From an uncultured Brevibacillus sp. (GTDB lineage: Bacteria; Bacillota; Bacilli; Brevibacillales; Brevibacillaceae): DNA of 64,000 bases. Of the stretch, positions 1 to 64,000 are shown one piece after another. The position numbers were made by a program, and so were the translations under genes. Positions within the stretch are counted from its first letter, which is position 1, and the number at the start of each line of letters is the position of its first letter. The notes under the pieces were generated by a model. It saw only the letters and a program-made list of their open reading frames with translations, was not told the DNA's origin and did no database searches. Where the stretch lies: positions 1 to 64,000 of the forward strand of contig CAMIVR010000004.1 of the NCBI GenBank assembly GCA_946402065.1. The letters are read 5' to 3'.

Positions 1-119
1 TCGACGAAGGTCATTGGAAATCCTTGTTAGTTAATTGGTCAGCCGTAGAAAAAAAATCCGCCCCCCTGCCATGCAGAGAAAAGCGGTTGCTGGACCTGTA
101 CCTAAGCGAGACACGTCCC

Positions 120-827
120 TTACTCCATATGAAATTTATACCCGAACCCTCGCAACGTTTGAATAAACTGCGGATTCGCCGGGTCCTTCTCGATCTTTTT
201 ACGCAAATTGCTAATCTGCACCATGACGGTCCGCTCGTCGCGAGCATGCTCAAAGCCCCACACCTGATCAAGCAGTTGCTGAAAACTGAACACCTGATTG
301 GGATTCTGCACGAAAAACAGCAGCAACTGCAACTCCTTCGCATACAGCGCAACTGGCTCTCCATCCAGCTTGACCTCGTAGCCATGCATATCGATTTCCA
401 GGCCTTCATATCGCCAGTAGCGCTGGTCAGCCGGTTCATCATCAACCGACTGCTTCAGCAGCGCAGCCCGGCGCAAATGGGCCTTTACCCGGGCCACGAG
501 GATGTTGGGATCGAACGGCTTTGTCAGGTAATCGTCCCCGCCCAGCTCCAACCCCTTGATGATGTCATCCGCTTCCCGCATTCGACTGACAAAGAGGATC
601 GGTGTCTGGCAAAACTGCCGGATGCTTTGACACAAGTCGACACCGTTGGCATCCGGCAGCATCACATCCATTACAATCACATCAGGCCGTTTCTCGCGCA
701 GCAAGCGAAGAGCCTGCTCACCGTTTTCCGCCGTATAAACCTGAAGGCCATTTTTCTCCAGATAGAGCCGGACAAGCTCCCGCAGATCCCGCTCATCCTC
801 GACGACCATAATCGTTCCCATGCTCAT
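120..827 (-). CDS. OmpR/PhoB-family response regulator
   Basis: VVEDERDLRELVRLYLEKNG, VIVMDVMLPD, DDYLTKPFD receiver motifs; C-terminal winged helix (RTVMVQISNLRKKIEKDP..RGFGYKF). Confidence 0.95.
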   Translation of the reverse strand: MSMGTIMVVEDERDLRELVRLYLEKNGLQVYTAENGEQALRLLREKRPDVIVMDVMLPDANGVDLCQSIRQFCQTPILFVSRMREADDIIKGLELGGDDYLTKPFDPNILVARVKAHLRRAALLKQSVDDEPADQRYWRYEGLEIDMHGYEVKLDGEPVALYAKELQLLLFFVQNPNQVFSFQQLLDQVWGFEHARDERTVMVQISNLRKKIEKDPANPQFIQTLRGFGYKFHME

Positions 828-2948
828 TTACCCCACCTCGTTTCTGGACATGTTTGTTCGTGCCGCATACGTAATGGGAAGTGTAAACCAAAACGCGCTG
901 CCTTTGCCAAGGGCACTCTCCACTCCGATCGTTCCACCATGACTGCGGATAATCTCCTTGGCAATGGAGAGCCCCAACCCGACTCCTCCTGTTTGCGGCT
1001 GTCTTGGGCCAGAGCCTTTGTAAAAGCGTTCAAACAGGTACGGCAAATCTTCAGCAGCTATGCCTCTTCCTGTATCAACTACCTTGATCAACACAAATCC
1101 CGTTGTCAGTATCTCTGCCCGTACTGTGATGGTTCCATTGAGCGGCGTGAATTTTTTGGCATTGACGATGAAGTTGGTGAACACCTGTTCAATTCGAACC
1201 GGATCAATGGTTGCTACGGGAAGCAGGTCGGCTTCCGCTCCGTCTTTCGTCAATTCTTCCGGAAGCTCCAGTTCAAAGCGAAGCCCGCTTTGTTTTACAT
1301 CCAGTTCGTACTTTTCATACAGCCGTCGAATATGGGGGATGATGTCAACCGACTGATAGTAGAAGGGAAGCTGCCCCGCCTCCAGTCTGGACAATTCGAA
1401 CAAATCCTCGATGATCCTGTCCAAATAAACGGTCTTGTCGTACATCAGCGTGATGTATTTGCGGTAATCGGATGCGATCACACCGTCAAGCATTGCTTTC
1501 AGGTAACCCTGTATCACATCGAGTGGCGTACCCAGCTCATGTGAAATATTGGACAGCAGTTTCTTTCGTGACGCTTCCATCCGCGAGATTTCCTCGTTGG
1601 CCTGCTGCAAGCTCAGATTCATCTCTTTCAGAGCAACGGTCCGCTCTCTGACCTTTTCTTCCAACGAGGCATTCATCCCTTGCAATTCGCCAGACAGTTT
1701 TTCCACTTGCAACGTAGAGCGAACGAATTTCATCGAGAGGATAAACGACTGGGTAAACAAATAGGCGAAGACGCCGACAGATAGGGAATCTCCCAACGAA
1801 AAAATTTGATTGTAATACAAGGTGGCACTTAGCGTAGCGAAAAATAACAGCACGATGGCGATCATGTTGGCGATTGCCCCTGTTCTTCTTTTTACAGCTA
1901 CGCGAATCGTCACGACGATGATGTAGAAAAAGGTTACCAGTGTGAGTATCTCATAAGGCAGCATCGTGTAGGTGTAAATTTTGGCTGGGGTGAACAAGAC
2001 AACGAAACTGAACAGAATTCCGATCGCGAGTGAAACATTGGCAATTTTCCGATTCATCTCCTGAGGATATTCTAACTGGATAAAGCGTAACAAAAGAGGG
2101 ACCCCCAGATAGATCGGCAGATATTCCAGCTTCACCGCGGTCTCCCAACTGATCTGCGGTAAGAGCCAAACAAGAAAAATATCACCTACAACCAACATTC
2201 TGACGATAAAGCCCAGACAGAGAATGGAAAAAAACAGTGCAGACAGATTTTGTTTTCGTAGAACAAAGAGAAACAGATGATAAATGCCCATAAAAAAAAG
2301 GCTGCCTGCTAGAAAAACCGTATAGGCGATGTTTTTCTCCCGCTGCAGGGCAATTTGTTTCTCGCTGCCAAACAGAATCGACTCCCAAAGTCCTGCCTTG
2401 CGTTGGACGAAATTGGCTACCTGGATGACGACCTCGATTTCGGTGCCGTTCGGGACAAACGAAATGACCTGCGCGTAATCCTGGGGAATCATCTCGGCTT
2501 CGCTCTTGCCGACCGTTCCATTGGAAGCCGTGAGTTTTCCGTTGACCCATAGTTTATAGGCTGTGGAAACACTCGGTATGTACAGTGACTTCACCTTGTC
2601 TGCTTCGCTTTCGTCAAGCCGGATCAGCAGGCGATAGGTCGCATAGCCAAAATTGGCAATCGGTTGATGCTGATATTCGTATTGGCTCCAGACTCCTGGA
2701 ACAGGGACATATTCCTTCTCATCCGCATGCGACCGAGCGGTGAAATCTTTCGGTTCCAATAGCTGATGCCAGTAAAATTCCCATTCCCCGTCAATCCCCA
2801 CATTTCCTTTATCGGTAAAATCCCATCCCCTCAAGTCGATGATTCCTTCCCTCGCCTGCGGCTTGTCCAGATTTGCATCCGCAAACGCGGGCGTGAAAGC
2901 GAAAAAGGCGTTGCAAAACATGACCAGCAACGTCACAATGATTTTCAT
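828..2948 (-). CDS. 7TMR-DISM-type sensor histidine kinase
   Basis: Signal peptide, N-terminal extracellular domain, seven-TM region, HisKA (SHELGTPLDVIQGYLKAML) and HATPase (GVGLGLSIAKEIIRSHGG); directly precedes the RR. Confidence 0.92.
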   Translation of the reverse strand: MKIIVTLLVMFCNAFFAFTPAFADANLDKPQAREGIIDLRGWDFTDKGNVGIDGEWEFYWHQLLEPKDFTARSHADEKEYVPVPGVWSQYEYQHQPIANFGYATYRLLIRLDESEADKVKSLYIPSVSTAYKLWVNGKLTASNGTVGKSEAEMIPQDYAQVISFVPNGTEIEVVIQVANFVQRKAGLWESILFGSEKQIALQREKNIAYTVFLAGSLFFMGIYHLFLFVLRKQNLSALFFSILCLGFIVRMLVVGDIFLVWLLPQISWETAVKLEYLPIYLGVPLLLRFIQLEYPQEMNRKIANVSLAIGILFSFVVLFTPAKIYTYTMLPYEILTLVTFFYIIVVTIRVAVKRRTGAIANMIAIVLLFFATLSATLYYNQIFSLGDSLSVGVFAYLFTQSFILSMKFVRSTLQVEKLSGELQGMNASLEEKVRERTVALKEMNLSLQQANEEISRMEASRKKLLSNISHELGTPLDVIQGYLKAMLDGVIASDYRKYITLMYDKTVYLDRIIEDLFELSRLEAGQLPFYYQSVDIIPHIRRLYEKYELDVKQSGLRFELELPEELTKDGAEADLLPVATIDPVRIEQVFTNFIVNAKKFTPLNGTITVRAEILTTGFVLIKVVDTGRGIAAEDLPYLFERFYKGSGPRQPQTGGVGLGLSIAKEIIRSHGGTIGVESALGKGSAFWFTLPITYAARTNMSRNEVG

Positions 2949-3452
2949 ACAAATTATCCTCCTGGATCGGGCTGGAATTCGCTCTGTGAGGTCTGTTGGC
3001 AGATATGTTTCCGAGTAATATTCTTATTATACAACATGTTGGAAAAAAGCTATTTTCTGATGTTGTAAAAAAAGCCGCTCTGTCATTTCGACAAAGCGAC
3101 CCTGGGTTTCCAGCATGCGTTATGTGTCTGCTTCCCGGAGATGCCGATCCGCTGCATCAACCGCTCATCCGAGTCCAATTCCTCGCCTGTCACTGGACTA
3201 CAAATATATAAAATTTTTTGTATATTTACACTTTTTAACTGATACCCTTTTACAAAGAGCGATTAGAAGACATCATCCTGAATTTCGAAAGCCCATAAGA
3301 TCAAGGCGAGGTACTGAAGCAAAGGGGGCTTGATATGTAAAAAAAAAGGGAATTTCCCATGTTCACCGAGAGGATCTCGTACGTAGTGGATAGTCTTTCC
3401 CCCTCCCCACTGAAGGGGCTCACTACTTTTCCATGTGAAATTTTGGAGAATG

Positions 3453-3800
3453 TCATTCCAGTAAGGCTACTTTTGCTTCGATGCGCTTCCAGGCATAGCG
3501 ACCGGCCAAGCCTTTCATCAGCTTGAGCACAATGGCGCGGCTGTGTTGAATGAGGGTCGCTGCGTAATGAAAGAACTCCAGGCGGAACCAGGAAATCGTA
3601 TAGCCCTGATGCACGGGCTCGCAGCAGTCTCGCTTGAAGCGTTCAAACAAATTGTAGGCGAGCAGCTTGATCAACAAATCCAATTCGTTGGCATTAAAAT
3701 CGCTTGTCGCGATGCGATCGATGGAGAATCCGTTTTTGGCTTCCTTGATGTAATTCTCCGCATGAATGACTCATGCTCCACTTCCGTTGTCTTTTTTGGT
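3453..3800 (-). pseudogene. Degenerate IS1380-like transposase C-terminal remnant
   Basis: Minus-strand reading across frames gives ENYIKEAKNGFSIDRIATSDFNANELDLLIKLLAYNLFERFKRDCCEP, an IS1380-type C-terminal signature; interrupted and lacking the N-terminus. Confidence 0.7.
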
Positions 3801-3968
3801 CAGTCATTCAAACTCATTTTTAAACGGAGGAAAAATTCGGTATCGAACTACACGTTTATCTCCTTAAACAATAATCCAGTTTGATTTTGACACTCCAAAG
3901 AAACAACAAATCATGTTTAATCGAAAAATGGTAGTACAGGAATCCCCCCGTACTACCATTTACGGACA

Positions 3969-5135
3969 CTATACTTCCGCTTCCCTCTTCCCAAAAAACG
4001 TCTTCAACGCCTTGAACACTTCTCCCTTTTCCCGGATCACACAATGCATGAACTTCGGATCCTTGATGTGGCGATAGGCGGACATCAGTGTTGAATGCCT
4101 ATTATACTGATTCACTTCCCCATAGCCGAACATATTGCAGCGATCCATCAGCTCCTTCACCAGCTTGACGCAGCGCTCATTGTCTGACGTCAGGTTATCG
4201 CCATCGGAAAAGTGAAACGGATAGATGTTGTACTGGCTCGTCGGATACCGCTCCTCGATGATTTCCAACGCCTTGCGATACGCCGACGAACAAATCGTTC
4301 CGCCGCTTTCGCCTTTGGAGAAAAACGCTTCTTCCGTCACTTCTTTTGCCTCTGTATGGTGCGCGATAAAGACGATCTCAACCTTTTCGTACTTGGTGCG
4401 CAAAAACCGGAGCATCCAGAAAAAGTAGCTGCGGGCGATGTACTTCTCGAAGACGCCCATCGAACCGCTCGTATCCATCATCGCGATAATGACGGCATTG
4501 GAATGCGGCTTGATCACATCCTCCCACGTCTTGAAACGCAGGTCGTCATTGGATATGCCCAGCTCCAGATCGTCATATCCGGCAAGTCCGTTGCGGCGGA
4601 TGGCGGCGAGCAACGTCCGCTTCTTGTCGATGTTGCCCATCAGCCCTTTTTTGCGCACATCCGTGAACCGCGATTCCTCAATCGTGATATTGTCTTCGTC
4701 TTTTCGCTGCAGATTGGGCAGCTCCAGCTCGGAAAACAACATCTCCTGCAGCTCTTCAACGGTAATCTCCACTTCGTAATAGTCAGCGCCGGGCTGATCG
4801 CCTGCCCCCGGGCCTTTGCCTGGCCCCTGGGCCGGGTCGCCGTCCCTGGCCACGACATCGCCCACTTTGGAGTCGCCTTTTCCCTGCCCCGTATGCTGAC
4901 TTTTGTTGAAATTGTAGCGAAACCGGTATTCGTCCAGCGACCGAATCGGAATTTTTACGACATCGCGGCCATTCGACAAGATGATGCTCTCTTCGCTCAC
5001 CAGCTCAGGCAGGTTTTTCTTTATCGCCTCTTTTACCTTTTCCTGATGCCGGTTTTGATCTTGATGTCCTTTGCGGTGCAGACTCCAATCCTCTTTGGAG
5101 ACGATAAAAGACGGCGCATCATCCATCCGAGCCAC
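3969..5135 (-). CDS. yhbH: UPF0229/YhbH-family sporulation protein
   Basis: [37 protein letters not shown] start and vWA-like C-terminus; adjacent to prkA. Confidence 0.95.
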
Positions 5136-5138
5136 CCC

Positions 5139-7037
5139 CTATCTGTTCAGTAGGCTACCTACATAGCGAAGCAGCTCATTTGCGCAAATCGGACAATAGC
5201 TGTGCTCCTCAATCAACCGCTTCGTCACCTCGTTGATTTTCTTCAATTGATGCTCATCCGGTGTTTTTGTCGAGGTCGTGATTTTCACCACGTCCTTCAA
5301 GTCAGCGAACAGCTTCTTCTCGATCGCTTCCCGCAGCCGATCGTGCGTGCTGTAGTCAAATCGCTTGCCTTTGCGGGCATATGCGGAAATACGGATCAGT
5401 ATTTCTTCGCGGAACGCGCGTTTGGCGTTTTCCGAGATGCCGATCTGCTCCTCGATGGAACGCATCAAGCGCTCATCCGGATCCATTTCCTCACCCGTGA
5501 CGGGATCCCGCATTTTGGCCATGTTGCAGAAGGATTCGACATTATCCAGATAATTGTCCATCATCGTCTTCGCCGACTCTTCATAGCTGTAGACAAACGC
5601 CTTTTGCACTTCTTTTTTCGCCAGCTCATCGTACTCTTTTCGGGCGACGGAAATGAAGTTCAGGAATCGCTCGCGCTGCTCCTTGGTAATTGACGCATGC
5701 TGGTCAAGCCCTTCCTTGAGTGCCCGCAAAATATCCAACGCATTGATGCACTCGGTATCGCGGCGAATCAAGGCACTGGAAATCCGGTTGATGACATAGC
5801 GCGGGTCAATCCCCGACATGCCCTCGTCGACGTGTTCATTGCGCAGCTCTTCCAGGTCTGAGCCTTTGAAGCCCTCCACGGACTCCCCGTCGTAGAGTCG
5901 CATCTTTTTCAACAGGTCTGCCCCTTGCTTTTTCGAATCCTTCAGGCGGGTGAGAATAGAAAAGATCGCGGCAGCTCTGAGCGCATGCGGCGCAATATGC
6001 ACATGGCCGAGATCAGACTGCTTGATCAGCTTGTCGTAGATCTTCTCTTCGTCACTGACCCGCAGGTTGTACGGTACCGGCATGACGATAATCCGCGATT
6101 GCAGGGCCTCGTTTTTCTTGTTCGCAATAAACGCTTTGTACTCGGTTTCGTTTGTATGGGCGACGATTAGCTCGTCAGCCGAAATCAAGGCAAACCGCCC
6201 AGCCTTGAAGTTGCCTTCCTGCGTCAGCGAAAGCAAATGCCAGAGAAATTTTTCGTCGCACTTGAGCATCTCCTGAAACTCCATCAGCCCGCGGTTGGCC
6301 TTGTTCAATTCACCGTCAAAACGGTAGGCGCGCGGGTCTGATTCAGAGCCATACTTCGTAATCGTCGAGAAGTCGATACTTCCTGTCAGATCGGCAATAT
6401 CCTGAGACTTCGGATCAGACGGACTGAATGTCCCGATCCCGACGCGCTCTGCTTCCGAAAACAGCACGCGACGGACGGGAAAATCCTCAATGCGTCCGCC
6501 AAATTCCGTCTCCAGGCGCATGCGGTTATACGGAGTCAGTTCCCCTTCAATTTTGACACCAAGCTCCGCCTCGATTTCCGGGCGCAGCTCACGCGGTATC
6601 AGATGAAGCGGCTCTTCCTGCATCGGGCAGCCGTCCAACGCGTATACGGCTCCTTCATCCGTGCGGGTGTAGTCCTCCAGTCCTCGTTTTAGCGTCGTGA
6701 CAATCGTCGATTTCCCGCCGCTGACCGGGCCCATCAGCAGCAGAATCCGTTTACGTACATCAAGGCGTCGCGCCGCCGAATGAAAATATTCCTCAACAAG
6801 ACGTTCGATGGCCAGATCCAAACCGTAGATCTCTTTGCTGAAAAATCGATACGAACGGCTTCCGTCTTCATTCTCCTCGATTCCTGCACTTTTTATCATA
6901 TTGTAAACACGCGAATGTGCAGTCTGGGCAATTTTTGGATTTTTCCGAATTAGCTCGAGGTATTCCGCAAATGTACCTTTCCACGTCAACTTTTCTTCTC
7001 GTTCCCTGTGCTGTGTAATGCGCTTCAAGATATCCAT
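5139..7037 (-). CDS. prkA: PrkA-family serine protein kinase/AAA protein
   Basis: MDILKRITQHREREEKLTWKGTFAEYLELIRKNP; Walker A GPVSGGKSTIV; full length 632 aa; start chosen at ATG 7037 with GAGGAGG-type RBS. Confidence 0.95.
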   Translation of the reverse strand: MDILKRITQHREREEKLTWKGTFAEYLELIRKNPKIAQTAHSRVYNMIKSAGIEENEDGSRSYRFFSKEIYGLDLAIERLVEEYFHSAARRLDVRKRILLLMGPVSGGKSTIVTTLKRGLEDYTRTDEGAVYALDGCPMQEEPLHLIPRELRPEIEAELGVKIEGELTPYNRMRLETEFGGRIEDFPVRRVLFSEAERVGIGTFSPSDPKSQDIADLTGSIDFSTITKYGSESDPRAYRFDGELNKANRGLMEFQEMLKCDEKFLWHLLSLTQEGNFKAGRFALISADELIVAHTNETEYKAFIANKKNEALQSRIIVMPVPYNLRVSDEEKIYDKLIKQSDLGHVHIAPHALRAAAIFSILTRLKDSKKQGADLLKKMRLYDGESVEGFKGSDLEELRNEHVDEGMSGIDPRYVINRISSALIRRDTECINALDILRALKEGLDQHASITKEQRERFLNFISVARKEYDELAKKEVQKAFVYSYEESAKTMMDNYLDNVESFCNMAKMRDPVTGEEMDPDERLMRSIEEQIGISENAKRAFREEILIRISAYARKGKRFDYSTHDRLREAIEKKLFADLKDVVKITTSTKTPDEHQLKKINEVTKRLIEEHSYCPICANELLRYVGSLLNR

Positions 7038-7328
7038 GCCAAGCCACTCCTCCTCTTCAGAGCCGATCTTCGAACAATAATGTACTTCCATGTATATGTC
7101 CCGTTTCGATCAGGCATTCATGATAAAAACCGGGGCCAAGCTTCAGAGTATCCACATTTGCACTGGTACCTCTCATATCTTTATGCAAAAAAACCAAACA
7201 TGTATACCCTCATCTGACAAAGTTTGCAGATAAACTTTGCTACAAATCTGTCACGGTTACTCCGTTTTCAAATCGGGCAGGCTAGTTTATAATAGTGTTA
7301 CCTATAGTGTGGAAAGGGGTTATTTCAG

Positions 7329-7421
7329 ATGGGCACATTCATCGTCGCTTTCGTATTTGCCGCATTCTTGTTCTTCATCCTGACCGCTGGATACAACCAG
7401 GACAAAACGTGGAACTTGTAA
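7329..7421 (+). CDS. 30-aa single-TM microprotein MGTFIVAFVFAAFLFFILTAGYNQDKTWNL
   Basis: ATG with upstream GGAAAGGGG RBS, hydrophobic helix, followed directly by a strong terminator hairpin; absent from the supplied ORF list (short). Confidence 0.6.
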   Translation: MGTFIVAFVFAAFLFFILTAGYNQDKTWNL

Positions 7422-7431
7422 AATAAACATG

Positions 7432-7472
7432 CAAAAAGGCAGGGCGGTCACGGCTACCCTGCCTTTTTTTAT
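7432..7472 (+). terminator. Rho-independent terminator
   Basis: GGCAGGG..(loop)..CCCTGCC followed by T7. Confidence 0.85.
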
Positions 7473-7494
7473 TTGTCCGTCTGCCTGGTCGCGA

Positions 7495-8223
7495 TTAAAG
7501 TGCAAAAATCCCAGATCTTGTATGAATCGCCTGATACAATTCTTCAATCGTCCCGGACTGGTCCACCGGGTAAACCGGTTCGCCTCGGTCCTCGGCATAA
7601 TCGGTCACATGGAACGTTTTCATTCCCAGCGTGCCCGCTACCATGTCCTCCTGCATGTGATTGCCGACCATGATGCACTCGTTGGGTGCTACGCCAAGCG
7701 ACGTGCAAATCTCCAAAAAGTACCTGGGGTTGGGCTTGGTGTAATGCGATTCTTCATACACGGTGACCAGTTCAAATTGTTCCGGCTTCAATCCGATCCA
7801 GGCCAAGCGGTGGTGAATGGCTTCGCGTGGGAATACCGGGTTGGTCGCCACTGCAACGCGATATCCATGGCTTTTGGCAGCCCCGACGATTTTTTCCGCC
7901 CAGGGAGAGGGATAGGCCAAATGGGAAAGCGTCGGGAACACATCGCGGTAAAACGCGTCAAAGACAGGCCAGATCGCAGAGTGAGCCAGTCCGCTCTTGG
8001 CCAAAAACCGCTCGATAAACACCTGCTCATTGGTCTTATCCGGTTCCTCGCTCATGATCATCGCTTTGGTCGCATCCCAAATCAGCGGAATGATCTGTTC
8101 CGCCTCAAACCGGGGTGCCACGTATTTTCCCAGTTCCTTTAGATACTGCATGACAAACGGCTCCGTCTGCATTTCCAGCAATGTGCCGTCCAAATCAAAG
8201 AGAATCGCCTTCATCTTGTTCAT
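7495..8223 (-). CDS. HAD-family hydrolase
   Basis: ILFDLDGTLL motif I, VAVATNP motif II, MVGNHMQEDM motif IV. Confidence 0.93.
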   Translation of the reverse strand: MNKMKAILFDLDGTLLEMQTEPFVMQYLKELGKYVAPRFEAEQIIPLIWDATKAMIMSEEPDKTNEQVFIERFLAKSGLAHSAIWPVFDAFYRDVFPTLSHLAYPSPWAEKIVGAAKSHGYRVAVATNPVFPREAIHHRLAWIGLKPEQFELVTVYEESHYTKPNPRYFLEICTSLGVAPNECIMVGNHMQEDMVAGTLGMKTFHVTDYAEDRGEPVYPVDQSGTIEELYQAIHTRSGIFAL

Positions 8224-8290
8224 CGGTTCGCTTCCTTCTTTATCATCTCTCTATTTGCCTGATTCATGCACTGCGTCACTTCCTGCAACA

Positions 8291-8764
8291 CTAGTCAAGA
8301 TTGGGAAAACCGATTTGCCTGAACGCCTCGAAGACGACAATGGCAGCACAGTTGGAAAGATTGATCGAACGCGTTGCCCCTCCCATGGGAATGCGGATCG
8401 TCTGCTCAGTCGGGTAAGCCTCCATCAATTCCGGCGGCAATCCGCTCGTTTCCTTGCCGAGAATAATGTAGTCCCCATCTGCAAACTGTACATCCGTATA
8501 ACGCCGTACCCCTGTTGTTTCCACAAAGTAAAACCTGCCTGGTCCGTTGCCGTTCACCTCGGCAAAGTGCTGAAAGTCCTCGTAATGATGCACGGAGACA
8601 GCGTGCCAGTAATCCAATCCGGCCCGCTTTAATGCGCGATCATCCGTCGAAAAGCCCAGCGGATGAATCAGATGCAAATGCGCTCCGGTAGCTGCACAGG
8701 TACGGGCGATGTTGCCTGTATTGGCCGGAATTAACGGTTCGTGTAAGACGATATGTAGCGCCAT
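8291..8764 (-). CDS. trmL: tRNA (cytidine(34)-2'-O)-methyltransferase
   Basis: SPOUT motifs: EPLIPANTGNIARTCAATG, LGKETSGLP, RIPMGGATRSINLSNCAAIVVFEAFRQ. Confidence 0.95.
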   Translation of the reverse strand: MALHIVLHEPLIPANTGNIARTCAATGAHLHLIHPLGFSTDDRALKRAGLDYWHAVSVHHYEDFQHFAEVNGNGPGRFYFVETTGVRRYTDVQFADGDYIILGKETSGLPPELMEAYPTEQTIRIPMGGATRSINLSNCAAIVVFEAFRQIGFPNLD

Positions 8765-8943
8765 GTTCGAAAATCTCCTTGTACGTACTCAACTCCCTAT
8801 TATACGCCTTCTCGCACTGTATTGCGAACCAGAAACATGTCTTTCCCTGACATAACGGTGAAGGTTGTGGCAAACATCGGTACATTCCCGAATGGCAGCA
8901 ACGGTGCATTCTCCAACGACGTGAACCCGCCATTGCCTGTTCC

Positions 8944-9930
8944 CTATCTGGCGTCAATCTTGAAAAAGGCGTACTGGATGTGCGGTGTGTACGCGGTAGA
9001 ATCACGGTACTCCCAGTACCGATGCTGGCTGTTCGTCGTGTGGGCGTTGACCAGCGGCATGCCGTAGATGTCTTTTCCGACAACTAAAGTGTTATGCTGA
9101 AATCTGCCATCGCCGTCAAAGTCATAGCAAATGACATCACCAATATCAAGCTCCATGGGACTCTCCATTTGAACCGCGTAAATGGGAGCCTTGCCTGACT
9201 TCATCAACAAGTAAAGACTATGGGCCACCGTCCAGCTGTAGCTCCAGTTTTCACCTTTGCCGCGATACCACCAGCCCGAACCTCTGTTGCCGGTATACTG
9301 CATCGGAATACCGCCGGCATGCAGGCATTGCGAGACAAAGTTCGTGCAATCCACCGTCAGATAGGCGTATGCGGGATTGGGAGTATCCCAGTGCGTTTCC
9401 GCATAGGCTACCGCCTGTTCGCGATTGTATGTCGAGCTTCGAGAACGGGAGGGAAGCGCTTCTGGTATCGTCCACGGCTGATTGATGCTCGATTGCTTCG
9501 AGGAGCTGTTCTGCTCCCGCCTTTTTTTCTGCAGCTGCCCTGTTATTCGCTTCTCACTCCATCGCCACGGACCGGCAAATCCCCAACGATCTCCCCTTTT
9601 CTCCAGTGTCACCTGCTGAATTCGCTGGTTCTGCTGCCGATACGCGACATCTCCATGCAAATAGTGCAGCTCCTCGTGCAGCTCAAGCTCCGCCTCCAGC
9701 ATCGATGCATTTACGCTGGAAACGCTGAGTGGTATGGCATTTGTCTTCGCGGCGAGCGGATGGGCATCGCGATTGCGCCACTGCGCCCAGACGCTGGCCC
9801 AATGAGCTTGCTCACCTTTTTGATCGGCCTCTTCCCAAAAGTAGCTGGCAGGATCAATTGCTCCTTCATTTACTTCTGCTTTGTTCATCTGTGCCAAATA
9901 CTCTTTTAAAAAGTCTTTCCACGTCTGCAC
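8944..9930 (-). CDS. Amidase-domain (Amidase_6-like) protein
   Basis: AYAETHWDTPNPAYAYLTVDCTNFVSQCLHAGG ... VNAHTTNSQHRYWEYR. Confidence 0.85.
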   Translation of the reverse strand: MQTWKDFLKEYLAQMNKAEVNEGAIDPASYFWEEADQKGEQAHWASVWAQWRNRDAHPLAAKTNAIPLSVSSVNASMLEAELELHEELHYLHGDVAYRQQNQRIQQVTLEKRGDRWGFAGPWRWSEKRITGQLQKKRREQNSSSKQSSINQPWTIPEALPSRSRSSTYNREQAVAYAETHWDTPNPAYAYLTVDCTNFVSQCLHAGGIPMQYTGNRGSGWWYRGKGENWSYSWTVAHSLYLLMKSGKAPIYAVQMESPMELDIGDVICYDFDGDGRFQHNTLVVGKDIYGMPLVNAHTTNSQHRYWEYRDSTAYTPHIQYAFFKIDAR

Positions 9931-10018
9931 CTGACATCCCCCTTTGCCCCGATTGCGTTATCAAAGTATATGAAGCAAACGGACGTCAACATGCTTTCAG
10001 CAAAGCAAAAAGCCACCC

Positions 10019-10561
10019 TTAACGGATAGCTTTTGCCGAGGCATGGTTGCCCAGTACCCCTTCCAGATGAAGCAGATGCTCTTTGATCGGCAGTCCGCCG
10101 CCATACCCGACTAACTCGCCGTTTGAGCCAATTACCCGATGGCACGGGATGATGATCGGAATCGGGTTGCGGTTATTCGCTCCGCCAATCGCCCGAACAG
10201 CCTTGGAGGCGCCGATGCCCAACGCTATTTGCTTGTATGAGCGGGTCTCTCCGTAAGGAATTTTGCTCAATTCCAGCCAGACCTTTTTCTGAAATGGCGT
10301 CCCATACAAATCAAGCGGACAATCAAACACCTTTCTCTTCCCGCTGAAGTATTCTTCCAGTTGAGTGATTACCTTGCGATTCCGTTCGTCCTTTTGGACG
10401 GGTGCGCTGCCCAAAAGGTGTTTGCTGACCCAGCGACTCAGCGATAATACAGCGAGCTCGTCGGAGCCAAATTCAATCAAACACAGCCCTTTCTCTGTTG
10501 AAGCAATCAACAAAGGTCCAATCGGTGATGAAATGGTGGAATACTCTACATGATTTGCCAT
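10019..10561 (-). CDS. ogt: Methylated-DNA--[protein]-cysteine S-methyltransferase
   Basis: IPIIIPCHRVIGSNGELVGYGGGLPIKEHLLHLEG active-site motif; start MANHVEYSTISSPIG. Confidence 0.95.
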   Translation of the reverse strand: MANHVEYSTISSPIGPLLIASTEKGLCLIEFGSDELAVLSLSRWVSKHLLGSAPVQKDERNRKVITQLEEYFSGKRKVFDCPLDLYGTPFQKKVWLELSKIPYGETRSYKQIALGIGASKAVRAIGGANNRNPIPIIIPCHRVIGSNGELVGYGGGLPIKEHLLHLEGVLGNHASAKAIR

Positions 10562-10633
10562 TTCCCTGTCCTCCTCGCACCTCTTCGTAATCTCACTCAC
10601 GGCTTTTTTCGATTCCATACATTGCTCCAGCTT

Positions 10634-11794
10634 TTATGTGGTCTGTGCAGACGCTAGCATTTGCAATCCTTTGGCGATTTCAGCCAATACCTCTGCCTCT
10701 TCCTCACTGTCCTTTGCCTTCTCCAATGCATCCTTGGCCTCATCGCCGCCAATTTTCCCTAGTGCCCAGGCGGCAGTACCGCGAATGACCGGACGTGGAT
10801 CATTTTTCAGCAGCTTGATCAGCTCCGGCACGGCTTGTTTGTCCCTGAAATGCGCCAGGGCGAGAATCGCATTGCGCTGGATCGGCTTTTTCCCCCGCCA
10901 TGCAGATGATGACGTGCCGAATTTGTCTTTAAACTCCTTGTTGCTCATTGACAGAAGCGGCAATAACAGCGGTTTGGCAATCTCCGGGTCGGGAGTGAAC
11001 TCGGGATGGTTGGTGAAATGCTTTCCCTTATTTTTCGGGCAGACAATTTGACACGTGTCGCACCCGTATAACCGGTTCCCGATTTTTCCTCTGAACTCAT
11101 CCGGAATAAACTCCTTGACTTGCGTTAAAAACGAAATGCATTTCTGGGCGTTTAGCTGGCCGCCCTGCACCAATGCGCCGGTGGGGCACGCGTCCACGCA
11201 TATATTGCAATCGCCGCATCCTTCTTCTACCGGGGAATCCGGGGGCAGCGGCAAATCTGTAATCAGCTCGCCCAAATATACCCACGAGCCGTATTCAGGT
11301 GTAATCAGCGCGCAATTTTTGCCAACCCAGCCCAGGCCAGCACGCTCTGCAACAGCCCGGTCTGACAAAGCACCGGTATCGACCATCGACTCGACCGTCG
11401 CACTCGGCTCCAATCTGCGGATAAACCGGCTGAGCTGATCCAGTTTATCCCGCAAGACATGGTGGTAATCCATCCCCCATGCCGAGCGGCTGAGGATGCC
11501 GCGGTACGCCCCCGGCTGTGATTTGGGCGCATTTTCCAGCCTGGACGGATAGGCAAGCGCAATGGCAATGAGAGATTTTGCTTCCTTCACGGAGAGTGCC
11601 GGATCTACCCGTTTCTCCAGATCCGGCTCTTCAAATCCGGACTCGTAACCCAGTTCCCGATGGGCAACCAGCCTGGTCTTTAATTCGCCAAACGGGTCAG
11701 CCGAGGCAAAGCCGATTTTGTCGATGCCGATCTGTTCTGCAAATGCTCTGATCGCCTGCTTCGTTTGCTCCCAGATTTGGTCGTTGTCGGTCAC
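10634..11794 (-). CDS. queG: Epoxyqueuosine reductase with HEAT-like C-terminus
   Basis: GCGDCNICVDACPTGAL and GCDTCQIVCPKNKG 4Fe-4S motifs; HEAT repeat WALGKIGGDEAKDALEKA. Confidence 0.95.
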   Translation of the reverse strand: MTDNDQIWEQTKQAIRAFAEQIGIDKIGFASADPFGELKTRLVAHRELGYESGFEEPDLEKRVDPALSVKEAKSLIAIALAYPSRLENAPKSQPGAYRGILSRSAWGMDYHHVLRDKLDQLSRFIRRLEPSATVESMVDTGALSDRAVAERAGLGWVGKNCALITPEYGSWVYLGELITDLPLPPDSPVEEGCGDCNICVDACPTGALVQGGQLNAQKCISFLTQVKEFIPDEFRGKIGNRLYGCDTCQIVCPKNKGKHFTNHPEFTPDPEIAKPLLLPLLSMSNKEFKDKFGTSSSAWRGKKPIQRNAILALAHFRDKQAVPELIKLLKNDPRPVIRGTAAWALGKIGGDEAKDALEKAKDSEEEAEVLAEIAKGLQMLASAQTT

Positions 11795-12225
11795 AATCGT
11801 TTTATCGCCCCCGTGGCCAGCTCATCGCAGCGGTTGTTCCACTCATTGTCAGCATGGCCTTTTACTTTGACAAACTGAACCTGGTGCTTATTCGTCAATT
11901 GCAGGATCTCTTTCCATAAATCCTGGTTTTCGACCGGTTGATTCTTGCTGTTTTTCCAGCCCTTTTTCAGCCAGCCTTTATACCAGCCCTGTTCAAAGCA
12001 GTTAACCAGATAGGCACTGTCGCTGTACAAGGTTACTTTGCACGGTTCTTTCAACACGGATAAAGACTCGATCACCGCCTGCAGCTCCATGCGGTTGTTC
12101 GTCGTATTCGCTGCCGCACCGGACATTTCCTTTTTGTGCTCTCCGTAAAACAACACGGCACCCCAGCCGCCCGGACCAGGGTTGCCGGAGCATGCACCGT
12201 CTGTATAGATCGTCACGTCTTTCAT
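11791..12225 (-). CDS. rnhA: Ribonuclease HI
   Basis: VTIYTDGACSGNPGPGGWGAVL; TNNRMELQAVIESL; KVKGHADNEWNNRCDELA; start set at ATG 12225. Confidence 0.96.
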   Translation of the reverse strand: MKDVTIYTDGACSGNPGPGGWGAVLFYGEHKKEMSGAAANTTNNRMELQAVIESLSVLKEPCKVTLYSDSAYLVNCFEQGWYKGWLKKGWKNSKNQPVENQDLWKEILQLTNKHQVQFVKVKGHADNEWNNRCDELATGAIKRL

Positions 12226-12352
12226 CAGTGGCGTTTCCCTCCTGTTATTCCTCTTCTTCCATTGTACAAAAGGACAGCTCGTTTCACAAAGAAATTTCGG
12301 GACAACTTGTGCTATAATCCCAATAATACAAGAGCCTGAAAGGAGCTTTTTC

Positions 12353-13033
12353 ATGAACGTGTCAATCCATCCTTCGGCGAGTGACCGCTTACCCGAATTC
12401 TCGCTTGGCATCCTCGAATACACGGACGTTGCAGTAAGCGACTCGCCAAAAAAACTGCAAGGCCGCATTAACCTGTATGTGGAGTCGTTGAAACTAGGGA
12501 CGCCGCTCTCCGCAATCAGTGAGATCAAAGGCGTGCAAAGCTGGCGAAGCGACTTCAAAAAGCTCGGCATCGACCCCTCCCGCTATCGTCCGTCCTCAGA
12601 AGCGCTGCTGCGTCGCCTTTTACAAGGAAATCCGTTTTTTTGGCTGAATTCAGCTGTCGATGTAAACAATTTCCTCTCCGTCTACCATGCCCTGCCGTAC
12701 GGGATCTACGACCGCAAGCAACTATCCGGCTCAGTCGTCTGCCGAATCGGCACACCTAGGGATACGTACCTGGGGTTGAATGGCCGGGAGATGGACATGC
12801 AGGGAAAACTGCTGCTCGCTGATGAAATCGGAGCTTTTGGCAGCCCGATCGTCGATTCCGCTCGTTCAAAAGTAACGGAGCAGACTACCGAGCTGTTGCA
12901 GGTGATCTTTTTTCATTCACAGCTCTTAAACGACGAGTGTGAGCAAATCCTCGGCTCTACTGCACGGATGTTTACGGAAATTAATGGCGGCGAAATCATT
13001 CGCCAAACTTTGGTAACTGCCTGCATAGCATAA
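12353..13033 (+). CDS. B3/B4 tRNA-binding-domain protein (PheT B3/4-like)
   Basis: SWRSDFKKLGIDPSRYRPSSEALLRRLLQGN; NNFLSVYHALPYGIYD. Confidence 0.85.
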   Translation: MNVSIHPSASDRLPEFSLGILEYTDVAVSDSPKKLQGRINLYVESLKLGTPLSAISEIKGVQSWRSDFKKLGIDPSRYRPSSEALLRRLLQGNPFFWLNSAVDVNNFLSVYHALPYGIYDRKQLSGSVVCRIGTPRDTYLGLNGREMDMQGKLLLADEIGAFGSPIVDSARSKVTEQTTELLQVIFFHSQLLNDECEQILGSTARMFTEINGGEIIRQTLVTACIA

Positions 13034-13070
13034 AAAAATGGCCACCTCCTTTACAGAGTGTGGCCTTTCA
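13032..13070. terminator. Bidirectional terminator between convergent genes
   Basis: A7 - TGGCCAC ... GTGGCCTTT hairpin at 13040-13065. Confidence 0.7.
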
Positions 13071-13094
13071 TCGTCGACACAGTCAATACCCGCA

Positions 13095-13784
13095 TTAAAT
13101 CTGACCGTTCACATACCGGGTGGACATGAATGCCTTCACCTCGCGATAGGCAACGTCTCCCTCGCACGCGGCCAACCGTCTGCCAATGATCCCGCTAAGT
13201 CTGGCAGCGGCAAAACTGTGCCCATGCAAGTTATAGCGCTGCACATCACCTGTGAGCTCCCGTGGATATCCGCAGCAAGCAAAGCGGTTGCCACCGAGAA
13301 AACGGTACTGTCCCGGCAACAGCTCGCCTGCTGTAACTGCCAAAACACCTTCAAATTCCGCAGGATAGGGCATGCCCCGTAGTTCATCCATCGCTGCTAC
13401 GACGATTATCCCGGTATCATGCGCTTCCCGGCACAGCGCTCGCAGCTCCTCGTGATCCTGTGTGCTGCCCAGACTCAGATTGACAATATCCATGTGATTG
13501 TCGATAGCCCATTCCAGTGCAGCGCACAGAACCGTTGGATAGGTTGCCAGTGTTTCATCAAAGACGCGCACAGCGTAAAGCTCACAGGCCGGCATTTCAT
13601 CGCGGATCGCTGCTGCCACGGCTGTCCCATGCCCCAGGCGGTCCCGGTAATCTGCACGCAGCTCCAATTGCATCGCTTTTCCCACCTGAATGGACACACC
13701 GCCTGCCACACCGCCGATGTGTGAGTGAAACGGGTTGATTCCACTGTCAATTACAGCAATTTTAACCGCTTTTTGCCGAGTCAT
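13095..13784 (-). CDS. QhpE-like S8 (subtilisin-type) protease, predicted QHNDH gamma leader peptidase
   Basis: Catalytic Asp AVIDSGINPFHSHIGG, His LGHGTAVAAAI, Ser HGHSFAAARLSG; no signal peptide; last gene of the QHNDH operon; overlaps the ABC gene end. Confidence 0.85.
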   Translation of the reverse strand: MTRQKAVKIAVIDSGINPFHSHIGGVAGGVSIQVGKAMQLELRADYRDRLGHGTAVAAAIRDEMPACELYAVRVFDETLATYPTVLCAALEWAIDNHMDIVNLSLGSTQDHEELRALCREAHDTGIIVVAAMDELRGMPYPAEFEGVLAVTAGELLPGQYRFLGGNRFACCGYPRELTGDVQRYNLHGHSFAAARLSGIIGRRLAACEGDVAYREVKAFMSTRYVNGQI

Positions 13785-15591
13785 ATAATGCCCCCTGTTC
13801 GACCCGCAGCTCACCGTGAGCCAAGTGCCATTTCGTCTCTACCCAATCAAGCGCACCCACGCGATGGCTAATGATCACCATGCTTCGCCCAGATAGCGCT
13901 TCCCGCAGCCGCTGGTAGATTTGCCTTTCTGTTGCACTGTCTACTTCAGATGTCGCTTCATCCAAAATATACAGATCGGCAGGAATGAGCAGGGTACGGG
14001 CCAATGCCAGACGCTGCCGCTGCCCCCCTGACAAAGAATAGCCTCGCTCGCCAACAACCGTTTCGTACGCGTCGGCAAGCTGCATAATCTCGTCGTGCAG
14101 GCCCGCCAATGTTGCCGCCTTGATGACTTCCTCCTCCGTCGCGTGCGGAGCGCCGAAACGAATATTTTCCAGGACTGACGCATGAAAAATATACGGCTGC
14201 TGTACGGCAACGGCAATTCGTTTGCGAATGCCTTCGACTGTTTTGCACGACAGCTCATCTTCGTCAAACACGATGCTTCCACTACTAGGCCGATACAGCC
14301 CTGTGATCAGGTGAATGAGCGTGCTCTTGCCTTGACCGCTGTCACCCGTCAGGGCCACAGCCTCGCCCGCATGCAGTGTGGCGGAAATGCAGCGCAACAG
14401 CGGCCGCCTTGCCTCATGGGCAAATGACACCTGCCGTAGCTCGAGTATGGGATGCGCAGGTTTATCTTGCTCGTCTCCCCTGACTGCTTGCCTTCGCTCC
14501 GGATTATTGCCAGCCTTCATTTCATCACAAACACTTTCATTCGTCGTTGCCGCAGTTGCCGCAGTTGCCACGCTTTTGCTCTCGGCAGCCTGGTTCCTCC
14601 CTTTGCCTACATGCCGTGTCTGATTCACCTCGTCGGCTTCATCAGGCAGCATAAGCAGCTCTTCCAGCCTTTTCAGTGAAACGCTCATGCGCTGGATGCG
14701 CAAAACCAGCCCGGCAAGGCTTTGGACAGGGCCAAAAATCCTCGCCTGATAGCCCGTAAAGGCAACCAATGCCCCGACAGTCATCTCCCCCGACAACACT
14801 TCGTACCCGCCCCAGGCAAAAATGATCAGCGTCGAGACAATGATCGCCATACGTGGAATCCCCTCTGCCACGGTTGTGATCCAGCTCAGTCGAAAGGAAC
14901 TTTCGTTGAGCTCCGCTACCTTTCGATCAAAATCATCGGCTACTCGCTGTTCAGCCGATAACAGCTTGATGATTGTGATGGCCTGCAGTCGCTCAATCAA
15001 AAAGCTTTGCAATAAACTGTTTTGCACGCGTAATGTGCCGCTTGTTTCAACGACATGCCTGCGAAAATAAAGCACGGAAGCAATCACGACAGGGAGAAAG
15101 ACCATACAGCTGATCGCCAGTCTGTAGTCCAGCCAAAACAGCATAAACCCGACAAAGAGGAACGTACTGACTTGGATAATCGCTTGCAGCACGACGTCGG
15201 TCAAGCCGCCTTGCACTTCAGCGGCATCGCCATTGAGCCTGGTGATGATATCCCCTGCCTTTGTTCGAACAAAGTACGCGTAATGCGTTCGCTCGACGCG
15301 CAAGACGATCGCTGTCCGCAAGTCTCTTAGCATCCGCAACGTAATTCGCAAATACCAGAGACTGTTCATGGCGGAGAGCAGATAACCTGTGATCATCAGA
15401 CAAAACGCAATCGTTACGATTTCAAACAGGGAGTGCGTACGGTTAATCAGCACACCGTCAATCAACAAGCTCGAAAAATAAGGATAACTGAGTGCGAGTC
15501 CGGTTGAGAGAAGCGACAGGAGCAATACTCCGGCAAGGGCAGGAAGATACGGCCTGACAAACGGGAAGAGCCATTTGTACCGGGTTTGCAC
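13762..15591 (-). CDS. QhpF-like ABC exporter (TMD-NBD fusion)
   Basis: 6-TM domain plus Walker A TGDSGQGKSTLIH, signature LSGGQRQRLALAR, Walker B LYILDEATS; GTG start with RBS GAGGGGGGAGG. Confidence 0.88.
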   Translation of the reverse strand: MQTRYKWLFPFVRPYLPALAGVLLLSLLSTGLALSYPYFSSLLIDGVLINRTHSLFEIVTIAFCLMITGYLLSAMNSLWYLRITLRMLRDLRTAIVLRVERTHYAYFVRTKAGDIITRLNGDAAEVQGGLTDVVLQAIIQVSTFLFVGFMLFWLDYRLAISCMVFLPVVIASVLYFRRHVVETSGTLRVQNSLLQSFLIERLQAITIIKLLSAEQRVADDFDRKVAELNESSFRLSWITTVAEGIPRMAIIVSTLIIFAWGGYEVLSGEMTVGALVAFTGYQARIFGPVQSLAGLVLRIQRMSVSLKRLEELLMLPDEADEVNQTRHVGKGRNQAAESKSVATAATAATTNESVCDEMKAGNNPERRQAVRGDEQDKPAHPILELRQVSFAHEARRPLLRCISATLHAGEAVALTGDSGQGKSTLIHLITGLYRPSSGSIVFDEDELSCKTVEGIRKRIAVAVQQPYIFHASVLENIRFGAPHATEEEVIKAATLAGLHDEIMQLADAYETVVGERGYSLSGGQRQRLALARTLLIPADLYILDEATSEVDSATERQIYQRLREALSGRSMVIISHRVGALDWVETKWHLAHGELRVEQGALYDSAKSG

Positions 15592-15606
15592 GAGAACCTC
15601 CCCCCT

Positions 15607-16602
15607 CTATTTGTAGTAGCACATGTACCCTGAAGCACACTTCTCCGGTGTTTTGCGAATCCGCACAGCTTTGTCTTTGACTTGTTGTTCAGGCATTCCG
15701 CTGCGAACGCTTTTCACGACTTCGGAAACCAACTGCACACTTGCCAGCTTTCGGTACGGAGATGCTTCCCGTCCGACGATTTTTAGCGAATCCACTCCGA
15801 TCGCGTGCAGTCTGGGAAGTGCACACAAGCCGCAGGGGCCAAGCGGCAGCCCTTCTGCCGATAAACTGCAGCCGCAACTGTTGGTATACCAGACAAACTC
15901 GCGGTACTGCTGCAAATGACGTTCGAGTTTCGCGGTTTCCTTTTCAGAAAACTGAGACTCGTTATTTGAAGGGCTCCAAACGAACTCCCAATTGTCCGTC
16001 GTGCAAAACGCCCCTACCTGATTATGGCTGGTAAAGCAAAAGCTCTCCTCATAGACGCAGCCGTCATTTAAAATAAACACCTCGTACTCCAGCTGCGGTC
16101 CGCCAGCCTCAATCATCTCACTGATCTCATCGAGGTGCAGGCTGCGCGGAAAAACGATCCGGCTGGCCCCCAGCTGTCGGTACAAGTCCACACTGAAGCG
16201 GTTGGTCGGCGCTGCCAGACTGCTGACATGAATTACAGCATCAGGCAGACGCGATTTGATCGCCAGCATCAGCCCGATGTCGCTGACGATGTACGCATCG
16301 GCGCCAAGCTGGTCTGTTTCCAGCACCATCTCGAGTATACTCGGCAGCTGCTCGGCCGTATAATAGGGCGCGTTCAGCGCAATAAATACGGGCGCGCCAT
16401 GCGCATGAGCGGATTCAATCAACTGAGCAAACTCTTCGTAGGACGGCAGGCTGGCTTGCGGATTGCGCCGATTCATCCAGACTCCTGCGGAGAATTTCTG
16501 TATCCACTCCCGGGGGAGTACGCCACAGTAAAATTCCTCTGCTCCGTTGGCCGCTAACATTTCCACTTCATCCACGCTGCTAATGGGAGCCAGTACTTTC
16601 AT
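15607..16602 (-). CDS. U32-family protein, UbiU-like, in QHNDH operon
   Basis: GLCALPRLHAIGVDSLKIVGREASPYRKLA U32 signature; NDGC-x6-C-x9-C and SCGC..PCGLC cysteines; N-term MKVLAPISSVDEVEMLAANGAEEFYCG. Confidence 0.85.
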   Translation of the reverse strand: MKVLAPISSVDEVEMLAANGAEEFYCGVLPREWIQKFSAGVWMNRRNPQASLPSYEEFAQLIESAHAHGAPVFIALNAPYYTAEQLPSILEMVLETDQLGADAYIVSDIGLMLAIKSRLPDAVIHVSSLAAPTNRFSVDLYRQLGASRIVFPRSLHLDEISEMIEAGGPQLEYEVFILNDGCVYEESFCFTSHNQVGAFCTTDNWEFVWSPSNNESQFSEKETAKLERHLQQYREFVWYTNSCGCSLSAEGLPLGPCGLCALPRLHAIGVDSLKIVGREASPYRKLASVQLVSEVVKSVRSGMPEQQVKDKAVRIRKTPEKCASGYMCYYK

Positions 16603-16632
16603 CGCTCTTCTCCTCTCTGCTGCTTCGTATCA

Positions 16633-17571
16633 CTAGACCGGAATACGCGGGCTATAGACGAGCCGACAAGCCTGATTGGCACGGGCAAAATGAACCCCCG
16701 CCTCAATTTGTTCCAAGGTCTGCTGATAAAACACGGAGTTGCCCTTTTGAAATACGCGCTGCGGGAGGTCAGAAATTCGCGGATGTCGATTGACCATCTC
16801 CGCCGTATAGCGACGGCATTGCTGCTTGCAGACGATGTGCCCACGAAATTTATCTTGTTCTTCGACATGCAGACTGCCGACAAGACAGGTTCGCCCAGTA
16901 GCGACACAGCCAAAGCCAAGGTGCACCGCCAAAGCGAGGTCGTCCTCCTCAGCCAAGTCCCACTCAATACCCTGCAGCGTGTTGTCAAGCTCGATCATCT
17001 GCACGCCAGCCTCGCGCAAAAACGTCCGAAACGCATTTTGCGTAAAACTAGCCTGTTTTAGTGCCGTATTCGCTTGTACTGGCGCGCCGCTGCGATTATA
17101 GTGCTGGGTCACGCGGGGATCGCGAATCATTTTATTGAGCAACCGTCCAAGCACTGGTTTATAGCACGGATAATGTTGCTTGAGATGGTTCAGCACGCCC
17201 CAGTCATTGACGACCACCTCGACGGTTGCCACTCCATCCCGCTTCAGTCGCTCGGCAAGCGCAGCCAAACAGCTGGCCAACCGCTGCAAGCCAGATTGCG
17301 GCAGATAAGGCGTGACAAACGTAAACGCGTAGCCCGCTTCCCTGCTTGCCTCGTAGGCACGAAGCAGATCTTCCGCATCCACAAGCCGGTAGTGGCAAAA
17401 TTCCGAGCCAAAATAAAGTCGCTCGGGTACAGATTTACCCACCACTCGCTTCACCGCCGTCCTGATCGACTGCGCTGTTTCCTGCTCCACTGCTGTGAGC
17501 TGGGGCGCACTCCACGGCAAGTGAAGCAAACCCAAATCCTCTACTGATTGGACGGATATTGCAAGCTGCAT
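16633..17571 (-). CDS. U32-family protein, UbiV-like, in QHNDH operon
   Basis: YFGSEFCHYR (compare UbiV YLGETVCSKR), GCVATGRTC ... VCKQQCRRY (compare UbiV SARCFTAR...CETCC); C-term RLVYSPR. Confidence 0.8.
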   Translation of the reverse strand: MQLAISVQSVEDLGLLHLPWSAPQLTAVEQETAQSIRTAVKRVVGKSVPERLYFGSEFCHYRLVDAEDLLRAYEASREAGYAFTFVTPYLPQSGLQRLASCLAALAERLKRDGVATVEVVVNDWGVLNHLKQHYPCYKPVLGRLLNKMIRDPRVTQHYNRSGAPVQANTALKQASFTQNAFRTFLREAGVQMIELDNTLQGIEWDLAEEDDLALAVHLGFGCVATGRTCLVGSLHVEEQDKFRGHIVCKQQCRRYTAEMVNRHPRISDLPQRVFQKGNSVFYQQTLEQIEAGVHFARANQACRLVYSPRIPV

Positions 17572-17616
17572 AGTGTGCCCCCTTCATAATCTCCATCGCT
17601 TCCTGTTTGGCCGTGC

Positions 17617-18711
17617 TCACTGTGCAATCTGCACGACGTGAACGTCCATCGTATCTGACGGCAAATCGAGCACCTTTTCATACGCCATCGTCGCTGCGTT
17701 GATGAACGAAATATCCGGTCCGCCGCCGGAAACATAGACGGTTTTGCCGTCACCGCTAATGTTGTAGCCATAAGACGTACCTACTTTGGACTGAAGGGTT
17801 TTGACAGCTTTGCCTGTCTTCAGATCGATTTTAAAAATCAGGTTCTCGCCGCCATAGGCATACTTTTTATCAGGCGAAACGACAACGGAGAACAGCCCCA
17901 GTAACGTATCGAGCTTGTAGTCTTTCATTTCCGCAGTCTTGCGGTCCATCATGAATATGTGTTCCTCCAGATTGCCGCTCGTAGGGAAAAATTTCACCAA
18001 CCCGGCAGTGATTGAATTGGCACTGTCACGGTCCCGCGTCCACAGATAGAGATAGCTCGCGATGCCTTGCTTGTCCGGATCAGCCGGATTCATCAATTCT
18101 TCCACTTTTTTCATTTGATCGGTTTCTGTGTCGAGCATGTACAAGTCCTTAGCCCATACAACCAGCCGCTTGCCATCCTCTAAAAACTGCAGTGTATGGG
18201 CCAACACCGGTGCGTCTATCTCTTTGACCACTTGCTTCGTCTGCAAGTCCATAACTGCGATAATCGGTTTGAGCCGGATCAATTCAGCGGACTTGCGCTG
18301 TGTCCGCATCAGTGTCGCATACAGCTTGTTGCCGGCTGGATCCACTGCAAGTCCGTAAATACGCGAAGTAATTTTCTGGTCCGGCTGATTAAACGATACT
18401 GTATCGACGACTTTGTTCTCAATCGTATCCACGATGGCTACTTCCTGCCGCTGTGCGCTGTTAATGAACAGACGGTGCCCATCCCCCGTCCAGGTGAAAT
18501 CGCGGTTTGGGCCTTTGATCGAATACTTGGCTACCATTTCCCGCTTGACGGGATCGATCGCATAAGTCGCATCGTACCCTGTGATATAGAGCATCTCACG
18601 CGTAGAAGCCGCTTGGGAAACGTCTTGTTTGGCAAACAAGCTGCCGCAGATGACCATGCTGACAAGTCCCGCCACGGCCAGCAGCTTGCCTGCTCCCTTC
18701 ACTCGTGCCAT
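17617..18711 (-). CDS. Quinohemoprotein amine dehydrogenase beta subunit (beta-propeller)
   Basis: Signal peptide; YVTN-like repeats (MLYITGYDATYAIDPVKREMVAKYSIKG, GNKLYATLMR, KTVYVSGGGPDISFINAATMAYEKVLDLPSD); operon context. Confidence 0.88.
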   Translation of the reverse strand: MARVKGAGKLLAVAGLVSMVICGSLFAKQDVSQAASTREMLYITGYDATYAIDPVKREMVAKYSIKGPNRDFTWTGDGHRLFINSAQRQEVAIVDTIENKVVDTVSFNQPDQKITSRIYGLAVDPAGNKLYATLMRTQRKSAELIRLKPIIAVMDLQTKQVVKEIDAPVLAHTLQFLEDGKRLVVWAKDLYMLDTETDQMKKVEELMNPADPDKQGIASYLYLWTRDRDSANSITAGLVKFFPTSGNLEEHIFMMDRKTAEMKDYKLDTLLGLFSVVVSPDKKYAYGGENLIFKIDLKTGKAVKTLQSKVGTSYGYNISGDGKTVYVSGGGPDISFINAATMAYEKVLDLPSDTMDVHVVQIAQ

Positions 18712-18727
18712 TAGGTGCTCCCCTCCT

Positions 18728-20188
18728 CTAAGTGTTGTTGCTGCTGCAGGCGCCAGAGCCGATCATGCGGTCCAGATAGTCCGGATTTTGCTCCATGAGG
18801 CGGACGTACGTCTTCAGCCCAATCGTCGTCCACCGCAGCATCCAATTGCAGTAATGCAGATTCGGCGCCAGGATATCGCCTTGTCGTTCCCGCGCCTCGT
18901 AATAGCAGCCGCCTGCACAGCTGTGAACGAGAGCGCAGCGCGAGCAGGTCGTCTTGTTATCCACGTGCAGCTCGCTCAACAGCTTTTGCTGAAAATCTCT
19001 GTTGATCCCCTTGTAGATGTCACCCATACGGACCGTGCTGTCTTCGTTGAAGCGATGGCACAAGTACAGCTCGCCGCTTGGTGACACTGCCATAAAACCA
19101 AGCCCTGCCCCGCATCCATACGCTTTTGTCTGACCGCTGTGCAAATCTGCAAGCAGATTGGTCAAGTTGGAAAAGCCGAGAAACCCATTGTTCGCGGCTG
19201 CCGCGACGAATTCATCGGCGAGCTCGGCAAATTGCTCCAACAGCCGCATCATTTCCGGGCGCGCCAGCATCATTTCCTCATCTGTCTCCGTCACCGGTGC
19301 AAAGCCTACCTCGTGAAAACCCAACCCGCGCAAATGCTGCAGGGTCTCACGCACGTGTGGAAAATCCCTCGTCAACGTCACGCGTGCCGCTACTGGCCTG
19401 CCCGTCTTCTCTGCAACCAGCTTGCGCACATTGGCGCTGACCAGCCGATACGAGCCCGCTCCGCTTTTCAGCGGACGCCATTTGTCCTGTGTCGCCTCAT
19501 CGCCATCCATGCTCACGCTTACACCGATCTGGTGATCGCGGATAAACGCGATCCGCTCGTCATTCAACAGCGTCCCGTTGGTGGTCAGCGAAAAGCTTAT
19601 CCGCTTTCCGCAGCGGCCGGCTTCACGTTCCCCGTACTCGACAATGTGTTTGAGCTGCGGCCAGTTGAGAAAAGGCTCTCCGCCAAATAAAATGACAGAG
19701 ACTTCCTCTAATTGCCTTGACTCGCGCAATAAAAAATCGATCGCGTCCTCAGCCGTTTCCCGACTCATCAACTTTTGTGGTGCGCCGTATTCGCCACTGC
19801 CGGCATAGCAGTAAGAACAGCCCAGATTGCAGGAATTGACCAAATGGAAGACCAGTGTGGCGAGCGGTAGTTTGGAAGAGACTGGTACGGGTGGCGTACG
19901 CATGAGCGGCCCCTTGTTCTCCCCTGTGACGTACAAAACACCTGACTGGATCAGTTCATCTATCGCCTCTGCCAGTTCTGACGGGCTTGCCAGATCACTG
20001 AGACTGCTATAGAGCGCCTGTCGCTCAATGGCCTGATTCGCTTTCATCGCATGGATGATTTTGCTCGCCAAGCCGTCCAGCTGTGTAATGACCCCGCTTA
20101 ATCCTTGATACAAATACGGGCGGCCGTCCACCTCGAAAGCGATGTGATTGGATAAAACAACGGCTGAGCGATCCATTAGTACGGTCAT
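18728..20188 (-). CDS. QhpD-like radical SAM/SPASM enzyme (gamma-subunit thioether cross-linking)
   Basis: Radical SAM NSCNLGCSYCYAG (CxxxCxxC), SPASM cysteines CSRCALVHSCAGGCYYEAR..HYCNW; start set at ATG 20188 with GGGAGGGGG RBS. Confidence 0.92.
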   Translation of the reverse strand: MTVLMDRSAVVLSNHIAFEVDGRPYLYQGLSGVITQLDGLASKIIHAMKANQAIERQALYSSLSDLASPSELAEAIDELIQSGVLYVTGENKGPLMRTPPVPVSSKLPLATLVFHLVNSCNLGCSYCYAGSGEYGAPQKLMSRETAEDAIDFLLRESRQLEEVSVILFGGEPFLNWPQLKHIVEYGEREAGRCGKRISFSLTTNGTLLNDERIAFIRDHQIGVSVSMDGDEATQDKWRPLKSGAGSYRLVSANVRKLVAEKTGRPVAARVTLTRDFPHVRETLQHLRGLGFHEVGFAPVTETDEEMMLARPEMMRLLEQFAELADEFVAAAANNGFLGFSNLTNLLADLHSGQTKAYGCGAGLGFMAVSPSGELYLCHRFNEDSTVRMGDIYKGINRDFQQKLLSELHVDNKTTCSRCALVHSCAGGCYYEARERQGDILAPNLHYCNWMLRWTTIGLKTYVRLMEQNPDYLDRMIGSGACSSNNT

Positions 20189-20216
20189 GGCGCTTCCCCC
20201 TCCCGGCTTTTGTGTG

Positions 20217-21902
20217 CTATTGAATGCGTGTGACAAAATCAGGTACGGTTGACAGCAAAAATGCTTCTGCATTCAGCACTTTTTTGCTCCCTGGTTCTTG
20301 ATACGTGGCGACGACGTTCACACTGCCTGTGTTGTTGGTGCTATACTCGCGTTTCGGGTTGGGGCCGCCGGCAGCGGGTGTAAACAGTCCGGTATCCGCA
20401 TCGAGTTTGCCGATGAACGCGAGATCGTGATCATTCTCTTCGCCTTGCAAATACTCTTTCATACTCCATTTCACCGGTACCGGACCTAGCAAGATGTCAT
20501 CAGCGGTGCCCGGCTTGCCATCCGGTCCAAATAGGTACGCATTGGCCTGGAACTGTACGCTTTGTCGATGCTCGCCGAGTTGTATGCGTCCGAGCCCGAA
20601 CTCCGGCGTAATTTTGAGAAAATCAACCTTGTCATAGACACGCAGACTCAGCTTATTTTCCACATCAGCAATGCCAATCGTCGCCTGCTCTGCTGTCTGG
20701 TTTGCCTTCACTTCAAGCCACAGATCATCACCCTGTTGACGGACGATTTTGCTTATGCTGATCGCTTGGTCTGTCGTAATTTGCTTGAGTGTCAATCCTT
20801 CCGGCAATTGATTGCCGATGAGATGAACGACTGTCGTCTGGCCTTTTTTCACACTGCGCGGCCATAGGTCAAATAGCTGTTTGCCGTCTGCAGCATAGTA
20901 GGTTTCATCGGCATACAGCCCGTTATCCCCGACTACGACTCGCGATCCGACGATGGTTTTCCCGTCAGCGCCAATATTGTAATAGCCCCGATAGCGCTGT
21001 TGCCCGTCTTGGCTGACTCGCAGCGAGTAGCCGCTGTACAGTGTCGCCTGACCTTTGTTCGTCTCTTTGACCCCATTGATCTCCACAGTACGCTCCTCAG
21101 TGAACGCATCGCCTTCCCCGCTAAAGACAGCGTTTCCGGAATACATTCCGTCTTTTGGCGAGATGCCGACAATTCGCCAGTTTCCGCTTGGATTGAGCGC
21201 CTTGCCCGATTGCTTCCACTGATTGTACTCCGGATTATCAAACGGGTACTTCTCCGCCAAATACTTCAGCAACTGTGCTGACACTTCATCCCAATCCACG
21301 TCCCGGACCTGGTACAGTTGGGAAGGGTTGTAAGCGACGTGGAAATCCTTCAGCTTGTCCCATTCCTCTGGCGTCCGCCGCTGGGCAAAAGGCTGACCGA
21401 GCGAATGACAGCGGATACATGTTTGTTCAAAACGCGGGTCTGGAATATCCTCCATCGTTGAGCCCCGCTTTGTCACCCAGTACATCACCGACTCCATTTC
21501 ACTTGGCGCCAAACCGTTTGTTTTGCTCAAGTCCTGAACCAGCTGTTTCTTCTCTTCAGGAGTAATTTGCAATCCCCAGGAATGCTCCATCCGATAAATC
21601 GTCGCATCCCATCCCTCCGGCGTTTTGCGAATGTCACTGATCCGCTCGACACGCTGCCCATCCGTTGCGTGACAAGTAAGGCACTTCTTCTGCGTCAGCT
21701 GGCTGAGCTCGCCTGTATACGCTGACGCCTGCGCCACCTCTGTCGGCGGTTGGGCAGCATCTGTCGGCGTCTGTTCGCCATTATTTTGTGGAGTGGTAGC
21801 TTGTGGCTGCTTTTCTTCGGGTGCGCACCCCCAGACGAGCAGCATGATCGCTAGCAGCCCTGCTATCAGGATACTGACTCGATTTTGCTTTCTCTTGTTC
21901 AT
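20217..21902 (-). CDS. Quinohemoprotein amine dehydrogenase alpha subunit (diheme cytochrome c), predicted lipoprotein
   Basis: Lipobox LLVWGC; two heme motifs CLTCH and CIRCH; WNTP-like C-terminal beta domains; operon context. Confidence 0.92.
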   Translation of the reverse strand: MNKRKQNRVSILIAGLLAIMLLVWGCAPEEKQPQATTPQNNGEQTPTDAAQPPTEVAQASAYTGELSQLTQKKCLTCHATDGQRVERISDIRKTPEGWDATIYRMEHSWGLQITPEEKKQLVQDLSKTNGLAPSEMESVMYWVTKRGSTMEDIPDPRFEQTCIRCHSLGQPFAQRRTPEEWDKLKDFHVAYNPSQLYQVRDVDWDEVSAQLLKYLAEKYPFDNPEYNQWKQSGKALNPSGNWRIVGISPKDGMYSGNAVFSGEGDAFTEERTVEINGVKETNKGQATLYSGYSLRVSQDGQQRYRGYYNIGADGKTIVGSRVVVGDNGLYADETYYAADGKQLFDLWPRSVKKGQTTVVHLIGNQLPEGLTLKQITTDQAISISKIVRQQGDDLWLEVKANQTAEQATIGIADVENKLSLRVYDKVDFLKITPEFGLGRIQLGEHRQSVQFQANAYLFGPDGKPGTADDILLGPVPVKWSMKEYLQGEENDHDLAFIGKLDADTGLFTPAAGGPNPKREYSTNNTGSVNVVATYQEPGSKKVLNAEAFLLSTVPDFVTRIQ

Positions 21903-21932
21903 AATGTCCTCCCCCCTGCTTCATTTGCTGGC

Positions 21933-22250
21933 CTAATCCCCGACGAATTTTAACTTTTGCCAGTCGCGGACGGCAGCCGGACACTCTTCATGCCAGCTCG
22001 GGTACATGATCATGCCGTCCGGAACTTGTGCAGCCCACCAGCAATCGCCATAACAGCCGTACAAATCGCGTTCCAACGGCTGACATCCGCCGCCCAGCCC
22101 GACGCCGGTAACATCTGTTTCCCACCCCGGATCAAACACAGTCGTACAGCCCATCGGCAATTGCATACCAGCTACGACCATCGCTTCTCCAGCTTCGACA
22201 CGCCGCTGGATTCGCTTCGCCTTTTGGTTGATTCCTTTTACGTGTTTCAC
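21933..22250 (-). CDS. Quinohemoprotein amine dehydrogenase gamma subunit precursor (CTQ-bearing)
   Basis: GCTTVFDPGWETDVTGVGLGGGCQPLERDLYGCYGDCWWAAQVPD: conserved Cys/Glu/Asp/Trp spacing of QHNDH gamma; 28-aa N-terminal leader; GTG start with AAGGAGGGG RBS. Confidence 0.95.
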   Translation of the reverse strand: MKHVKGINQKAKRIQRRVEAGEAMVVAGMQLPMGCTTVFDPGWETDVTGVGLGGGCQPLERDLYGCYGDCWWAAQVPDGMIMYPSWHEECPAAVRDWQKLKFVGD

Positions 22251-22302
22251 CTTGATTCCCCTCCTTTTGTTCCACTGGTTACATGCAATCCTAAACGAAG
22301 GA

Positions 22303-22353
22303 GGTAAAACAAGACGTTATCGATGGTAAAGAGATGGTAAAATCAACGTAAAA
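22303..22353. promoter_or_regulatory. Helically phased GGTAAA direct repeats, candidate response-regulator boxes
   Basis: GGTAAA at 22303, 22325, 22336 and CGTAAA at 22347 (22/11/11-bp spacing), in the divergent intergenic region between QHNDH operon and TCS. Confidence 0.5.
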
Positions 22354-22460
22354 AATCTGATAATTTCGATCATTTTCGGAATTACTCTGGCTGGCTTGAG
22401 GGCAAACAGGTAAAATAAGAGGAAACAAAGAGGCCGGTTTTTGTAGAGGAGGGACATAGG

Positions 22461-23183
22461 TTGTCGCGTGAGTTCATTTTGATTGTGGATGACGAACAGG
22501 AAATCGGGGAGCTGTTGGGCAGATACCTGCATAAAGAAGGGTATACGTACGAGATCGCGCTCACCGGTTTGGACGGGCTGGAAAAGGCCCGGACGAAGCA
22601 GCCTGACCTGATCCTGCTTGACGTATTTCTACCGGACATCGACGGACATGAAGTATGCAGACAGTTGAGAACGTTTACAGACACGCCGATTCTCTTCCTT
22701 AGCTGCAAAGATACAGAACTGGACAAGGTCGTAGGCTTAAGCATCGGCGCAGACGACTACATCAGCAAGCCGTTTGGCATTAACGAACTGATGGCCCGAA
22801 TCAAAGCTCATTTGCGCCGAAGCAAAAAGCGCTCGCCAATCGCTGCCGCTGCAGCAGGCAGATCGTCGGATATGCTCGCTTCGGCCACGTTAACCGTCGA
22901 TTTGAAGCGGCATGAAGCCTATTTACATGGACATAAATTAATTTTGTCAGCCAAAGAGTTTCACCTGCTTGTCTTCCTGCTCAGCCATCCCAAGCAGGTG
23001 CTTAGCCCTGAGCACATCCTTGAGCAGGTTTGGGGATACGACTATGCCATTGATACCAAAACCGTAAAAGTCCACATTGGCAACTTGCGCAAAAAGATCG
23101 AAGACGATCCCCGCGAGCCGAAAAAAATAGTGACCATCCGAGGAGTTGGCTACCGTTTTGATGAAGAGATGGAAACTGCTTAG
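22461..23183 (+). CDS. OmpR-family response regulator (divergent to QHNDH operon)
   Basis: FILIVDDEQEIGELLGRYLHKEGY, LILLDVFLPDIDG, DDYISKPFG; wHTH C-terminus; TTG start. Confidence 0.94.
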   Translation: MSREFILIVDDEQEIGELLGRYLHKEGYTYEIALTGLDGLEKARTKQPDLILLDVFLPDIDGHEVCRQLRTFTDTPILFLSCKDTELDKVVGLSIGADDYISKPFGINELMARIKAHLRRSKKRSPIAAAAAGRSSDMLASATLTVDLKRHEAYLHGHKLILSAKEFHLLVFLLSHPKQVLSPEHILEQVWGYDYAIDTKTVKVHIGNLRKKIEDDPREPKKIVTIRGVGYRFDEEMETA

Positions 23184-25362
23184 CAGGATTCAGGCGGTCT
23201 GGAAATCGCTATCGTTTCGCATCTTGATTACGTTGCTGCTGATTTCTCTCACGCCAATTCTCCTGCTCGGCAACTATGTCATGCAGTCCTTCGAGGGCAC
23301 GCTGAACGCGATTGCCCTGCAGACAGGCGACATGATTTCTAGCGATATTACTATGCTGTACCAAAGCAATTTGAGCAGTCAAGTGAAGCTGATCAATCTT
23401 GAGTTTGAAACGATCCAGCAAAACGTGATCGCGATTAGAGCAATGGCCCAGGACATTTACGACAATCCGCAAAAATACCCGTATACCAACGCCCACAGCT
23501 TGGTCAAATCCGACTTCGACTACTACTGGGAAAAGGACTACGGCAAAAATGAGTCCAATACCGGAGCAAACAGCTTTGTCAAGCTGACACCGGAATTTAC
23601 CGAACGACTGTCGCGCAGCAAGTATTTGGAGCCGCTCTTCCGCCAAACCATGCAGATGAATGACAACATTTCGGCGATCTATTTTATTTTACCCGATTCC
23701 GCCTGGCGAATTTATCCTGCGGTCAACTTGCAACAAGAGATCGATGGCGATTTTTTCTCCACTTCTACCGCGATCACGTCCTATCCGTTTTATCAAATGG
23801 CTCTGCCCTCCAAAAACCCCTCCCGCAAGGCGGTTTGGACAGATCCTTACCTGGATATTACCCATCGCGGCTGGATGTTTACTTGTTCTGTTCCGGTCTA
23901 CAGCAAAGACAACACCTTGCTTGGGGTCATCAGCGCCGATGTCACAATCGACAATCTGATCACGAACATTCTCAACACCAAATTCAACCATCCCAATGCC
24001 TATGCTTTTTTAATCAGCCGGAATGGGGAAAAAATCGCCGTTCAAAAGCAGGGCGAGGATGACTACCCTTCACTGCCGGTCGAACAAATTTTAGCTGACA
24101 AATCCTACAGTGAATTGCCCAGGCTCACTTACCTCGACAGAGACCGGATCATGCTGAGCACGGAAATTCCCGCGACCAATTGGTACTTAGGGTACGTCAT
24201 CTCACAAGAGGCTCTGATCGGCCCCATTTACACCAAAACGAACGACAACATCCTCAAGATCGGCAACCGCATGATCGGACAAATGACCCTTTTGTCCCTG
24301 TTTTTATTGATCGTTTGCATCGTCATTACACTGCTGTCGTGGCGCAACATCGCCGGACCGACGAAAAAACTGATCCGCGCCATCTCGGCCATGCGCGCAG
24401 GCAACTTGAATGTCAGCGTTCCCGCCAACGCGATCAGGGAATTTGATGAAGTCTCGCAAGCATTCAATGCCATGTCCCAGCAAATCAATCACCTGGTGCA
24501 AGCGCTCGACCAACGCCTCAAGGAAAAAGAGGAGCTGCAAGCGGAGTTGGTCGGCTTGAATCGACAACTGGAATCCAAAGTGCAAAAACGTACAGAAGAG
24601 CTTAAACAAGCCAATGAAATTCTTGTCTCGACCAATGAACAGCTAAAAAGCGTCGAAGCGTCGCGTTCCACGTTTTTTTCGCATATTTCCCACGATTTGA
24701 AAACGCCGCTAACGCTTATATCCGGCTACATCGAAGCGATACAGGATGGCGTGATTACGGAGGACGAAGAGGAGCTTTATCTGGAAAAAATCAAACAACG
24801 GATCGCTTCCGTCAATCGCTTGGTACACGATCTCAATGAGCTGAGCATACTCGAAACGCGATCGAAAACATTGCCGTACAAGAAGAGAAAAAGCGTGTAC
24901 GATCTGTATGCAACTGTCCAAAATAAATGGAGCTTCTCTACAAAAGACCAGCGGCAGGCCATTCAGGTCATCCTTGACGATTCCCTTCAGGAACTATCGC
25001 AGCTGCTCGTTTTGGAGATCGATCAGGAGTACATCCATCGGGCCATCGACAATCTCGTCGAAAATGCGCAAAAATACAGCGAGAGCAAAGAACCGATTGT
25101 CATACGCTTTTCTCATTCGGAGCCGTTTCTCGCCATCTCTGTACAAGATGTCGGCTCTGGTATTGCCAAAGAGCACTTGCCGCACCTGTTTACGCGCTCC
25201 TACCGTGTGGACAAGGCCCGTAATTCCGCGATCCCTGGCAATGGGCTTGGACTTGCCATCGCACGCGAAATCGTTGAAGCGCATCACGGTCGCATTTTCG
25301 TTAAAAGTGAACTAGCGAAAGGAACGGTTTTTACTATCCTGCTGCCGCTTATAGATGGTTGA
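23161..25362 (+). CDS. Sensor histidine kinase (dCache-like extracellular domain, HAMP, HisKA, HATPase)
   Basis: FSHISHDLKTPLTLISGYIEAIQ; GNGLGLAIAREIVEAHHG; two TM segments; overlaps RR stop by 23 nt. Confidence 0.93.
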   Translation: MKRWKLLSRIQAVWKSLSFRILITLLLISLTPILLLGNYVMQSFEGTLNAIALQTGDMISSDITMLYQSNLSSQVKLINLEFETIQQNVIAIRAMAQDIYDNPQKYPYTNAHSLVKSDFDYYWEKDYGKNESNTGANSFVKLTPEFTERLSRSKYLEPLFRQTMQMNDNISAIYFILPDSAWRIYPAVNLQQEIDGDFFSTSTAITSYPFYQMALPSKNPSRKAVWTDPYLDITHRGWMFTCSVPVYSKDNTLLGVISADVTIDNLITNILNTKFNHPNAYAFLISRNGEKIAVQKQGEDDYPSLPVEQILADKSYSELPRLTYLDRDRIMLSTEIPATNWYLGYVISQEALIGPIYTKTNDNILKIGNRMIGQMTLLSLFLLIVCIVITLLSWRNIAGPTKKLIRAISAMRAGNLNVSVPANAIREFDEVSQAFNAMSQQINHLVQALDQRLKEKEELQAELVGLNRQLESKVQKRTEELKQANEILVSTNEQLKSVEASRSTFFSHISHDLKTPLTLISGYIEAIQDGVITEDEEELYLEKIKQRIASVNRLVHDLNELSILETRSKTLPYKKRKSVYDLYATVQNKWSFSTKDQRQAIQVILDDSLQELSQLLVLEIDQEYIHRAIDNLVENAQKYSESKEPIVIRFSHSEPFLAISVQDVGSGIAKEHLPHLFTRSYRVDKARNSAIPGNGLGLAIAREIVEAHHGRIFVKSELAKGTVFTILLPLIDG

Positions 25363-25395
25363 GCGAGTGGCGGCCATCTTTCTGCAAAATAATTA

Positions 25396-25444
25396 AAAAG
25401 AGGCTGCGCCATGCACGTCATCCACCTGCAGGCCAGCCTCCTTT
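25396..25444 (+). terminator. Rho-independent terminator-like hairpin
   Basis: GAGGCTG (25400-25406) ... CAGCCTC (25434-25440) followed by CTTT. Confidence 0.5.
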
Positions 25445-25517
25445 GATATCCGGTTTTGTATTATTTGGCAACATTTATTATGCCGCTCAGATTTTCAGCC
25501 TTAGCGAAATCCTGCAT

Positions 25518-26858
25518 TCAAGAGCTGCGCTGTTCTTTGTTCCGTTTTCGCTCTGGCAAAATGACATGCTCCATTAACAAAGCCACTAATACACCCAACA
25601 GCAGCCCATTGCCAAACAGATAGCTGAGCATCGGATTGAGGTGTTTCCATGCTTCTGTCGGAATAAACATGACCCCGATGCCAATCAGTAAAGAGCTGCC
25701 GATGACGATAATATCGCGTTCTTCTAGTTTAGAGCGGGCAAAGTCCTTCAACCCAAACCCGAGCAACTGCGTATAGGTAACGAACATGGCAGCATAAGCA
25801 ACGGGGGTAGGAATGGAGCTGAGGAAATGCGTGATTCCGGGAAAGATGCCGATGAGCATCATGGCGATCATCGCCAGCATAAACGGCAGTCGTGCCGCCA
25901 TATTGGTCGTTTTAATGACAGCCGCAGCAAGTGAGAGCGAAATCATCCCGACCACACCGGAAGCACCGGAGAGAATGTGCGAGATCCCGTTAAAAATCCC
26001 CCCGCGATTAAATGTCGATGCCGTTGCTTGCTCATCCACCGTCCGCCCGACTACTTCTATACTCGTAATCAAATTCGTCAACAACACGAAGGCGGTCAGC
26101 AGGCTTGTCACAATCACCCCAACGTCCCAGTGAGGCGGCCCCCAGAAAAACAGCGTTGGCCAGACAATCGTCTCTGTCGTCGGAGCAATCGGCTCCGACC
26201 ATCCCAGCACGGCGTAAGAAATCCAGCCAATGATAATTCCAAGCAAAACAGCAAAACTGGAAATCGCTTTCATCCGTAAAAATAATATCACCAGCGCCAT
26301 AATGACAACCGACATAATTGCGATGGCGGGCTGAACCAGCGTTGCTTGCTTGTAGCCCAATCCCAGCATTCCTTTGATAAAATTGCTGGAGAGCGATACG
26401 GACAATAACGTCATATATATTCCGGTAATGCTCGGAGTAAACCACTTTTGGATTCGGCCAATCCACCCGACCATGCCAAAGATCACAAACATGGCTCCAG
26501 CCAAGATCAGGCCAAGCTGAAACGATTGCCCGATCACGCGGGGCTGTGTCCCTATGCTTATGCCGATTTGCGCCAAAATAATAAAGATTCCCCACCACAG
26601 CCCGGCAGGCGCTTCCATCATGGGGTAGCGATGGCCAATCCACACCTGCAGCAAGGAAGCCAGACCGACAAAAAAGATCGTTTGCTGCATAAATTGACTC
26701 GTCTCCGCCGCGTTCAAACCATATACCTGTCCGATCATTAACGGAACAACGATGCTGCTGGAAAGTGTGACAATCAACCACTGCAATGCCGTTACGACGG
26801 TAATGGCAAACGGCGGTCGATCATGTAAACCGTACTTCATGGTTATCCCCCTAATCAT
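25518..26858 (-). CDS. Uracil-xanthine/purine permease (NCS2 family)
   Basis: 12-TM; MKYGLHDRPPFAITVVTALQWLIVTLSSSIVVPLMIG; NLITSIEVVGRTVDEQ. Confidence 0.88.
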   Translation of the reverse strand: MIRGITMKYGLHDRPPFAITVVTALQWLIVTLSSSIVVPLMIGQVYGLNAAETSQFMQQTIFFVGLASLLQVWIGHRYPMMEAPAGLWWGIFIILAQIGISIGTQPRVIGQSFQLGLILAGAMFVIFGMVGWIGRIQKWFTPSITGIYMTLLSVSLSSNFIKGMLGLGYKQATLVQPAIAIMSVVIMALVILFLRMKAISSFAVLLGIIIGWISYAVLGWSEPIAPTTETIVWPTLFFWGPPHWDVGVIVTSLLTAFVLLTNLITSIEVVGRTVDEQATASTFNRGGIFNGISHILSGASGVVGMISLSLAAAVIKTTNMAARLPFMLAMIAMMLIGIFPGITHFLSSIPTPVAYAAMFVTYTQLLGFGLKDFARSKLEERDIIVIGSSLLIGIGVMFIPTEAWKHLNPMLSYLFGNGLLLGVLVALLMEHVILPERKRNKEQRSS

Positions 26859-26938
26859 TTTCCGAACTCTGCCATTATACTATATTTTATCGCAAAAATG
26901 ACGGTCTTGTCGCTGGTCAAACCCCAAGCGGATTTCCG

Positions 26939-26976
26939 CGAAAAAAATAAAAAACCTTGGATCCGGGATCACAAGA
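26939..26976 (-). terminator. Terminator downstream of the original tRNA-Leu
   Basis: CTTGTGATCC..GGATCCAAGG followed by T-rich tract on minus strand. Confidence 0.5.
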
Positions 26977-26996
26977 GCTTACCTTCGAAAGATGTA

Positions 26997-27049
26997 TGGT
27001 GCCGGTAGAGGGACTTGAACCCCCACGGTTTCCCTCACGATTTTGAGTC
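26997..27049 (-). tRNA. Displaced 3' fragment of tRNA-Leu(CAA); ICE attachment site
   Basis: Minus strand GACTCAAAATCGTGAGGGAAACCGTGGGGGTTCAAGTCCCTCTACCGGCACCA: anticodon loop CTCAAAA, variable arm, T-arm, acceptor 3' strand and CCA; the 5' half is absent. Confidence 0.85.
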
Positions 27050-27100
27050 GCACATGCTATTCGGAAGATAGCAGAAACTAAGTCAAAGATGAGGAATCTA

Positions 27101-27150
27101 AAACCCGCGAAAAGCCTTGTAAAATCAAGGTTTTTTGCGGGTTTTTCTGT
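27101..27150. terminator. Hairpin/terminator just inside the ICE end
   Basis: AAACCCGCgaaaaGCCTTG taaaat CAAGGTttttttGCGGGTTT then T-rich. Confidence 0.65.
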
Positions 27151-27303
27151 TTTTTTCAGGGTTCAAAAGGCTTTGGGGATTTTCTCAAAAAAGATGAGAT
27201 TTTAGAACGTTCGAGAGAACTCGGAGAGAACTAAGGAAGAACAAGCCCGCTCCCTACCATTGACACATTATTCGGAGCGTATGCTCCAGGGAGGGTGTTG
27301 TAT

Positions 27304-28095
27304 ATGTCCACAACAACGGTCATCACTATTGCAAACCAAAAAGGCGGAACCGGTAAAACCACCACAGCCTACAACCTGGCTTATGCCTTATCCAATGAAG
27401 GAAAAAAAGTACTCCTTGTTGATTTTGACCCACAAGGTAATTTGACGATGTGCTTTGGCATCGAAAATCCGGATCAACTCAAGCTCTCGATGTTTAATAT
27501 CATGAATGCCATCATGAGCGATGAGCCGCTTCCAACTCCAGACGGATACATTCACTCTCACGGCAATATCGACCTGATTCCGAGCAACATCGAATTGTCC
27601 GTTGCCGAAATCAATCTACGAGATGAAATGGGCGGAGAGAAAACGTTGGCTTCCCTTCTGGAACCAATGAAACATAAATACGATTACATCATTATCGATA
27701 CGAATCCTTCCCTCGGCTTGCTGACGATCAACGCACTCGCGGCCAGCGACCGAGTACTTATTCCGGTCAATCCGCAACTATGGTCCGCCACGGGTTTGAC
27801 CCAATTGCTTAAAATTATCGTCAAAGTGAAAAAACGGATTAATCCAAGGATTGGTATCGAGGGCATCTTAATGACCATGTGTGATACCCGAACGAACTTA
27901 TACAAGGAAGCCTTTCGTCTTGTGAAAGTTTACTACCGGGAAACTTTCCGTATCTTCGATGTGCAAATCCCGCTTTCCGTTAAAGTCGGGGAAGCCAACT
28001 TTTACAGTCAAAGCATTATCGAGTTTCATCCAAAATCCAAAGTAGCCTTGGCTTACCAAAGCTTGGCGAAGGAGTTGATCCAAAATGGCAAGTAA
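27304..28095 (+). CDS. parA: ParA-family ATPase
   Basis: VITIANQKGGTGKTTTAYNLAYAL; VDFDPQGNLT; YDYIIIDTNPSLG. Confidence 0.95.
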   Translation: MSTTTVITIANQKGGTGKTTTAYNLAYALSNEGKKVLLVDFDPQGNLTMCFGIENPDQLKLSMFNIMNAIMSDEPLPTPDGYIHSHGNIDLIPSNIELSVAEINLRDEMGGEKTLASLLEPMKHKYDYIIIDTNPSLGLLTINALAASDRVLIPVNPQLWSATGLTQLLKIIVKVKKRINPRIGIEGILMTMCDTRTNLYKEAFRLVKVYYRETFRIFDVQIPLSVKVGEANFYSQSIIEFHPKSKVALAYQSLAKELIQNGK

Positions 28096-29119
28096 ACGTC
28101 CTACGCCCAAGCTCTCCAGTATTGATGAATTGCTGCTGTTGTCCGAGGAAACAAAAGTGCCGGAAACCGGAACCGGAACAGGTGTAACCCAGCTACTTCT
28201 ATCTGACCTGGTTCCGTTTCATAACCACCCCTTCAAGTTATATGAAGGGAATAAGCTGGATGAGCTAGTTGAGAGTGTTATGGAAAACGGAGTGTTGATT
28301 CCGATCATTGTCCGACCAAAAGAACCCAATGGTTATGAAATCCTGTCCGGGCATAACCGTGTGAATGCCGCTAAAGCTGCCGGTCTCATCTCCGTTCCTT
28401 CTATTATAATGGACAATCTTACAGAGGCCGAAGCCGTCATCATCGTGGTGGACACTAATTTCCATCAACGTTCTATCCAGGATATGCTGCCTAGCGAACT
28501 GGCTCGTGCCCTGCATATGCAGCTTGAAGCATGTAAGGAAGCTAGACAGAAACAAGGTAGAATAAACGAAATTGAAAATGCCGAAATCCCCAGTAATGAC
28601 GGAGAAAACGCCGAAGGTGTCCCAGTGGGACACCGCGGCAAAAGCGTCTTTGAGGTTTCCCATAAAAACGACATGAGTCCAACCAATATCAAGCGTTACT
28701 TACGTCTCAATCATTTAGTCCCTGAGTTGTTAGAACGAGTCGATCAGGGAGAAATCAAACTACGCCCTGCTGTAGATCTGTCTTATTTGAAACCGGAAGA
28801 ACAGCAAACCGTGGAAACCTTGATTCAGGAACAAGGCTACAAGGTGGATATGAAAAAATCTGAGTTGCTAAGAGGGAAGTCTGAAAGCCGTAATTGCAAT
28901 GAACAAACCATTAGAGCCGTTCTTTCTGGAGAAGTTACCCGGAGACCAAAAAGCAAAACCCCTGCCCCTTTCAAGTTGAAACATAAAATTTACACCAAAT
29001 ACTTTACGCCGGATAGCAAAGCGGCGGAAGTCGAAGAAATCATCGACAAAGCGCTGGCCTTATATTTCTCGCAACACCCCAAAGAAAACCACGATCCAGA
29101 CAAGGAGGAATTTCAATGA
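28085..29119 (+). CDS. parB: ParB/RepB/Spo0J-family partition protein
   Basis: LVPFHNHPFKLYEGNKLDELVESVMENGVLIPIIVRP; GYEILSGHNRVNAAKAAG. Confidence 0.95.
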   Translation: MASKRPTPKLSSIDELLLLSEETKVPETGTGTGVTQLLLSDLVPFHNHPFKLYEGNKLDELVESVMENGVLIPIIVRPKEPNGYEILSGHNRVNAAKAAGLISVPSIIMDNLTEAEAVIIVVDTNFHQRSIQDMLPSELARALHMQLEACKEARQKQGRINEIENAEIPSNDGENAEGVPVGHRGKSVFEVSHKNDMSPTNIKRYLRLNHLVPELLERVDQGEIKLRPAVDLSYLKPEEQQTVETLIQEQGYKVDMKKSELLRGKSESRNCNEQTIRAVLSGEVTRRPKSKTPAPFKLKHKIYTKYFTPDSKAAEVEEIIDKALALYFSQHPKENHDPDKEEFQ

Positions 29120-29556
29120 TGTTTAAAGACCTTGCCCATGAACAGTTTTATGAAGGAAACGTGATCCGCACTAATCGTCAGCATGATCCTTATCGTAAGG
29201 CCCTCTTTTATCTCCTGGGCCTGACAGAAGACACCCGCAGAAACATCAACGATCTTTACAATTTCAAGGAGGATAGCATCCGTCTGGAGGGATTAAACGA
29301 AAGTTGGCAAACCGGAACCACTTCTCGTCTTACGCGATTAGCATTCAATTTATACACCGGCTATACGGGAGAAAGTGAAGAGGACGCCCGTCATTATAGC
29401 CCCTACTATCTATTCGACACCGGCTTACTGCCCTACTTTTTTGAAGCGGTTAAACTTCGTTATCCTTCCTACGCCTCTGATTTGTCGCAGAGTTGGACAT
29501 CGTTTCAACCTTTCACTAACCACGGCAGAGATGTATGGGATGAACTGGAGCAATAA
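29116..29556 (+). CDS. DUF6075-like ICE protein
   Basis: MMFKDLAHEQFYEGNV..DPYRKALFYLLGLTEDTRRNINDLYNFKEDSIRLEGL; overlaps parB stop. Confidence 0.65.
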   Translation: MMFKDLAHEQFYEGNVIRTNRQHDPYRKALFYLLGLTEDTRRNINDLYNFKEDSIRLEGLNESWQTGTTSRLTRLAFNLYTGYTGESEEDARHYSPYYLFDTGLLPYFFEAVKLRYPSYASDLSQSWTSFQPFTNHGRDVWDELEQ

Positions 29557-29592
29557 AATCACTTCGAACCATCGAGGAAGGAGGACAACCAC

Positions 29593-32500
29593 ATGGCGCG
29601 TGCGAAACAACTGAAATCGTTGTATGAATCAGGTGTATCCTACATCTCCAATTCGCCGGAAGCCTGGACGGACTATCTGACCTTTGCTTCCGGTATTTAT
29701 AAATATTCCTTCGACAATGCCCTGCTGATCTATATGCAAAACCCTACCGCAACCATGCTGGCCTCCTTGCCTCTTTGGAACAAATTGGGGCGTTATGTTT
29801 CCAAAGGAGAAAAAGCGATCGCTGTCTGTGATTATCGCGATGCCGGGTTAACGCTGGATTATTTATTTGACGTAACCCAAACTTACGGTAAGGCCGCGCC
29901 AAAAACATGGAGTTTGGAACATCTGGATATGGCTGAATTGGCAGGCCGACTGTCCTCCTACGATACCGATAATCTCAGCGAATGTATCAGTATGATGGTC
30001 AGACAAAGCATCGCTTCTTTAGATGTGTCTATGCAGGATATGGAACTGGACATGGCTGATCATCTGTTTGGTTCGCTTCCTACCGGGGGCATTGAAGATC
30101 AAATGTTGGAGTTGATTGAAGCGAGCAGTCGTTTTTTCATTCATCAGCGCTGTGGCATACCGGAATCCATCATCTTTCCAGCCTTTGATACGATCCCTCA
30201 TTGGAATACCGTGCCTCTCATGTCCCGGCTCGGCGGAATCGTCACCGAGTTATCCAAAGAAATCTTGCTGGACATCGGGAGACATGTCAAAATCTTGGAA
30301 CAGGAAAGGAGTATGACACATGACCGAAATCAAGGCGAATCTGAATTATTCCGAACAGACGGACGGCCTGCTTTATCCCCAACTGCAAATCTCCAATCAA
30401 GCGGAGGCCGACCAACAGCCCCTGGGCAAATACGGGCGAATGGCGCTGAACTATTTGCGCAATCATCATCCACAGAGGTTCATGAGCTTAAAAATGCAAG
30501 GGAACCTAATGGAAAAAATGCATCAGGCGGATCAGGAAGCCAACGAGAAGATGAACCAGCTCACCGAACAGCTTCTCCGACTTCGTCCGATGCCGCAGAC
30601 CGAAGACATTTTGGAGCGGACACGCCACCTGAATCAGATCAAATCCACAGCCGAGGAACTGGTACTGAACGACATCGTACTGAAACCGAGATAACCAAAT
30701 CAAAGCCGAATCCTGAACCGCCTGTCAGCGGTTCTTTTTTTGCACCTAAACAGGAGACCGACAGCATCAGGCATGACGTCGAAGATATGCTGGAGCACCT
30801 GCTGCGCAGCGACCGAGGCGGATTGGTGATCAAACCGCGTGTGTATCAATTTGTTACGGAGGAACCCCAACCCGTAAAAACGGCTAAACTGGCCGCATTG
30901 CTCAAGTCCCTTTACGGAATCGGCGGCGCTAGAGGAGAGTTCGGCAACGGGTTACGCGGATTCGACTACAACGGCAAAGGGATCGAGTTGTATTGGATGG
31001 ATACGGATGGCGAACATCAAAGTACTTTCACTTGGAATAAAGTCGCCACCAAGATTTTAGAACTGATCCGGGATGGCCGTTATGATGAGAACTTTGCTCC
31101 CTTCCCTCCCGTTGAACCGGAATGGACATTGTTCGATTATGCTTTGGAACTGGAACAACAGGATGCAGGCGACCAGACAACTGTAACGCTTGAAGAAGTC
31201 ACAAATCAAGATGTTCCAGATCTCGAAACGGAATACGAAAATCACGCAACAGTCATTAACGTATCGAATATACCCGCTTCCCCCGTTTCCAGCAATGCTG
31301 TCAATTATCGCTTTAACCCGGAGGCTTCCCCTTACGTTTCAGGTCCGAAAAGTAAATTCAAACGGAATATAGAAGCCATTCGGCTGCTCAAACAATTGGA
31401 ACAAGAAAATCGCCAGGCAAGCCCGGAAGACCAACAGATTCTGGCCGGTTATGTTGGATGGGGTGGTTTGGCAAATGCCTTTCATCCATCCGCGTCCGGT
31501 TGGGAAAACGAGTACCAGGAATTGAAACAATTGCTGGATGAAACGGAATATGTAGCGGCGCGAAACTCCACGATCACAGCTTTTTATACCGAGCCATTCC
31601 TTATTGAACACATTCATGTCACGTTGCATCGTTTTGGCCTTACGGATGGAGCAGGCCGCAAATTGCTTGAGCCCTCCATGGGAACCGGAAATTTCTTTTC
31701 AGTTTTGCCTCTGGATTGGCAACAGGCCGAGCTTCATGGCGTGGAACTGGACAGCATCACCGGTAGAATCTCACGACAGCTATATCCTCAAGCAACTATA
31801 CATCTACAGGGCTTTGAAACGGTCGATTTTCAGGACAATCATTTTGACGCTATTTTCAGCAATATTCCGTTTCACAATATTCGTGTATTTGACCGGCGCT
31901 ACACCAGCAATTACCTGATCCATGATTATTTTTTCGTCAAATCTTTGGACCTGCTCAAACCTGGCGGGATCTTGGCCTTTATCGCCAGCAAAGGGACACT
32001 GGACAAACAGGATTCCTCCGTTCGGGAAGTGCTGGCGCGAAAAGCGAACCTGATCGGAGCTGTACGCCTGCCTAACACAACCTTTCAATCGCTGGCCGGA
32101 GCCGAAGTCACGACTGACATCGTATTTTTGCAAAAACGGGAACAGCCGCTGAAGTCGTTGAAAAGGGAAGACATGCCAGAATGGGTGTTTACCGGTGTTA
32201 CCGAAGATGGCGTGCCGATCAACCGTTATTATCTCTCTCATCCTGAAATGGTGCTGGGACGAATGGTTTGGGATCGCGGCATGTATGGGCCGGAGCAGAC
32301 TACAGCTTGTGTGCCGCATGACAACCAGGAACTATCTCCCCTGCTGGAGCAAGCACTCAGTACGCTACAAGCCTCCTTACCCGGCGCATCGGAAAAAACA
32401 TGGGAAACAAACTTGCCGGATGTGTTGGATGAGGAAGAAGTCAAACCAATCAAGGCTCCTCCTGGAACCAAAAACTTTACCTATATCATTCAGGAAGGTC

Positions 32501-35500
32501 AAATTTTTTACTGCGAGAATGGCTATTTGTTACCGCAGGACATCAAAGGCAAAAAAGCCGATCGCATCAAAGGATTATGCGAAATCAAGTCGGCTCTCTT
32601 GGATGTCATTTATATCCAATCCCACGAATCCGGATACGATGAAACGGAGCTAAAGAAAGCCCAGCAGCAACTCAATCAGGTATACGACCGCTTTGTCCAG
32701 CAACACGGTTTTATCAACGATCGAGCGAATACGGCCGCTTTTACCGATGATGATCAACTGCCGCTCTTGCGCTCCATCGAAGATCAGACTTCGGAAAAAA
32801 CATGGGCGAAGGCTGCCATCTTTTCTCGCCCAACCATTAGAATGAACCGCCTGCCGGACCAAGCGGATAGCGCCCTGGAAGCCTTACAAATTTGCTTAAA
32901 TCAACGGCTGCGAGTCGATTTGCCGTATATTGCCCACTTATGCGGCAAATCGGTCCCCGAAGTGCGGGATGAACTGGGCGATCGTATCTTCCTCAATCCA
33001 CAAAAATATACCGGCGATGAGGAGGAAGGATGGGAACTAGACGAGGAATATTTGTCCGGCAATATCAAAGATAAGTTGGCTTATGCCACATTGAAGGCGC
33101 AGGAACGTCCCGACTTGTTTGAGCGTAATGTGGCGGCGTTAACCCGCGTTCAACCTGCTCCGCTGTTACCCGGCGATATCGATTTTCGCATTGGCAGCCC
33201 GTGGATTCCCGTTCGCTATTACCGCGATTTTATGTACGAAACCTTTGGGACGACCCAAGCGTTTCAAAGAGCCCGTACCATCGATGTGGAATATTTGGAA
33301 TATACCAATACGTGGCGAATCTCGGGTAAATCGTTGGAGCGAAACTCCATCAAGGCAAACCAGACCTACGGTACCCATCGAGCCAACGCCTACGAGATTT
33401 TTGAAAGCAGTTTGAATTTGCAAAGTATTACGATTCGAGATCCGGTCACCTACTTGGACAGCAATGGCAAGGAGCAGGTCAAATACGTGGTTAACGCCAA
33501 AGAAACAATGATTGCCCGTGCCAAACAACAACAAATGAAAGAAGCCTTCGGAGCCTGGTTGTTTCGGGATAAGGAAAGAGCGGATACGTTGCTAGCCATT
33601 TACAACGACAAATTCAATACAATCCGTCCTCGCAACTATGATGGCGATCATCTGGTGTTCCAAGGCATGAATGACGAAATGACGTTGCGGAAGCACCAAA
33701 AGGATGTCGCGGCCCGAATTATCTATTCCGGCACTGCCCTTATGGCTCATGAAGTCGGCGCGGGCAAAACCGCCGCTATGATTGCCGCAGGCATGTACTT
33801 GAAGCGTATCGGCGCGATCCAAAAACCGATGTACTGCGTCCCAAACCACTTAACCGAACAATGGGCCAATGAATTTCTACGTTTCTTCCCTGCTGCAAAT
33901 ATTTTGGTAACGACAAGAAAGGATTTTGCCCTGGCCAATCGCCAGCGCTTTGTCTCACGGATTGCGATGGGAGATTACGATGCCATCATCATCGGCCACA
34001 GCCAATTTGAGAAAATCCCCATCTCCAAGAAACGCCAGGAACAGCTCCTGCAAGATGAAATCCGCAACGTCTCCCAGAAGATTGACCAGATGAAAAAAGA
34101 AAAGGGAGACAACTGGAGCATTAAGCAGATGGTCGTTTTCGAGAACAACCTGAAATCCCGTCTGGAGCGTTTAGTCAATGAAGGCAAAAAAGACGATTTG
34201 ATTACCTTCGAGCAGCTTGGTGTGGATATGTTATTTGTCGACGAGGCGCATGCGTATAAAAATTGCTTCACATTCACTAAAATGCGTAACGTTGCCGGCA
34301 TCGGTAAATCCAGCAGCCAACGAGCGACGGACATGCTGCTGAAATGCCAATACTTACAGGAGATCAACCAGGGGCGCGGCGTGGTATTTGCTACGGGCAC
34401 GCCCATTAGCAACAGCATGTCTGAAATGTATGTGATGAAGCGCTATCTTCAACCAAACCTGTTGCAAAAGCTGGGTCTAAATTTCTTTGACAACTGGGCC
34501 GCAACGTTCGGTGAGGTCGTCACCTCGTTGGAGATTACCCCGGAAGGCAGCGGCTACCGAATGAAATCCCGCTTTGCCAAATTTCATAACTTGCCGGAAC
34601 TGATGAGCCTATTTCGTCTGGTTGCCGATATTCAGACTGCCGACATGCTGAAACTTCCTACCCCACAGTTGGAAGGCGGTAAAGCAACCATCGTTGTCAG
34701 CGAGTGCACTCCTTATCAAAAGATGATGATGAACGAATTTGTCGAGCGAGCAGAGAAAATACGGAACAACGAAGTGGATGCTACGGAAGACAATATGCTG
34801 AAGCTGACACACGAAGCAAAACTCATGTCCATTGATCCCCGACTCGTGGACGAAGAAGCCCCCTCCGATCCGGACTCCAAACTGAATCGCTGTATCTCCA
34901 ACGTTTTTGACATTTGGAAGAAAACCCAGGATGACCAGCTTACTCAAGTAATTTTTTGCGACAGCGGCACTCCGAAACCGGGACAATTTAACGTGTACGA
35001 TGAGGTAAAAGCCCAACTGTCTCATTTCGGTGTACCTGAACAAGAAATCGCTTTTATTCATGATGCGAAGACCGATGTGCAGCGGGAGGAACTTTTTGAA
35101 AAAGTTCGCCGCGGCGAAGTCCGGATATTGCTTGGATCGACTCAAAAAATGGGAACTGGTACCAATGTGCAAGATCGTCTCATTGCTGCTCACCACTTGG
35201 ATTGCCCCTGGCGACCGGCAGACATTACGCAGCGTGATGGCCGTATCCTTCGGCAAGGCAATCGGAATGAAGTTGTCCAGATTTTCCGTTATGTCACCAA
35301 GGGAACTTTCGACTCTTACCTGTGGCAAATCCAGGAACAAAAACTTCGCTATATCTCTCAAGTCATGACCGGAAAAAGTATTTCCCGTTCCTGCGAAGAT
35401 GCCGATGAAACGGTTCTTTCCGCCGCCGAAGTAAAAGCCATCGCAACCGCAAACCCATTACTTGCGGAGAAAATGCAGGTAGACAACGAAGTCATACGCT

Positions 35501-36162
35501 TGAAACTGTTGCAATCCAATTGGCATAATGAGCGCATGATGTTAGAAGGCAAAATCAAGCAGTATCCGCACTTGATCGAAAAGATACAGCAGGAAATCAA
35601 GGATTTACAGGCGGACATTCAATTGTCCCGCCAGTCCATGAACCAATCTTTTGTCATGGAATTGGATGGAAAAACCTTTACGGAACGCCCCAAGGCGGGC
35701 GAAATGCTTCTCCTCCTTTTCAACATGACGGAATTGCAACCTGATGAATCGGTACGAATCGGATCTTATCGCGGATTTGAACTTTTGTTTGCCCGTCAAT
35801 CGATGTACAACATGCATCTGGAGGTCAAAGGAGCGAAAAGCTACGCCATTGATTTAGGCGAGTCAGAATTGGGCAACATTTCCCGTATCGAGAATGCCAT
35901 TGAAAAAATCCCCTCATTGCTGCAAGATGCTGAACAAAAACAAAAAGATATGCACGATCAACTAATGGCTGCCAAAAACGAAATCGATAAGCCTTTTGAA
36001 TTTGAACAAAAACTACAGAAGATGGTAGCGCGGCAAGCCGAGATTAATTCGGCACTGGAGTTTGAAGAACTACAGGGGCAAGAAATCTTGATCGATGAGC
36101 AACCAGAGGAAGGACGATCCGAACATGCAGAAAAGTCCTTTGAGTTGGAAAGGGAGGACTAG
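29593..36162 (+). CDS. 2189-aa ArdC-like N-terminal / N6-adenine MTase / SNF2-DEAH helicase protein
   Basis: ArdC-like N-term (FSFDNALLIYMQNP..LPLWNKLGRYVSKGEKAIAV), MTase LEPSMGTGNFFSVLP and FSNIPFHN, helicase MAHEVGAGKTAAMIAAG, FVDEAHAYKN, C-terminal QRDGRILRQGN. Confidence 0.88.
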   Translation: MARAKQLKSLYESGVSYISNSPEAWTDYLTFASGIYKYSFDNALLIYMQNPTATMLASLPLWNKLGRYVSKGEKAIAVCDYRDAGLTLDYLFDVTQTYGKAAPKTWSLEHLDMAELAGRLSSYDTDNLSECISMMVRQSIASLDVSMQDMELDMADHLFGSLPTGGIEDQMLELIEASSRFFIHQRCGIPESIIFPAFDTIPHWNTVPLMSRLGGIVTELSKEILLDIGRHVKILEQERSMTHDRNQGESELFRTDGRPALSPTANLQSSGGRPTAPGQIRANGAELFAQSSSTEVHELKNAREPNGKNASGGSGSQREDEPAHRTASPTSSDAADRRHFGADTPPESDQIHSRGTGTERHRTETEITKSKPNPEPPVSGSFFAPKQETDSIRHDVEDMLEHLLRSDRGGLVIKPRVYQFVTEEPQPVKTAKLAALLKSLYGIGGARGEFGNGLRGFDYNGKGIELYWMDTDGEHQSTFTWNKVATKILELIRDGRYDENFAPFPPVEPEWTLFDYALELEQQDAGDQTTVTLEEVTNQDVPDLETEYENHATVINVSNIPASPVSSNAVNYRFNPEASPYVSGPKSKFKRNIEAIRLLKQLEQENRQASPEDQQILAGYVGWGGLANAFHPSASGWENEYQELKQLLDETEYVAARNSTITAFYTEPFLIEHIHVTLHRFGLTDGAGRKLLEPSMGTGNFFSVLPLDWQQAELHGVELDSITGRISRQLYPQATIHLQGFETVDFQDNHFDAIFSNIPFHNIRVFDRRYTSNYLIHDYFFVKSLDLLKPGGILAFIASKGTLDKQDSSVREVLARKANLIGAVRLPNTTFQSLAGAEVTTDIVFLQKREQPLKSLKREDMPEWVFTGVTEDGVPINRYYLSHPEMVLGRMVWDRGMYGPEQTTACVPHDNQELSPLLEQALSTLQASLPGASEKTWETNLPDVLDEEEVKPIKAPPGTKNFTYIIQEGQIFYCENGYLLPQDIKGKKADRIKGLCEIKSALLDVIYIQSHESGYDETELKKAQQQLNQVYDRFVQQHGFINDRANTAAFTDDDQLPLLRSIEDQTSEKTWAKAAIFSRPTIRMNRLPDQADSALEALQICLNQRLRVDLPYIAHLCGKSVPEVRDELGDRIFLNPQKYTGDEEEGWELDEEYLSGNIKDKLAYATLKAQERPDLFERNVAALTRVQPAPLLPGDIDFRIGSPWIPVRYYRDFMYETFGTTQAFQRARTIDVEYLEYTNTWRISGKSLERNSIKANQTYGTHRANAYEIFESSLNLQSITIRDPVTYLDSNGKEQVKYVVNAKETMIARAKQQQMKEAFGAWLFRDKERADTLLAIYNDKFNTIRPRNYDGDHLVFQGMNDEMTLRKHQKDVAARIIYSGTALMAHEVGAGKTAAMIAAGMYLKRIGAIQKPMYCVPNHLTEQWANEFLRFFPAANILVTTRKDFALANRQRFVSRIAMGDYDAIIIGHSQFEKIPISKKRQEQLLQDEIRNVSQKIDQMKKEKGDNWSIKQMVVFENNLKSRLERLVNEGKKDDLITFEQLGVDMLFVDEAHAYKNCFTFTKMRNVAGIGKSSSQRATDMLLKCQYLQEINQGRGVVFATGTPISNSMSEMYVMKRYLQPNLLQKLGLNFFDNWAATFGEVVTSLEITPEGSGYRMKSRFAKFHNLPELMSLFRLVADIQTADMLKLPTPQLEGGKATIVVSECTPYQKMMMNEFVERAEKIRNNEVDATEDNMLKLTHEAKLMSIDPRLVDEEAPSDPDSKLNRCISNVFDIWKKTQDDQLTQVIFCDSGTPKPGQFNVYDEVKAQLSHFGVPEQEIAFIHDAKTDVQREELFEKVRRGEVRILLGSTQKMGTGTNVQDRLIAAHHLDCPWRPADITQRDGRILRQGNRNEVVQIFRYVTKGTFDSYLWQIQEQKLRYISQVMTGKSISRSCEDADETVLSAAEVKAIATANPLLAEKMQVDNEVIRLKLLQSNWHNERMMLEGKIKQYPHLIEKIQQEIKDLQADIQLSRQSMNQSFVMELDGKTFTERPKAGEMLLLLFNMTELQPDESVRIGSYRGFELLFARQSMYNMHLEVKGAKSYAIDLGESELGNISRIENAIEKIPSLLQDAEQKQKDMHDQLMAAKNEIDKPFEFEQKLQKMVARQAEINSALEFEELQGQEILIDEQPEEGRSEHAEKSFELERED
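30320..30694 (+). CDS. tnpV: TnpV-family protein nested out of frame in the 2189-aa gene
   Basis: LLYPQLQISNQAEADQQPLGKYGRMALNYLRNHHPQRFMSLKMQGNLMEKMHQADQEANEKMNQL matches the TnpV pattern; strong AAAGGAG SD 8 nt before ATG. Confidence 0.78.
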   Translation: MTEIKANLNYSEQTDGLLYPQLQISNQAEADQQPLGKYGRMALNYLRNHHPQRFMSLKMQGNLMEKMHQADQEANEKMNQLTEQLLRLRPMPQTEDILERTRHLNQIKSTAEELVLNDIVLKPR

Positions 36163-36333
36163 TCGGATAACAGTTATTTAGATAATCATCCAATTCGTGA
36201 ATTAACTAAACTGTTGCTGACAACGTAATTTGACCGAAAATTGACGGTGTCTGTTGTCCAATAACTGACGGAATTCGTGACCGCATCATCCATTCAGAAG
36301 GGAAAGCCTCGGAATGAGACTTTCCCGCCACGA

Positions 36334-36564
36334 TCAGATATGAATCTGGTAGGTATCCTTCTGCCGCAGATAGAACCGCGCTTCCTTTGCCACTACGTAC
36401 CAGTCGTGACGATCCAGTTCCAGTGTGCATGCAATCCCTTTGTCTTGGCAGATTCGAACCTCCAGACACTCTCCACAGTGCATCGGGTATGTTCCGCCGT
36501 CCAGATGAACCATCCAACATGCCACATCCCGATCATAGGTCATGAGGAGCCACGGATCGATCAT
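36334..36564 (-). CDS. DUF5348-like small protein
   Basis: MIDPWLLMTYDRDVACWMVHLDGGTYPMHCGECLEVRI..WYVVAKEARFYLRQKDTYQIHI. Confidence 0.65.
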   Translation of the reverse strand: MIDPWLLMTYDRDVACWMVHLDGGTYPMHCGECLEVRICQDKGIACTLELDRHDWYVVAKEARFYLRQKDTYQIHI

Positions 36565-37429
36565 GTCAATTCACCTTCTATGACATGTTTGACCATGTGG
36601 TCGTCGATGATGCGGCGCTTGTTGACGGCCCCGTAAATCAAGCTGTTCGTGCACACTTTGTTGATCAGCCGAGCAGCACCGCCGGAAAATTGGGAAATGA
36701 CTTCGATCGCCCCGTCAGAGAAGATGTCGTGCTCGCTACCTGCGTACGCCAGATGCCTGACGATATACTCCCCCGTCTGCGCACGATCATAATGTGGAGC
36801 TTGCACTGCAGGTCGATTCGTTGCCGGATCGCCGTGTACGCCTGCATCCTGAGCCGATCCCACAACTCACTTTGCCCCACCAGCATCAGCGCCATCGGGC
36901 TTTCCGAGTCCATCCTGACGTTCAGCAGAAACCGTACTTCCTCCAGCATCTCCCGATCAAGCAGGTGTGCCTCATCCACAATGACGCACGGTTTGACGTG
37001 GTGAATCCCGCGCAACAGTTCAATTTCGCGATGCAATTGCCGTTTCGCATCGCCGCGGTAAAACTTCGATTCACATCCCAACTGTTCCAGCACGCCCTTG
37101 TAGAAATGGCGGGGCGTCAGTTTGGAATCCGATACATACAGCACTTTGTATTTCGCCGCATCCAGCACCGCCGTAATCCGGCGTATCACCGTCGTTTTTC
37201 CGGTTCCGCAGTCTCCCGTAACAACAGCAAACCATTGGCTCTGCGCCGCGTATTCGAGGCGTTCCAGCGTTTCTTCCAGCATCACCGGCATATACAGTTC
37301 ACCGGTTGGTATGTTCCGCGTAAAGGGCGTGTGGCGAAGTCCGTAGAACGATTCAAACATCGCTCTCCACCCCCTTGCGAATCGCGCGGAAGGAGATGGC
37401 GGGCGCTTGTCGTTTCTGACGCTGCTCAT
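36561..37429 (-). pseudogene. ExeA/TniB-like AAA ATPase of the transposon, frameshifted
   Basis: MFESFYGLRHTPFTRNIPTGELYMPVMLEETLERLEYAAQSQWFAVVTGDCGTGKTTVIRRI ... RIDLQCKL, continuing in another frame as PHYDRAQTGEYIVRHLAYAGSEHDIFSDGAIEVISQFSGGAARLINKVCTNSLIYG. Confidence 0.85.
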
Positions 37430-38711
37430 GCTGCTTTTCGGCTCCGCGCAGCAGGCGCGAGGCTTCTGCCCGCTTTGGTTGTAGATGTTCCGGCAGGGGC
37501 GGTCGTTTCCCCGCTCGTTCGCCGATCACCAGTTCACGAGCCTTCCACGGTTGATGACCCTCGTATTCGATCGTGATTTCCGTGATGTCGGCGGGGTCAT
37601 ATACCACCTGAACCGTTCTGCCGATAAAGAGAAGCCCGACTTCGTATTTCCTGCCCATGAAGCTGATGCATCCCGTCTTGTCGACCTTCCGCTCCTCACA
37701 GTGAAGAAAGGCATCTGCGAGCACATCCGGCTGGACGAAACGAAGCGGATGGGGGTCCTGACGGAAGGCCTGCTCCGGACTTCTCCCGTCAAGCGCCGAG
37801 TGCGGCTTGTTCTGATAACATTCGCTAAGCCACACTTGGAATAACGCATTGAGCTGTTCAAGCGTCTTCGGCTTCTCCAGTTCTACCTCGCTTAAGAAAG
37901 AATCGATGACACCGTTCAGCCTCTCAATTTTGCCCTTTGATTCCGGCGAATAGGGTCTGGCAAAAAGAAGGCGAATTCCCAGCTTGGAACAAGTCCGCGC
38001 CATCCATTTTGTCTTATACTGTTTGCCTTGATCAAAATAGACGGCTTCCGGTACGCCGTATTTCTGAATCGTCTTACGAAAACAGTCCTCCACAATGGTC
38101 TGATCGAATACAGCGTAAAATTCCCCGTGCAAGACCGAGCGTGTCGCGTCATCCTCAAACAGTACGAGATAGACTTGCTTCTTTTCTCCGTTTGGTCCTA
38201 TGGGCAAATAGGGGCCGTATTTGATGTCCGACTGCGTCAGGGCCATGCGGCGCTTCTTTTGAAACCGCCGCGCGGCAACTCCTTTGTTCTCATACATTCG
38301 CATATGCCGCGAACTGTATCCGCATTCCGCGAGCTTCTCCTGTAAGGTGCTACGCTTGATTTCATCCGGCTTCACGATGTCTTCCCATTCCAAAATCTGA
38401 ATGATCTGCCGCACACTGCGACCGGGAACTTCGCGCCGTAGCAGGATCGCTTGTTCCAATACCGGCTGGGCAATTGCGGCATCGGCGGGCCGTCGGCCTC
38501 TTGGTTTGGGCTTCAGCCCGGCAAAGCCTTCCTCCCGGTACTGAGCCAGATACCGGCGCAAGGTGCGCTCGGACATCCCGGTTTGTTCACAAATGGATGC
38601 CTTGATCTGACTCGCCCTGGCCGGATCCAATCCTTCCGCCAGCAGGGGCGATAGCAATTGAACGCGCTGTGTGGCGATTTCTTCCGCTTTCTTCTGATCT
38701 TTCAAGCTCAT
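37353..38711 (-). CDS. Mu/IS481-type DDE transposase
   Basis: HTH N-term (MSERTLRRYLAQYREEGFAGLKPKPRGR), DDE domain (YLVLFEDDATRSVLHGEFYAVFDQ, GVPEAVYFDQGKQYKTKW, RPYSPESKGKIERLNGVIDSFL). Confidence 0.92.
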   Translation of the reverse strand: MSLKDQKKAEEIATQRVQLLSPLLAEGLDPARASQIKASICEQTGMSERTLRRYLAQYREEGFAGLKPKPRGRRPADAAIAQPVLEQAILLRREVPGRSVRQIIQILEWEDIVKPDEIKRSTLQEKLAECGYSSRHMRMYENKGVAARRFQKKRRMALTQSDIKYGPYLPIGPNGEKKQVYLVLFEDDATRSVLHGEFYAVFDQTIVEDCFRKTIQKYGVPEAVYFDQGKQYKTKWMARTCSKLGIRLLFARPYSPESKGKIERLNGVIDSFLSEVELEKPKTLEQLNALFQVWLSECYQNKPHSALDGRSPEQAFRQDPHPLRFVQPDVLADAFLHCEERKVDKTGCISFMGRKYEVGLLFIGRTVQVVYDPADITEITIEYEGHQPWKARELVIGERAGKRPPLPEHLQPKRAEASRLLRGAEKQHEQRQKRQAPAISFRAIRKGVESDV

Positions 38712-38741
38712 GCCTCCCTTTCTTTCGGATTGATGATGAGT

Positions 38742-39306
38742 TTACTCCGAAAGGGGGCGGACAGGAAGGCAGAACGGGTCTGTTACCCACAAATGCGAAT
38801 TGGCGATCGGGCGGACAGCTCGTTTCAGCCATCCGGCGGCATCGCCTACAAACCGTCCGAGTAACGAGAGTACGGTCTGTGGCCGGGCGGACGGTTCGAC
38901 CACAGGGAGCTTGAGGCGCTTTGCGATGGATTCCAGACAGCCTGCTGCATACACCGCCCAGGCCACGAACCAACACTTCCAGCGGTAGAGCGTCGATTCA
39001 TCTGCCGCGATGTCGGTACGAGTTGGCTCCGAAACCACCACCTCGATACTTTCTGCATCGTACCTCTTGTAGGGTACAAGGATGTCCGGCAACTCGTGAT
39101 GAATTCGCCCGCACATCTCGCAGTAAAGCCTGCGAATGATAAGCTTTCGCTTCTCTCCCGCGCTTTGAAACCATGCTCGTGGACGGCTTCCCACTACGCA
39201 TAAACATCCTCCGCAACAAGGCGCAGCTACCTGCTCCGCACTCTTAACAAAAAACGCCGCTTCCCGGCTCCTTTTCAATGAGCGTATATTTTGATACAAT
39301 GACCAT
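38742..39306 (-). CDS. DUF6431-like transposon accessory protein (N-terminus possibly frameshifted at T6)
   Basis: Zn-finger-like CCGGCLCVVGSRPRAW..LIIRRLYCEMCGRIHHELPDILVPYKRYDAESIEVVV. Confidence 0.65.
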
Positions 39307-39639
39307 GTCGATAGTGAAAAGACGCCTCTTGTGATACTGTTCCCGCAGTATCCGTTCCAAAGGAGGCGTTTTTTCTTTTCTCCCTCACTATTCTTATTGG
39401 TCATTATATCGGTCAATCGCTGGACAGGCATTAGCGTCAACTTTCGGGCTTATTGATTCAGCAAAAACACTAAACTTCTCACTTTATGTGAATATGAACT
39501 CAAAAATATACATCCTTCGATTTATATACTATAATTGAAAGGTTAATGCTCAAAACTTCAACTTTTCCATTCATTTTGTTATAGTAATCTTATACAAACT
39601 GACGTTCGCTTTATTTACGAATTAAAGGATGATTGCATA

Positions 39640-40467
39640 ATGGTTAAATCCCCTCTTAGGTACCCTGGTGCCAAGAAGAAAGTTCTTAATCGATTCACCC
39701 AGTTTTGGGAAGTCCCTCATGTAGAGTACAGAGATGTTTTTGTTGGCGGAGGATCTACTTTTTTTGGTAAACCTGAATGTCCGAGAAACTGGTTGAATGA
39801 TTATGATGAAGAAATCGCGGCTTTCTTTATCTCAATGAGAGACTATCCTGAAGAACTTTGTAATTTAGTCATGTCTACAAAACCAACAGTTGAACTATGG
39901 AGACAAATAAAGGATAGAGATTTAAATACGGATTTAGAGAAAGGGTTCAGGACCTTGTTTTTAAACCGTACGACATTTAGCGGAATACTGAAAGGAAATC
40001 CAATTGGTGGGATTGAGCAAAAAAGCAAATATACTATTGATTGCCGCTGGAATCCTGTTGCATTGTGCGAACAAATTCGTTTGTGTAGTGAAATGCTACA
40101 AGGAGTTACAATCACAGCCTTAGATTTTTCAAGCGTAATTCAAGAAGCTGGAGAAAATGTTCTACTTTATCTTGATCCTCCTTATTACCACAAAGGAAAC
40201 CTCCTTTATCGTCAAGGGATGACGCACGAGGATCATGTAAGACTCTCCGATTTGCTAAAAGATACTGAACATAAATTTTTTATAACTTATGATGATTGTG
40301 AGGAGGTAAGAGAACTATACCAAGAATGGGCTTACCTGTACCCAGCATCTTGGTTTTATAGTAGTTCAAATAAAAAAGCTAGAGAAGTCGGCAAAGAACT
40401 ATTCATTTCTAACTTCATGATTTCTGAGCAAATTGCATGTAATTTTGGTATAGGAGGAGAAAATTAA
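39640..40467 (+). CDS. D12-class (Dam-like) N6-adenine DNA methyltransferase
   Basis: SPLRYPGAKKKVLNRF, FVGGGSTFFG, LLYLDPPYYHKGN. Confidence 0.93.
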   Translation: MVKSPLRYPGAKKKVLNRFTQFWEVPHVEYRDVFVGGGSTFFGKPECPRNWLNDYDEEIAAFFISMRDYPEELCNLVMSTKPTVELWRQIKDRDLNTDLEKGFRTLFLNRTTFSGILKGNPIGGIEQKSKYTIDCRWNPVALCEQIRLCSEMLQGVTITALDFSSVIQEAGENVLLYLDPPYYHKGNLLYRQGMTHEDHVRLSDLLKDTEHKFFITYDDCEEVRELYQEWAYLYPASWFYSSSNKKAREVGKELFISNFMISEQIACNFGIGGEN

Positions 40468-43400
40468 TGGAAATATCAAAGTTAATTAGACTAATTGAAC
40501 AAGAAATCACTGAAGTCGGAAAAACCGCCAAATCGGAAGAAGATGTACGACTAGGTTGCGAAAGTATTCTTAAAAATCACTTGCCTCAAATAGGAGTTCA
40601 ATATGATGCCAGATATGAAGTCACAGTAAGTAATGGCCGTATAGATGCCTTGTTCCATCATTTGATCACTGAATATAAAGAGCCTGGAAAACTAGCTACA
40701 AGAAATGGTTATGACCGGGCAACTGAGCAAGCTTTACAATATATTGAAAATCTAGCTAAAGAGAATAAGGAATCAACTGATAAATATATTGCAGTTTTAT
40801 TGGATGGAAAAAATATTGGATTTGTTAGATTTAATCAATCTAACAAAAAAATAATATCTCCTCTACTGCCCATCAACTTTGAATCAATTCGATTGTTTTT
40901 GAAATATATACACTCACTAAATTATAAAGCTTTAACGACATCTAATGTACTATCTGATTTTGGGCCTCAGAGTAAAATAACTGGCAATGTTATAAGAGCA
41001 CTATGGTCACGCTTTCAGAATCATCGGGATACACGTACATCTATGTATTTTACCGAATGGCGCAGATTGTTTGGACAAGTATCAGGTTTCGGTCAATTTA
41101 CTGGCCCTGAACATGGTGTTAATAGTATTGCAAAGCAATTAGGAATAGATATAAATAAAAAACCTGCTGAGTTCATCTTTGTTCTCCATACCTATTATTC
41201 CATTCTCATAAAATTAATCGCAGTCTTTATCATAGAGAACGCTAAAGAAACAAGTGGAATTTACAATACATTTAAGACGTCTTCTTTAGAAGAAAAAAAA
41301 TCTATGATTGAATCAATGGAAAATGGTACTATTTTTAGACGGTTAGGAATAACAAACTTTTTAGAAGGTGACTTCTTTGCTTGGTATCTTAATGAATGGG
41401 ATGAAAGCTCTGCCGCGGCAATACTAGAGGTACAAGAATGCTTATGTGACTATGAGCCTTCTACCCCATCACTTATGCCAGAATCTGTACGTGACTTATT
41501 AAAAACTTTGTATGAGCGACTGTTACCAAAACAAATTAGGCATGACTTAGGGGAATTTTATACTCCCGACTGGCTTGCTCACTATACTATTAATGCATCA
41601 GGATTTCTACCATCTGATAAAATACTCGATCCTACTTGTGGATCAGGAACTTTTTTAGTTCTATGTATAAAAGAAAAAATAGATCAATTACAAAAGGTAA
41701 TGAGTCCAGATGCACTTGTAAAACACATTTTATCCCATGTCTATGGATTTGACTTAAATCCATTAGCGGTTATTGCAAGCAGAACGAACTATCTACTTGC
41801 GCTCGGTGATCTATTAGGATATGCAGATGGTGATATAGAAATTCCTGTCTATCTAAGCGATGCGATTCTATCACCACAAAAGCAAGATAAAGGATACACT
41901 TATCGTATCGAAACTACAATGGGTCCAATTGAACTAATAATTCCAGATCAAGTTGTTTCAAATGGCTTTTTAGGAACAGTACTTATTCAAGTGGAAGAAC
42001 TAATTATTCAAACAGCTGAACAATTTTGTACACAAGAACAGGCTAGAAAACATCTTAAAGAGAGTATGATTAGGCTCGGATTATCTGAAAGCATATCTGA
42101 TATTGTAAAGTTATATGATGATATCATGGAGCTTGAAAAAAAGAATTGGAATAGAATTTGGTGCAGGATAATCAAAAATCACTTCAGTTCTGCAACTTTA
42201 AAGAATTTTGATGTTATTGTTGGAAATCCTCCATGGTTGCGTTGGACTAATCTTCCTGATATATATAGAAACTCTATCAAGGAATTTTGTGTGAATTACG
42301 GTCTCTTCTCCAAAGATAGATTTGTTGGTGGAATCGAGACTGACATATCAACAGTTATTTTGTACTCAACTGCCGAGAAATGGTTAAAACAGAATGGTAA
42401 GTTAGCCTTTCTAATAACAAGAAGTGTTTTTAAAACAGAATCATCTGAAGGATTCCGTAAATTTGAAATCCCAAATGACAGGAAAACAAAATTTAGAGTT
42501 ATGAAAGTGGAGGATTTTACAAGCATAAAACCTTTCGAGGGTGCGACCAACAAACCTGCCTTAATCCTTCTTGAAAAAGGAAATAAAAACACTGAATATC
42601 CTGTTCCGTGGATTGTTTGGAGCAAAAAAAACAAGAACCGTATCTCAGATGATTCCTCCCTTCAAACAGTCATTGATAACACAATTAGATCTGAAATGTC
42701 TGCCTACCCTATATATGCAGATGGTGGACCTTGGTTAACCTTAACTCCCGAGTATGTTGATCAATGTATACAATTAATTAATCGTCAAGGAGAACACAAC
42801 TATCCTGCAAGAAAAGGAATATGTACAGATAGGAACGGGATCTATTACGGAGCAATTCTTGATAAAAGGGGGCGGACAGATGTAATTTTCGAGAACAACC
42901 CTGACCTTGGAAGAACAACTGGTATTCCCATCATTCGTTCGATACTAGAAAAGGATCTAATCTATCCCATTGCTCGAGGAAGAGAAGTATCCTCGTTTCA
43001 ATGGGAATTCGGGAATGTTTATGGAATAGTTCCACAAGATAAAATGGATGGTTTTCCCGAGGATTTTATGAGGTTAAACTACAATAAAACACTACGTTTT
43101 TTTAGAGAGTTTGAAAATAATGAAGTTCATCACTTAACAACACGTGGGAGCTTTCGACGCTATCAAGCAAAGCGCAATGCTCCGTTCTACTCTTCTTGGA
43201 ATGTTGGTGAGTATACATTTGCACCTTATAAAGTCGCATGGTCTGAAATATCTGGAAGTTTCCAAGCTTGTGTATTATCCAGTATATCAAGTCCTTATTG
43301 GGAAACAAAAAGAATTGTTATCCCTGATCATAAGTTATATTTTGTTCCTCTTTACTCTGAATCTGAAGCTCATTTTCTCTGTGCCTTATTAAACGCTCCG

Positions 43401-43604
43401 CAAATAGAAGAGTTTGTAATGGGATATGTTGAAACTACACAAATCGGAACGCACGTCACAGAATACCTTAATTTACCAAAATTTGATGAGTCAAATGATT
43501 ATCATCAGGAATTATCACAGCTGTCTTTAAATGCCCACCACGATAATAATCTTGTTCAATCTACTCGAGAAAAAATTTCTCGTCTTCTTCATAAAATAAT
43601 CTAA
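40467..43604 (+). CDS. Type IIG-like restriction-modification enzyme (N-terminal nuclease-like domain, N6 MTase)
   Basis: N-term PD-(D/E)XK-like GRIDALFHHLITEYKEP; MTase ILDPTCGSGTFLVLCI, FDVIVGNPPWLRW; TAATG overlap with Dam-like gene. Confidence 0.82.
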   Translation: MEISKLIRLIEQEITEVGKTAKSEEDVRLGCESILKNHLPQIGVQYDARYEVTVSNGRIDALFHHLITEYKEPGKLATRNGYDRATEQALQYIENLAKENKESTDKYIAVLLDGKNIGFVRFNQSNKKIISPLLPINFESIRLFLKYIHSLNYKALTTSNVLSDFGPQSKITGNVIRALWSRFQNHRDTRTSMYFTEWRRLFGQVSGFGQFTGPEHGVNSIAKQLGIDINKKPAEFIFVLHTYYSILIKLIAVFIIENAKETSGIYNTFKTSSLEEKKSMIESMENGTIFRRLGITNFLEGDFFAWYLNEWDESSAAAILEVQECLCDYEPSTPSLMPESVRDLLKTLYERLLPKQIRHDLGEFYTPDWLAHYTINASGFLPSDKILDPTCGSGTFLVLCIKEKIDQLQKVMSPDALVKHILSHVYGFDLNPLAVIASRTNYLLALGDLLGYADGDIEIPVYLSDAILSPQKQDKGYTYRIETTMGPIELIIPDQVVSNGFLGTVLIQVEELIIQTAEQFCTQEQARKHLKESMIRLGLSESISDIVKLYDDIMELEKKNWNRIWCRIIKNHFSSATLKNFDVIVGNPPWLRWTNLPDIYRNSIKEFCVNYGLFSKDRFVGGIETDISTVILYSTAEKWLKQNGKLAFLITRSVFKTESSEGFRKFEIPNDRKTKFRVMKVEDFTSIKPFEGATNKPALILLEKGNKNTEYPVPWIVWSKKNKNRISDDSSLQTVIDNTIRSEMSAYPIYADGGPWLTLTPEYVDQCIQLINRQGEHNYPARKGICTDRNGIYYGAILDKRGRTDVIFENNPDLGRTTGIPIIRSILEKDLIYPIARGREVSSFQWEFGNVYGIVPQDKMDGFPEDFMRLNYNKTLRFFREFENNEVHHLTTRGSFRRYQAKRNAPFYSSWNVGEYTFAPYKVAWSEISGSFQACVLSSISSPYWETKRIVIPDHKLYFVPLYSESEAHFLCALLNAPQIEEFVMGYVETTQIGTHVTEYLNLPKFDESNDYHQELSQLSLNAHHDNNLVQSTREKISRLLHKII

Positions 43605-43625
43605 GAAACCTAGTATTCATAAGTT

Positions 43626-43656
43626 GAGCAGTTAGATTTCACTAACTGCTCATTAT
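43626..43656. terminator. Bidirectional terminator between type IIG and GajB-like genes
   Basis: Perfect 10-bp arms GAGCAGTTAG (43626-43635) / CTAACTGCTC (43642-43651). Confidence 0.8.
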
Positions 43657-43679
43657 TCTTCATGCCAAAAGGTATTGTA

Positions 43680-45629
43680 CTAACAGTACTCAAAATCATA
43701 AAACTTTTCTTTTCCATTCTTTTTACAGTACTCTTCAAGAACTCGATCAATACTTCCCGAAATTTCCTCATCACCATTTAAATGTATATATAGTTTGTTT
43801 CTAGCTCTACTCGCAGCAACATATACTATTCTTGTGAACTCCTCGTACTTCTTTTCGTAATCAGTGGTTGAATTTCCAAAAATAATAGGATTGCATAAAA
43901 CGTTTAGAGGAGAACATTCTTCGGAGTCCAGCCTATCAGCCCGTTCAATATTAATAAGTACATTATCAAACTCTGCTCCCTTAGCTTTGTGTATTGTCAT
44001 AAACCTACTATTTTCCGAAAATATTTCACAGCAAATTTTCTTTGACGTTATATACTGTAACTTATCGATATATTTGTATACCCCTTCGTAATAATCATCG
44101 TCACCTTCAAAAGGATATCTGAGATAGGATTTTACTGGAATTTCCAAATCATCTATCAATTCATTAATTCTCATTATTAAATCTTTGAGCAATATAGCAT
44201 TATCAATATAGCTATTTACATTCTCCCAAAATGTAAAGACTCTTTTCAATAATAAGTTGTTTTCCTGATTAAAACTTCGATATGAAGGTTCGATGTTAAA
44301 GTATTTTTCAAATACTGTAAACGCACTCGGTATGCATTTCCTACTGAATGCTTCTTCAAGTTCATTAATAGCTAGCATAGATTCAATCCATGCTTCCCTT
44401 TTTGCTTCAATCTCATTTTCTAATTTTCTTCCCATCTGGTATGAGTAGGCATTTATTATGTTGTTTACTAACCTACGTTGATCCTCATCAATGTTACTGA
44501 TATACTTTAACACCTCAGACCATTTTCTGCATAAAAATACTGTGTTCCTTTCAAGTATTGTTTCAAGAGGTTTAGAAAAATTGCTTTTACTTCTCTGCAT
44601 TAAAAAGGTTACTTTATGTTTATTTTCAAAGTTTAATTCACAAGTCTGCTCATTTAATTCAATGTCACCTTGCCGCAAGAAATTTAAGAAATTAATTATA
44701 TTCTGGGTACTTCTTCTGTTCCCTTTTATCACATAATTTTCAATTGGTAGACTTGAAGATAAATTAAAATTATGAAACTCCCTGTAATCGGCCCCTTGAA
44801 AAGAATAAATGGATTGGGCTACATCACCAATTACAGCTACAATAGATTCTTTCTCTGAAAGAATTCTAACAATCTTATTTTGAATTGGATTCGTGTCCTG
44901 ATATTCATCAATTAGAATATATGGAAATTCACACCTGATAAGATGTGTTGAAAGTTCATAATTCTTAAGAATTCTATAACCAAAATATAGAATCTCATCA
45001 AAGGTCAATCTGCCTGCCTCACCCCAAATATATTTTTTTACAGCTACGGCTACTTCTTGCGTTATGTTCTGATGATATTTCAAGCAAATACCAGTACTTT
45101 CGCTCATATATCCAGAGTTTAATAAAGTAATGTCAATCTGGACGTCCGCCATTTTATTGCGTGATAAATCATTATATAGATTAGAAGGGATTAATGGGTA
45201 GTTTCTCTCAAGATAACTATAAATATCTTCTTTTTTGTGACCACTTAAAACTGAAAATCCTTCTTGTACCGAAACTATTTCTTTGTTTTTATCTATTAGC
45301 AAACCAAATTCTTCTTTTATAATTTTTTTTAATTGGACCTGATTAGGTTTGATTATATATTCATTTATAAAAGAGTGAATGGTTGATACAACTACGTTAT
45401 GATTAAATGCTCCTAATCTGTTTTGAATCTGTTCAACAGCAACATTTGTATACGTAATACAAAGTATTTTCCGAAATTCACTCTGAAGTTTGGCGCTATG
45501 CTGGACCATCTGCTTTATATTTTCAATTAATAAATGAGTCTTTCCAGCTCCTGGACCAGCATATATTTTCAGATGCCTATTATTATCATAGATCCGTAAA
45601 TCATCAGAAGAGTTTATTTCCTGAGCCAT
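43680..45629 (-). CDS. gajB: UvrD-like helicase, Gabija GajB-like
   Basis: KIYAGPGAGKTHLLIENI, PYILIDEYQDTNPIQNKIVRIL, FMTIHKAKGAEFDNVLI, IVYVAASRARNKLYIHL; overlaps upstream OLD gene by 16 nt. Confidence 0.82.
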   Translation of the reverse strand: MAQEINSSDDLRIYDNNRHLKIYAGPGAGKTHLLIENIKQMVQHSAKLQSEFRKILCITYTNVAVEQIQNRLGAFNHNVVVSTIHSFINEYIIKPNQVQLKKIIKEEFGLLIDKNKEIVSVQEGFSVLSGHKKEDIYSYLERNYPLIPSNLYNDLSRNKMADVQIDITLLNSGYMSESTGICLKYHQNITQEVAVAVKKYIWGEAGRLTFDEILYFGYRILKNYELSTHLIRCEFPYILIDEYQDTNPIQNKIVRILSEKESIVAVIGDVAQSIYSFQGADYREFHNFNLSSSLPIENYVIKGNRRSTQNIINFLNFLRQGDIELNEQTCELNFENKHKVTFLMQRSKSNFSKPLETILERNTVFLCRKWSEVLKYISNIDEDQRRLVNNIINAYSYQMGRKLENEIEAKREAWIESMLAINELEEAFSRKCIPSAFTVFEKYFNIEPSYRSFNQENNLLLKRVFTFWENVNSYIDNAILLKDLIMRINELIDDLEIPVKSYLRYPFEGDDDYYEGVYKYIDKLQYITSKKICCEIFSENSRFMTIHKAKGAEFDNVLINIERADRLDSEECSPLNVLCNPIIFGNSTTDYEKKYEEFTRIVYVAASRARNKLYIHLNGDEEISGSIDRVLEEYCKKNGKEKFYDFEYC

Positions 45630-47701
45630 TCTAATCCCTCCCTTATGTATTCCGGAACGATTAAATCATTAATAAGATATTTGGGCTCCTTATTCAAATC
45701 ATCTTGAACATTTTTTGAAAGAATATTTAATGCAAGGTCACCTTTCTTATTTTTTGCATAACTCAGAAACAAGTTTGCAAAAAACAGCTTCTCAATTTTT
45801 TGTTGAAGTTCTTCATTGTCAGCATTTGTATAGTCATGTATATACAGTTCAATGTAATCACTAATCTTCTTTCTTGTTTTTGGATGCGTTATTAGATCTA
45901 AATTCATTTTCCAATCGAGTATTGACATATCCTCAATACCCTCAATAAATGGATGCAGATTGTTTGGTGAAACAAATTTAAGCAACCTTTTTACAACGAA
46001 TTTATTCTCGAAATTTTCTAAAAAGAGCTCATTCTCAAACGTTGATCCTAACTTTTTTTGTGTTTTAACTAAAATATTCTCATTTCCCAAAAATTCTTCG
46101 CTTATTGGTTCCATTAAAGTTAAGTGTTCTTGATATAAAGATAAATCATTAAATTTCCCATCCTCAAAATATTTGTAATCACAATCTCTAAAGCATAGAA
46201 CTTTAACACCCGTGTTTATAAATAATGGAAGAAAATGATCAAAATTTATGCCACCAACTTCTACTACTGAGATATGATTGCTCTCAATTTCATAATCAAT
46301 TCCACATTTACTTGCAAATGCAGACATTAACATCTTTTCTGCTAATCCCTCTACTAAAATTACTTTATAAGCAAATAACATATCAGACCTTGTCACATCC
46401 AAAAATTTAGCCAGATGTGCTTTACTTTCCTTATATTCTTCTTTCATATATTTATTTTTTAAATTATCCGAAACAACTTTATGTTCATTCACTACAGAAT
46501 TACGATAATACTTCAGTGAGATCATATCATCAATATCAGCTGACGCTGTTATATTAGGTGAATGGGTGGTTAAGAAAATCTGATTTTTGATAATTCTACC
46601 ACTGTCACCTCTCACACCATCTTCTTGAGCTTTTTCTCTCTCTTTTTTCTTTGATAATTCATCTGCCTGTTTTAAAGCACTCAAATACCTAAACAGTTTA
46701 TATTGCATTGCCGGATGTAGATGTGCTTCTGGCTCCTCAATCAGCAGAAGATTGTAGTCATTATTAATTTTGAACGCAATGATATTGTATATCTGAACAA
46801 GATTGTTATAACCCAAACCATTATTCTTCATCGGCATCTCATACCCTAATGACGTATCTTGAAGTATATATTGAAAATAACGTTCGAATGGGGAGTCATA
46901 TATAAAACTAGGCGTTAAAGAGTTATTTCCATTCTTTATTCCTACTTTGTCTTGATCGATTTCAATCAATTGCTTCATTTCTTCTGTAATCTCTGCAAAG
47001 CTAGTCCCAAGCAATTGAGTTATATTGGCTCTTAAATCGACTTTCCCATCATACATGTCTAGACGCTTCTTGACATATCTCTGGGTATGTGGGAGTAGAC
47101 CATCCGTAGTTCTATCGGCTGGTATGTAGTCTATATTAAAGATATTCTGTACTTCATTTTTTTTGATACTTTGATGAGACGTCGTATTATAGTAATTCCA
47201 AGAAAACTTTACGATAAACTTTTCCAATGAAAGCAGATAATCTTGAAGCTTATCTTTACTTTTCATTTCATCACGGTAGTCATTTAAGTATTTTGGATCA
47301 AGCTCATATTTAAGCAAAACTACTGCACTGATTACATAATTCTCATCATCAGTTAAAACATTCCCATCTTCATTGTAAACAATGAAATTCCTAAATCTTA
47401 AAATACCATCGTCAAAGCTATCTAATCTAAGTGAGTGTTGAATATGATAATAAATTTCGATACTTGGGGGATCTTTTTTATACATCTCAAGATTTGAGTG
47501 AAGGTCATTTTTATTGAAATCATGCACTGATCCAATATTCTCTGAAATATTATCCAGAAGATTAATAACCTTTAGCAAATTTGATTTCCCTGAATTGTTA
47601 GGTCCAATAATTATATTTATACCATCTTGAAATTCAACTACTGTATCATCAAAATTTCGAAATCGTTTAATATGAACCTTTTTTAAAAACATAACCATCA
47701 C
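45614..47701 (-). CDS. gajA: OLD-family ATPase-TOPRIM endonuclease, Gabija GajA-like
   Basis: NIIIGPNNSGKSNLLKVINLL, LLLIEEPEAHLHPAMQYKLFRYL, TOPRIM VILVEGLAEKMLM..VLCFRDCDYKYF. Confidence 0.82.
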   Translation of the reverse strand: MMVMFLKKVHIKRFRNFDDTVVEFQDGINIIIGPNNSGKSNLLKVINLLDNISENIGSVHDFNKNDLHSNLEMYKKDPPSIEIYYHIQHSLRLDSFDDGILRFRNFIVYNEDGNVLTDDENYVISAVVLLKYELDPKYLNDYRDEMKSKDKLQDYLLSLEKFIVKFSWNYYNTTSHQSIKKNEVQNIFNIDYIPADRTTDGLLPHTQRYVKKRLDMYDGKVDLRANITQLLGTSFAEITEEMKQLIEIDQDKVGIKNGNNSLTPSFIYDSPFERYFQYILQDTSLGYEMPMKNNGLGYNNLVQIYNIIAFKINNDYNLLLIEEPEAHLHPAMQYKLFRYLSALKQADELSKKKEREKAQEDGVRGDSGRIIKNQIFLTTHSPNITASADIDDMISLKYYRNSVVNEHKVVSDNLKNKYMKEEYKESKAHLAKFLDVTRSDMLFAYKVILVEGLAEKMLMSAFASKCGIDYEIESNHISVVEVGGINFDHFLPLFINTGVKVLCFRDCDYKYFEDGKFNDLSLYQEHLTLMEPISEEFLGNENILVKTQKKLGSTFENELFLENFENKFVVKRLLKFVSPNNLHPFIEGIEDMSILDWKMNLDLITHPKTRKKISDYIELYIHDYTNADNEELQQKIEKLFFANLFLSYAKNKKGDLALNILSKNVQDDLNKEPKYLINDLIVPEYIREGLEWLRK

Positions 47702-47857
47702 CTCGGGCTATATAGTTCTTTATAAACTCCATCAATATGGGCCAAAAGAATGTGTTCGTTCCTGTATAAATTCGACTTCATACCTGATTTTTCCTCTGAT
47801 TTTGTAGAAATTTGTATAAACGTCATGCCTTCTTTAAATTGATAAGGAGTTGTTTTT

Positions 47858-48835
47858 ATGAATAATTTCTTTACTTCTCTCCAAATCATACAAGCCAACA
47901 GCATCAATTTAATCGAATTCGCCAAATCTCAAGGCTATATTCTTGAAAATGGCGGCCGCCGCGCGCTTCATGCGAAGCAAAGTGGCGGTCTTTACTTTTT
48001 CCGGGATAGCAACAAATTCTATCACTTCTCAACAGACACCAGCGGCGGTCCCATCGACTTTGTGATGCAATTTATGCGAATGGATTTTAAAGAGGCCGTT
48101 GCGTATTTACTAGAAACTGGCTTGCCGCAGTATCAGACAGTTCCTTCCCTACCTAAACCTTCCGGCAAACTTCAGCTCCCGGATAAAGCCCCTAACTTTA
48201 AACGTGTAGCCTGGTATCTGATCCATGTTCGGGGTATCGATCCGAAAATAGTCTCTTGTCTAATGCACGAAAAAAAGCTATATCAGCAGGATAAAACCGG
48301 TAATTGTGTTTTTGTCGCCTACGATAAGAATGGTGTTGCCAAGTATTGCTCCTTGCGCGGCACCAGGCCGGAACGTCCTTTCAAGCAAGATCGGGAACAT
48401 TCCGACAAGAGCTATCCCTTTCACATCATCGGGTCTAGTCAAAAAGTTTATGTATGCGAAAGTCCCATTGACGCCATGAGCCATGCTACGCTTGCAAAAT
48501 TGAAAGGACTGGATTGGAAAAACGACCATCGCATTTCCCTGGGCTGTCTGTCCGACCTTGCTCTGGAACGATTTCTCCAACATCACCGTATTCATGAAAT
48601 CATTTTTTGTCTGGATAACGACCATAACGCAACGTTTCGTGATGGCAGCCCTGCTCCCAACTGGGGACAAGAGGCTGCCTTAAAATTTGCCCAAAAGTAC
48701 AACGATCAAGGCTACCAGACCTCGATTGAGAAACCGTTCCGCAAAGACTTCAATGAGGACCTGACAGCCATACGCCAAGCGAAATATGAAGCAGAACAAG
48801 CCATCAGAGAGGAGGAATGCGAGTATGAGCATTAG
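47858..48835 (+). CDS. DUF3991/TOPRIM primase-like ICE protein
   Basis: YFFRDSNKFYHFSTDTSGGPIDFVMQFMRMDFKEAVAYLL CHC2-like region; VYVCESPIDAMSHATL and IIFCLDNDHN TOPRIM. Confidence 0.85.
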   Translation: MNNFFTSLQIIQANSINLIEFAKSQGYILENGGRRALHAKQSGGLYFFRDSNKFYHFSTDTSGGPIDFVMQFMRMDFKEAVAYLLETGLPQYQTVPSLPKPSGKLQLPDKAPNFKRVAWYLIHVRGIDPKIVSCLMHEKKLYQQDKTGNCVFVAYDKNGVAKYCSLRGTRPERPFKQDREHSDKSYPFHIIGSSQKVYVCESPIDAMSHATLAKLKGLDWKNDHRISLGCLSDLALERFLQHHRIHEIIFCLDNDHNATFRDGSPAPNWGQEAALKFAQKYNDQGYQTSIEKPFRKDFNEDLTAIRQAKYEAEQAIREEECEYEH

Positions 48836-48867
48836 ATCTTTTTTCCATTGGATAAGAGAACTGCCGG

Positions 48868-48963
48868 ACCAAAAACAGAGGGGACCCCCTCTGTTTTTGG
48901 TGTAAAGGCAGGAATAGCAAAATGTCATTTTGCGAAAAAACAGCGTGAAAGCAGAGCTTTCAC
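48868..48963. other. Candidate oriT: three consecutive inverted repeats upstream of mobilization genes
   Basis: ACCAAAAACAGAGGGG-AC-CCCCTCTGTTTTTGGT (48868-48901); GCAAAATG-T-CATTTTGC (48917-48933); GTGAAAGC-AGA-GCTTTCAC (48945-48963). Confidence 0.6.
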
Positions 48964-49037
48964 CGACATTTTTACGGGTGTTCCCCCGACAATCGCATGT
49001 CGCTTGGCGGATAACCCCCAAGAGTGAGGTGCTGCCG

Positions 49038-49520
49038 TTGGCACGCGCAGAGAAAACGGTGCAAATCACCGTCAAGCTGCCCAAAAAACAATATGATGCA
49101 TTAAAAAAATACGCCGCTTCCAAGCATTTGAGCATGGCGGATATTGTGCGGGCGTTTATCCAAAAAGGCATGTCTGTGGAGGCTTATACCGAGGAGATCG
49201 ATTTCATCACGGCCATCATCCGCCAGGAGATCAAAATTGCCATTGACGGATTAAGCAACCGGCTAGCCGGACTCGCCAGCAAGGACTTAATCATGTCGGC
49301 TGCCTCCTACTACTCCACCATTGCGATTATCGCCGATCTGATTGATACGAATCGGTATACGACCTTTCGGGAGATCGAGAAGAAAGCGCGGCGGCTTGCG
49401 GTGGACTATGTCAAAATGAAGCTCACCGATGCTGAAAAACTGTTTTTGTCGGGGAATGCGTTGGATCAGAGCATCGAGCATCTACGCGGGGGCGACTCCG
49501 ATGTCGATCCTGATCTATAA
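49038..49520 (+). CDS. Ribbon-helix-helix-like relaxosome accessory protein (MobC-like)
   Basis: EKTVQITVKLPKKQYDALKKYAASKHLSMADIVRAFIQKG; immediately upstream of relaxase; TTG start. Confidence 0.65.
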   Translation: MARAEKTVQITVKLPKKQYDALKKYAASKHLSMADIVRAFIQKGMSVEAYTEEIDFITAIIRQEIKIAIDGLSNRLAGLASKDLIMSAASYYSTIAIIADLIDTNRYTTFREIEKKARRLAVDYVKMKLTDAEKLFLSGNALDQSIEHLRGGDSDVDPDL

Positions 49521-50736
49521 ACAGCGCTTCTTCCATCCCAACCACCCGAAAACGGCGAAAAGCAACTACTGCCATATCGGATATATTGCCACCCGTCCTG
49601 GTGCGGTGAAGAATGAAGGCATGAATCATGGGTTGTTCGGGAAGCTGCGCCCCGGAAACTTGCAGGAGTTTTCCTCTTGGCAAGAAGTGGCCCGACTGGC
49701 ACGCGACTTATCCCGACAAAAAAAGAACATGTATCGCAGCGTCATTTCATTCAAACGAGATACGGCGCTGGAACTGGGCCTAACCAATCAGAAGGCTTGG
49801 CAACAGTATATTGAACAACATATCTCCACCATCGCCGCCCAAAATCACATTAAAGGAAAGAACCTCTGTTGGGCCGCCGCTGTCCATAATGAGAAGGAGC
49901 ATCCGCATCTTCATGTCGTCTTTTGGGATCGACAACAGGACATCCTGAAAAACTATACCCACCCCGAGATTCCCAATCGCATACGCAGGCAATTGATCAA
50001 AGACACCTTTGCTTACAAGATCAAACAATTTTGCGCTTTGCGGGATCAGTTTAAATCCGGTATTACGGAAATCACCGACCGCATGGTAAGTGAATTCGAG
50101 TTGTATATCAAGAATCTGAACCCGAAATCGTTCAAGGTTTTCTACAAACGCTTTATGAAGGAGGATGAAGATTCCCTGCACCGTCTACCGAAACACCATC
50201 TTTTTCAGCAAAGCCATGCCGCTGCGCTAGCCGAAAAACTGGTTCAACTCCGCGCAAACATGCCGAAAACCGGAAGACTCGCTTATCAACTCCTCCCCCC
50301 TGCTGTGAAATCCATGTTGGATGAACTCGTACAGGAATTGATGAAAACCAATCCCTATCTGGCACAAATGGTTGAGGATTATGTCCAAGTCAAAGTCCAA
50401 ATCGCGATGCTGTATGACACCGATCCGGAACGTATCGCTAACTACTGTGAGAAGTATCTGACCGAGGCGAAAAAGCGAATCGCGAACCGTATTTTGGGAA
50501 CGGTCCGTACGCTGATCAAAATGGAACGGGAAGTAACCATGGAACAAAACCATAGGATACGGCGACAGTACCTGGCCGAGCAGCTTCTGGTTGGCATCCT
50601 TGATATGCTGGAGAGTCTGATCATGAACGGCAATATAGACTACGATGACAAAGCAAAAGCCATGGGCACGGAGTTATCCAAACAAGCCAAAAAGGAATGG
50701 TTTATAAAACATCGGGACAAGGGTTTAGAAAGATAA
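49501..50736 (+). CDS. MobP-type relaxase (MobP3-like)
   Basis: YRSVISFKRDTALELGL.., three-His motif NEKEHPHLHVVFWD; start ATG 49501. Confidence 0.88.
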   Translation: MSILIYKQRFFHPNHPKTAKSNYCHIGYIATRPGAVKNEGMNHGLFGKLRPGNLQEFSSWQEVARLARDLSRQKKNMYRSVISFKRDTALELGLTNQKAWQQYIEQHISTIAAQNHIKGKNLCWAAAVHNEKEHPHLHVVFWDRQQDILKNYTHPEIPNRIRRQLIKDTFAYKIKQFCALRDQFKSGITEITDRMVSEFELYIKNLNPKSFKVFYKRFMKEDEDSLHRLPKHHLFQQSHAAALAEKLVQLRANMPKTGRLAYQLLPPAVKSMLDELVQELMKTNPYLAQMVEDYVQVKVQIAMLYDTDPERIANYCEKYLTEAKKRIANRILGTVRTLIKMEREVTMEQNHRIRRQYLAEQLLVGILDMLESLIMNGNIDYDDKAKAMGTELSKQAKKEWFIKHRDKGLER

Positions 50737-50762
50737 CATCCATCATATTCTTCATCCACTAT

Positions 50763-50805
50763 TGTGGATAAATCTGTGAATAACCGGTGAATATTCTGTG
50801 GATAA
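50763..50805 (-). promoter_or_regulatory. DnaA-box cluster (candidate replication origin)
   Basis: TTATCCACA-type boxes (read on minus): TGTGGATAA 50763-50771, TGTGAATAA 50775-50783, TGTGGATAA 50797-50805, all in the same orientation. Confidence 0.55.
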
Positions 50806-50862
50806 TTACACCCTTTGTTTACGAAATGGCTTTTCATTTTGATTGAAGAAAGGAACGATCTC

Positions 50863-51030
50863 ATGTTATTTACCGAAGGCAAACATCAACAGTACGAACG
50901 AATGATGCGGCAGACTCCGCGAAATCATCCACGTTCAAGGAAAGAAAAAAAGAACTCGGAAACAAAACGTACAGCTCAGCAGGTTCCTCCGAACCATCCC
51001 AAGGAGAGTTGTTCTTATGGAAATCAATGA
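50863..51030 (+). CDS. Small basic ICE protein
   Basis: MLFTEGKHQQYERMMRQTPRNHPRSRKEKKN..; upstream AAAGGA RBS. Confidence 0.5.
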   Translation: MLFTEGKHQQYERMMRQTPRNHPRSRKEKKNSETKRTAQQVPPNHPKESCSYGNQ

Positions 51031-51652
51031 ACGCATGAAAAAAGTATTACAAGTCCAGCTTTCTCATTTGGGCCTGGAATTGAAACCGGAGAATCGTTTT
51101 CCCCTGACTGTGCTCCATGATCATCGCCCGATTGCATACATTCAAGAGGACGGTGCAGTCCATTACCCTGTTGATCGAGACACCACGCCTGCCCGCCGAA
51201 TTCCCGGTGTCATCGCAAAAGTTTGGGAGATGGAGCAGGCTTACCGTCAGGCTCCACATCTGGAACTATCCGGCGTGAACAGTTACAAAAAAATTCTTCA
51301 ATACAACCAACATCTATTGGCTGCCCGGTACGACGGAAACGGCCATTTTCGTTTTGTGACCTGGCAAGTCAATTTCGATCAAACGGGTGTAACGCTGGGC
51401 CACTATTTTTATCGGAATGAATACGAGCAGGCGAAAGAAGATTTTATCCAACGCAGCGGACTGGTGGACGAACGAAAATTATTCAGCAAGGAACAGCTTT
51501 CCATACTCTATTCCAGGTTCCATGATGTCAGTCTGGACTACCCGGAAAAGCAAGAAATTGACCGATTAATACGACAAATTGAGACGATCACCCCAGTTTC
51601 CCAAGCGGTTCAGCAACCTGAACTTGACCCCGAATTGGATAACGAACGCTAA
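51017..51652 (+). CDS. ICE hypothetical protein, paralogous C-terminal domain
   Basis: Shares YFYRNEYEQAKEDFIQRSGLVDERKLFSKEQLSILYSRF with the next gene. Confidence 0.6.
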   Translation: MEINERMKKVLQVQLSHLGLELKPENRFPLTVLHDHRPIAYIQEDGAVHYPVDRDTTPARRIPGVIAKVWEMEQAYRQAPHLELSGVNSYKKILQYNQHLLAARYDGNGHFRFVTWQVNFDQTGVTLGHYFYRNEYEQAKEDFIQRSGLVDERKLFSKEQLSILYSRFHDVSLDYPEKQEIDRLIRQIETITPVSQAVQQPELDPELDNER

Positions 51653-51684
51653 AACAGTTCCGTTTGTCGAAAGGAGATGGCAAT

Positions 51685-52383
51685 TTGAAAAGCAAAACGG
51701 AGTTTTACAAGAAGTTTTTTGAAGCCTTGACCAAACAAGGCTTTGAAGTAAAACGCTCCACCTCTGCCGATTATTTGGCCGATTTGTATTATAAAGACCA
51801 GCTTGTTGCCTTCTACACCCGGATGGACACGATCGAGAAAAACCCATTCGTCACCGTACCGGACCGACTCATGGGCGCGATTCACGATTTGGCCAGACAA
51901 ACGGCGTTGCAAGCTGGAATCTGCGTGGAAAAACCTTATACGGACAAAGACCCAAAAATCGCCAATGGTGTGTATAAGTTAAGCGAATACAACGATGTGA
52001 TCTTGGCTTGCAAGCATCATCCCATGTTTGAGTATGTGTTCTCCACGTATCGCCTTTCCCCGGAAAACGGAACGCCAGTGCAGCGGCAGTATTTTTACAA
52101 TAAAGAAGAAGCGTTGGAAAACTTCGCAGTACGGAGTGGACTCATAGACGAAAAAAAGCTGTTTAGCGAAGAAGAACTGGTCCTGATCCATTCCGAACTG
52201 ATCAAATTCATGATTACACCCAACGATAAAACGGTCGAACAGTTCGAACGAGCAGAAACCATCATTGAACGGATTGAGGAACTTCTGCCGGCATTAAAGG
52301 ATCGGGAAATTCATCTGGAGTTCGAACTGGAGTTTCAACATGAAGATGAACTGCTGGCCGAAGAGATGGAAATCGGAGATTAG
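51685..52383 (+). CDS. ICE hypothetical protein, paralogous C-terminal domain
   Basis: YFYNKEEALENFAVRSGLIDEKKLFSEEELVLIHSEL; TTG start with AAAGGAGATGG RBS. Confidence 0.6.
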   Translation: MKSKTEFYKKFFEALTKQGFEVKRSTSADYLADLYYKDQLVAFYTRMDTIEKNPFVTVPDRLMGAIHDLARQTALQAGICVEKPYTDKDPKIANGVYKLSEYNDVILACKHHPMFEYVFSTYRLSPENGTPVQRQYFYNKEEALENFAVRSGLIDEKKLFSEEELVLIHSELIKFMITPNDKTVEQFERAETIIERIEELLPALKDREIHLEFELEFQHEDELLAEEMEIGD

Positions 52384-52437
52384 TCTTCGTGTTCCTAACC
52401 ACTTTGCTAAAGCAGTCGTTACAAGGAGGGATTTGCC

Positions 52438-53283
52438 TTGGCAAGCGCAAGACCGGAAAGCTCCCTCTGGGGGAACATCATAACCTGCACCGAAATCGCC
52501 CTTCATGTTTATGAAATCGTGGCCGAGTATAAAAGCGGAATCGTCATTCCTACTGAACAAGCAGAAGAGTTGCTAAGTCCGAAAGCCGTTGCGCTTGGCA
52601 ACGAAAAAGACGGGTATTTGCATTACGAGGATGACCAAAAAAGCATGATTCCGGCCTACGAACTGCTGCAAAAAGACCTGATCACAGACCACGATTTTAA
52701 AGAGAAATACGGAACGCCGGAACAATTAGAAAAGGAAGGCCCCTTTTTTGTTCCCGAATATTTCGAAATACTGGAAGAACCACAGACTTCGCCTTGGGGC
52801 GATATTGCCAAGACAACCACGATCCACCATGGGATCGGCTTGATTGAAAGCGAAGGCAAAGCCGCGTTAGCCGTCCATCAAACCATTGGCGATCTTTTCC
52901 TATCTGACATGGCACGGCAGCACGCTGTCACCGATGGAGGCTATTTGTTTTATACCCTAGATGCGAACTGTGCCATCCCCATCTATGAATTGTCCGCTTC
53001 GCATCCGCAAGTGCTGGAATTGATTATCGACGAGGACAGTCTGGTGCATACGCTATGCGAGGATTTCCCCGATTACGTCGATTTTCATAACCGTCATGTC
53101 GACGAGTGGGGATGGATTCAAGACTTTCCTGCCCCCAAAGGGTTATTTTTACAAGCTCAGGTAGACCAGGAAATCGGTCATCCGCTTCGTACCAGCGAAC
53201 AAGTTGCCGAATCTTCCTTATCGTATGGAAGTGAACCGGAGACCGACGACTTTTTTGAGCCAAACGGAGAGTATGAGTTGTGA
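52438..53283 (+). CDS. ICE protein with two copies of a PWG-type (DUF7007-like) domain
   Basis: SLWGNIITCTEIALHVYEI..GYLHYEDDQKSMIPAYEL and SPWGDIAKTTTIHHGIGLI..GYLFYTLDANCAIPIYEL; AAGGAGGG RBS. Confidence 0.6.
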   Translation: MASARPESSLWGNIITCTEIALHVYEIVAEYKSGIVIPTEQAEELLSPKAVALGNEKDGYLHYEDDQKSMIPAYELLQKDLITDHDFKEKYGTPEQLEKEGPFFVPEYFEILEEPQTSPWGDIAKTTTIHHGIGLIESEGKAALAVHQTIGDLFLSDMARQHAVTDGGYLFYTLDANCAIPIYELSASHPQVLELIIDEDSLVHTLCEDFPDYVDFHNRHVDEWGWIQDFPAPKGLFLQAQVDQEIGHPLRTSEQVAESSLSYGSEPETDDFFEPNGEYEL

Positions 53284-53774
53284 AAACCAAGTACAAGGTG
53301 ATCATCTGTTTGTTCCTCTTCGTTGTTGGAGCGTTCTTCAATCTGTTCTTTACCACCGCCTTGCACGGCATCTTATCCGGAAAACCCCATACGCTTGCCT
53401 TCACTCCTTTCGCGGGTTGTATCGCAAGTCTCATTGCCAGCAAACAACATTTGCTGCTTTTTTTATGCTTGCAAGGATTGGTCGGCGTCGTGTCCACGAT
53501 GTTCTTTTTTACGAATCATCGCCCTTACCAAAGTGAACTGGCCCGCATCACGCCGCAAATCGAAACGCCGGTTCCGGTTGGACAGCATCAGCACGGCTCT
53601 TCCAGATGGTTGACGGAACCAGAAAAGCAGTGCGCTTTTGATACGCTCGTACTGGATCTCAAGCATCCGCTGATCCGGGAACTCATCGCGACCGGCTACG
53701 ATCATCTGGAATTTTACCAACGCGGGGAGGAGGAGCAATCTCATGAAGTATCCGGAGAACATTTCAAAGAATGA
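53280..53774 (+). CDS. Membrane-anchoring N-terminal part of split VirD4-like coupling protein
   Basis: Two TM helices and GSSRWLTEPEKQ motif typical of VirD4/TraG N-termini; overlaps the ATPase gene. Confidence 0.6.
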   Translation: MKTKYKVIICLFLFVVGAFFNLFFTTALHGILSGKPHTLAFTPFAGCIASLIASKQHLLLFLCLQGLVGVVSTMFFFTNHRPYQSELARITPQIETPVPVGQHQHGSSRWLTEPEKQCAFDTLVLDLKHPLIRELIATGYDHLEFYQRGEEEQSHEVSGEHFKE

Positions 53775-55335
53775 AGACGGGGCCGCTGCAAAGGAACAGC
53801 CTCTGCCCTTCTCGCAAGGCGGAATCGTGGTAGGCATGAACAAACTGCGCGGGAAAGAACGCATCTATTGCATCCAAGACGATGTGCACACGCTTTGCCT
53901 GGGCGCAACCCGCAGTGGAAAATCGAGAACGGTTGTGCTGCAATCCATCTGTACGCTTGGCCTTGCCGGGGAATCGCTGGTCATTTCTGATCCCAAAGCC
54001 GAATTGTACCACTATACCCACGAATTTTTGCAAAAGTTGAATTATGACGTGTATGCACTGGATTTCCGTACGCCTGAAAAAAGCCATCATTACAATCTGC
54101 TCCAACCGATCATTGATGCTGCCCTTCGCGGTGATCAGGAACAGGCGGAAATGCTGGCTTGGGATATGACCAACGTTCTTGTCGGCAAATCACAGGGAGA
54201 AAAAATCTGGACAAACGGGGAAATGTCCGTCATCGCCGCCACGATTTTAAGTGTGGTGTGGGACAATGCCAAACGGCCGGAATACCAGAACTTGACCAAC
54301 GTCTACTGGTTTTTGGCCGAGATGAACCGTCAAATCGGAAATAAAACGCCAATGCAGGACTATATGAAGCGTCTCCCGCCCACCCATCCTGCCAGAGCCC
54401 TGCTCAGTATTTCCGACATCGCGCCTTCGCGCACCAAGGGAAGCTTCTATACTTCAGCTCTGACGACACTGCGTCTTTTCACGTCCAAATCCATCTATGC
54501 CATTACTCACAAAAGCGACTTTTCGTTAACCGAATTGGGGGAGAAGAAACAGGTGTTGTTTATCATTTTACCGGACGAAAAGACGACCTTCTACCCTGTC
54601 GCTTCCCTCATGGTATCGCAGTTGTATGAGTTACTAACAGCAGAGGCAGATAAACGCGGCGGCAGACTGAAACGGCGCGTGAACTTCATTCTGGACGAAT
54701 TCGGTAACTTTACACCGATTGCCGATTTCACGAACAAGCTGACGGTAGGCGGCGGGCGCGGCATGCGGTTCAATTTGTTCTTGCAAAGTTTTGAACAACT
54801 CAAGGAAAAGTATGATGCTCACGCCGCCAGTACAATCAAATCAAATTGTCAAACCTGGATTTATTTGCAGGCGGATGACCTGGAGACGCTGCGGGAAGTC
54901 AGCGAAAAACTGGGCACGTACACCACTTCCAGTTACCAGCTCTCTGCTTCTAACAGCAAATATTCTACGCCAAGCACATCGCACAGCATGAACCTGATGG
55001 AACGCAAGCTTTTGACCGTAGACGAGGTGCGCCGCGTCGCCCGGCCGTATCAAATTGTCATTTCTCGAAGCCACCCCGCGATGATGTTTTCGCCCGATTT
55101 AAGCGAATGGGCTTTTAACGCCATGCTGGGGTTGGGCGATAAAGAGCATAATCGTCAGGTTCGGGAAGAACGGGAACGAAAGCGGCCAGTTCGGACCGAT
55201 ACGCGAAAGGAGGTGAAACTGTGGAATATCTGGGTTTATTATCAGAAAGACATCGCCAGACAACTGGAAGAGAAAAGACTCCAGGAGGCAACAGGGGGTA
55301 ACGTTTTTTTCGGACCCAATTCGGACATAGAATAG
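53743..55335 (+). CDS. VirD4/TraG-type coupling protein ATPase
   Basis: LCLGATRSGKSRTVVLQSI Walker A; VNFILDEFGNFTPIADF Walker B; GGRGMRFNLFLQSFEQL. Confidence 0.93.
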   Translation: MKYPENISKNEDGAAAKEQPLPFSQGGIVVGMNKLRGKERIYCIQDDVHTLCLGATRSGKSRTVVLQSICTLGLAGESLVISDPKAELYHYTHEFLQKLNYDVYALDFRTPEKSHHYNLLQPIIDAALRGDQEQAEMLAWDMTNVLVGKSQGEKIWTNGEMSVIAATILSVVWDNAKRPEYQNLTNVYWFLAEMNRQIGNKTPMQDYMKRLPPTHPARALLSISDIAPSRTKGSFYTSALTTLRLFTSKSIYAITHKSDFSLTELGEKKQVLFIILPDEKTTFYPVASLMVSQLYELLTAEADKRGGRLKRRVNFILDEFGNFTPIADFTNKLTVGGGRGMRFNLFLQSFEQLKEKYDAHAASTIKSNCQTWIYLQADDLETLREVSEKLGTYTTSSYQLSASNSKYSTPSTSHSMNLMERKLLTVDEVRRVARPYQIVISRSHPAMMFSPDLSEWAFNAMLGLGDKEHNRQVREERERKRPVRTDTRKEVKLWNIWVYYQKDIARQLEEKRLQEATGGNVFFGPNSDIE

Positions 55336-55350
55336 GAGGTCTGCCTTGAA

Positions 55351-55692
55351 ATGAAGAGATGGATACGCAGAGTCATTCGCTACAGCAGAATGGCTCTTTT
55401 TGTGTTGGGCACAAGCTTATGGCTGACCCAACCTGCTAATGCAGCGGATATCCAAAACAGCAAGATTGTAAAGGGAACGGAAAAGCTGATTGGGGATGTC
55501 ACAACCTGGCTGATGATCCTCGCTCCCGTTGTTTCCGGTCTGCTGATCATTTACTTCTGTATTCGGCGTTCTGCAGCGGATGAAATGGATCAGAAGAAAT
55601 GGAACAACCGCATCATCGTTGCCGTTGTTTCCTGTATCGGAGCCGTACTTGGTTCCGCCACACTGAACGTCATTATTGGCTACTACAAGTAA
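55351..55692 (+). CDS. TrbC/VirB2-like pilin
   Basis: Signal peptide, two TM helices, 113 aa, downstream of virD4. Confidence 0.65.
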   Translation: MKRWIRRVIRYSRMALFVLGTSLWLTQPANAADIQNSKIVKGTEKLIGDVTTWLMILAPVVSGLLIIYFCIRRSAADEMDQKKWNNRIIVAVVSCIGAVLGSATLNVIIGYYK

Positions 55693-55700
55693 ACCGAATC

Positions 55701-55722
55701 TGCCCTGATTGGGGCTTTTTTG
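55701..55722 (+). terminator. Weak intra-operon terminator/attenuator
   Basis: GCCC-TGATT-GGGGC-T6 after the pilin gene. Confidence 0.45.
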
Positions 55723-55756
55723 ATGAAATTCACTACATTTTTGGAGGGTAACACAT

Positions 55757-55987
55757 ATGAAAAAGTGGCTGAAAACCGTAAAGAAAAACTCTATGCAACG
55801 TATTTTGCTGGCAAAATCGGTCATCACCGACCGCCGCGGCGAAGGGTTTGTAGATACTGCCGTGAAAATTTTGATGGCTGTCGTCATCGGCGCTTTGGTG
55901 CTTGCGGGCTTGTATCTGCTCTTCAGCGATACGATCCTGCCTACTCTGACAGAACGGATTCGGAACATGTTCAATTACAGGGGATAA
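55757..55987 (+). CDS. DUF6133-like small membrane protein
   Basis: RRGEGFVDTAVKILMAVVIGALVLAGLYLLF. Confidence 0.65.
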   Translation: MKKWLKTVKKNSMQRILLAKSVITDRRGEGFVDTAVKILMAVVIGALVLAGLYLLFSDTILPTLTERIRNMFNYRG

Positions 55988-56053
55988 CGGATTCCCTTTG
56001 GCGGGAACGGCTGACAAGTATAGGCCGTTCCTGTAGAAAGGAGGTTGAGGAAA

Positions 56054-56893
56054 CTGGAAGCCATTTTAGTGGTGCTGATCGTAGCCATCCTGAATGGAGC
56101 CTTGATATACATCGATACATTGCTGAAAGATATTATTCCGATGACCCTGTACGCTGAACGTTCTATGACCGCTCTCTCGGGCGGGAATATCGCGGATTCC
56201 CTGTTCGATATTTTGTTCGGCTTCGGGGTTTCCCTCATCATTTTGAAGTTTTTGAAAAAGGGGTTTGAAATTTATGTGATGTGGTCCGATGGCGATCCTG
56301 ATGAAGAACCGCTATCGCTGCTCACCAATTTTTTCAAAGCGATGGCCGTAGCGATTTGTTTCCCGACAATTTATCTATGGCTGGGCCAGATCGTGGAAGA
56401 GTTAACGGACAAGCTGCTTGTTGCCCTCGGGCAATCGACCAATTACGATTGGAATGCCTGGGTAAGCGGGATTAGCTCGTTGGGATTGGTGACAGCCATT
56501 TTCGGGCTGATCTTCATCATCTGCTATTTCATTCTTTACTTTCAATTTCTCATGCGCGGGTTGGAAATTCTCATTTTGCGCATTGGGGTGCCCCTCGCTT
56601 GCGTTGGACTGTTGGACAACGATAAGGGCGTGTTCAAAGCCTACTCCCAAAAGTTCGCCCAATCGACATTGGCCGTTGTCGTACAAATTACGCTGGCCAA
56701 GCTGGGCGTCGGGTTAATGTTGAATATGCACATCTTTTGGGGTCTTGCCTGCATGGTGCTGGCCATTCGCACGCCGCGCTTCTTGTCCGACTTCCTTATT
56801 ACGACTGGCGGCAATGGGGGAGTCGTCAACAATGTATATCATTCCGTCAGACTGGTCGGTATGGCTCGCAAAATGTTGATGAAAACGGGGTGA
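56054..56893 (+). CDS. TrbL/VirB6-like conjugal transfer membrane protein
   Basis: Multi-TM; conserved position between DUF6133 and small TM genes; SD AAAGGAGG 9 nt before CTG 56054. Confidence 0.7.
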   Translation: MEAILVVLIVAILNGALIYIDTLLKDIIPMTLYAERSMTALSGGNIADSLFDILFGFGVSLIILKFLKKGFEIYVMWSDGDPDEEPLSLLTNFFKAMAVAICFPTIYLWLGQIVEELTDKLLVALGQSTNYDWNAWVSGISSLGLVTAIFGLIFIICYFILYFQFLMRGLEILILRIGVPLACVGLLDNDKGVFKAYSQKFAQSTLAVVVQITLAKLGVGLMLNMHIFWGLACMVLAIRTPRFLSDFLITTGGNGGVVNNVYHSVRLVGMARKMLMKTG

Positions 56894-56899
56894 TGTCCA

Positions 56900-57109
56900 T
56901 TGGTTACGGTGGACGAACTGGCCCAAGCGGTCATTCTGCTGATTCGTCTGGGCTGCGTCGCCCGGTTTATCTATTGCATGGTTCGCCTGTCGGGTGCGGA
57001 TGAGGAGAGCTCGCAGTATAAAAAGAGAACCCGAAACGTGATTCTGTTTTATGTATTGGCCGAAAGCATCTGGCAGATCAAAGATATCGTATTGTTTTAC
57101 TATCAATAG
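56900..57109 (+). CDS. Small conjugation-module membrane protein
   Basis: VDELAQAVILLIRLGCVARFIYCMVRL..; tightly packed in operon. Confidence 0.5.
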   Translation: MVTVDELAQAVILLIRLGCVARFIYCMVRLSGADEESSQYKKRTRNVILFYVLAESIWQIKDIVLFYYQ

Positions 57110-57184
57110 GGCGATGATGTTTGATCACTCAAGCGCCTGAAATGACAGTCGTTTTCTTCATTCCACAAAATCAGGAGGTTTTTC

Positions 57185-57514
57185 ATGGAAGACAATCCTC
57201 AAACCCTTTATATCCCCATGGGCGTAAAATCGGAAACGGAGTTGTTTCCCGGATTCGGTCGAAAACAACTCTTTCAATCGGTAATCGGTTCGCTAGGAGC
57301 TGGCTTTGTCGCTTTGCTGCTTTGGATTTTCGGGAGAAGCGTTTCCTTAACCATAGTCACCTTTCTAATCGGCGTTTCAGCTTCCGTCATGATGACCACG
57401 AAAGATCGCATGAATCTGTCGGTGCTGGACCAAATGAAACAAATGATCCGTTTCGCCAAAGGTCAGAAAAAATATCCGTATATCGCGATGAACGAATGGC
57501 CTGACAAGCCCTAA
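57185..57514 (+). CDS. PrgI/VirB3-like protein
   Basis: YIPMGVKSETELFPGFGRKQLFQSVIGSL with two TM helices. Confidence 0.6.
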   Translation: MEDNPQTLYIPMGVKSETELFPGFGRKQLFQSVIGSLGAGFVALLLWIFGRSVSLTIVTFLIGVSASVMMTTKDRMNLSVLDQMKQMIRFAKGQKKYPYIAMNEWPDKP

Positions 57515-57527
57515 GGAGTTTCAAAAA

Positions 57528-57953
57528 ATGTGGGTAGTAAAAGGTATACTCTTTGCCAGTCTGCTGCTGTGGGCAAGTATTTCCGATATCCGAAAACGGG
57601 AAATCCCGGATATGCTTCCGGCATGCATCTTATTTATCGGTTTGATTCAAGTCTCCCTGCTCCCTGCCCTATTAGGTTTGTTTGTTACCGCTCTTCCCTT
57701 TTTTGCAGCAGCGATTTTATCCCATGGGAGGATCGGCGGCGGAGATATAAAACTGATGGCTGCTTGCGGCTTTGTTTTAGGCGTTTCCGGGGGATTTCTG
57801 CAAACGATCATTGGACTTTCAATGGCTTTGATCGGGTGGTTGTTCCAATCTGCCACTTCCTGTTTCAAAAATAGTCGAAATATAGCGATGCCGCTTGCGC
57901 CGTTTTTGGCTGTAGGCGGCATCGTCGCTTTTTGGATCATTCATAGAGCTTAG
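57528..57953 (+). CDS. A24-type prepilin peptidase (TadV/CpaA-like)
   Basis: SISDIRKREIPD and GRIGGGDIKLMAA catalytic motifs. Confidence 0.85.
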   Translation: MWVVKGILFASLLLWASISDIRKREIPDMLPACILFIGLIQVSLLPALLGLFVTALPFFAAAILSHGRIGGGDIKLMAACGFVLGVSGGFLQTIIGLSMALIGWLFQSATSCFKNSRNIAMPLAPFLAVGGIVAFWIIHRA

Positions 57954-57965
57954 GAGGAATGCAAA

Positions 57966-58721
57966 TTGCAATGGGTTAAGAATCGTACCGTGCTGGGGAT
58001 TGGCTGTATCGTCCTTTCTCTCCTGATTTGTTTTGGGTTAACGCCCCTGTTTCAACAATCCTTGCAGGCACAGACGGAAATCGTCAGAGTCACGCAGGAC
58101 ATCGCAACAGGCGAACAAATCACCAATGAAAAGTTGGAAATCGTCCAGGTTGGGGCATACAACTTGCCGTCCAATGTGCTGACATCGATGGATGCAGTCA
58201 TAGGACAGTATGCCGCTGCTGTGTTACAAAAAGGAGACTATATTCTCTCGACGAAACTATCCGCTGTTCCGCTCGCAGAATTTTTGGACCGTTTGAACGG
58301 AAGTAAGCAAGCGATATCGATCAGTATCAAAAGTTTTGCAGCGGGTCTATCGGGCAAACTGCAATCCGGGGACATTATTACCCTGATCGCTTCCGATTAC
58401 GGGGAAATGAGAACGACGACCATGCCGCCGGAACTGCAATATGTCGAAGTGCTTGCCGTAACGACAAGCAGCGGGGTGGACAAAGAAAAGGCATCCACAC
58501 AAAAAAAATCCGACGATGACAAGCAGCAGTTGCCTTCTACGCTCACGCTGCTGGTACAGCCGATACAAGCGCGACTTCTTGCTGACATAGAGGTCAAAGG
58601 CCAACTCCACGCTGCTCTCGTATATCGGGGAGATCAAACCACTGCTCAAGCTTTTATCGCCAAACAGGATGCTTTTCTCTCCGAAAAGTCTACACCAGAT
58701 AAGGAGGCTGTCCATGAATAA
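57966..58721 (+). CDS. CpaB/RcpC-like SAF-domain protein
   Basis: VTQDIATGEQITNEKLEIVQVGAYNLPSNVLTSMDAVIGQYAAAVLQKGDYI. Confidence 0.85.
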   Translation: MQWVKNRTVLGIGCIVLSLLICFGLTPLFQQSLQAQTEIVRVTQDIATGEQITNEKLEIVQVGAYNLPSNVLTSMDAVIGQYAAAVLQKGDYILSTKLSAVPLAEFLDRLNGSKQAISISIKSFAAGLSGKLQSGDIITLIASDYGEMRTTTMPPELQYVEVLAVTTSSGVDKEKASTQKKSDDDKQQLPSTLTLLVQPIQARLLADIEVKGQLHAALVYRGDQTTAQAFIAKQDAFLSEKSTPDKEAVHE

Positions 58722-59523
58722 TCACCAAATCATTGCCGTATGGGGCAGTCCGGGCAGCGGAAAGACGGTAACTTCCATAAAACTGGCTCGGGAATTTGCC
58801 TCCAGGCAAATCAATGTACTGGTTGTCCTCTGTGATTCGGTATGCCCTTCGATTCCAACCCTTCTGCCAGGTGTCCATGCAAAAGAACAATCATTGGGCA
58901 GATTACTCAGTTTGCCGTCGATATCGCAAGAACAGATTTTCCAGCATCTCGTTCCATGCAAAGCTTTTTCCCATCTGGCGTTCATCGGCTATGTTCACGG
59001 CGATAACGCCTTTACCTATGCCAGCTATACCAAAGAGAGAGCGCTGGATTTTTTCACCTTGAGCCGACACCTTGCAGATGTCGTCATCGTGGATTGCTCC
59101 AGTGTGTTGTCTGCCGACCCGTTATCCGTGGCCGCGCTTGAAGTCGCTGATCAGGTTTTGCGAATGCATGAATGCACGCTGAAAAGCCTAAGTTATTTTG
59201 CCTCTCATTTACCGCTGCTGAGTGACTCCCGATTTCATGCAGATCGTCATTTGCATCTTCTTTCCAACGTGAAAGCAAAACAAGACAGTGTTCAATACAG
59301 CAATGTCTTTGGCGGGATTCATCACCTGCTGCCTTTTGTCTCTATCGTGGAACAACAAGCGGTTTCGGCTCGGTTATTGGACGCTTGCGAAGGAAAAGAC
59401 GCCGGTTCCTACCTGAGTGCCATTCAAAAATTAGCTGGACGTTTTATGGACCATCCTTCGAAAGCAGAAAAGCAACCATTCATCCAGCGCTTGATACAAA
59501 GGTTCAAAGGAGTGCGGTCATGA
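58714..59523 (+). CDS. TadZ/CpaE-like P-loop ATPase
   Basis: IIAVWGSPGSGKTVTSIKLAREFA; VVIVDCSSVL. Confidence 0.75.
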   Translation: MNNHQIIAVWGSPGSGKTVTSIKLAREFASRQINVLVVLCDSVCPSIPTLLPGVHAKEQSLGRLLSLPSISQEQIFQHLVPCKAFSHLAFIGYVHGDNAFTYASYTKERALDFFTLSRHLADVVIVDCSSVLSADPLSVAALEVADQVLRMHECTLKSLSYFASHLPLLSDSRFHADRHLHLLSNVKAKQDSVQYSNVFGGIHHLLPFVSIVEQQAVSARLLDACEGKDAGSYLSAIQKLAGRFMDHPSKAEKQPFIQRLIQRFKGVRS

Positions 59524-60866
59524 AAGGGGCAACGTTATTTTATCCGGCAAGTAGCAATAAAAAGCCATTTTCCGAAGTACTGAAAGAGGTGCAAGAATAT
59601 CTCTCCGGCAAATACGCTACGCTTATTTCCCGAAATGCCGAGGAACAAAAACAACAGATCATTTCGTATACCACCAAATATGTCATGGATTATCGCTTGA
59701 GTGTAGACGGACTTTCTTTCGACGAACTGGTGGAACGGTTATATGCGGAAATGGCGGAGTTTTCTTTTCTTACCCCGTATTTGTTTTCCCATGATGTAGA
59801 GGAGATCAATATCAACGGGTACAAAGATGTCAAAATCACCTATACGGATGGGCGCATTCTCCCAGCTTCCGAACGGTTTACCTCACCGGAACATGCCGTC
59901 GACGTGGTCAGACGCCTGCTGCACAAATCAGGGATGATCCTGGATCATTCACAACCGATCGTTCGTGGACATCTGGCCAACAATATTCGGATTACGGTTT
60001 TCGGCGCACCGATCACCGATTCGGACAAAGGCGTAGCCGCATCCATACGGATCATTAACCCGCAAAAATTGGGAAAACAAGATTTCATTCACAATGGAAC
60101 GGCTACGGCGGAAATGCTGGATTTTGTAAGTCTTTGTTTGCGCTACGGCTTGTCCATTTGTGTTACTGGAGCCACCGGCAGCGGGAAAACGACCTTGATG
60201 AGCTGGATGTTATCGACCATTCCTTACGACAAGCGAATTTTCACCATTGAGAATGGCACCCGGGAATTCGATCTTGTGGTGGAAGATGAAAATGGGCAAG
60301 TGCAAAATAACGTCGTTCATACCGTTACCCGTTACAGTGAAGACAGCCGGCAACATATAGATCAGGAGAAGTTGCTCGAATATGCACTTACCGCCAATCC
60401 GGATATCATCTGTGTCGGGGAGATGAAATCGGCAGAGGCCTTCGCCGCGCAAGAAGCAGCCCGTACCGGACATGCGGTAATCACGACGACGCATGCCAAT
60501 TCCTGCATCGCCACCTATTACCGGATGGTTACGCTCTGTAAACAAAAATACGATATGAGCGACCATACTTTGTATAACCTTGTTACGGAGGCGTTCCCAA
60601 TTGTCATGTTTGCCAAGAAATTGGAGGATAACTCCCGCAAGGTGATGGAAATTACCGAATGCGAAATTTTGCCGGATGGAAGCCGGAATATCCGTACGCT
60701 TTTTCGCTATACTGTGGCCTCCAATACGATGGAGAACGGGAAAATTCGGATTAGCGGAGCGTATGAAAAGGTACAAAATATATCACCAAGTTTACAAAAA
60801 CGGCTGCTCGAAAACGGGATGCCGCTCCATCTGCTGCAACAAATGATGGGAGGCGAATCCGCATGA
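59520..60866 (+). CDS. CpaF/TadA/VirB11-like secretion ATPase
   Basis: EEININGYKDVKITYTDGR; VTGATGSGKTTLMSWML; GEMKSAEAFAAQEAARTGHAVITTTHANS. Confidence 0.93.
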   Translation: MKGATLFYPASSNKKPFSEVLKEVQEYLSGKYATLISRNAEEQKQQIISYTTKYVMDYRLSVDGLSFDELVERLYAEMAEFSFLTPYLFSHDVEEININGYKDVKITYTDGRILPASERFTSPEHAVDVVRRLLHKSGMILDHSQPIVRGHLANNIRITVFGAPITDSDKGVAASIRIINPQKLGKQDFIHNGTATAEMLDFVSLCLRYGLSICVTGATGSGKTTLMSWMLSTIPYDKRIFTIENGTREFDLVVEDENGQVQNNVVHTVTRYSEDSRQHIDQEKLLEYALTANPDIICVGEMKSAEAFAAQEAARTGHAVITTTHANSCIATYYRMVTLCKQKYDMSDHTLYNLVTEAFPIVMFAKKLEDNSRKVMEITECEILPDGSRNIRTLFRYTVASNTMENGKIRISGAYEKVQNISPSLQKRLLENGMPLHLLQQMMGGESA

Positions 60867-61795
60867 TCGTACTGCTCGTCATAGCCTTTATGGGCCTCGT
60901 TTCCGGTTCCTTCCTTGTTTTGAAATTGAATCCTGCAGAATGGGTACGCGAAGTAGCCGGACACATACCTCTCCGAAAGAATCCTTCCTTGCGAAAAAAA
61001 ATCAAAGCCATACAGAATCCGAAAAAGATAAAAGGCATCCGGCTGACGATTCATGAAGTCAAAACGATGCTGGAACAAATGGTAAGGAAAGAATCCTTTG
61101 GAAAGGTCTGTATTTCTTCCCTCGCTCTCTTTATCGTTGGCGCTCTATTGGCCCTGGCTTTTGGCAATTTGTTTATGGTGCCAGTTCTCGCAATAGGTTT
61201 TGCCCTCCTGCCTTTTTGGCTTGTGCTGTTCAGCGCAAGCTTTTACAAAAAGCGTCTGAATGCCGAACTGGAAACCGCTCTATCGGTCATCACCACCTCT
61301 TACTTACGCAGCGAAAATATACTATCAGCCGTAGAGGAAAACGTCGGTTATTTGAATCCCCCCGTATCGGATGTGTTTCTGTCCTTTCTGGCCCAGTCCA
61401 AGCTGATTAACTCCAATCTGCAACAAGCGTTAACAGAGCTCAAAGGCAAAATCAACAATAGCGTCTTTCAGGAATGGTGCGACGCGGTTATGGCTTGTCA
61501 GGAAGACGTCACCCTCAAAACGACGCTTCCCCCGATTATTTCCAAACTGTCCGATATGCGCGTCGTCTCTGCTGAATTGGATTTTCTGCTTTACGAACCG
61601 TTAAAGGAATTCATTACGATGGCGCTGCTTTTGATCGGGAATATTCCGCTCCTGTATTTTCTTAACAAAGATTGGTTTCACACGCTGGTCGAAACAGCGG
61701 CGGGCAAATTCGTCTTGGCTCTTTGTGCGCTAACCTTGTTCATCTCCCTGGCCGCGGTCATTCGATTAACACGCCCGATCGAGTATAAAAGATAA
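60863..61795 (+). CDS. TadB-like type II/IV secretion F-domain protein
   Basis: Membrane protein following CpaF, ATGA overlap; C-terminal TM pair. Confidence 0.75.
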   Translation: MIVLLVIAFMGLVSGSFLVLKLNPAEWVREVAGHIPLRKNPSLRKKIKAIQNPKKIKGIRLTIHEVKTMLEQMVRKESFGKVCISSLALFIVGALLALAFGNLFMVPVLAIGFALLPFWLVLFSASFYKKRLNAELETALSVITTSYLRSENILSAVEENVGYLNPPVSDVFLSFLAQSKLINSNLQQALTELKGKINNSVFQEWCDAVMACQEDVTLKTTLPPIISKLSDMRVVSAELDFLLYEPLKEFITMALLLIGNIPLLYFLNKDWFHTLVETAAGKFVLALCALTLFISLAAVIRLTRPIEYKR

Positions 61796-61820
61796 AACCT
61801 ACTCGTTAGGAGGAACTGAC

Positions 61821-62120
61821 ATGTCAACATCACACTCTCGCGATATGGAAACAACCTTACAACGAACCGCTACGATTCTGGAAAGACTCCTTTCCCCTCC
61901 TTCCTCAGTTACTACCCAAATTCAACAGGGATTGAAAAAATACGGAACGTGGGGCTTTTTTCAACGATTGGATGAGCTGGACTTGCCCGAAGAAACGCGT
62001 TACAAGCTACATGCCGTGCGCCTTGTCCTTTATGGAACCGGAGAATTGAAGGATGAATCCGATCAGGCAAACAGGGATGTTCCGCAGGATTGGGGGTACC
62101 CTTATGACACCATCTTATAA
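61821..62120 (+). CDS. ICE hypothetical protein
   Basis: 99-aa ORF with AGGAGG RBS, overlaps the RadC-like start. Confidence 0.45.
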   Translation: MSTSHSRDMETTLQRTATILERLLSPPSSVTTQIQQGLKKYGTWGFFQRLDELDLPEETRYKLHAVRLVLYGTGELKDESDQANRDVPQDWGYPYDTIL

Positions 62121-62868
62121 CTCGCTTCATGCCTCCAACTTTATTGAAGGGATATCCGCACTGACCGGCATTTCGACCCACAAACTGCAAAAATACGCCA
62201 GGGATCATAATCTGTTCAATATTCTCGATCACCCTTATGTCATTGAATCCACGCCGCGCCAGCTTGAAAAGCTCCATCTATTAAACGAATTTCTCGTTTC
62301 CTACAAATTGCTCCGATTCGAAGAAAGTCAGGGGAAGAGCCCGTTCCGTTCTCCCGACGATGCAGGAAAGTTTTTTGCCGCGCAATTGGGACATGTCAAA
62401 GACAAAGAGAAACTGATGGTTGCGTTTTTGGACAATGGGAACCATTTGATCGAGTCACGCGTGATGTCAGAAGGTAGCGTCGGGTTCGCCCAAGTTTATC
62501 CCCGCGAGATTTTAAAAGCGGCATTGAATTGCGACTGCGCCGCTATCATTTTGGCACATAATCACCCCGGCGGTTCCCTTCGTCCCAGTATGGAAGACCA
62601 AATCCTGACTGAGCGCCTTGTTTCGATTTTCTCTCCATTGCACATTTCCGTGTTGGACCATTTGATTATTGCGAACGGAACCTATGCTTCCATGGCCGCG
62701 ATGGGGCAATTGCCGCAGCCTTCCGACGATAAAGTAAACTACGAGAGCATCATACTTCGTTCCGAGACCACAACCGTGAACGAGGCCTTATATGAGAACC
62801 ATTCGGCTGCTTGGGATGACTTTAGTTCTCACTACACCACATGGGAAGAAGATGAATTGGAACGATGA
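62104..62868 (+). CDS. RadC-like JAB-domain protein
   Basis: LAHNHPGGSLRPSMEDQILTERLVSIFSPLHISVLDHLIIANGTYASM. Confidence 0.88.
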   Translation: MTPSYNSLHASNFIEGISALTGISTHKLQKYARDHNLFNILDHPYVIESTPRQLEKLHLLNEFLVSYKLLRFEESQGKSPFRSPDDAGKFFAAQLGHVKDKEKLMVAFLDNGNHLIESRVMSEGSVGFAQVYPREILKAALNCDCAAIILAHNHPGGSLRPSMEDQILTERLVSIFSPLHISVLDHLIIANGTYASMAAMGQLPQPSDDKVNYESIILRSETTTVNEALYENHSAAWDDFSSHYTTWEEDELER

Positions 62869-62881
62869 AGGAGGTGAGCCT

Positions 62882-63754
62882 GTGATCGGCATCCTTGTGA
62901 GCTTCGGTCTGCTATTTGCAACCGGAGCTTATTTTTTGGCCTCAGAATGGTTAAAGCTGCCTACATGGGCGGATACGCGTGTCATCATACAAGCAACCAA
63001 GCCGTTCAAGCGAAAAAGCCAGCTTCTTGAAGCGATTGTTTCCGAACTTTCAACTCGCCTAGCTCCCCTCATTCCGCTAAGCGATTATAAACGAAGAAAG
63101 ACCGAAGCCATATTGAAATCGGCAGGGATCCGCATGACGCCTGCCGCGTTTTATGCCAAGGCCATCGTCAAATCCGGCTTGGTCGCCCTGTTGATTATTC
63201 CCTGCTTGCTCATTTTCCCCTTGCTTTCTCCCTTGCTTCTGTTTTTAGCAATTGGTGTCTACTTCAAGGATATCCAATCCGCGGACTGGGTCATTCGCAA
63301 AAAGCGGGAGCAGATCGAGTATGAACTGCCCCGCTTTGCCGCTACCATTGCACAAGAGTTGAAGGCGACCCGAGACGTTTTGCTGATCCTGGAAACGTAT
63401 CGAAAAAACGCCGGAGAAAGTTTGGCAAGCGAACTGGAAATCACGATAGCCGATATGAAAAGCGGCAATCACGAGACGGCATTAACCCGACTGGAGACTC
63501 GTATGGGCAGCACGATGCTGTCCGATATTGTCCGCGGCCTTCTGGCTGTACAACGGGGCGACCAAGGTGTCGTCTATTTTGAAATGCTGGCTCATGATTT
63601 TAAGCTGCTGGAAATTCAGCGATTGAAACTGATCGCGATGAAGCGTCCCGGCAAAATCCGCAAATATTCCTTTTACATGCTTGGATGCTTTTTGCTCATG
63701 TATCTGGTGATCATCGGTATGGAAATTATGAAAGCCCTCGGCAAACTGTTTTGA
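62882..63754 (+). CDS. TadC-like type II secretion F-domain protein
   Basis: GTG start with AAGGAGGTGA RBS; LPRFAATIAQELKATRDVLLILETYRKNAGESLASELEITIADMKSGNHETALTRLETRMGS. Confidence 0.75.
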   Translation: MIGILVSFGLLFATGAYFLASEWLKLPTWADTRVIIQATKPFKRKSQLLEAIVSELSTRLAPLIPLSDYKRRKTEAILKSAGIRMTPAAFYAKAIVKSGLVALLIIPCLLIFPLLSPLLLFLAIGVYFKDIQSADWVIRKKREQIEYELPRFAATIAQELKATRDVLLILETYRKNAGESLASELEITIADMKSGNHETALTRLETRMGSTMLSDIVRGLLAVQRGDQGVVYFEMLAHDFKLLEIQRLKLIAMKRPGKIRKYSFYMLGCFLLMYLVIIGMEIMKALGKLF

Positions 63755-63769
63755 AGGGAGGAGTTGCGA

Positions 63770-64000
63770 ATGCAGCATTGTTTACGGTGCAAACGCGGCG
63801 AGGGTTATATCGATGTTGTCGTACTTGTTCTGGTTGTCATGCTCGGTATCGCGTTAGCGGTGAAAGTGTTTCCTGTGTTTATCGCCAAAAACCAGCTTGA
63901 CCGTTTTGCCGACGAATTGGTCAGAGAAGCCGAAATCACCGGCAGAGTCGGTCAGGAAACAAGCAGTCGCGCGATACAGTTAAAGAACCAGACCGGGCTT
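63770..64000 (+). CDS. DUF4320-like/TadE-like pseudopilin (truncated by window edge)
   Basis: CKRGEGYIDVVVLVLVVMLGIALAVKVFPVFIAKNQLDRFADELVREAEITGRVG. Confidence 0.7.
   Translation, partial: MQHCLRCKRGEGYIDVVVLVLVVMLGIALAVKVFPVFIAKNQLDRFADELVREAEITGRVGQETSSRAIQLKNQTGL

Follow-up and report, generated by a model that had tools for sequence, protein, structure and literature searches.

The window analysed here is a stretch of 64,000 nucleotides from an uncultured Brevibacillus sp. Open reading frame and family searches of the window placed a complete QHNDH operon on the minus strand, from 22250 to 13095, with the gene order gamma, alpha, QhpD, beta, U32B, U32A, ABC exporter and QhpE. The operon begins with qhpC (21933–22250), which encodes a gamma subunit precursor of 105 aa (NCBIfam QH_gamma, 146 bits, cut-off 50), followed by qhpA (20217–21902) for the diheme alpha subunit (TIGR03908, 388 bits, cut-off 274). 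The genes for the radical SAM, thioether-forming maturase, qhpD (18728–20272), and for the beta-propeller beta subunit, qhpB (17617–18711), were assigned by their best family, with 444 bits for TIGR03906 (cut-off 453) and 80 bits for TIGR03907 (cut-off 223), respectively, and in the case of qhpB also by its position in the operon; the true start of qhpD is probably inside this ORF. At the distal end, a qhpF-like ABC exporter gene (13762–15591) carrying PF00664 and PF00005 lies beside qhpE, as it does in qhp loci; qhpE itself (13095–13814; NF049966, 167 bits, cut-off 165) encodes the subtilisin-like protease that removes the gamma leader. The NCBIfam and Pfam searches thus found alpha, beta, gamma, QhpD, QhpE and the ABC exporter all together in the window. 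This bears out the QHNDH operon context given in an earlier note on this DNA, gamma, alpha and QhpE being over their cut-offs and QhpD and beta being recognised as best family. A terminator-like hairpin directly 3′ of qhpE (12988–13005, minus strand) came from a consensus scan and is weak, since the region has about as many of these sites as shuffling leads one to expect.

Directly upstream of gamma and divergent from the operon, a response regulator and a sensor kinase are encoded on the plus strand (22461–25362), and they may stand in for the AraC-type regulator of Paracoccus. Elsewhere in the window, the GC content of positions 40001–48000 is 0.31–0.35, compared with about 0.47–0.54 in the rest, which suggests foreign DNA.

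Two U32-type proteins

Two adjacent ORFs fill the space between beta and the ABC exporter on the minus strand, exactly as the earlier note had described: U32B (312 aa, 16633–17571) and U32A (331 aa, 15607–16602). The gaps are 45 bp from beta to U32B, 30 bp from U32B to U32A and 15 bp from U32A to the ABC gene. The motifs quoted for these proteins, YFGSEFCHYR, GCVATGRTC, VCKQQC and PCGLCALPRLHAIGVDSLKIVGRE, are all present in the window ORFs.

U32A is a true U32-family protein. It scores 123 bits with PF01136 (cut-off 22.4), is homologous to TrhP and RlhA (hhalign E about 1e-18 to 1e-21), and its predicted structure has the U32 protein 5D88 as its best match among solved structures. Its scores with the NCBIfam models of UbiU (88 bits, cut-off 440) and TrhP (80 bits) stay far below the cut-offs, and in a small tree a 100/100 branch parts the qhp U32A proteins together with one Roseburia relative from E. 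coli UbiU, TrhP and RlhA. Eight cysteines (26, 182, 189, 200, 257, 260, 322 and 328) are invariant in 23 of 23 homologues. The first cysteine motif reads NDGC-x6-C-x10-C, so that the last spacing had been given one residue too short (x9) before. Among the homologues C-x6-C is retained and the following spacing ranges from 9 to 13; the cluster motif of UbiU is C-X6-C-X16-C-X38-C and that of UbiV is C-Xn-C-X12-C-X3-C (PMC6747719). The eight invariant cysteines, among them C257-x2-C260 and C322-x5-C328, are four more than one cluster needs, and the additional ones could hold a second metal site.

U32B is, as judged by profile comparison, a remote UbiV homologue. It finds no NCBIfam match, and it stays under the Pfam U32 cut-off (13.5 bits, E 0.04), yet PF01136 is its top family. 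Set against nine aligned UbiV proteins, U32B gave an E-value of 6e-7 and a probability of 92% over 223 columns at 17% identity, with the four cluster cysteines matched; in the control comparison with the alignment of short QhpG proteins (see below) the E-value was 0.6. Significance was reached only with the nine-UbiV alignment and not with E. coli UbiV alone. The assignment of both genes to the U32 family therefore holds for U32A by Pfam, whereas U32B misses the Pfam cut-off and joins through the UbiV profile. The cysteines of U32B are laid out as C59-x169-C229-x18-C248-x3-C252, all four being invariant in 24 of 24 homologues with the spacings of 18 and 3 fixed. Of the UbiV-type four-cysteine layout previously proposed for this protein, all four cysteines are present, aligned and invariant, but the middle spacing is 18 rather than the 12 of UbiV. 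As to the UbiV motifs given for comparison in the earlier note, SARCFTAR and CETCC occur in E. coli UbiV, while the first reads YLGEAVCSKR and not YLGETVCSKR. The predicted structure of U32B (pLDDT 86) alternates strands and helices, and a Foldseek search of the PDB returned generic barrel matches only, none of them informative.

Distribution of the pair and of QhpG

The flavin monooxygenase QhpG takes the QhpD-crosslinked peptide as its substrate, in a ternary complex, and dihydroxylates the tryptophan of cysteine tryptophylquinone (CTQ); the two oxygen atoms derive from O2 (PMC7876137). A short, diverged form of QhpG, of about 335 aa, is encoded in QHNDH genomes of Acidobacteriota and Novosphingobium. 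The two members scored reach 55–66 bits with NF049967, far below the cut-off of 240, so the family is missed by the curated cut-off and probably overlooked by annotation. A profile for it was built from alignment A5, with 13 rows (L069, L076, L093, L066, L060, L004, L087, L053, L079, L047, L073, L057 and L061). In Novosphingobium, the short QhpG gene lies between beta and the ABC gene, which is the slot of U32B–U32A in the window.

The 5.84-Mb genome of the window (99.7% complete, 8% contamination) was searched for QhpG with the Pseudomonas QhpG protein, which is over the NF049967 cut-off, with NF049967 itself and with the short-QhpG profile. The protein query gave zero matches at E-values up to 10, and neither family model matched this genome, although both matched other genomes in the same searches. 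On these searches, a QhpG hidden elsewhere in the genome was rejected. The absence of an FAD monooxygenase from the operon, as the earlier note had it, extends to the whole contig, on which no flavin monooxygenase was found. Other flavoproteins do exist in the genome; the best FAD_binding_3 match (L006) is FixC-like and was rejected as QhpG at 48 bits against the cut-off of 240.

How widely the pair takes the place of QhpG was examined in 80 QHNDH loci fetched with the gamma subunit alone, a selection independent of U32 and QhpG, with as much as 20 kb of surrounding sequence. Adjacent U32B and U32A genes lie within the qhp locus in 23 of the 80, from four phyla, namely Bacillota, Nitrospinota, Acidobacteriota and Pseudomonadota. 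The pair is not there by chance, because it recurs with the same cysteines in the QHNDH loci of all four. The taxa are Bacillus, Neobacillus, Brevibacillus, Aneurinibacillus, Nitrospinota and several Acidobacteriota, together with Magnetospirillum, Phaeospirillum, Telmatospirillum, Terasakiella and a betaproteobacterium; U32B is partly present at the edge of one more locus (L072). Some of the remaining loci carry QhpG or short QhpG, and the 26 with neither system were followed up in the whole genomes, where short QhpG was found elsewhere in 19 and canonical QhpG in 3. If the two systems are alternatives, the four genomes left over would be expected to carry the U32 pair unseen. This held for three (G027, G028 and G033), which have U32B with U32A adjacent, elsewhere in the genome, in G027 and G028 behind a second QhpD–gamma copy; the fourth, a 3.2-Mb Deltaproteobacteria MAG (G044), has neither system. 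In these two Blastocatellia, G027 and G028, the second clusters (L100 and L101) run QhpD–gamma–U32B–U32A–ABC and exist besides the loci L029 and L030. Two Acidobacteriota contigs also show unusual arrangements, with tandem gamma/beta copies in L068 and two oppositely oriented qhp clusters in L069.

Altogether, 27 of the 74 QHNDH genomes have U32B only, 43 QhpG only, 3 both and 1 neither, so that U32B and QhpG nearly exclude each other, with a Fisher p of 9e-16 (without correction for relatedness). The correlation between U32 presence and QhpG absence that the earlier note had proposed to look for in a neighbourhood survey is thereby found, as is the lack of a QhpG homologue in the window's genome. 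The genomes with both systems are G024 (L072), in which the same contig carries U32B and QhpG no more than about 10 kb apart, G056 (L059) and G051 (L031). The QhpG-like gene of G051 is among CoA-ligase-like genes, and its product may do something other than QhpG.

Two single classes were also surveyed. The window's class, with 396 genomes, has U32B in exactly the 7 genomes that have gamma and in 0 of the 389 others. The Acidobacteriota class that holds Bryobacter G015 has gamma in 36 of 319 genomes. U32B is present in 10 genomes of this class, all with gamma, and short QhpG in 22, 21 of them with gamma, while the two occur together in 0 of 319 (for the 36 with gamma, a hypergeometric p of about 1e-5). 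Five gamma genomes of this class have neither U32B nor short QhpG; G046, the one checked, has canonical QhpG.

In a tree of QhpD from 78 loci, a minimum of 6 switches between U32 and QhpG is needed. Two loci of the U32 type, from Bryobacter (L034) and Bryobacteraceae (L054), branch from within short-QhpG lineages, and that of the betaproteobacterium (L036), likewise of the U32 type, is paired with a Pseudomonas of the QhpG type. QhpG never shifted in the same direction as U32 in the five independent pairs, a number too small for significance (sign-test p of 0.06–0.125). The anaerobic ribonucleotide reductase NrdD, the sole lifestyle marker used, is not enriched (3 of 26 U32 genomes versus 1 of 25 QhpG genomes) and therefore gives no tie of the pair to anaerobic life.

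The substrate of the pathway is preserved whichever system is present. The CTQ residues of the window's gamma precursor are Cys66 and Trp72 (Cys37 and Trp43 in mature numbering). Both CTQ residues as well as the six thioether residues are kept in 26 of 26 U32-type and 48 of 48 QhpG-type loci, and no gamma residue discriminating the two types rose above the threshold. Since U32-type gammas keep the CTQ and cross-link residues, the cofactor and hydroxylation of its tryptophan are still required without QhpG.

Candidate role in CTQ biogenesis

By what means, then, is this tryptophan hydroxylated where QhpG is missing? We consider it likely that U32A–U32B replaces QhpG in CTQ biogenesis, as the earlier note had proposed. 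This is well supported by the census correlation, its replication within one class, the at least 6 changes on the QhpD tree and the lack of QhpG in the window's genome. UbiU and UbiV form a heterodimer with one [4Fe-4S] cluster each (PMC6747719). Its hydroxylation of ubiquinone precursors proceeds without O2, also when air is present (PMC10470549), and for U32 hydroxylases prephenate has been proposed as the oxygen donor (PMC11574389). By homology and position, U32A–U32B would be an Fe-S hydroxylase of the CTQ tryptophan, that is, a two-protein, Fe-S-dependent enzyme of the UbiU/UbiV type specialised for QHNDH maturation. In the proposed order of events, QhpD would first close the thioether bridges in gamma. 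U32A–U32B, presumably a heterodimer with one [4Fe-4S] cluster per partner, would then hydroxylate Trp72 (mature Trp43) without O2, its probable oxygen source being an organic donor; prephenate, which has been proposed for other U32 hydroxylases, is one candidate. Export of the peptide would come next, followed by removal of its leader by QhpE, whereupon Cys66 (mature Cys37) would bond to the oxidised tryptophan. We infer the Fe-S binding, the heterodimer, the tryptophan substrate, the two hydroxylations and the order of the steps; the O2-independence and the prephenate donor are drawn by analogy with known U32 hydroxylases. The stronger claim, that the pair is the first U32-type Fe-S hydroxylase acting on a protein and takes the two oxygens that it adds to the CTQ tryptophan from an organic donor (e.g. 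prephenate) and not from O2, is one we favour by a slight degree only.

An alternative interpretation might be that the pair does replace QhpG but catalyses only part of the reaction, e.g. one hydroxylation, and that the second oxygen and the oxidation to the quinone come from O2 or from self-processing in the periplasm. Two oxygens are needed, which QhpG introduces together within a single turnover (PMC7876137). Many of the U32 genomes are moreover Bacillus-type, with NrdD absent from almost all. On the other hand, a single ring is hydroxylated several times during ubiquinone synthesis in association with UbiU–UbiV, which makes a double hydroxylation by the U32 pair plausible, and we regard the partial reaction as unlikely. 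Less probable again, and in our view very unlikely, is that the pair is an accessory (a chaperone, an electron donor, an Fe-S supply or the agent of a second peptide modification) and that an unlinked, unrelated monooxygenase hydroxylates the tryptophan. Hydroxylation by the pair is indeed a proposal, and the genome offers other flavoproteins such as the FixC-like protein, but the latter is far from the QhpG cut-off (48 bits versus 240), and an accessory role leaves unexplained both the repeated alternation with QhpG on the QhpD tree and the absence of the pair from the 43 QhpG-only genomes. That the two proteins are peptidases trimming the gamma leader, as the Pfam name Peptidase_U32 would have it, is hardly credible, given that the known leader protease QhpE is already in the operon, that the cysteine layout is of the Fe-S hydroxylase type (PMC6747719), and that the pair alternates with a hydroxylase and not with a protease.

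If replacement of QhpG by an Fe-S hydroxylase is true, it would provide an O2-independent route to a protein-derived quinone, add proteins to the small molecules and RNAs on which U32 hydroxylases act, and explain the production of QHNDH where QhpG is absent. Such chemistry has precedents in ubiquinone and RNA; what would be new is its use on a protein and in the setting of QHNDH. No literature linking U32 proteins to tryptophylquinone was found in a search mostly outside subscription journals, and a search for U32 together with RiPP likewise gave no earlier report of such a link. As a substrate for U32 enzymes, the gamma subunit would also have the advantages of being a soluble protein that is modified at a single site and can be followed by mass spectrometry.

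A related U32B–U32A pair of 476 and 389 aa is encoded on a plasmid of the gut Clostridia member Roseburia sp. 831b (L105, 9299–11987), with profile E-values of 3e-31 (U32B-like) and 5e-57 (U32A-like). No QHNDH genes are annotated in the 20.7 kb read around it, where the neighbourhood is one of metal transport and a cysteine desulfurase; the wider pair family is therefore not confined to QHNDH. Should the reading of the qhp pair as a protein hydroxylase be true, pairs like that of Roseburia would suggest that O2-independent hydroxylases of proteins or peptides form a broader class.

Comparison with known systems

The pair resembles UbiU/UbiV in consisting of two neighbouring genes of the U32 type (about 330 and 300 aa), in the proposed task of hydroxylating an aromatic ring, and in the four cysteines of the UbiV-like partner, the first of which lies far upstream (C-Xn-C-X18-C-X3-C in U32B versus C-Xn-C-X12-C-X3-C in UbiV). 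It differs in that U32A has eight invariant cysteines, a spacing of x10 where UbiU has x16, and 88 bits against the UbiU cut-off of 440, and in that U32B is without an NCBIfam match and only 17% identical to UbiV. The context of the pair is QHNDH maturation rather than ubiquinone synthesis, and its substrate would be a protein. TrhP and RlhA are prephenate-linked RNA hydroxylases of the U32 family; their U32 domain is homologous to U32A, but their substrates are RNAs, and we know of no U32B-like partner for either. LodB and GoxB, the maturases of CTQ-containing oxidases, also serve CTQ formation but are QhpG-type flavoproteins and not U32 proteins. With QhpG itself the pair shares the functional position in the pathway and a nearly exclusive distribution, whereas the sequences are unrelated, and the FAD and O2 of QhpG stand against the putative Fe-S clusters and non-O2 donor of U32A–U32B.

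Follow-up and report, generated by a model that had tools for sequence, protein, structure and literature searches.

tnpV is nested out of frame in a predicted DarB-like gene

The window, which is the whole 64,000-nucleotide stretch of Brevibacillus sp. DNA that was analysed, contains a large ORF on the forward strand (29593–36162) encoding a protein of 2189 residues, referred to hereafter as the host gene and host protein. Pfam domains SNF2-rel_dom, Helicase_C and Eco57I are detected in this protein, and a match of 1542 bits to PHROG 10089 (DarB-like antirestriction) spans residues 564–2160 (31282–36072). This methylase-helicase core is also the part common to plasmid relatives outside the Firmicutes. 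In the translation the helicase motifs are intact (AHEVGAGKT as Walker A, and DEAH), and SNIPF, at methylase motif IV, is a variant of N-P-P-Y/F. The N-terminal part (residues 1–242, 29593–30318) can be considered ArdC-like: the ArdC N-terminal domain PF08401 scores 20.9 bits, below the curated cut-off of 22.6, a Listeria homologue is named ArdC-like ssDNA-binding by RefSeq, and the AF2 model of this part is folded. The core, with an adenine methylase followed by an SNF2-type module, resembles DarB of phage P1 and the polyvalent methylase-helicase proteins, and an ArdC-N ‘header’, matched here by the ArdC-like N-terminus, is typical of the methylase-helicase versions found on conjugative elements (Iyer et al. 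2017, PMC5512222). The host protein is a predicted DarB-like anti-restriction methylase-helicase of a mobile element. Directly upstream on the same strand (27295–29556) lie genes for ParA (27295–28095; AAA_31, 196.7 bits), ParB (28085–29119; ParB_N, 58.9 bits) and a DUF6075 protein (29116–29556; 150.3 bits). Directly 3′ of the host gene, on the reverse strand at 36665–38711, ORFs resembling an AAA-ATPase and a DDE transposase have the look of an insertion element, as judged by eye from their translations.

A second ORF of 124 codons, tnpV, is fully contained in the host gene on the same strand (30320–30694). Its start is offset from that of the host by 30320−29593 = 727 nucleotides (727 mod 3 = 1), corresponding to phase +1. 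The original prediction of a 124-residue TnpV ORF in a shifted frame inside the 2189-residue gene is thus confirmed, the protein matching Pfam family PF14198 (TnpV) over profile positions 3–111 of 111 with 88.5 bits (E 3.8e-25; curated cut-off 27). The predicted AF2 model (pLDDT 87.8) consists of a two-strand hairpin and five helices. No match to TnpV was obtained in NCBIfam or PADLOC, and a Foldseek search of the PDB with the model gave no clear solved fold (best E 1.2). A profile search of PDB sequences reached a best E of 0.12, comparison by VIA-align gave no useful match (best Z 4.3), and the best hit among viral structures was an uncharacterised phage protein (E 0.067). A search of viral contigs with either the TnpV or the host protein returned no related loci.

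In the passages on TnpV in PMC3158075, an excision role of TnpV from Tn4451 is postulated from homology with lambda Xis, and relatives are placed in Tn6104–Tn6106 of C. difficile. The TnpV of the window belongs to the same family, above the curated cut-off, but whereas these passages describe stand-alone genes, tnpV is nested out of frame here. Few papers name TnpV, and in the part of the literature covered the passages concerned make no mention of an overlap. A rival view, prompted by the postulate for Tn4451, is that TnpV serves the element as an excisionase or directionality factor and that its nesting is incidental. The relatives in Tn6104–Tn6106 and the occurrence of stand-alone copies in mobilisable elements, such as locus L199 beside a MobC-like gene and a relaxase, agree with such a role. 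However, conservation of nested TnpV is just as strong on plasmids of Listeria, Enterococcus and Virgibacillus, no link to a recombinase gene is apparent in the host loci, and the PDB searches with the confident model gave no excisionase-like match, a result that does not exclude one. We consider an excisionase role unlikely.

A putative internal start signal is held by host codon choice

The sequence AAAGGAG at 30305–30311, within the host coding sequence, forms a candidate Shine-Dalgarno motif located 8 nt ahead of the tnpV ATG, exactly as had been claimed. An ATG with an SD-like motif is present in 105 of 106 loci, with at least 5 motif bases in 94; as SD strength was one of the criteria for choosing the tnpV start, this count is biased when taken alone. 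An independent test is offered by the codons used in the host frame. Of 97 host Arg codons at the SD site, 94 are AGG and 3 are AGA, compared to a 9% share of AGG among all host Arg codons. Similarly, host Glu-Arg is encoded as GAAAGG in 82/91 cases at the site, compared to 100/1795 (5.6%) elsewhere. This pattern indicates that the predicted internal Shine-Dalgarno is held by synonymous codon choice in the host frame.

A TGA at 30314–30316 lies in the TnpV frame just ahead of the start, such that the frame is free of stops only from 30317, which argues against frameshift entry from upstream. According to the latter model, the TnpV frame would be part of an ArdC-TnpV fusion made by ribosomes slipping one base from the host frame, as could be imagined for loci whose TnpV frame extends without a stop well ahead of the ATG (by 86 codons in L092 and L103, and by 136–139 in L155 and L147). 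In the window and in loci L109, L112, L122, L141, L081 and L132, however, a stop is found 0–1 codons before the ATG, leaving hardly any room to shift. Stand-alone TnpV proteins are furthermore similar in length to the nested ones. Given an SD-like motif and ATG in nearly all loci, and the stop just before the ATG in the window and these relatives, slippage is highly improbable and was rejected.

Selection follows the TnpV frame

It had been proposed that the TnpV frame is constrained and the host frame tolerant. The frequencies of differences at host codon positions 1/2/3, taken over 37 pairs that share some sequences and without correction for multiple hits, are.079/.050/.233 upstream and.084/.056/.275 downstream of the overlap, compared to.190/.089/.065 within it. 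Hence host position 3, the fastest elsewhere (0.23–0.27), becomes the slowest (0.065), and host position 1 the fastest (0.19). As host position 1 corresponds to TnpV position 3, constraint in the overlap follows TnpV. When changes were classed by their effect in both frames (the class silent in both comprising only 20 differences), TnpV omega was about 0.29 whether or not the host protein changes, in contrast to host omega values of 1.26 and 1.25 across the overlap. Both the reversal of the codon positions and the omega values reveal purifying selection on TnpV, in support of the original proposal.

Changes that create a stop occur at.024, compared to.30 for those that are TnpV-silent and host-changing. 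When TnpV is recoded synonymously, the host frame acquires a mean of 5.4 stops (median P(open).0025). Across the overlap in 106 loci (12,659 codons), neither the TnpV frame nor the host frame contains a stop, compared to 1342 in the third frame. No stop splits the host frame at this position: it can be read across the full length of the TnpV ORF in 102/102 nested hosts with intact ArdC and methylase parts. Since host omega is close to 1.25, the host segment over tnpV is predicted to be free to change apart from the avoidance of stops.

The general frequency of spurious ORFs is all that would favour tnpV as a chance open frame or annotation artefact. The Pfam match, the presence of the nested gene in 102 of 103 hosts (see below), the omega values and the absence of stops in 106 loci all speak against this, and the codon-position test refutes it; the probability of a chance frame is negligible. 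We consider it very likely that the overlap is real, with both frames translated.

The host linker is tnpV read one frame off

Over the tnpV DNA, the host frame reads RTDGRPALSPTANLQSSGGRPTAPGQ..., in line with the low-complexity linker described originally. Hydrophobic residues make up 11% of the host segment over tnpV, compared to 34% upstream and 32% downstream. In an AlphaFold model of host residues 1–524 (39 sequences), pLDDT is below 50 at residues 254–391 and the flanks are folded. The region predicted to be unstructured (30352–30765) covers most of the overlap (residues 243–367) as well as the hairpin discussed below, which supports the view of this segment as a tolerant, disordered linker. 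Between the ArdC-like part and the folded domain that comes next, the host linker is tnpV read one frame off, and it can change as long as it remains free of stops. This sets the host protein apart from the polyvalent proteins as described in PMC5512222, in the main text of which the words ‘TnpV’ and ‘overlap’ are both absent.

The nested arrangement is widespread in the host family

In plasmids of Virgibacillus, Enterococcus and Listeria, a tblastn search with TnpV located out-of-frame matches inside genes whose sole annotation is ‘SNF2-related protein’. TnpV loci in 398 genomes of the phylum fall into two classes: the gene is either stand-alone with the other frames closed, or nested in a long stop-free host frame (at least 860 residues within the fetched DNA, in one phase throughout). 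The nested form accounts for a large share of the TnpV loci found. To complement this, hosts were surveyed independently of TnpV, from helicase matches in the phylum sample and 80 loci from a helicase-alignment scan of genome contigs, with the addition of plasmid loci and three Bacilli loci partly chosen through TnpV. A nested TnpV (E < 1e-3) was detected in 102 of 103 hosts that have ArdC-like and methylase parts in one frame, in phase +1 in all 102 and in other phases in none; some of these loci are near-duplicates, so that they do not represent 102 independent cases. The exception, L099, has a different N-terminus, with the core starting at residue 377. While the sensitivity of the HMM for distant TnpV came from iterating on the surveyed loci, the Pfam matches are independent of that procedure.

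Carriers of nested tnpV belong to the Bacilli and Clostridia, with two Synergistota. Relatives in Burkholderia, Campylobacter and Lactobacillus start at or near the methylase core and possess neither ArdC nor TnpV, which suggests the ArdC-like part and nested tnpV come together. Sequence identities of TnpV and of the host core are correlated across the 102 loci (r = 0.91). In an unrooted TnpV tree, four label changes between nested and stand-alone are required; the stand-alone genes placed among nested lineages comprise a clade of 14 and four singletons. Taken together, the survey points to an arrangement that is old and nearly universal in the family of hosts with ArdC and methylase parts. 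It is plausible, but unproven, that an ArdC-like gene and a methylase-helicase gene were fused by out-of-frame reading through tnpV.

Nested tnpV is present in about 100 related elements across the Firmicutes, and genome annotation usually omits it. In plasmids L006–L011 and L014–L016 (PLSDB table), the host gene is annotated and nested TnpV is not; for L013, TnpV is annotated and the N-terminal part of the host is not.

Several loci depart from the typical layout. The genome from which the window comes encodes a second, diverged DarB-like host with nested tnpV (L092; contig C134:3000-15500), the TnpV of which is 29% identical to the window copy. In the Listeria plasmid locus L012 (6292–9040), the host is cut to 501 residues with an IS6-type transposase nearby, and the nested tnpV is intact; many Listeria records from the tblastn search resemble this locus. 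The stand-alone tnpV of L199 (3857–7211) lies between a ParB-like gene and MobC-like and relaxase-like genes, in what looks like an element that has lost its large host gene. L085 and L091 encode hosts of 2992 and 3286 residues, with long extra stretches from the tnpV overlap to the methylase. The host ORF of L101 (3692–15001, reverse strand coordinates) comprises at least 3770 residues and runs off the end of the locus, with a weak TnpV-like match of 32.6 bits in phase +1.

A partial precedent is provided by ardD, located inside tniA of Tn5053 (PMC3533173), which is likewise a mobile-element gene wholly within another coding gene in an anti-restriction setting. However, ardD is antisense and confined to the transposase gene of one transposon, whereas tnpV is same-strand in phase +1, is kept over at least two phyla and is followed by its own terminator-like signal.

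A hairpin resembling an intrinsic terminator lies behind tnpV in the host ORF

The hairpin GAACCGCCTGTCAGCGGTTC followed by TTTTTTT is located at 30715–30741, 20 nt past the tnpV stop and within the host ORF, and has the appearance of an intrinsic terminator; its description at this position is, as a predicted element, new here. A folding-based scan, which superseded a strict terminator scan without long loops or bulges (31/106 loci), showed that 85/106 loci have, behind tnpV, a hairpin of −10 kcal/mol or below that closes on a T-run, compared to 21/424 (5%) random windows of the same ORFs. The median energy is −16.1 after tnpV and 0 in the control windows. Along the host gene, the signal peaks at.71 just after tnpV, with the other bins mostly at.03–.13 and two further bins at.17 and.21. 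A total of 67 distinct hairpins occur after tnpV, and in the alignable subset (n = 27) pair 3 is G-C in 16 and A-T in 11. A strong hairpin survives host-synonymous recoding in only 79/510 trials, suggesting that it is maintained beyond the needs of the host protein.

Alternatively, the hairpin could be an mRNA structure for translation or stability, or a relic from a time when tnpV ended its own operon. The T-run quality indeed varies, and the hairpin is weak or missing in about 20% of loci, from which it does not appear indispensable. A similarly strong hairpin is present in 7/18 stand-alone tnpV genes, as would fit an original tnpV terminator. Against this, hairpin and T-run co-occur at one place across lineages with stems that differ in sequence, and host amino acids alone would keep the combination just 15% of the time. 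We regard the structural or relic explanation as rather improbable, and hold that the hairpin probably works as an intrinsic terminator, with transcription suggested to stop after tnpV unless read-through occurs.

Internal terminators with antitermination are used by Gram-positive conjugative elements, as illustrated by conAn of pLS20 (PMC8955417) and canT of Tn916 (PMC11658703), where polymerase has to pass intrinsic terminators within a transfer region for downstream genes to be expressed. Unlike in those systems, the terminator-like site described here lies inside a single ORF, right after a nested gene. As reported in PMC13323073, polymerase outruns ribosomes in Bacillus and exposed mRNA can terminate within genes.

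Proposed mechanism

A single stretch of DNA very probably holds two overlapping genes together with inner start and hairpin signals, an assignment that leaves aside the role of TnpV and derives from comparative sequence data. We propose that ribosomes start at the internal Shine-Dalgarno of the same mRNA to make TnpV, a small folded protein, and that RNA polymerase would by default halt at the hairpin behind tnpV. As no stop codon occurs in the host frame ahead of the hairpin, the resulting short mRNA would yield complete TnpV but no complete large protein. Full-length host protein would be made upon polymerase read-through, for example when antitermination is switched on at transfer.

The weakest step concerns TnpV itself, which would most likely assist or regulate the anti-restriction protein as its partner at element entry, a role that we put forward as doubtful. 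A function at this stage is plausible because DarB shields incoming DNA against type I restriction and binding of single-stranded DNA is presumed for ArdC-N (PMC5512222). Stand-alone TnpV genes occur away from any such host, hence the large protein is not required for TnpV to act or persist. Possibly, and still with more doubt than conviction, the inner unit of Shine-Dalgarno, tnpV and terminator could be a built-in switch, with TnpV alone as the default and the methylase-helicase made upon passage, and with TnpV acting either in that decision or on the large protein.

Significance

To our knowledge, few long same-strand gene pairs have been documented in bacteria in which one gene is fully nested in the other and selection is clear. 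The near-universal arrangement in the host family, the terminator-like hairpin after tnpV and the DarB-like nature of the host extend the original prediction. Annotation of complete plasmids shows the outer gene only, despite the nested tnpV in so many elements. The overlap is a clean two-frame test system, with one frame constrained and the other neutral apart from stops, and it suggests that a large multidomain protein can gain a linker for free from the other frame of another gene. TnpV, its start signal and the hairpin can each be eliminated singly by changes that are silent in the host frame, which makes every claim directly testable. For the conjugative elements themselves, the arrangement would place a candidate expression switch within a major anti-restriction gene.
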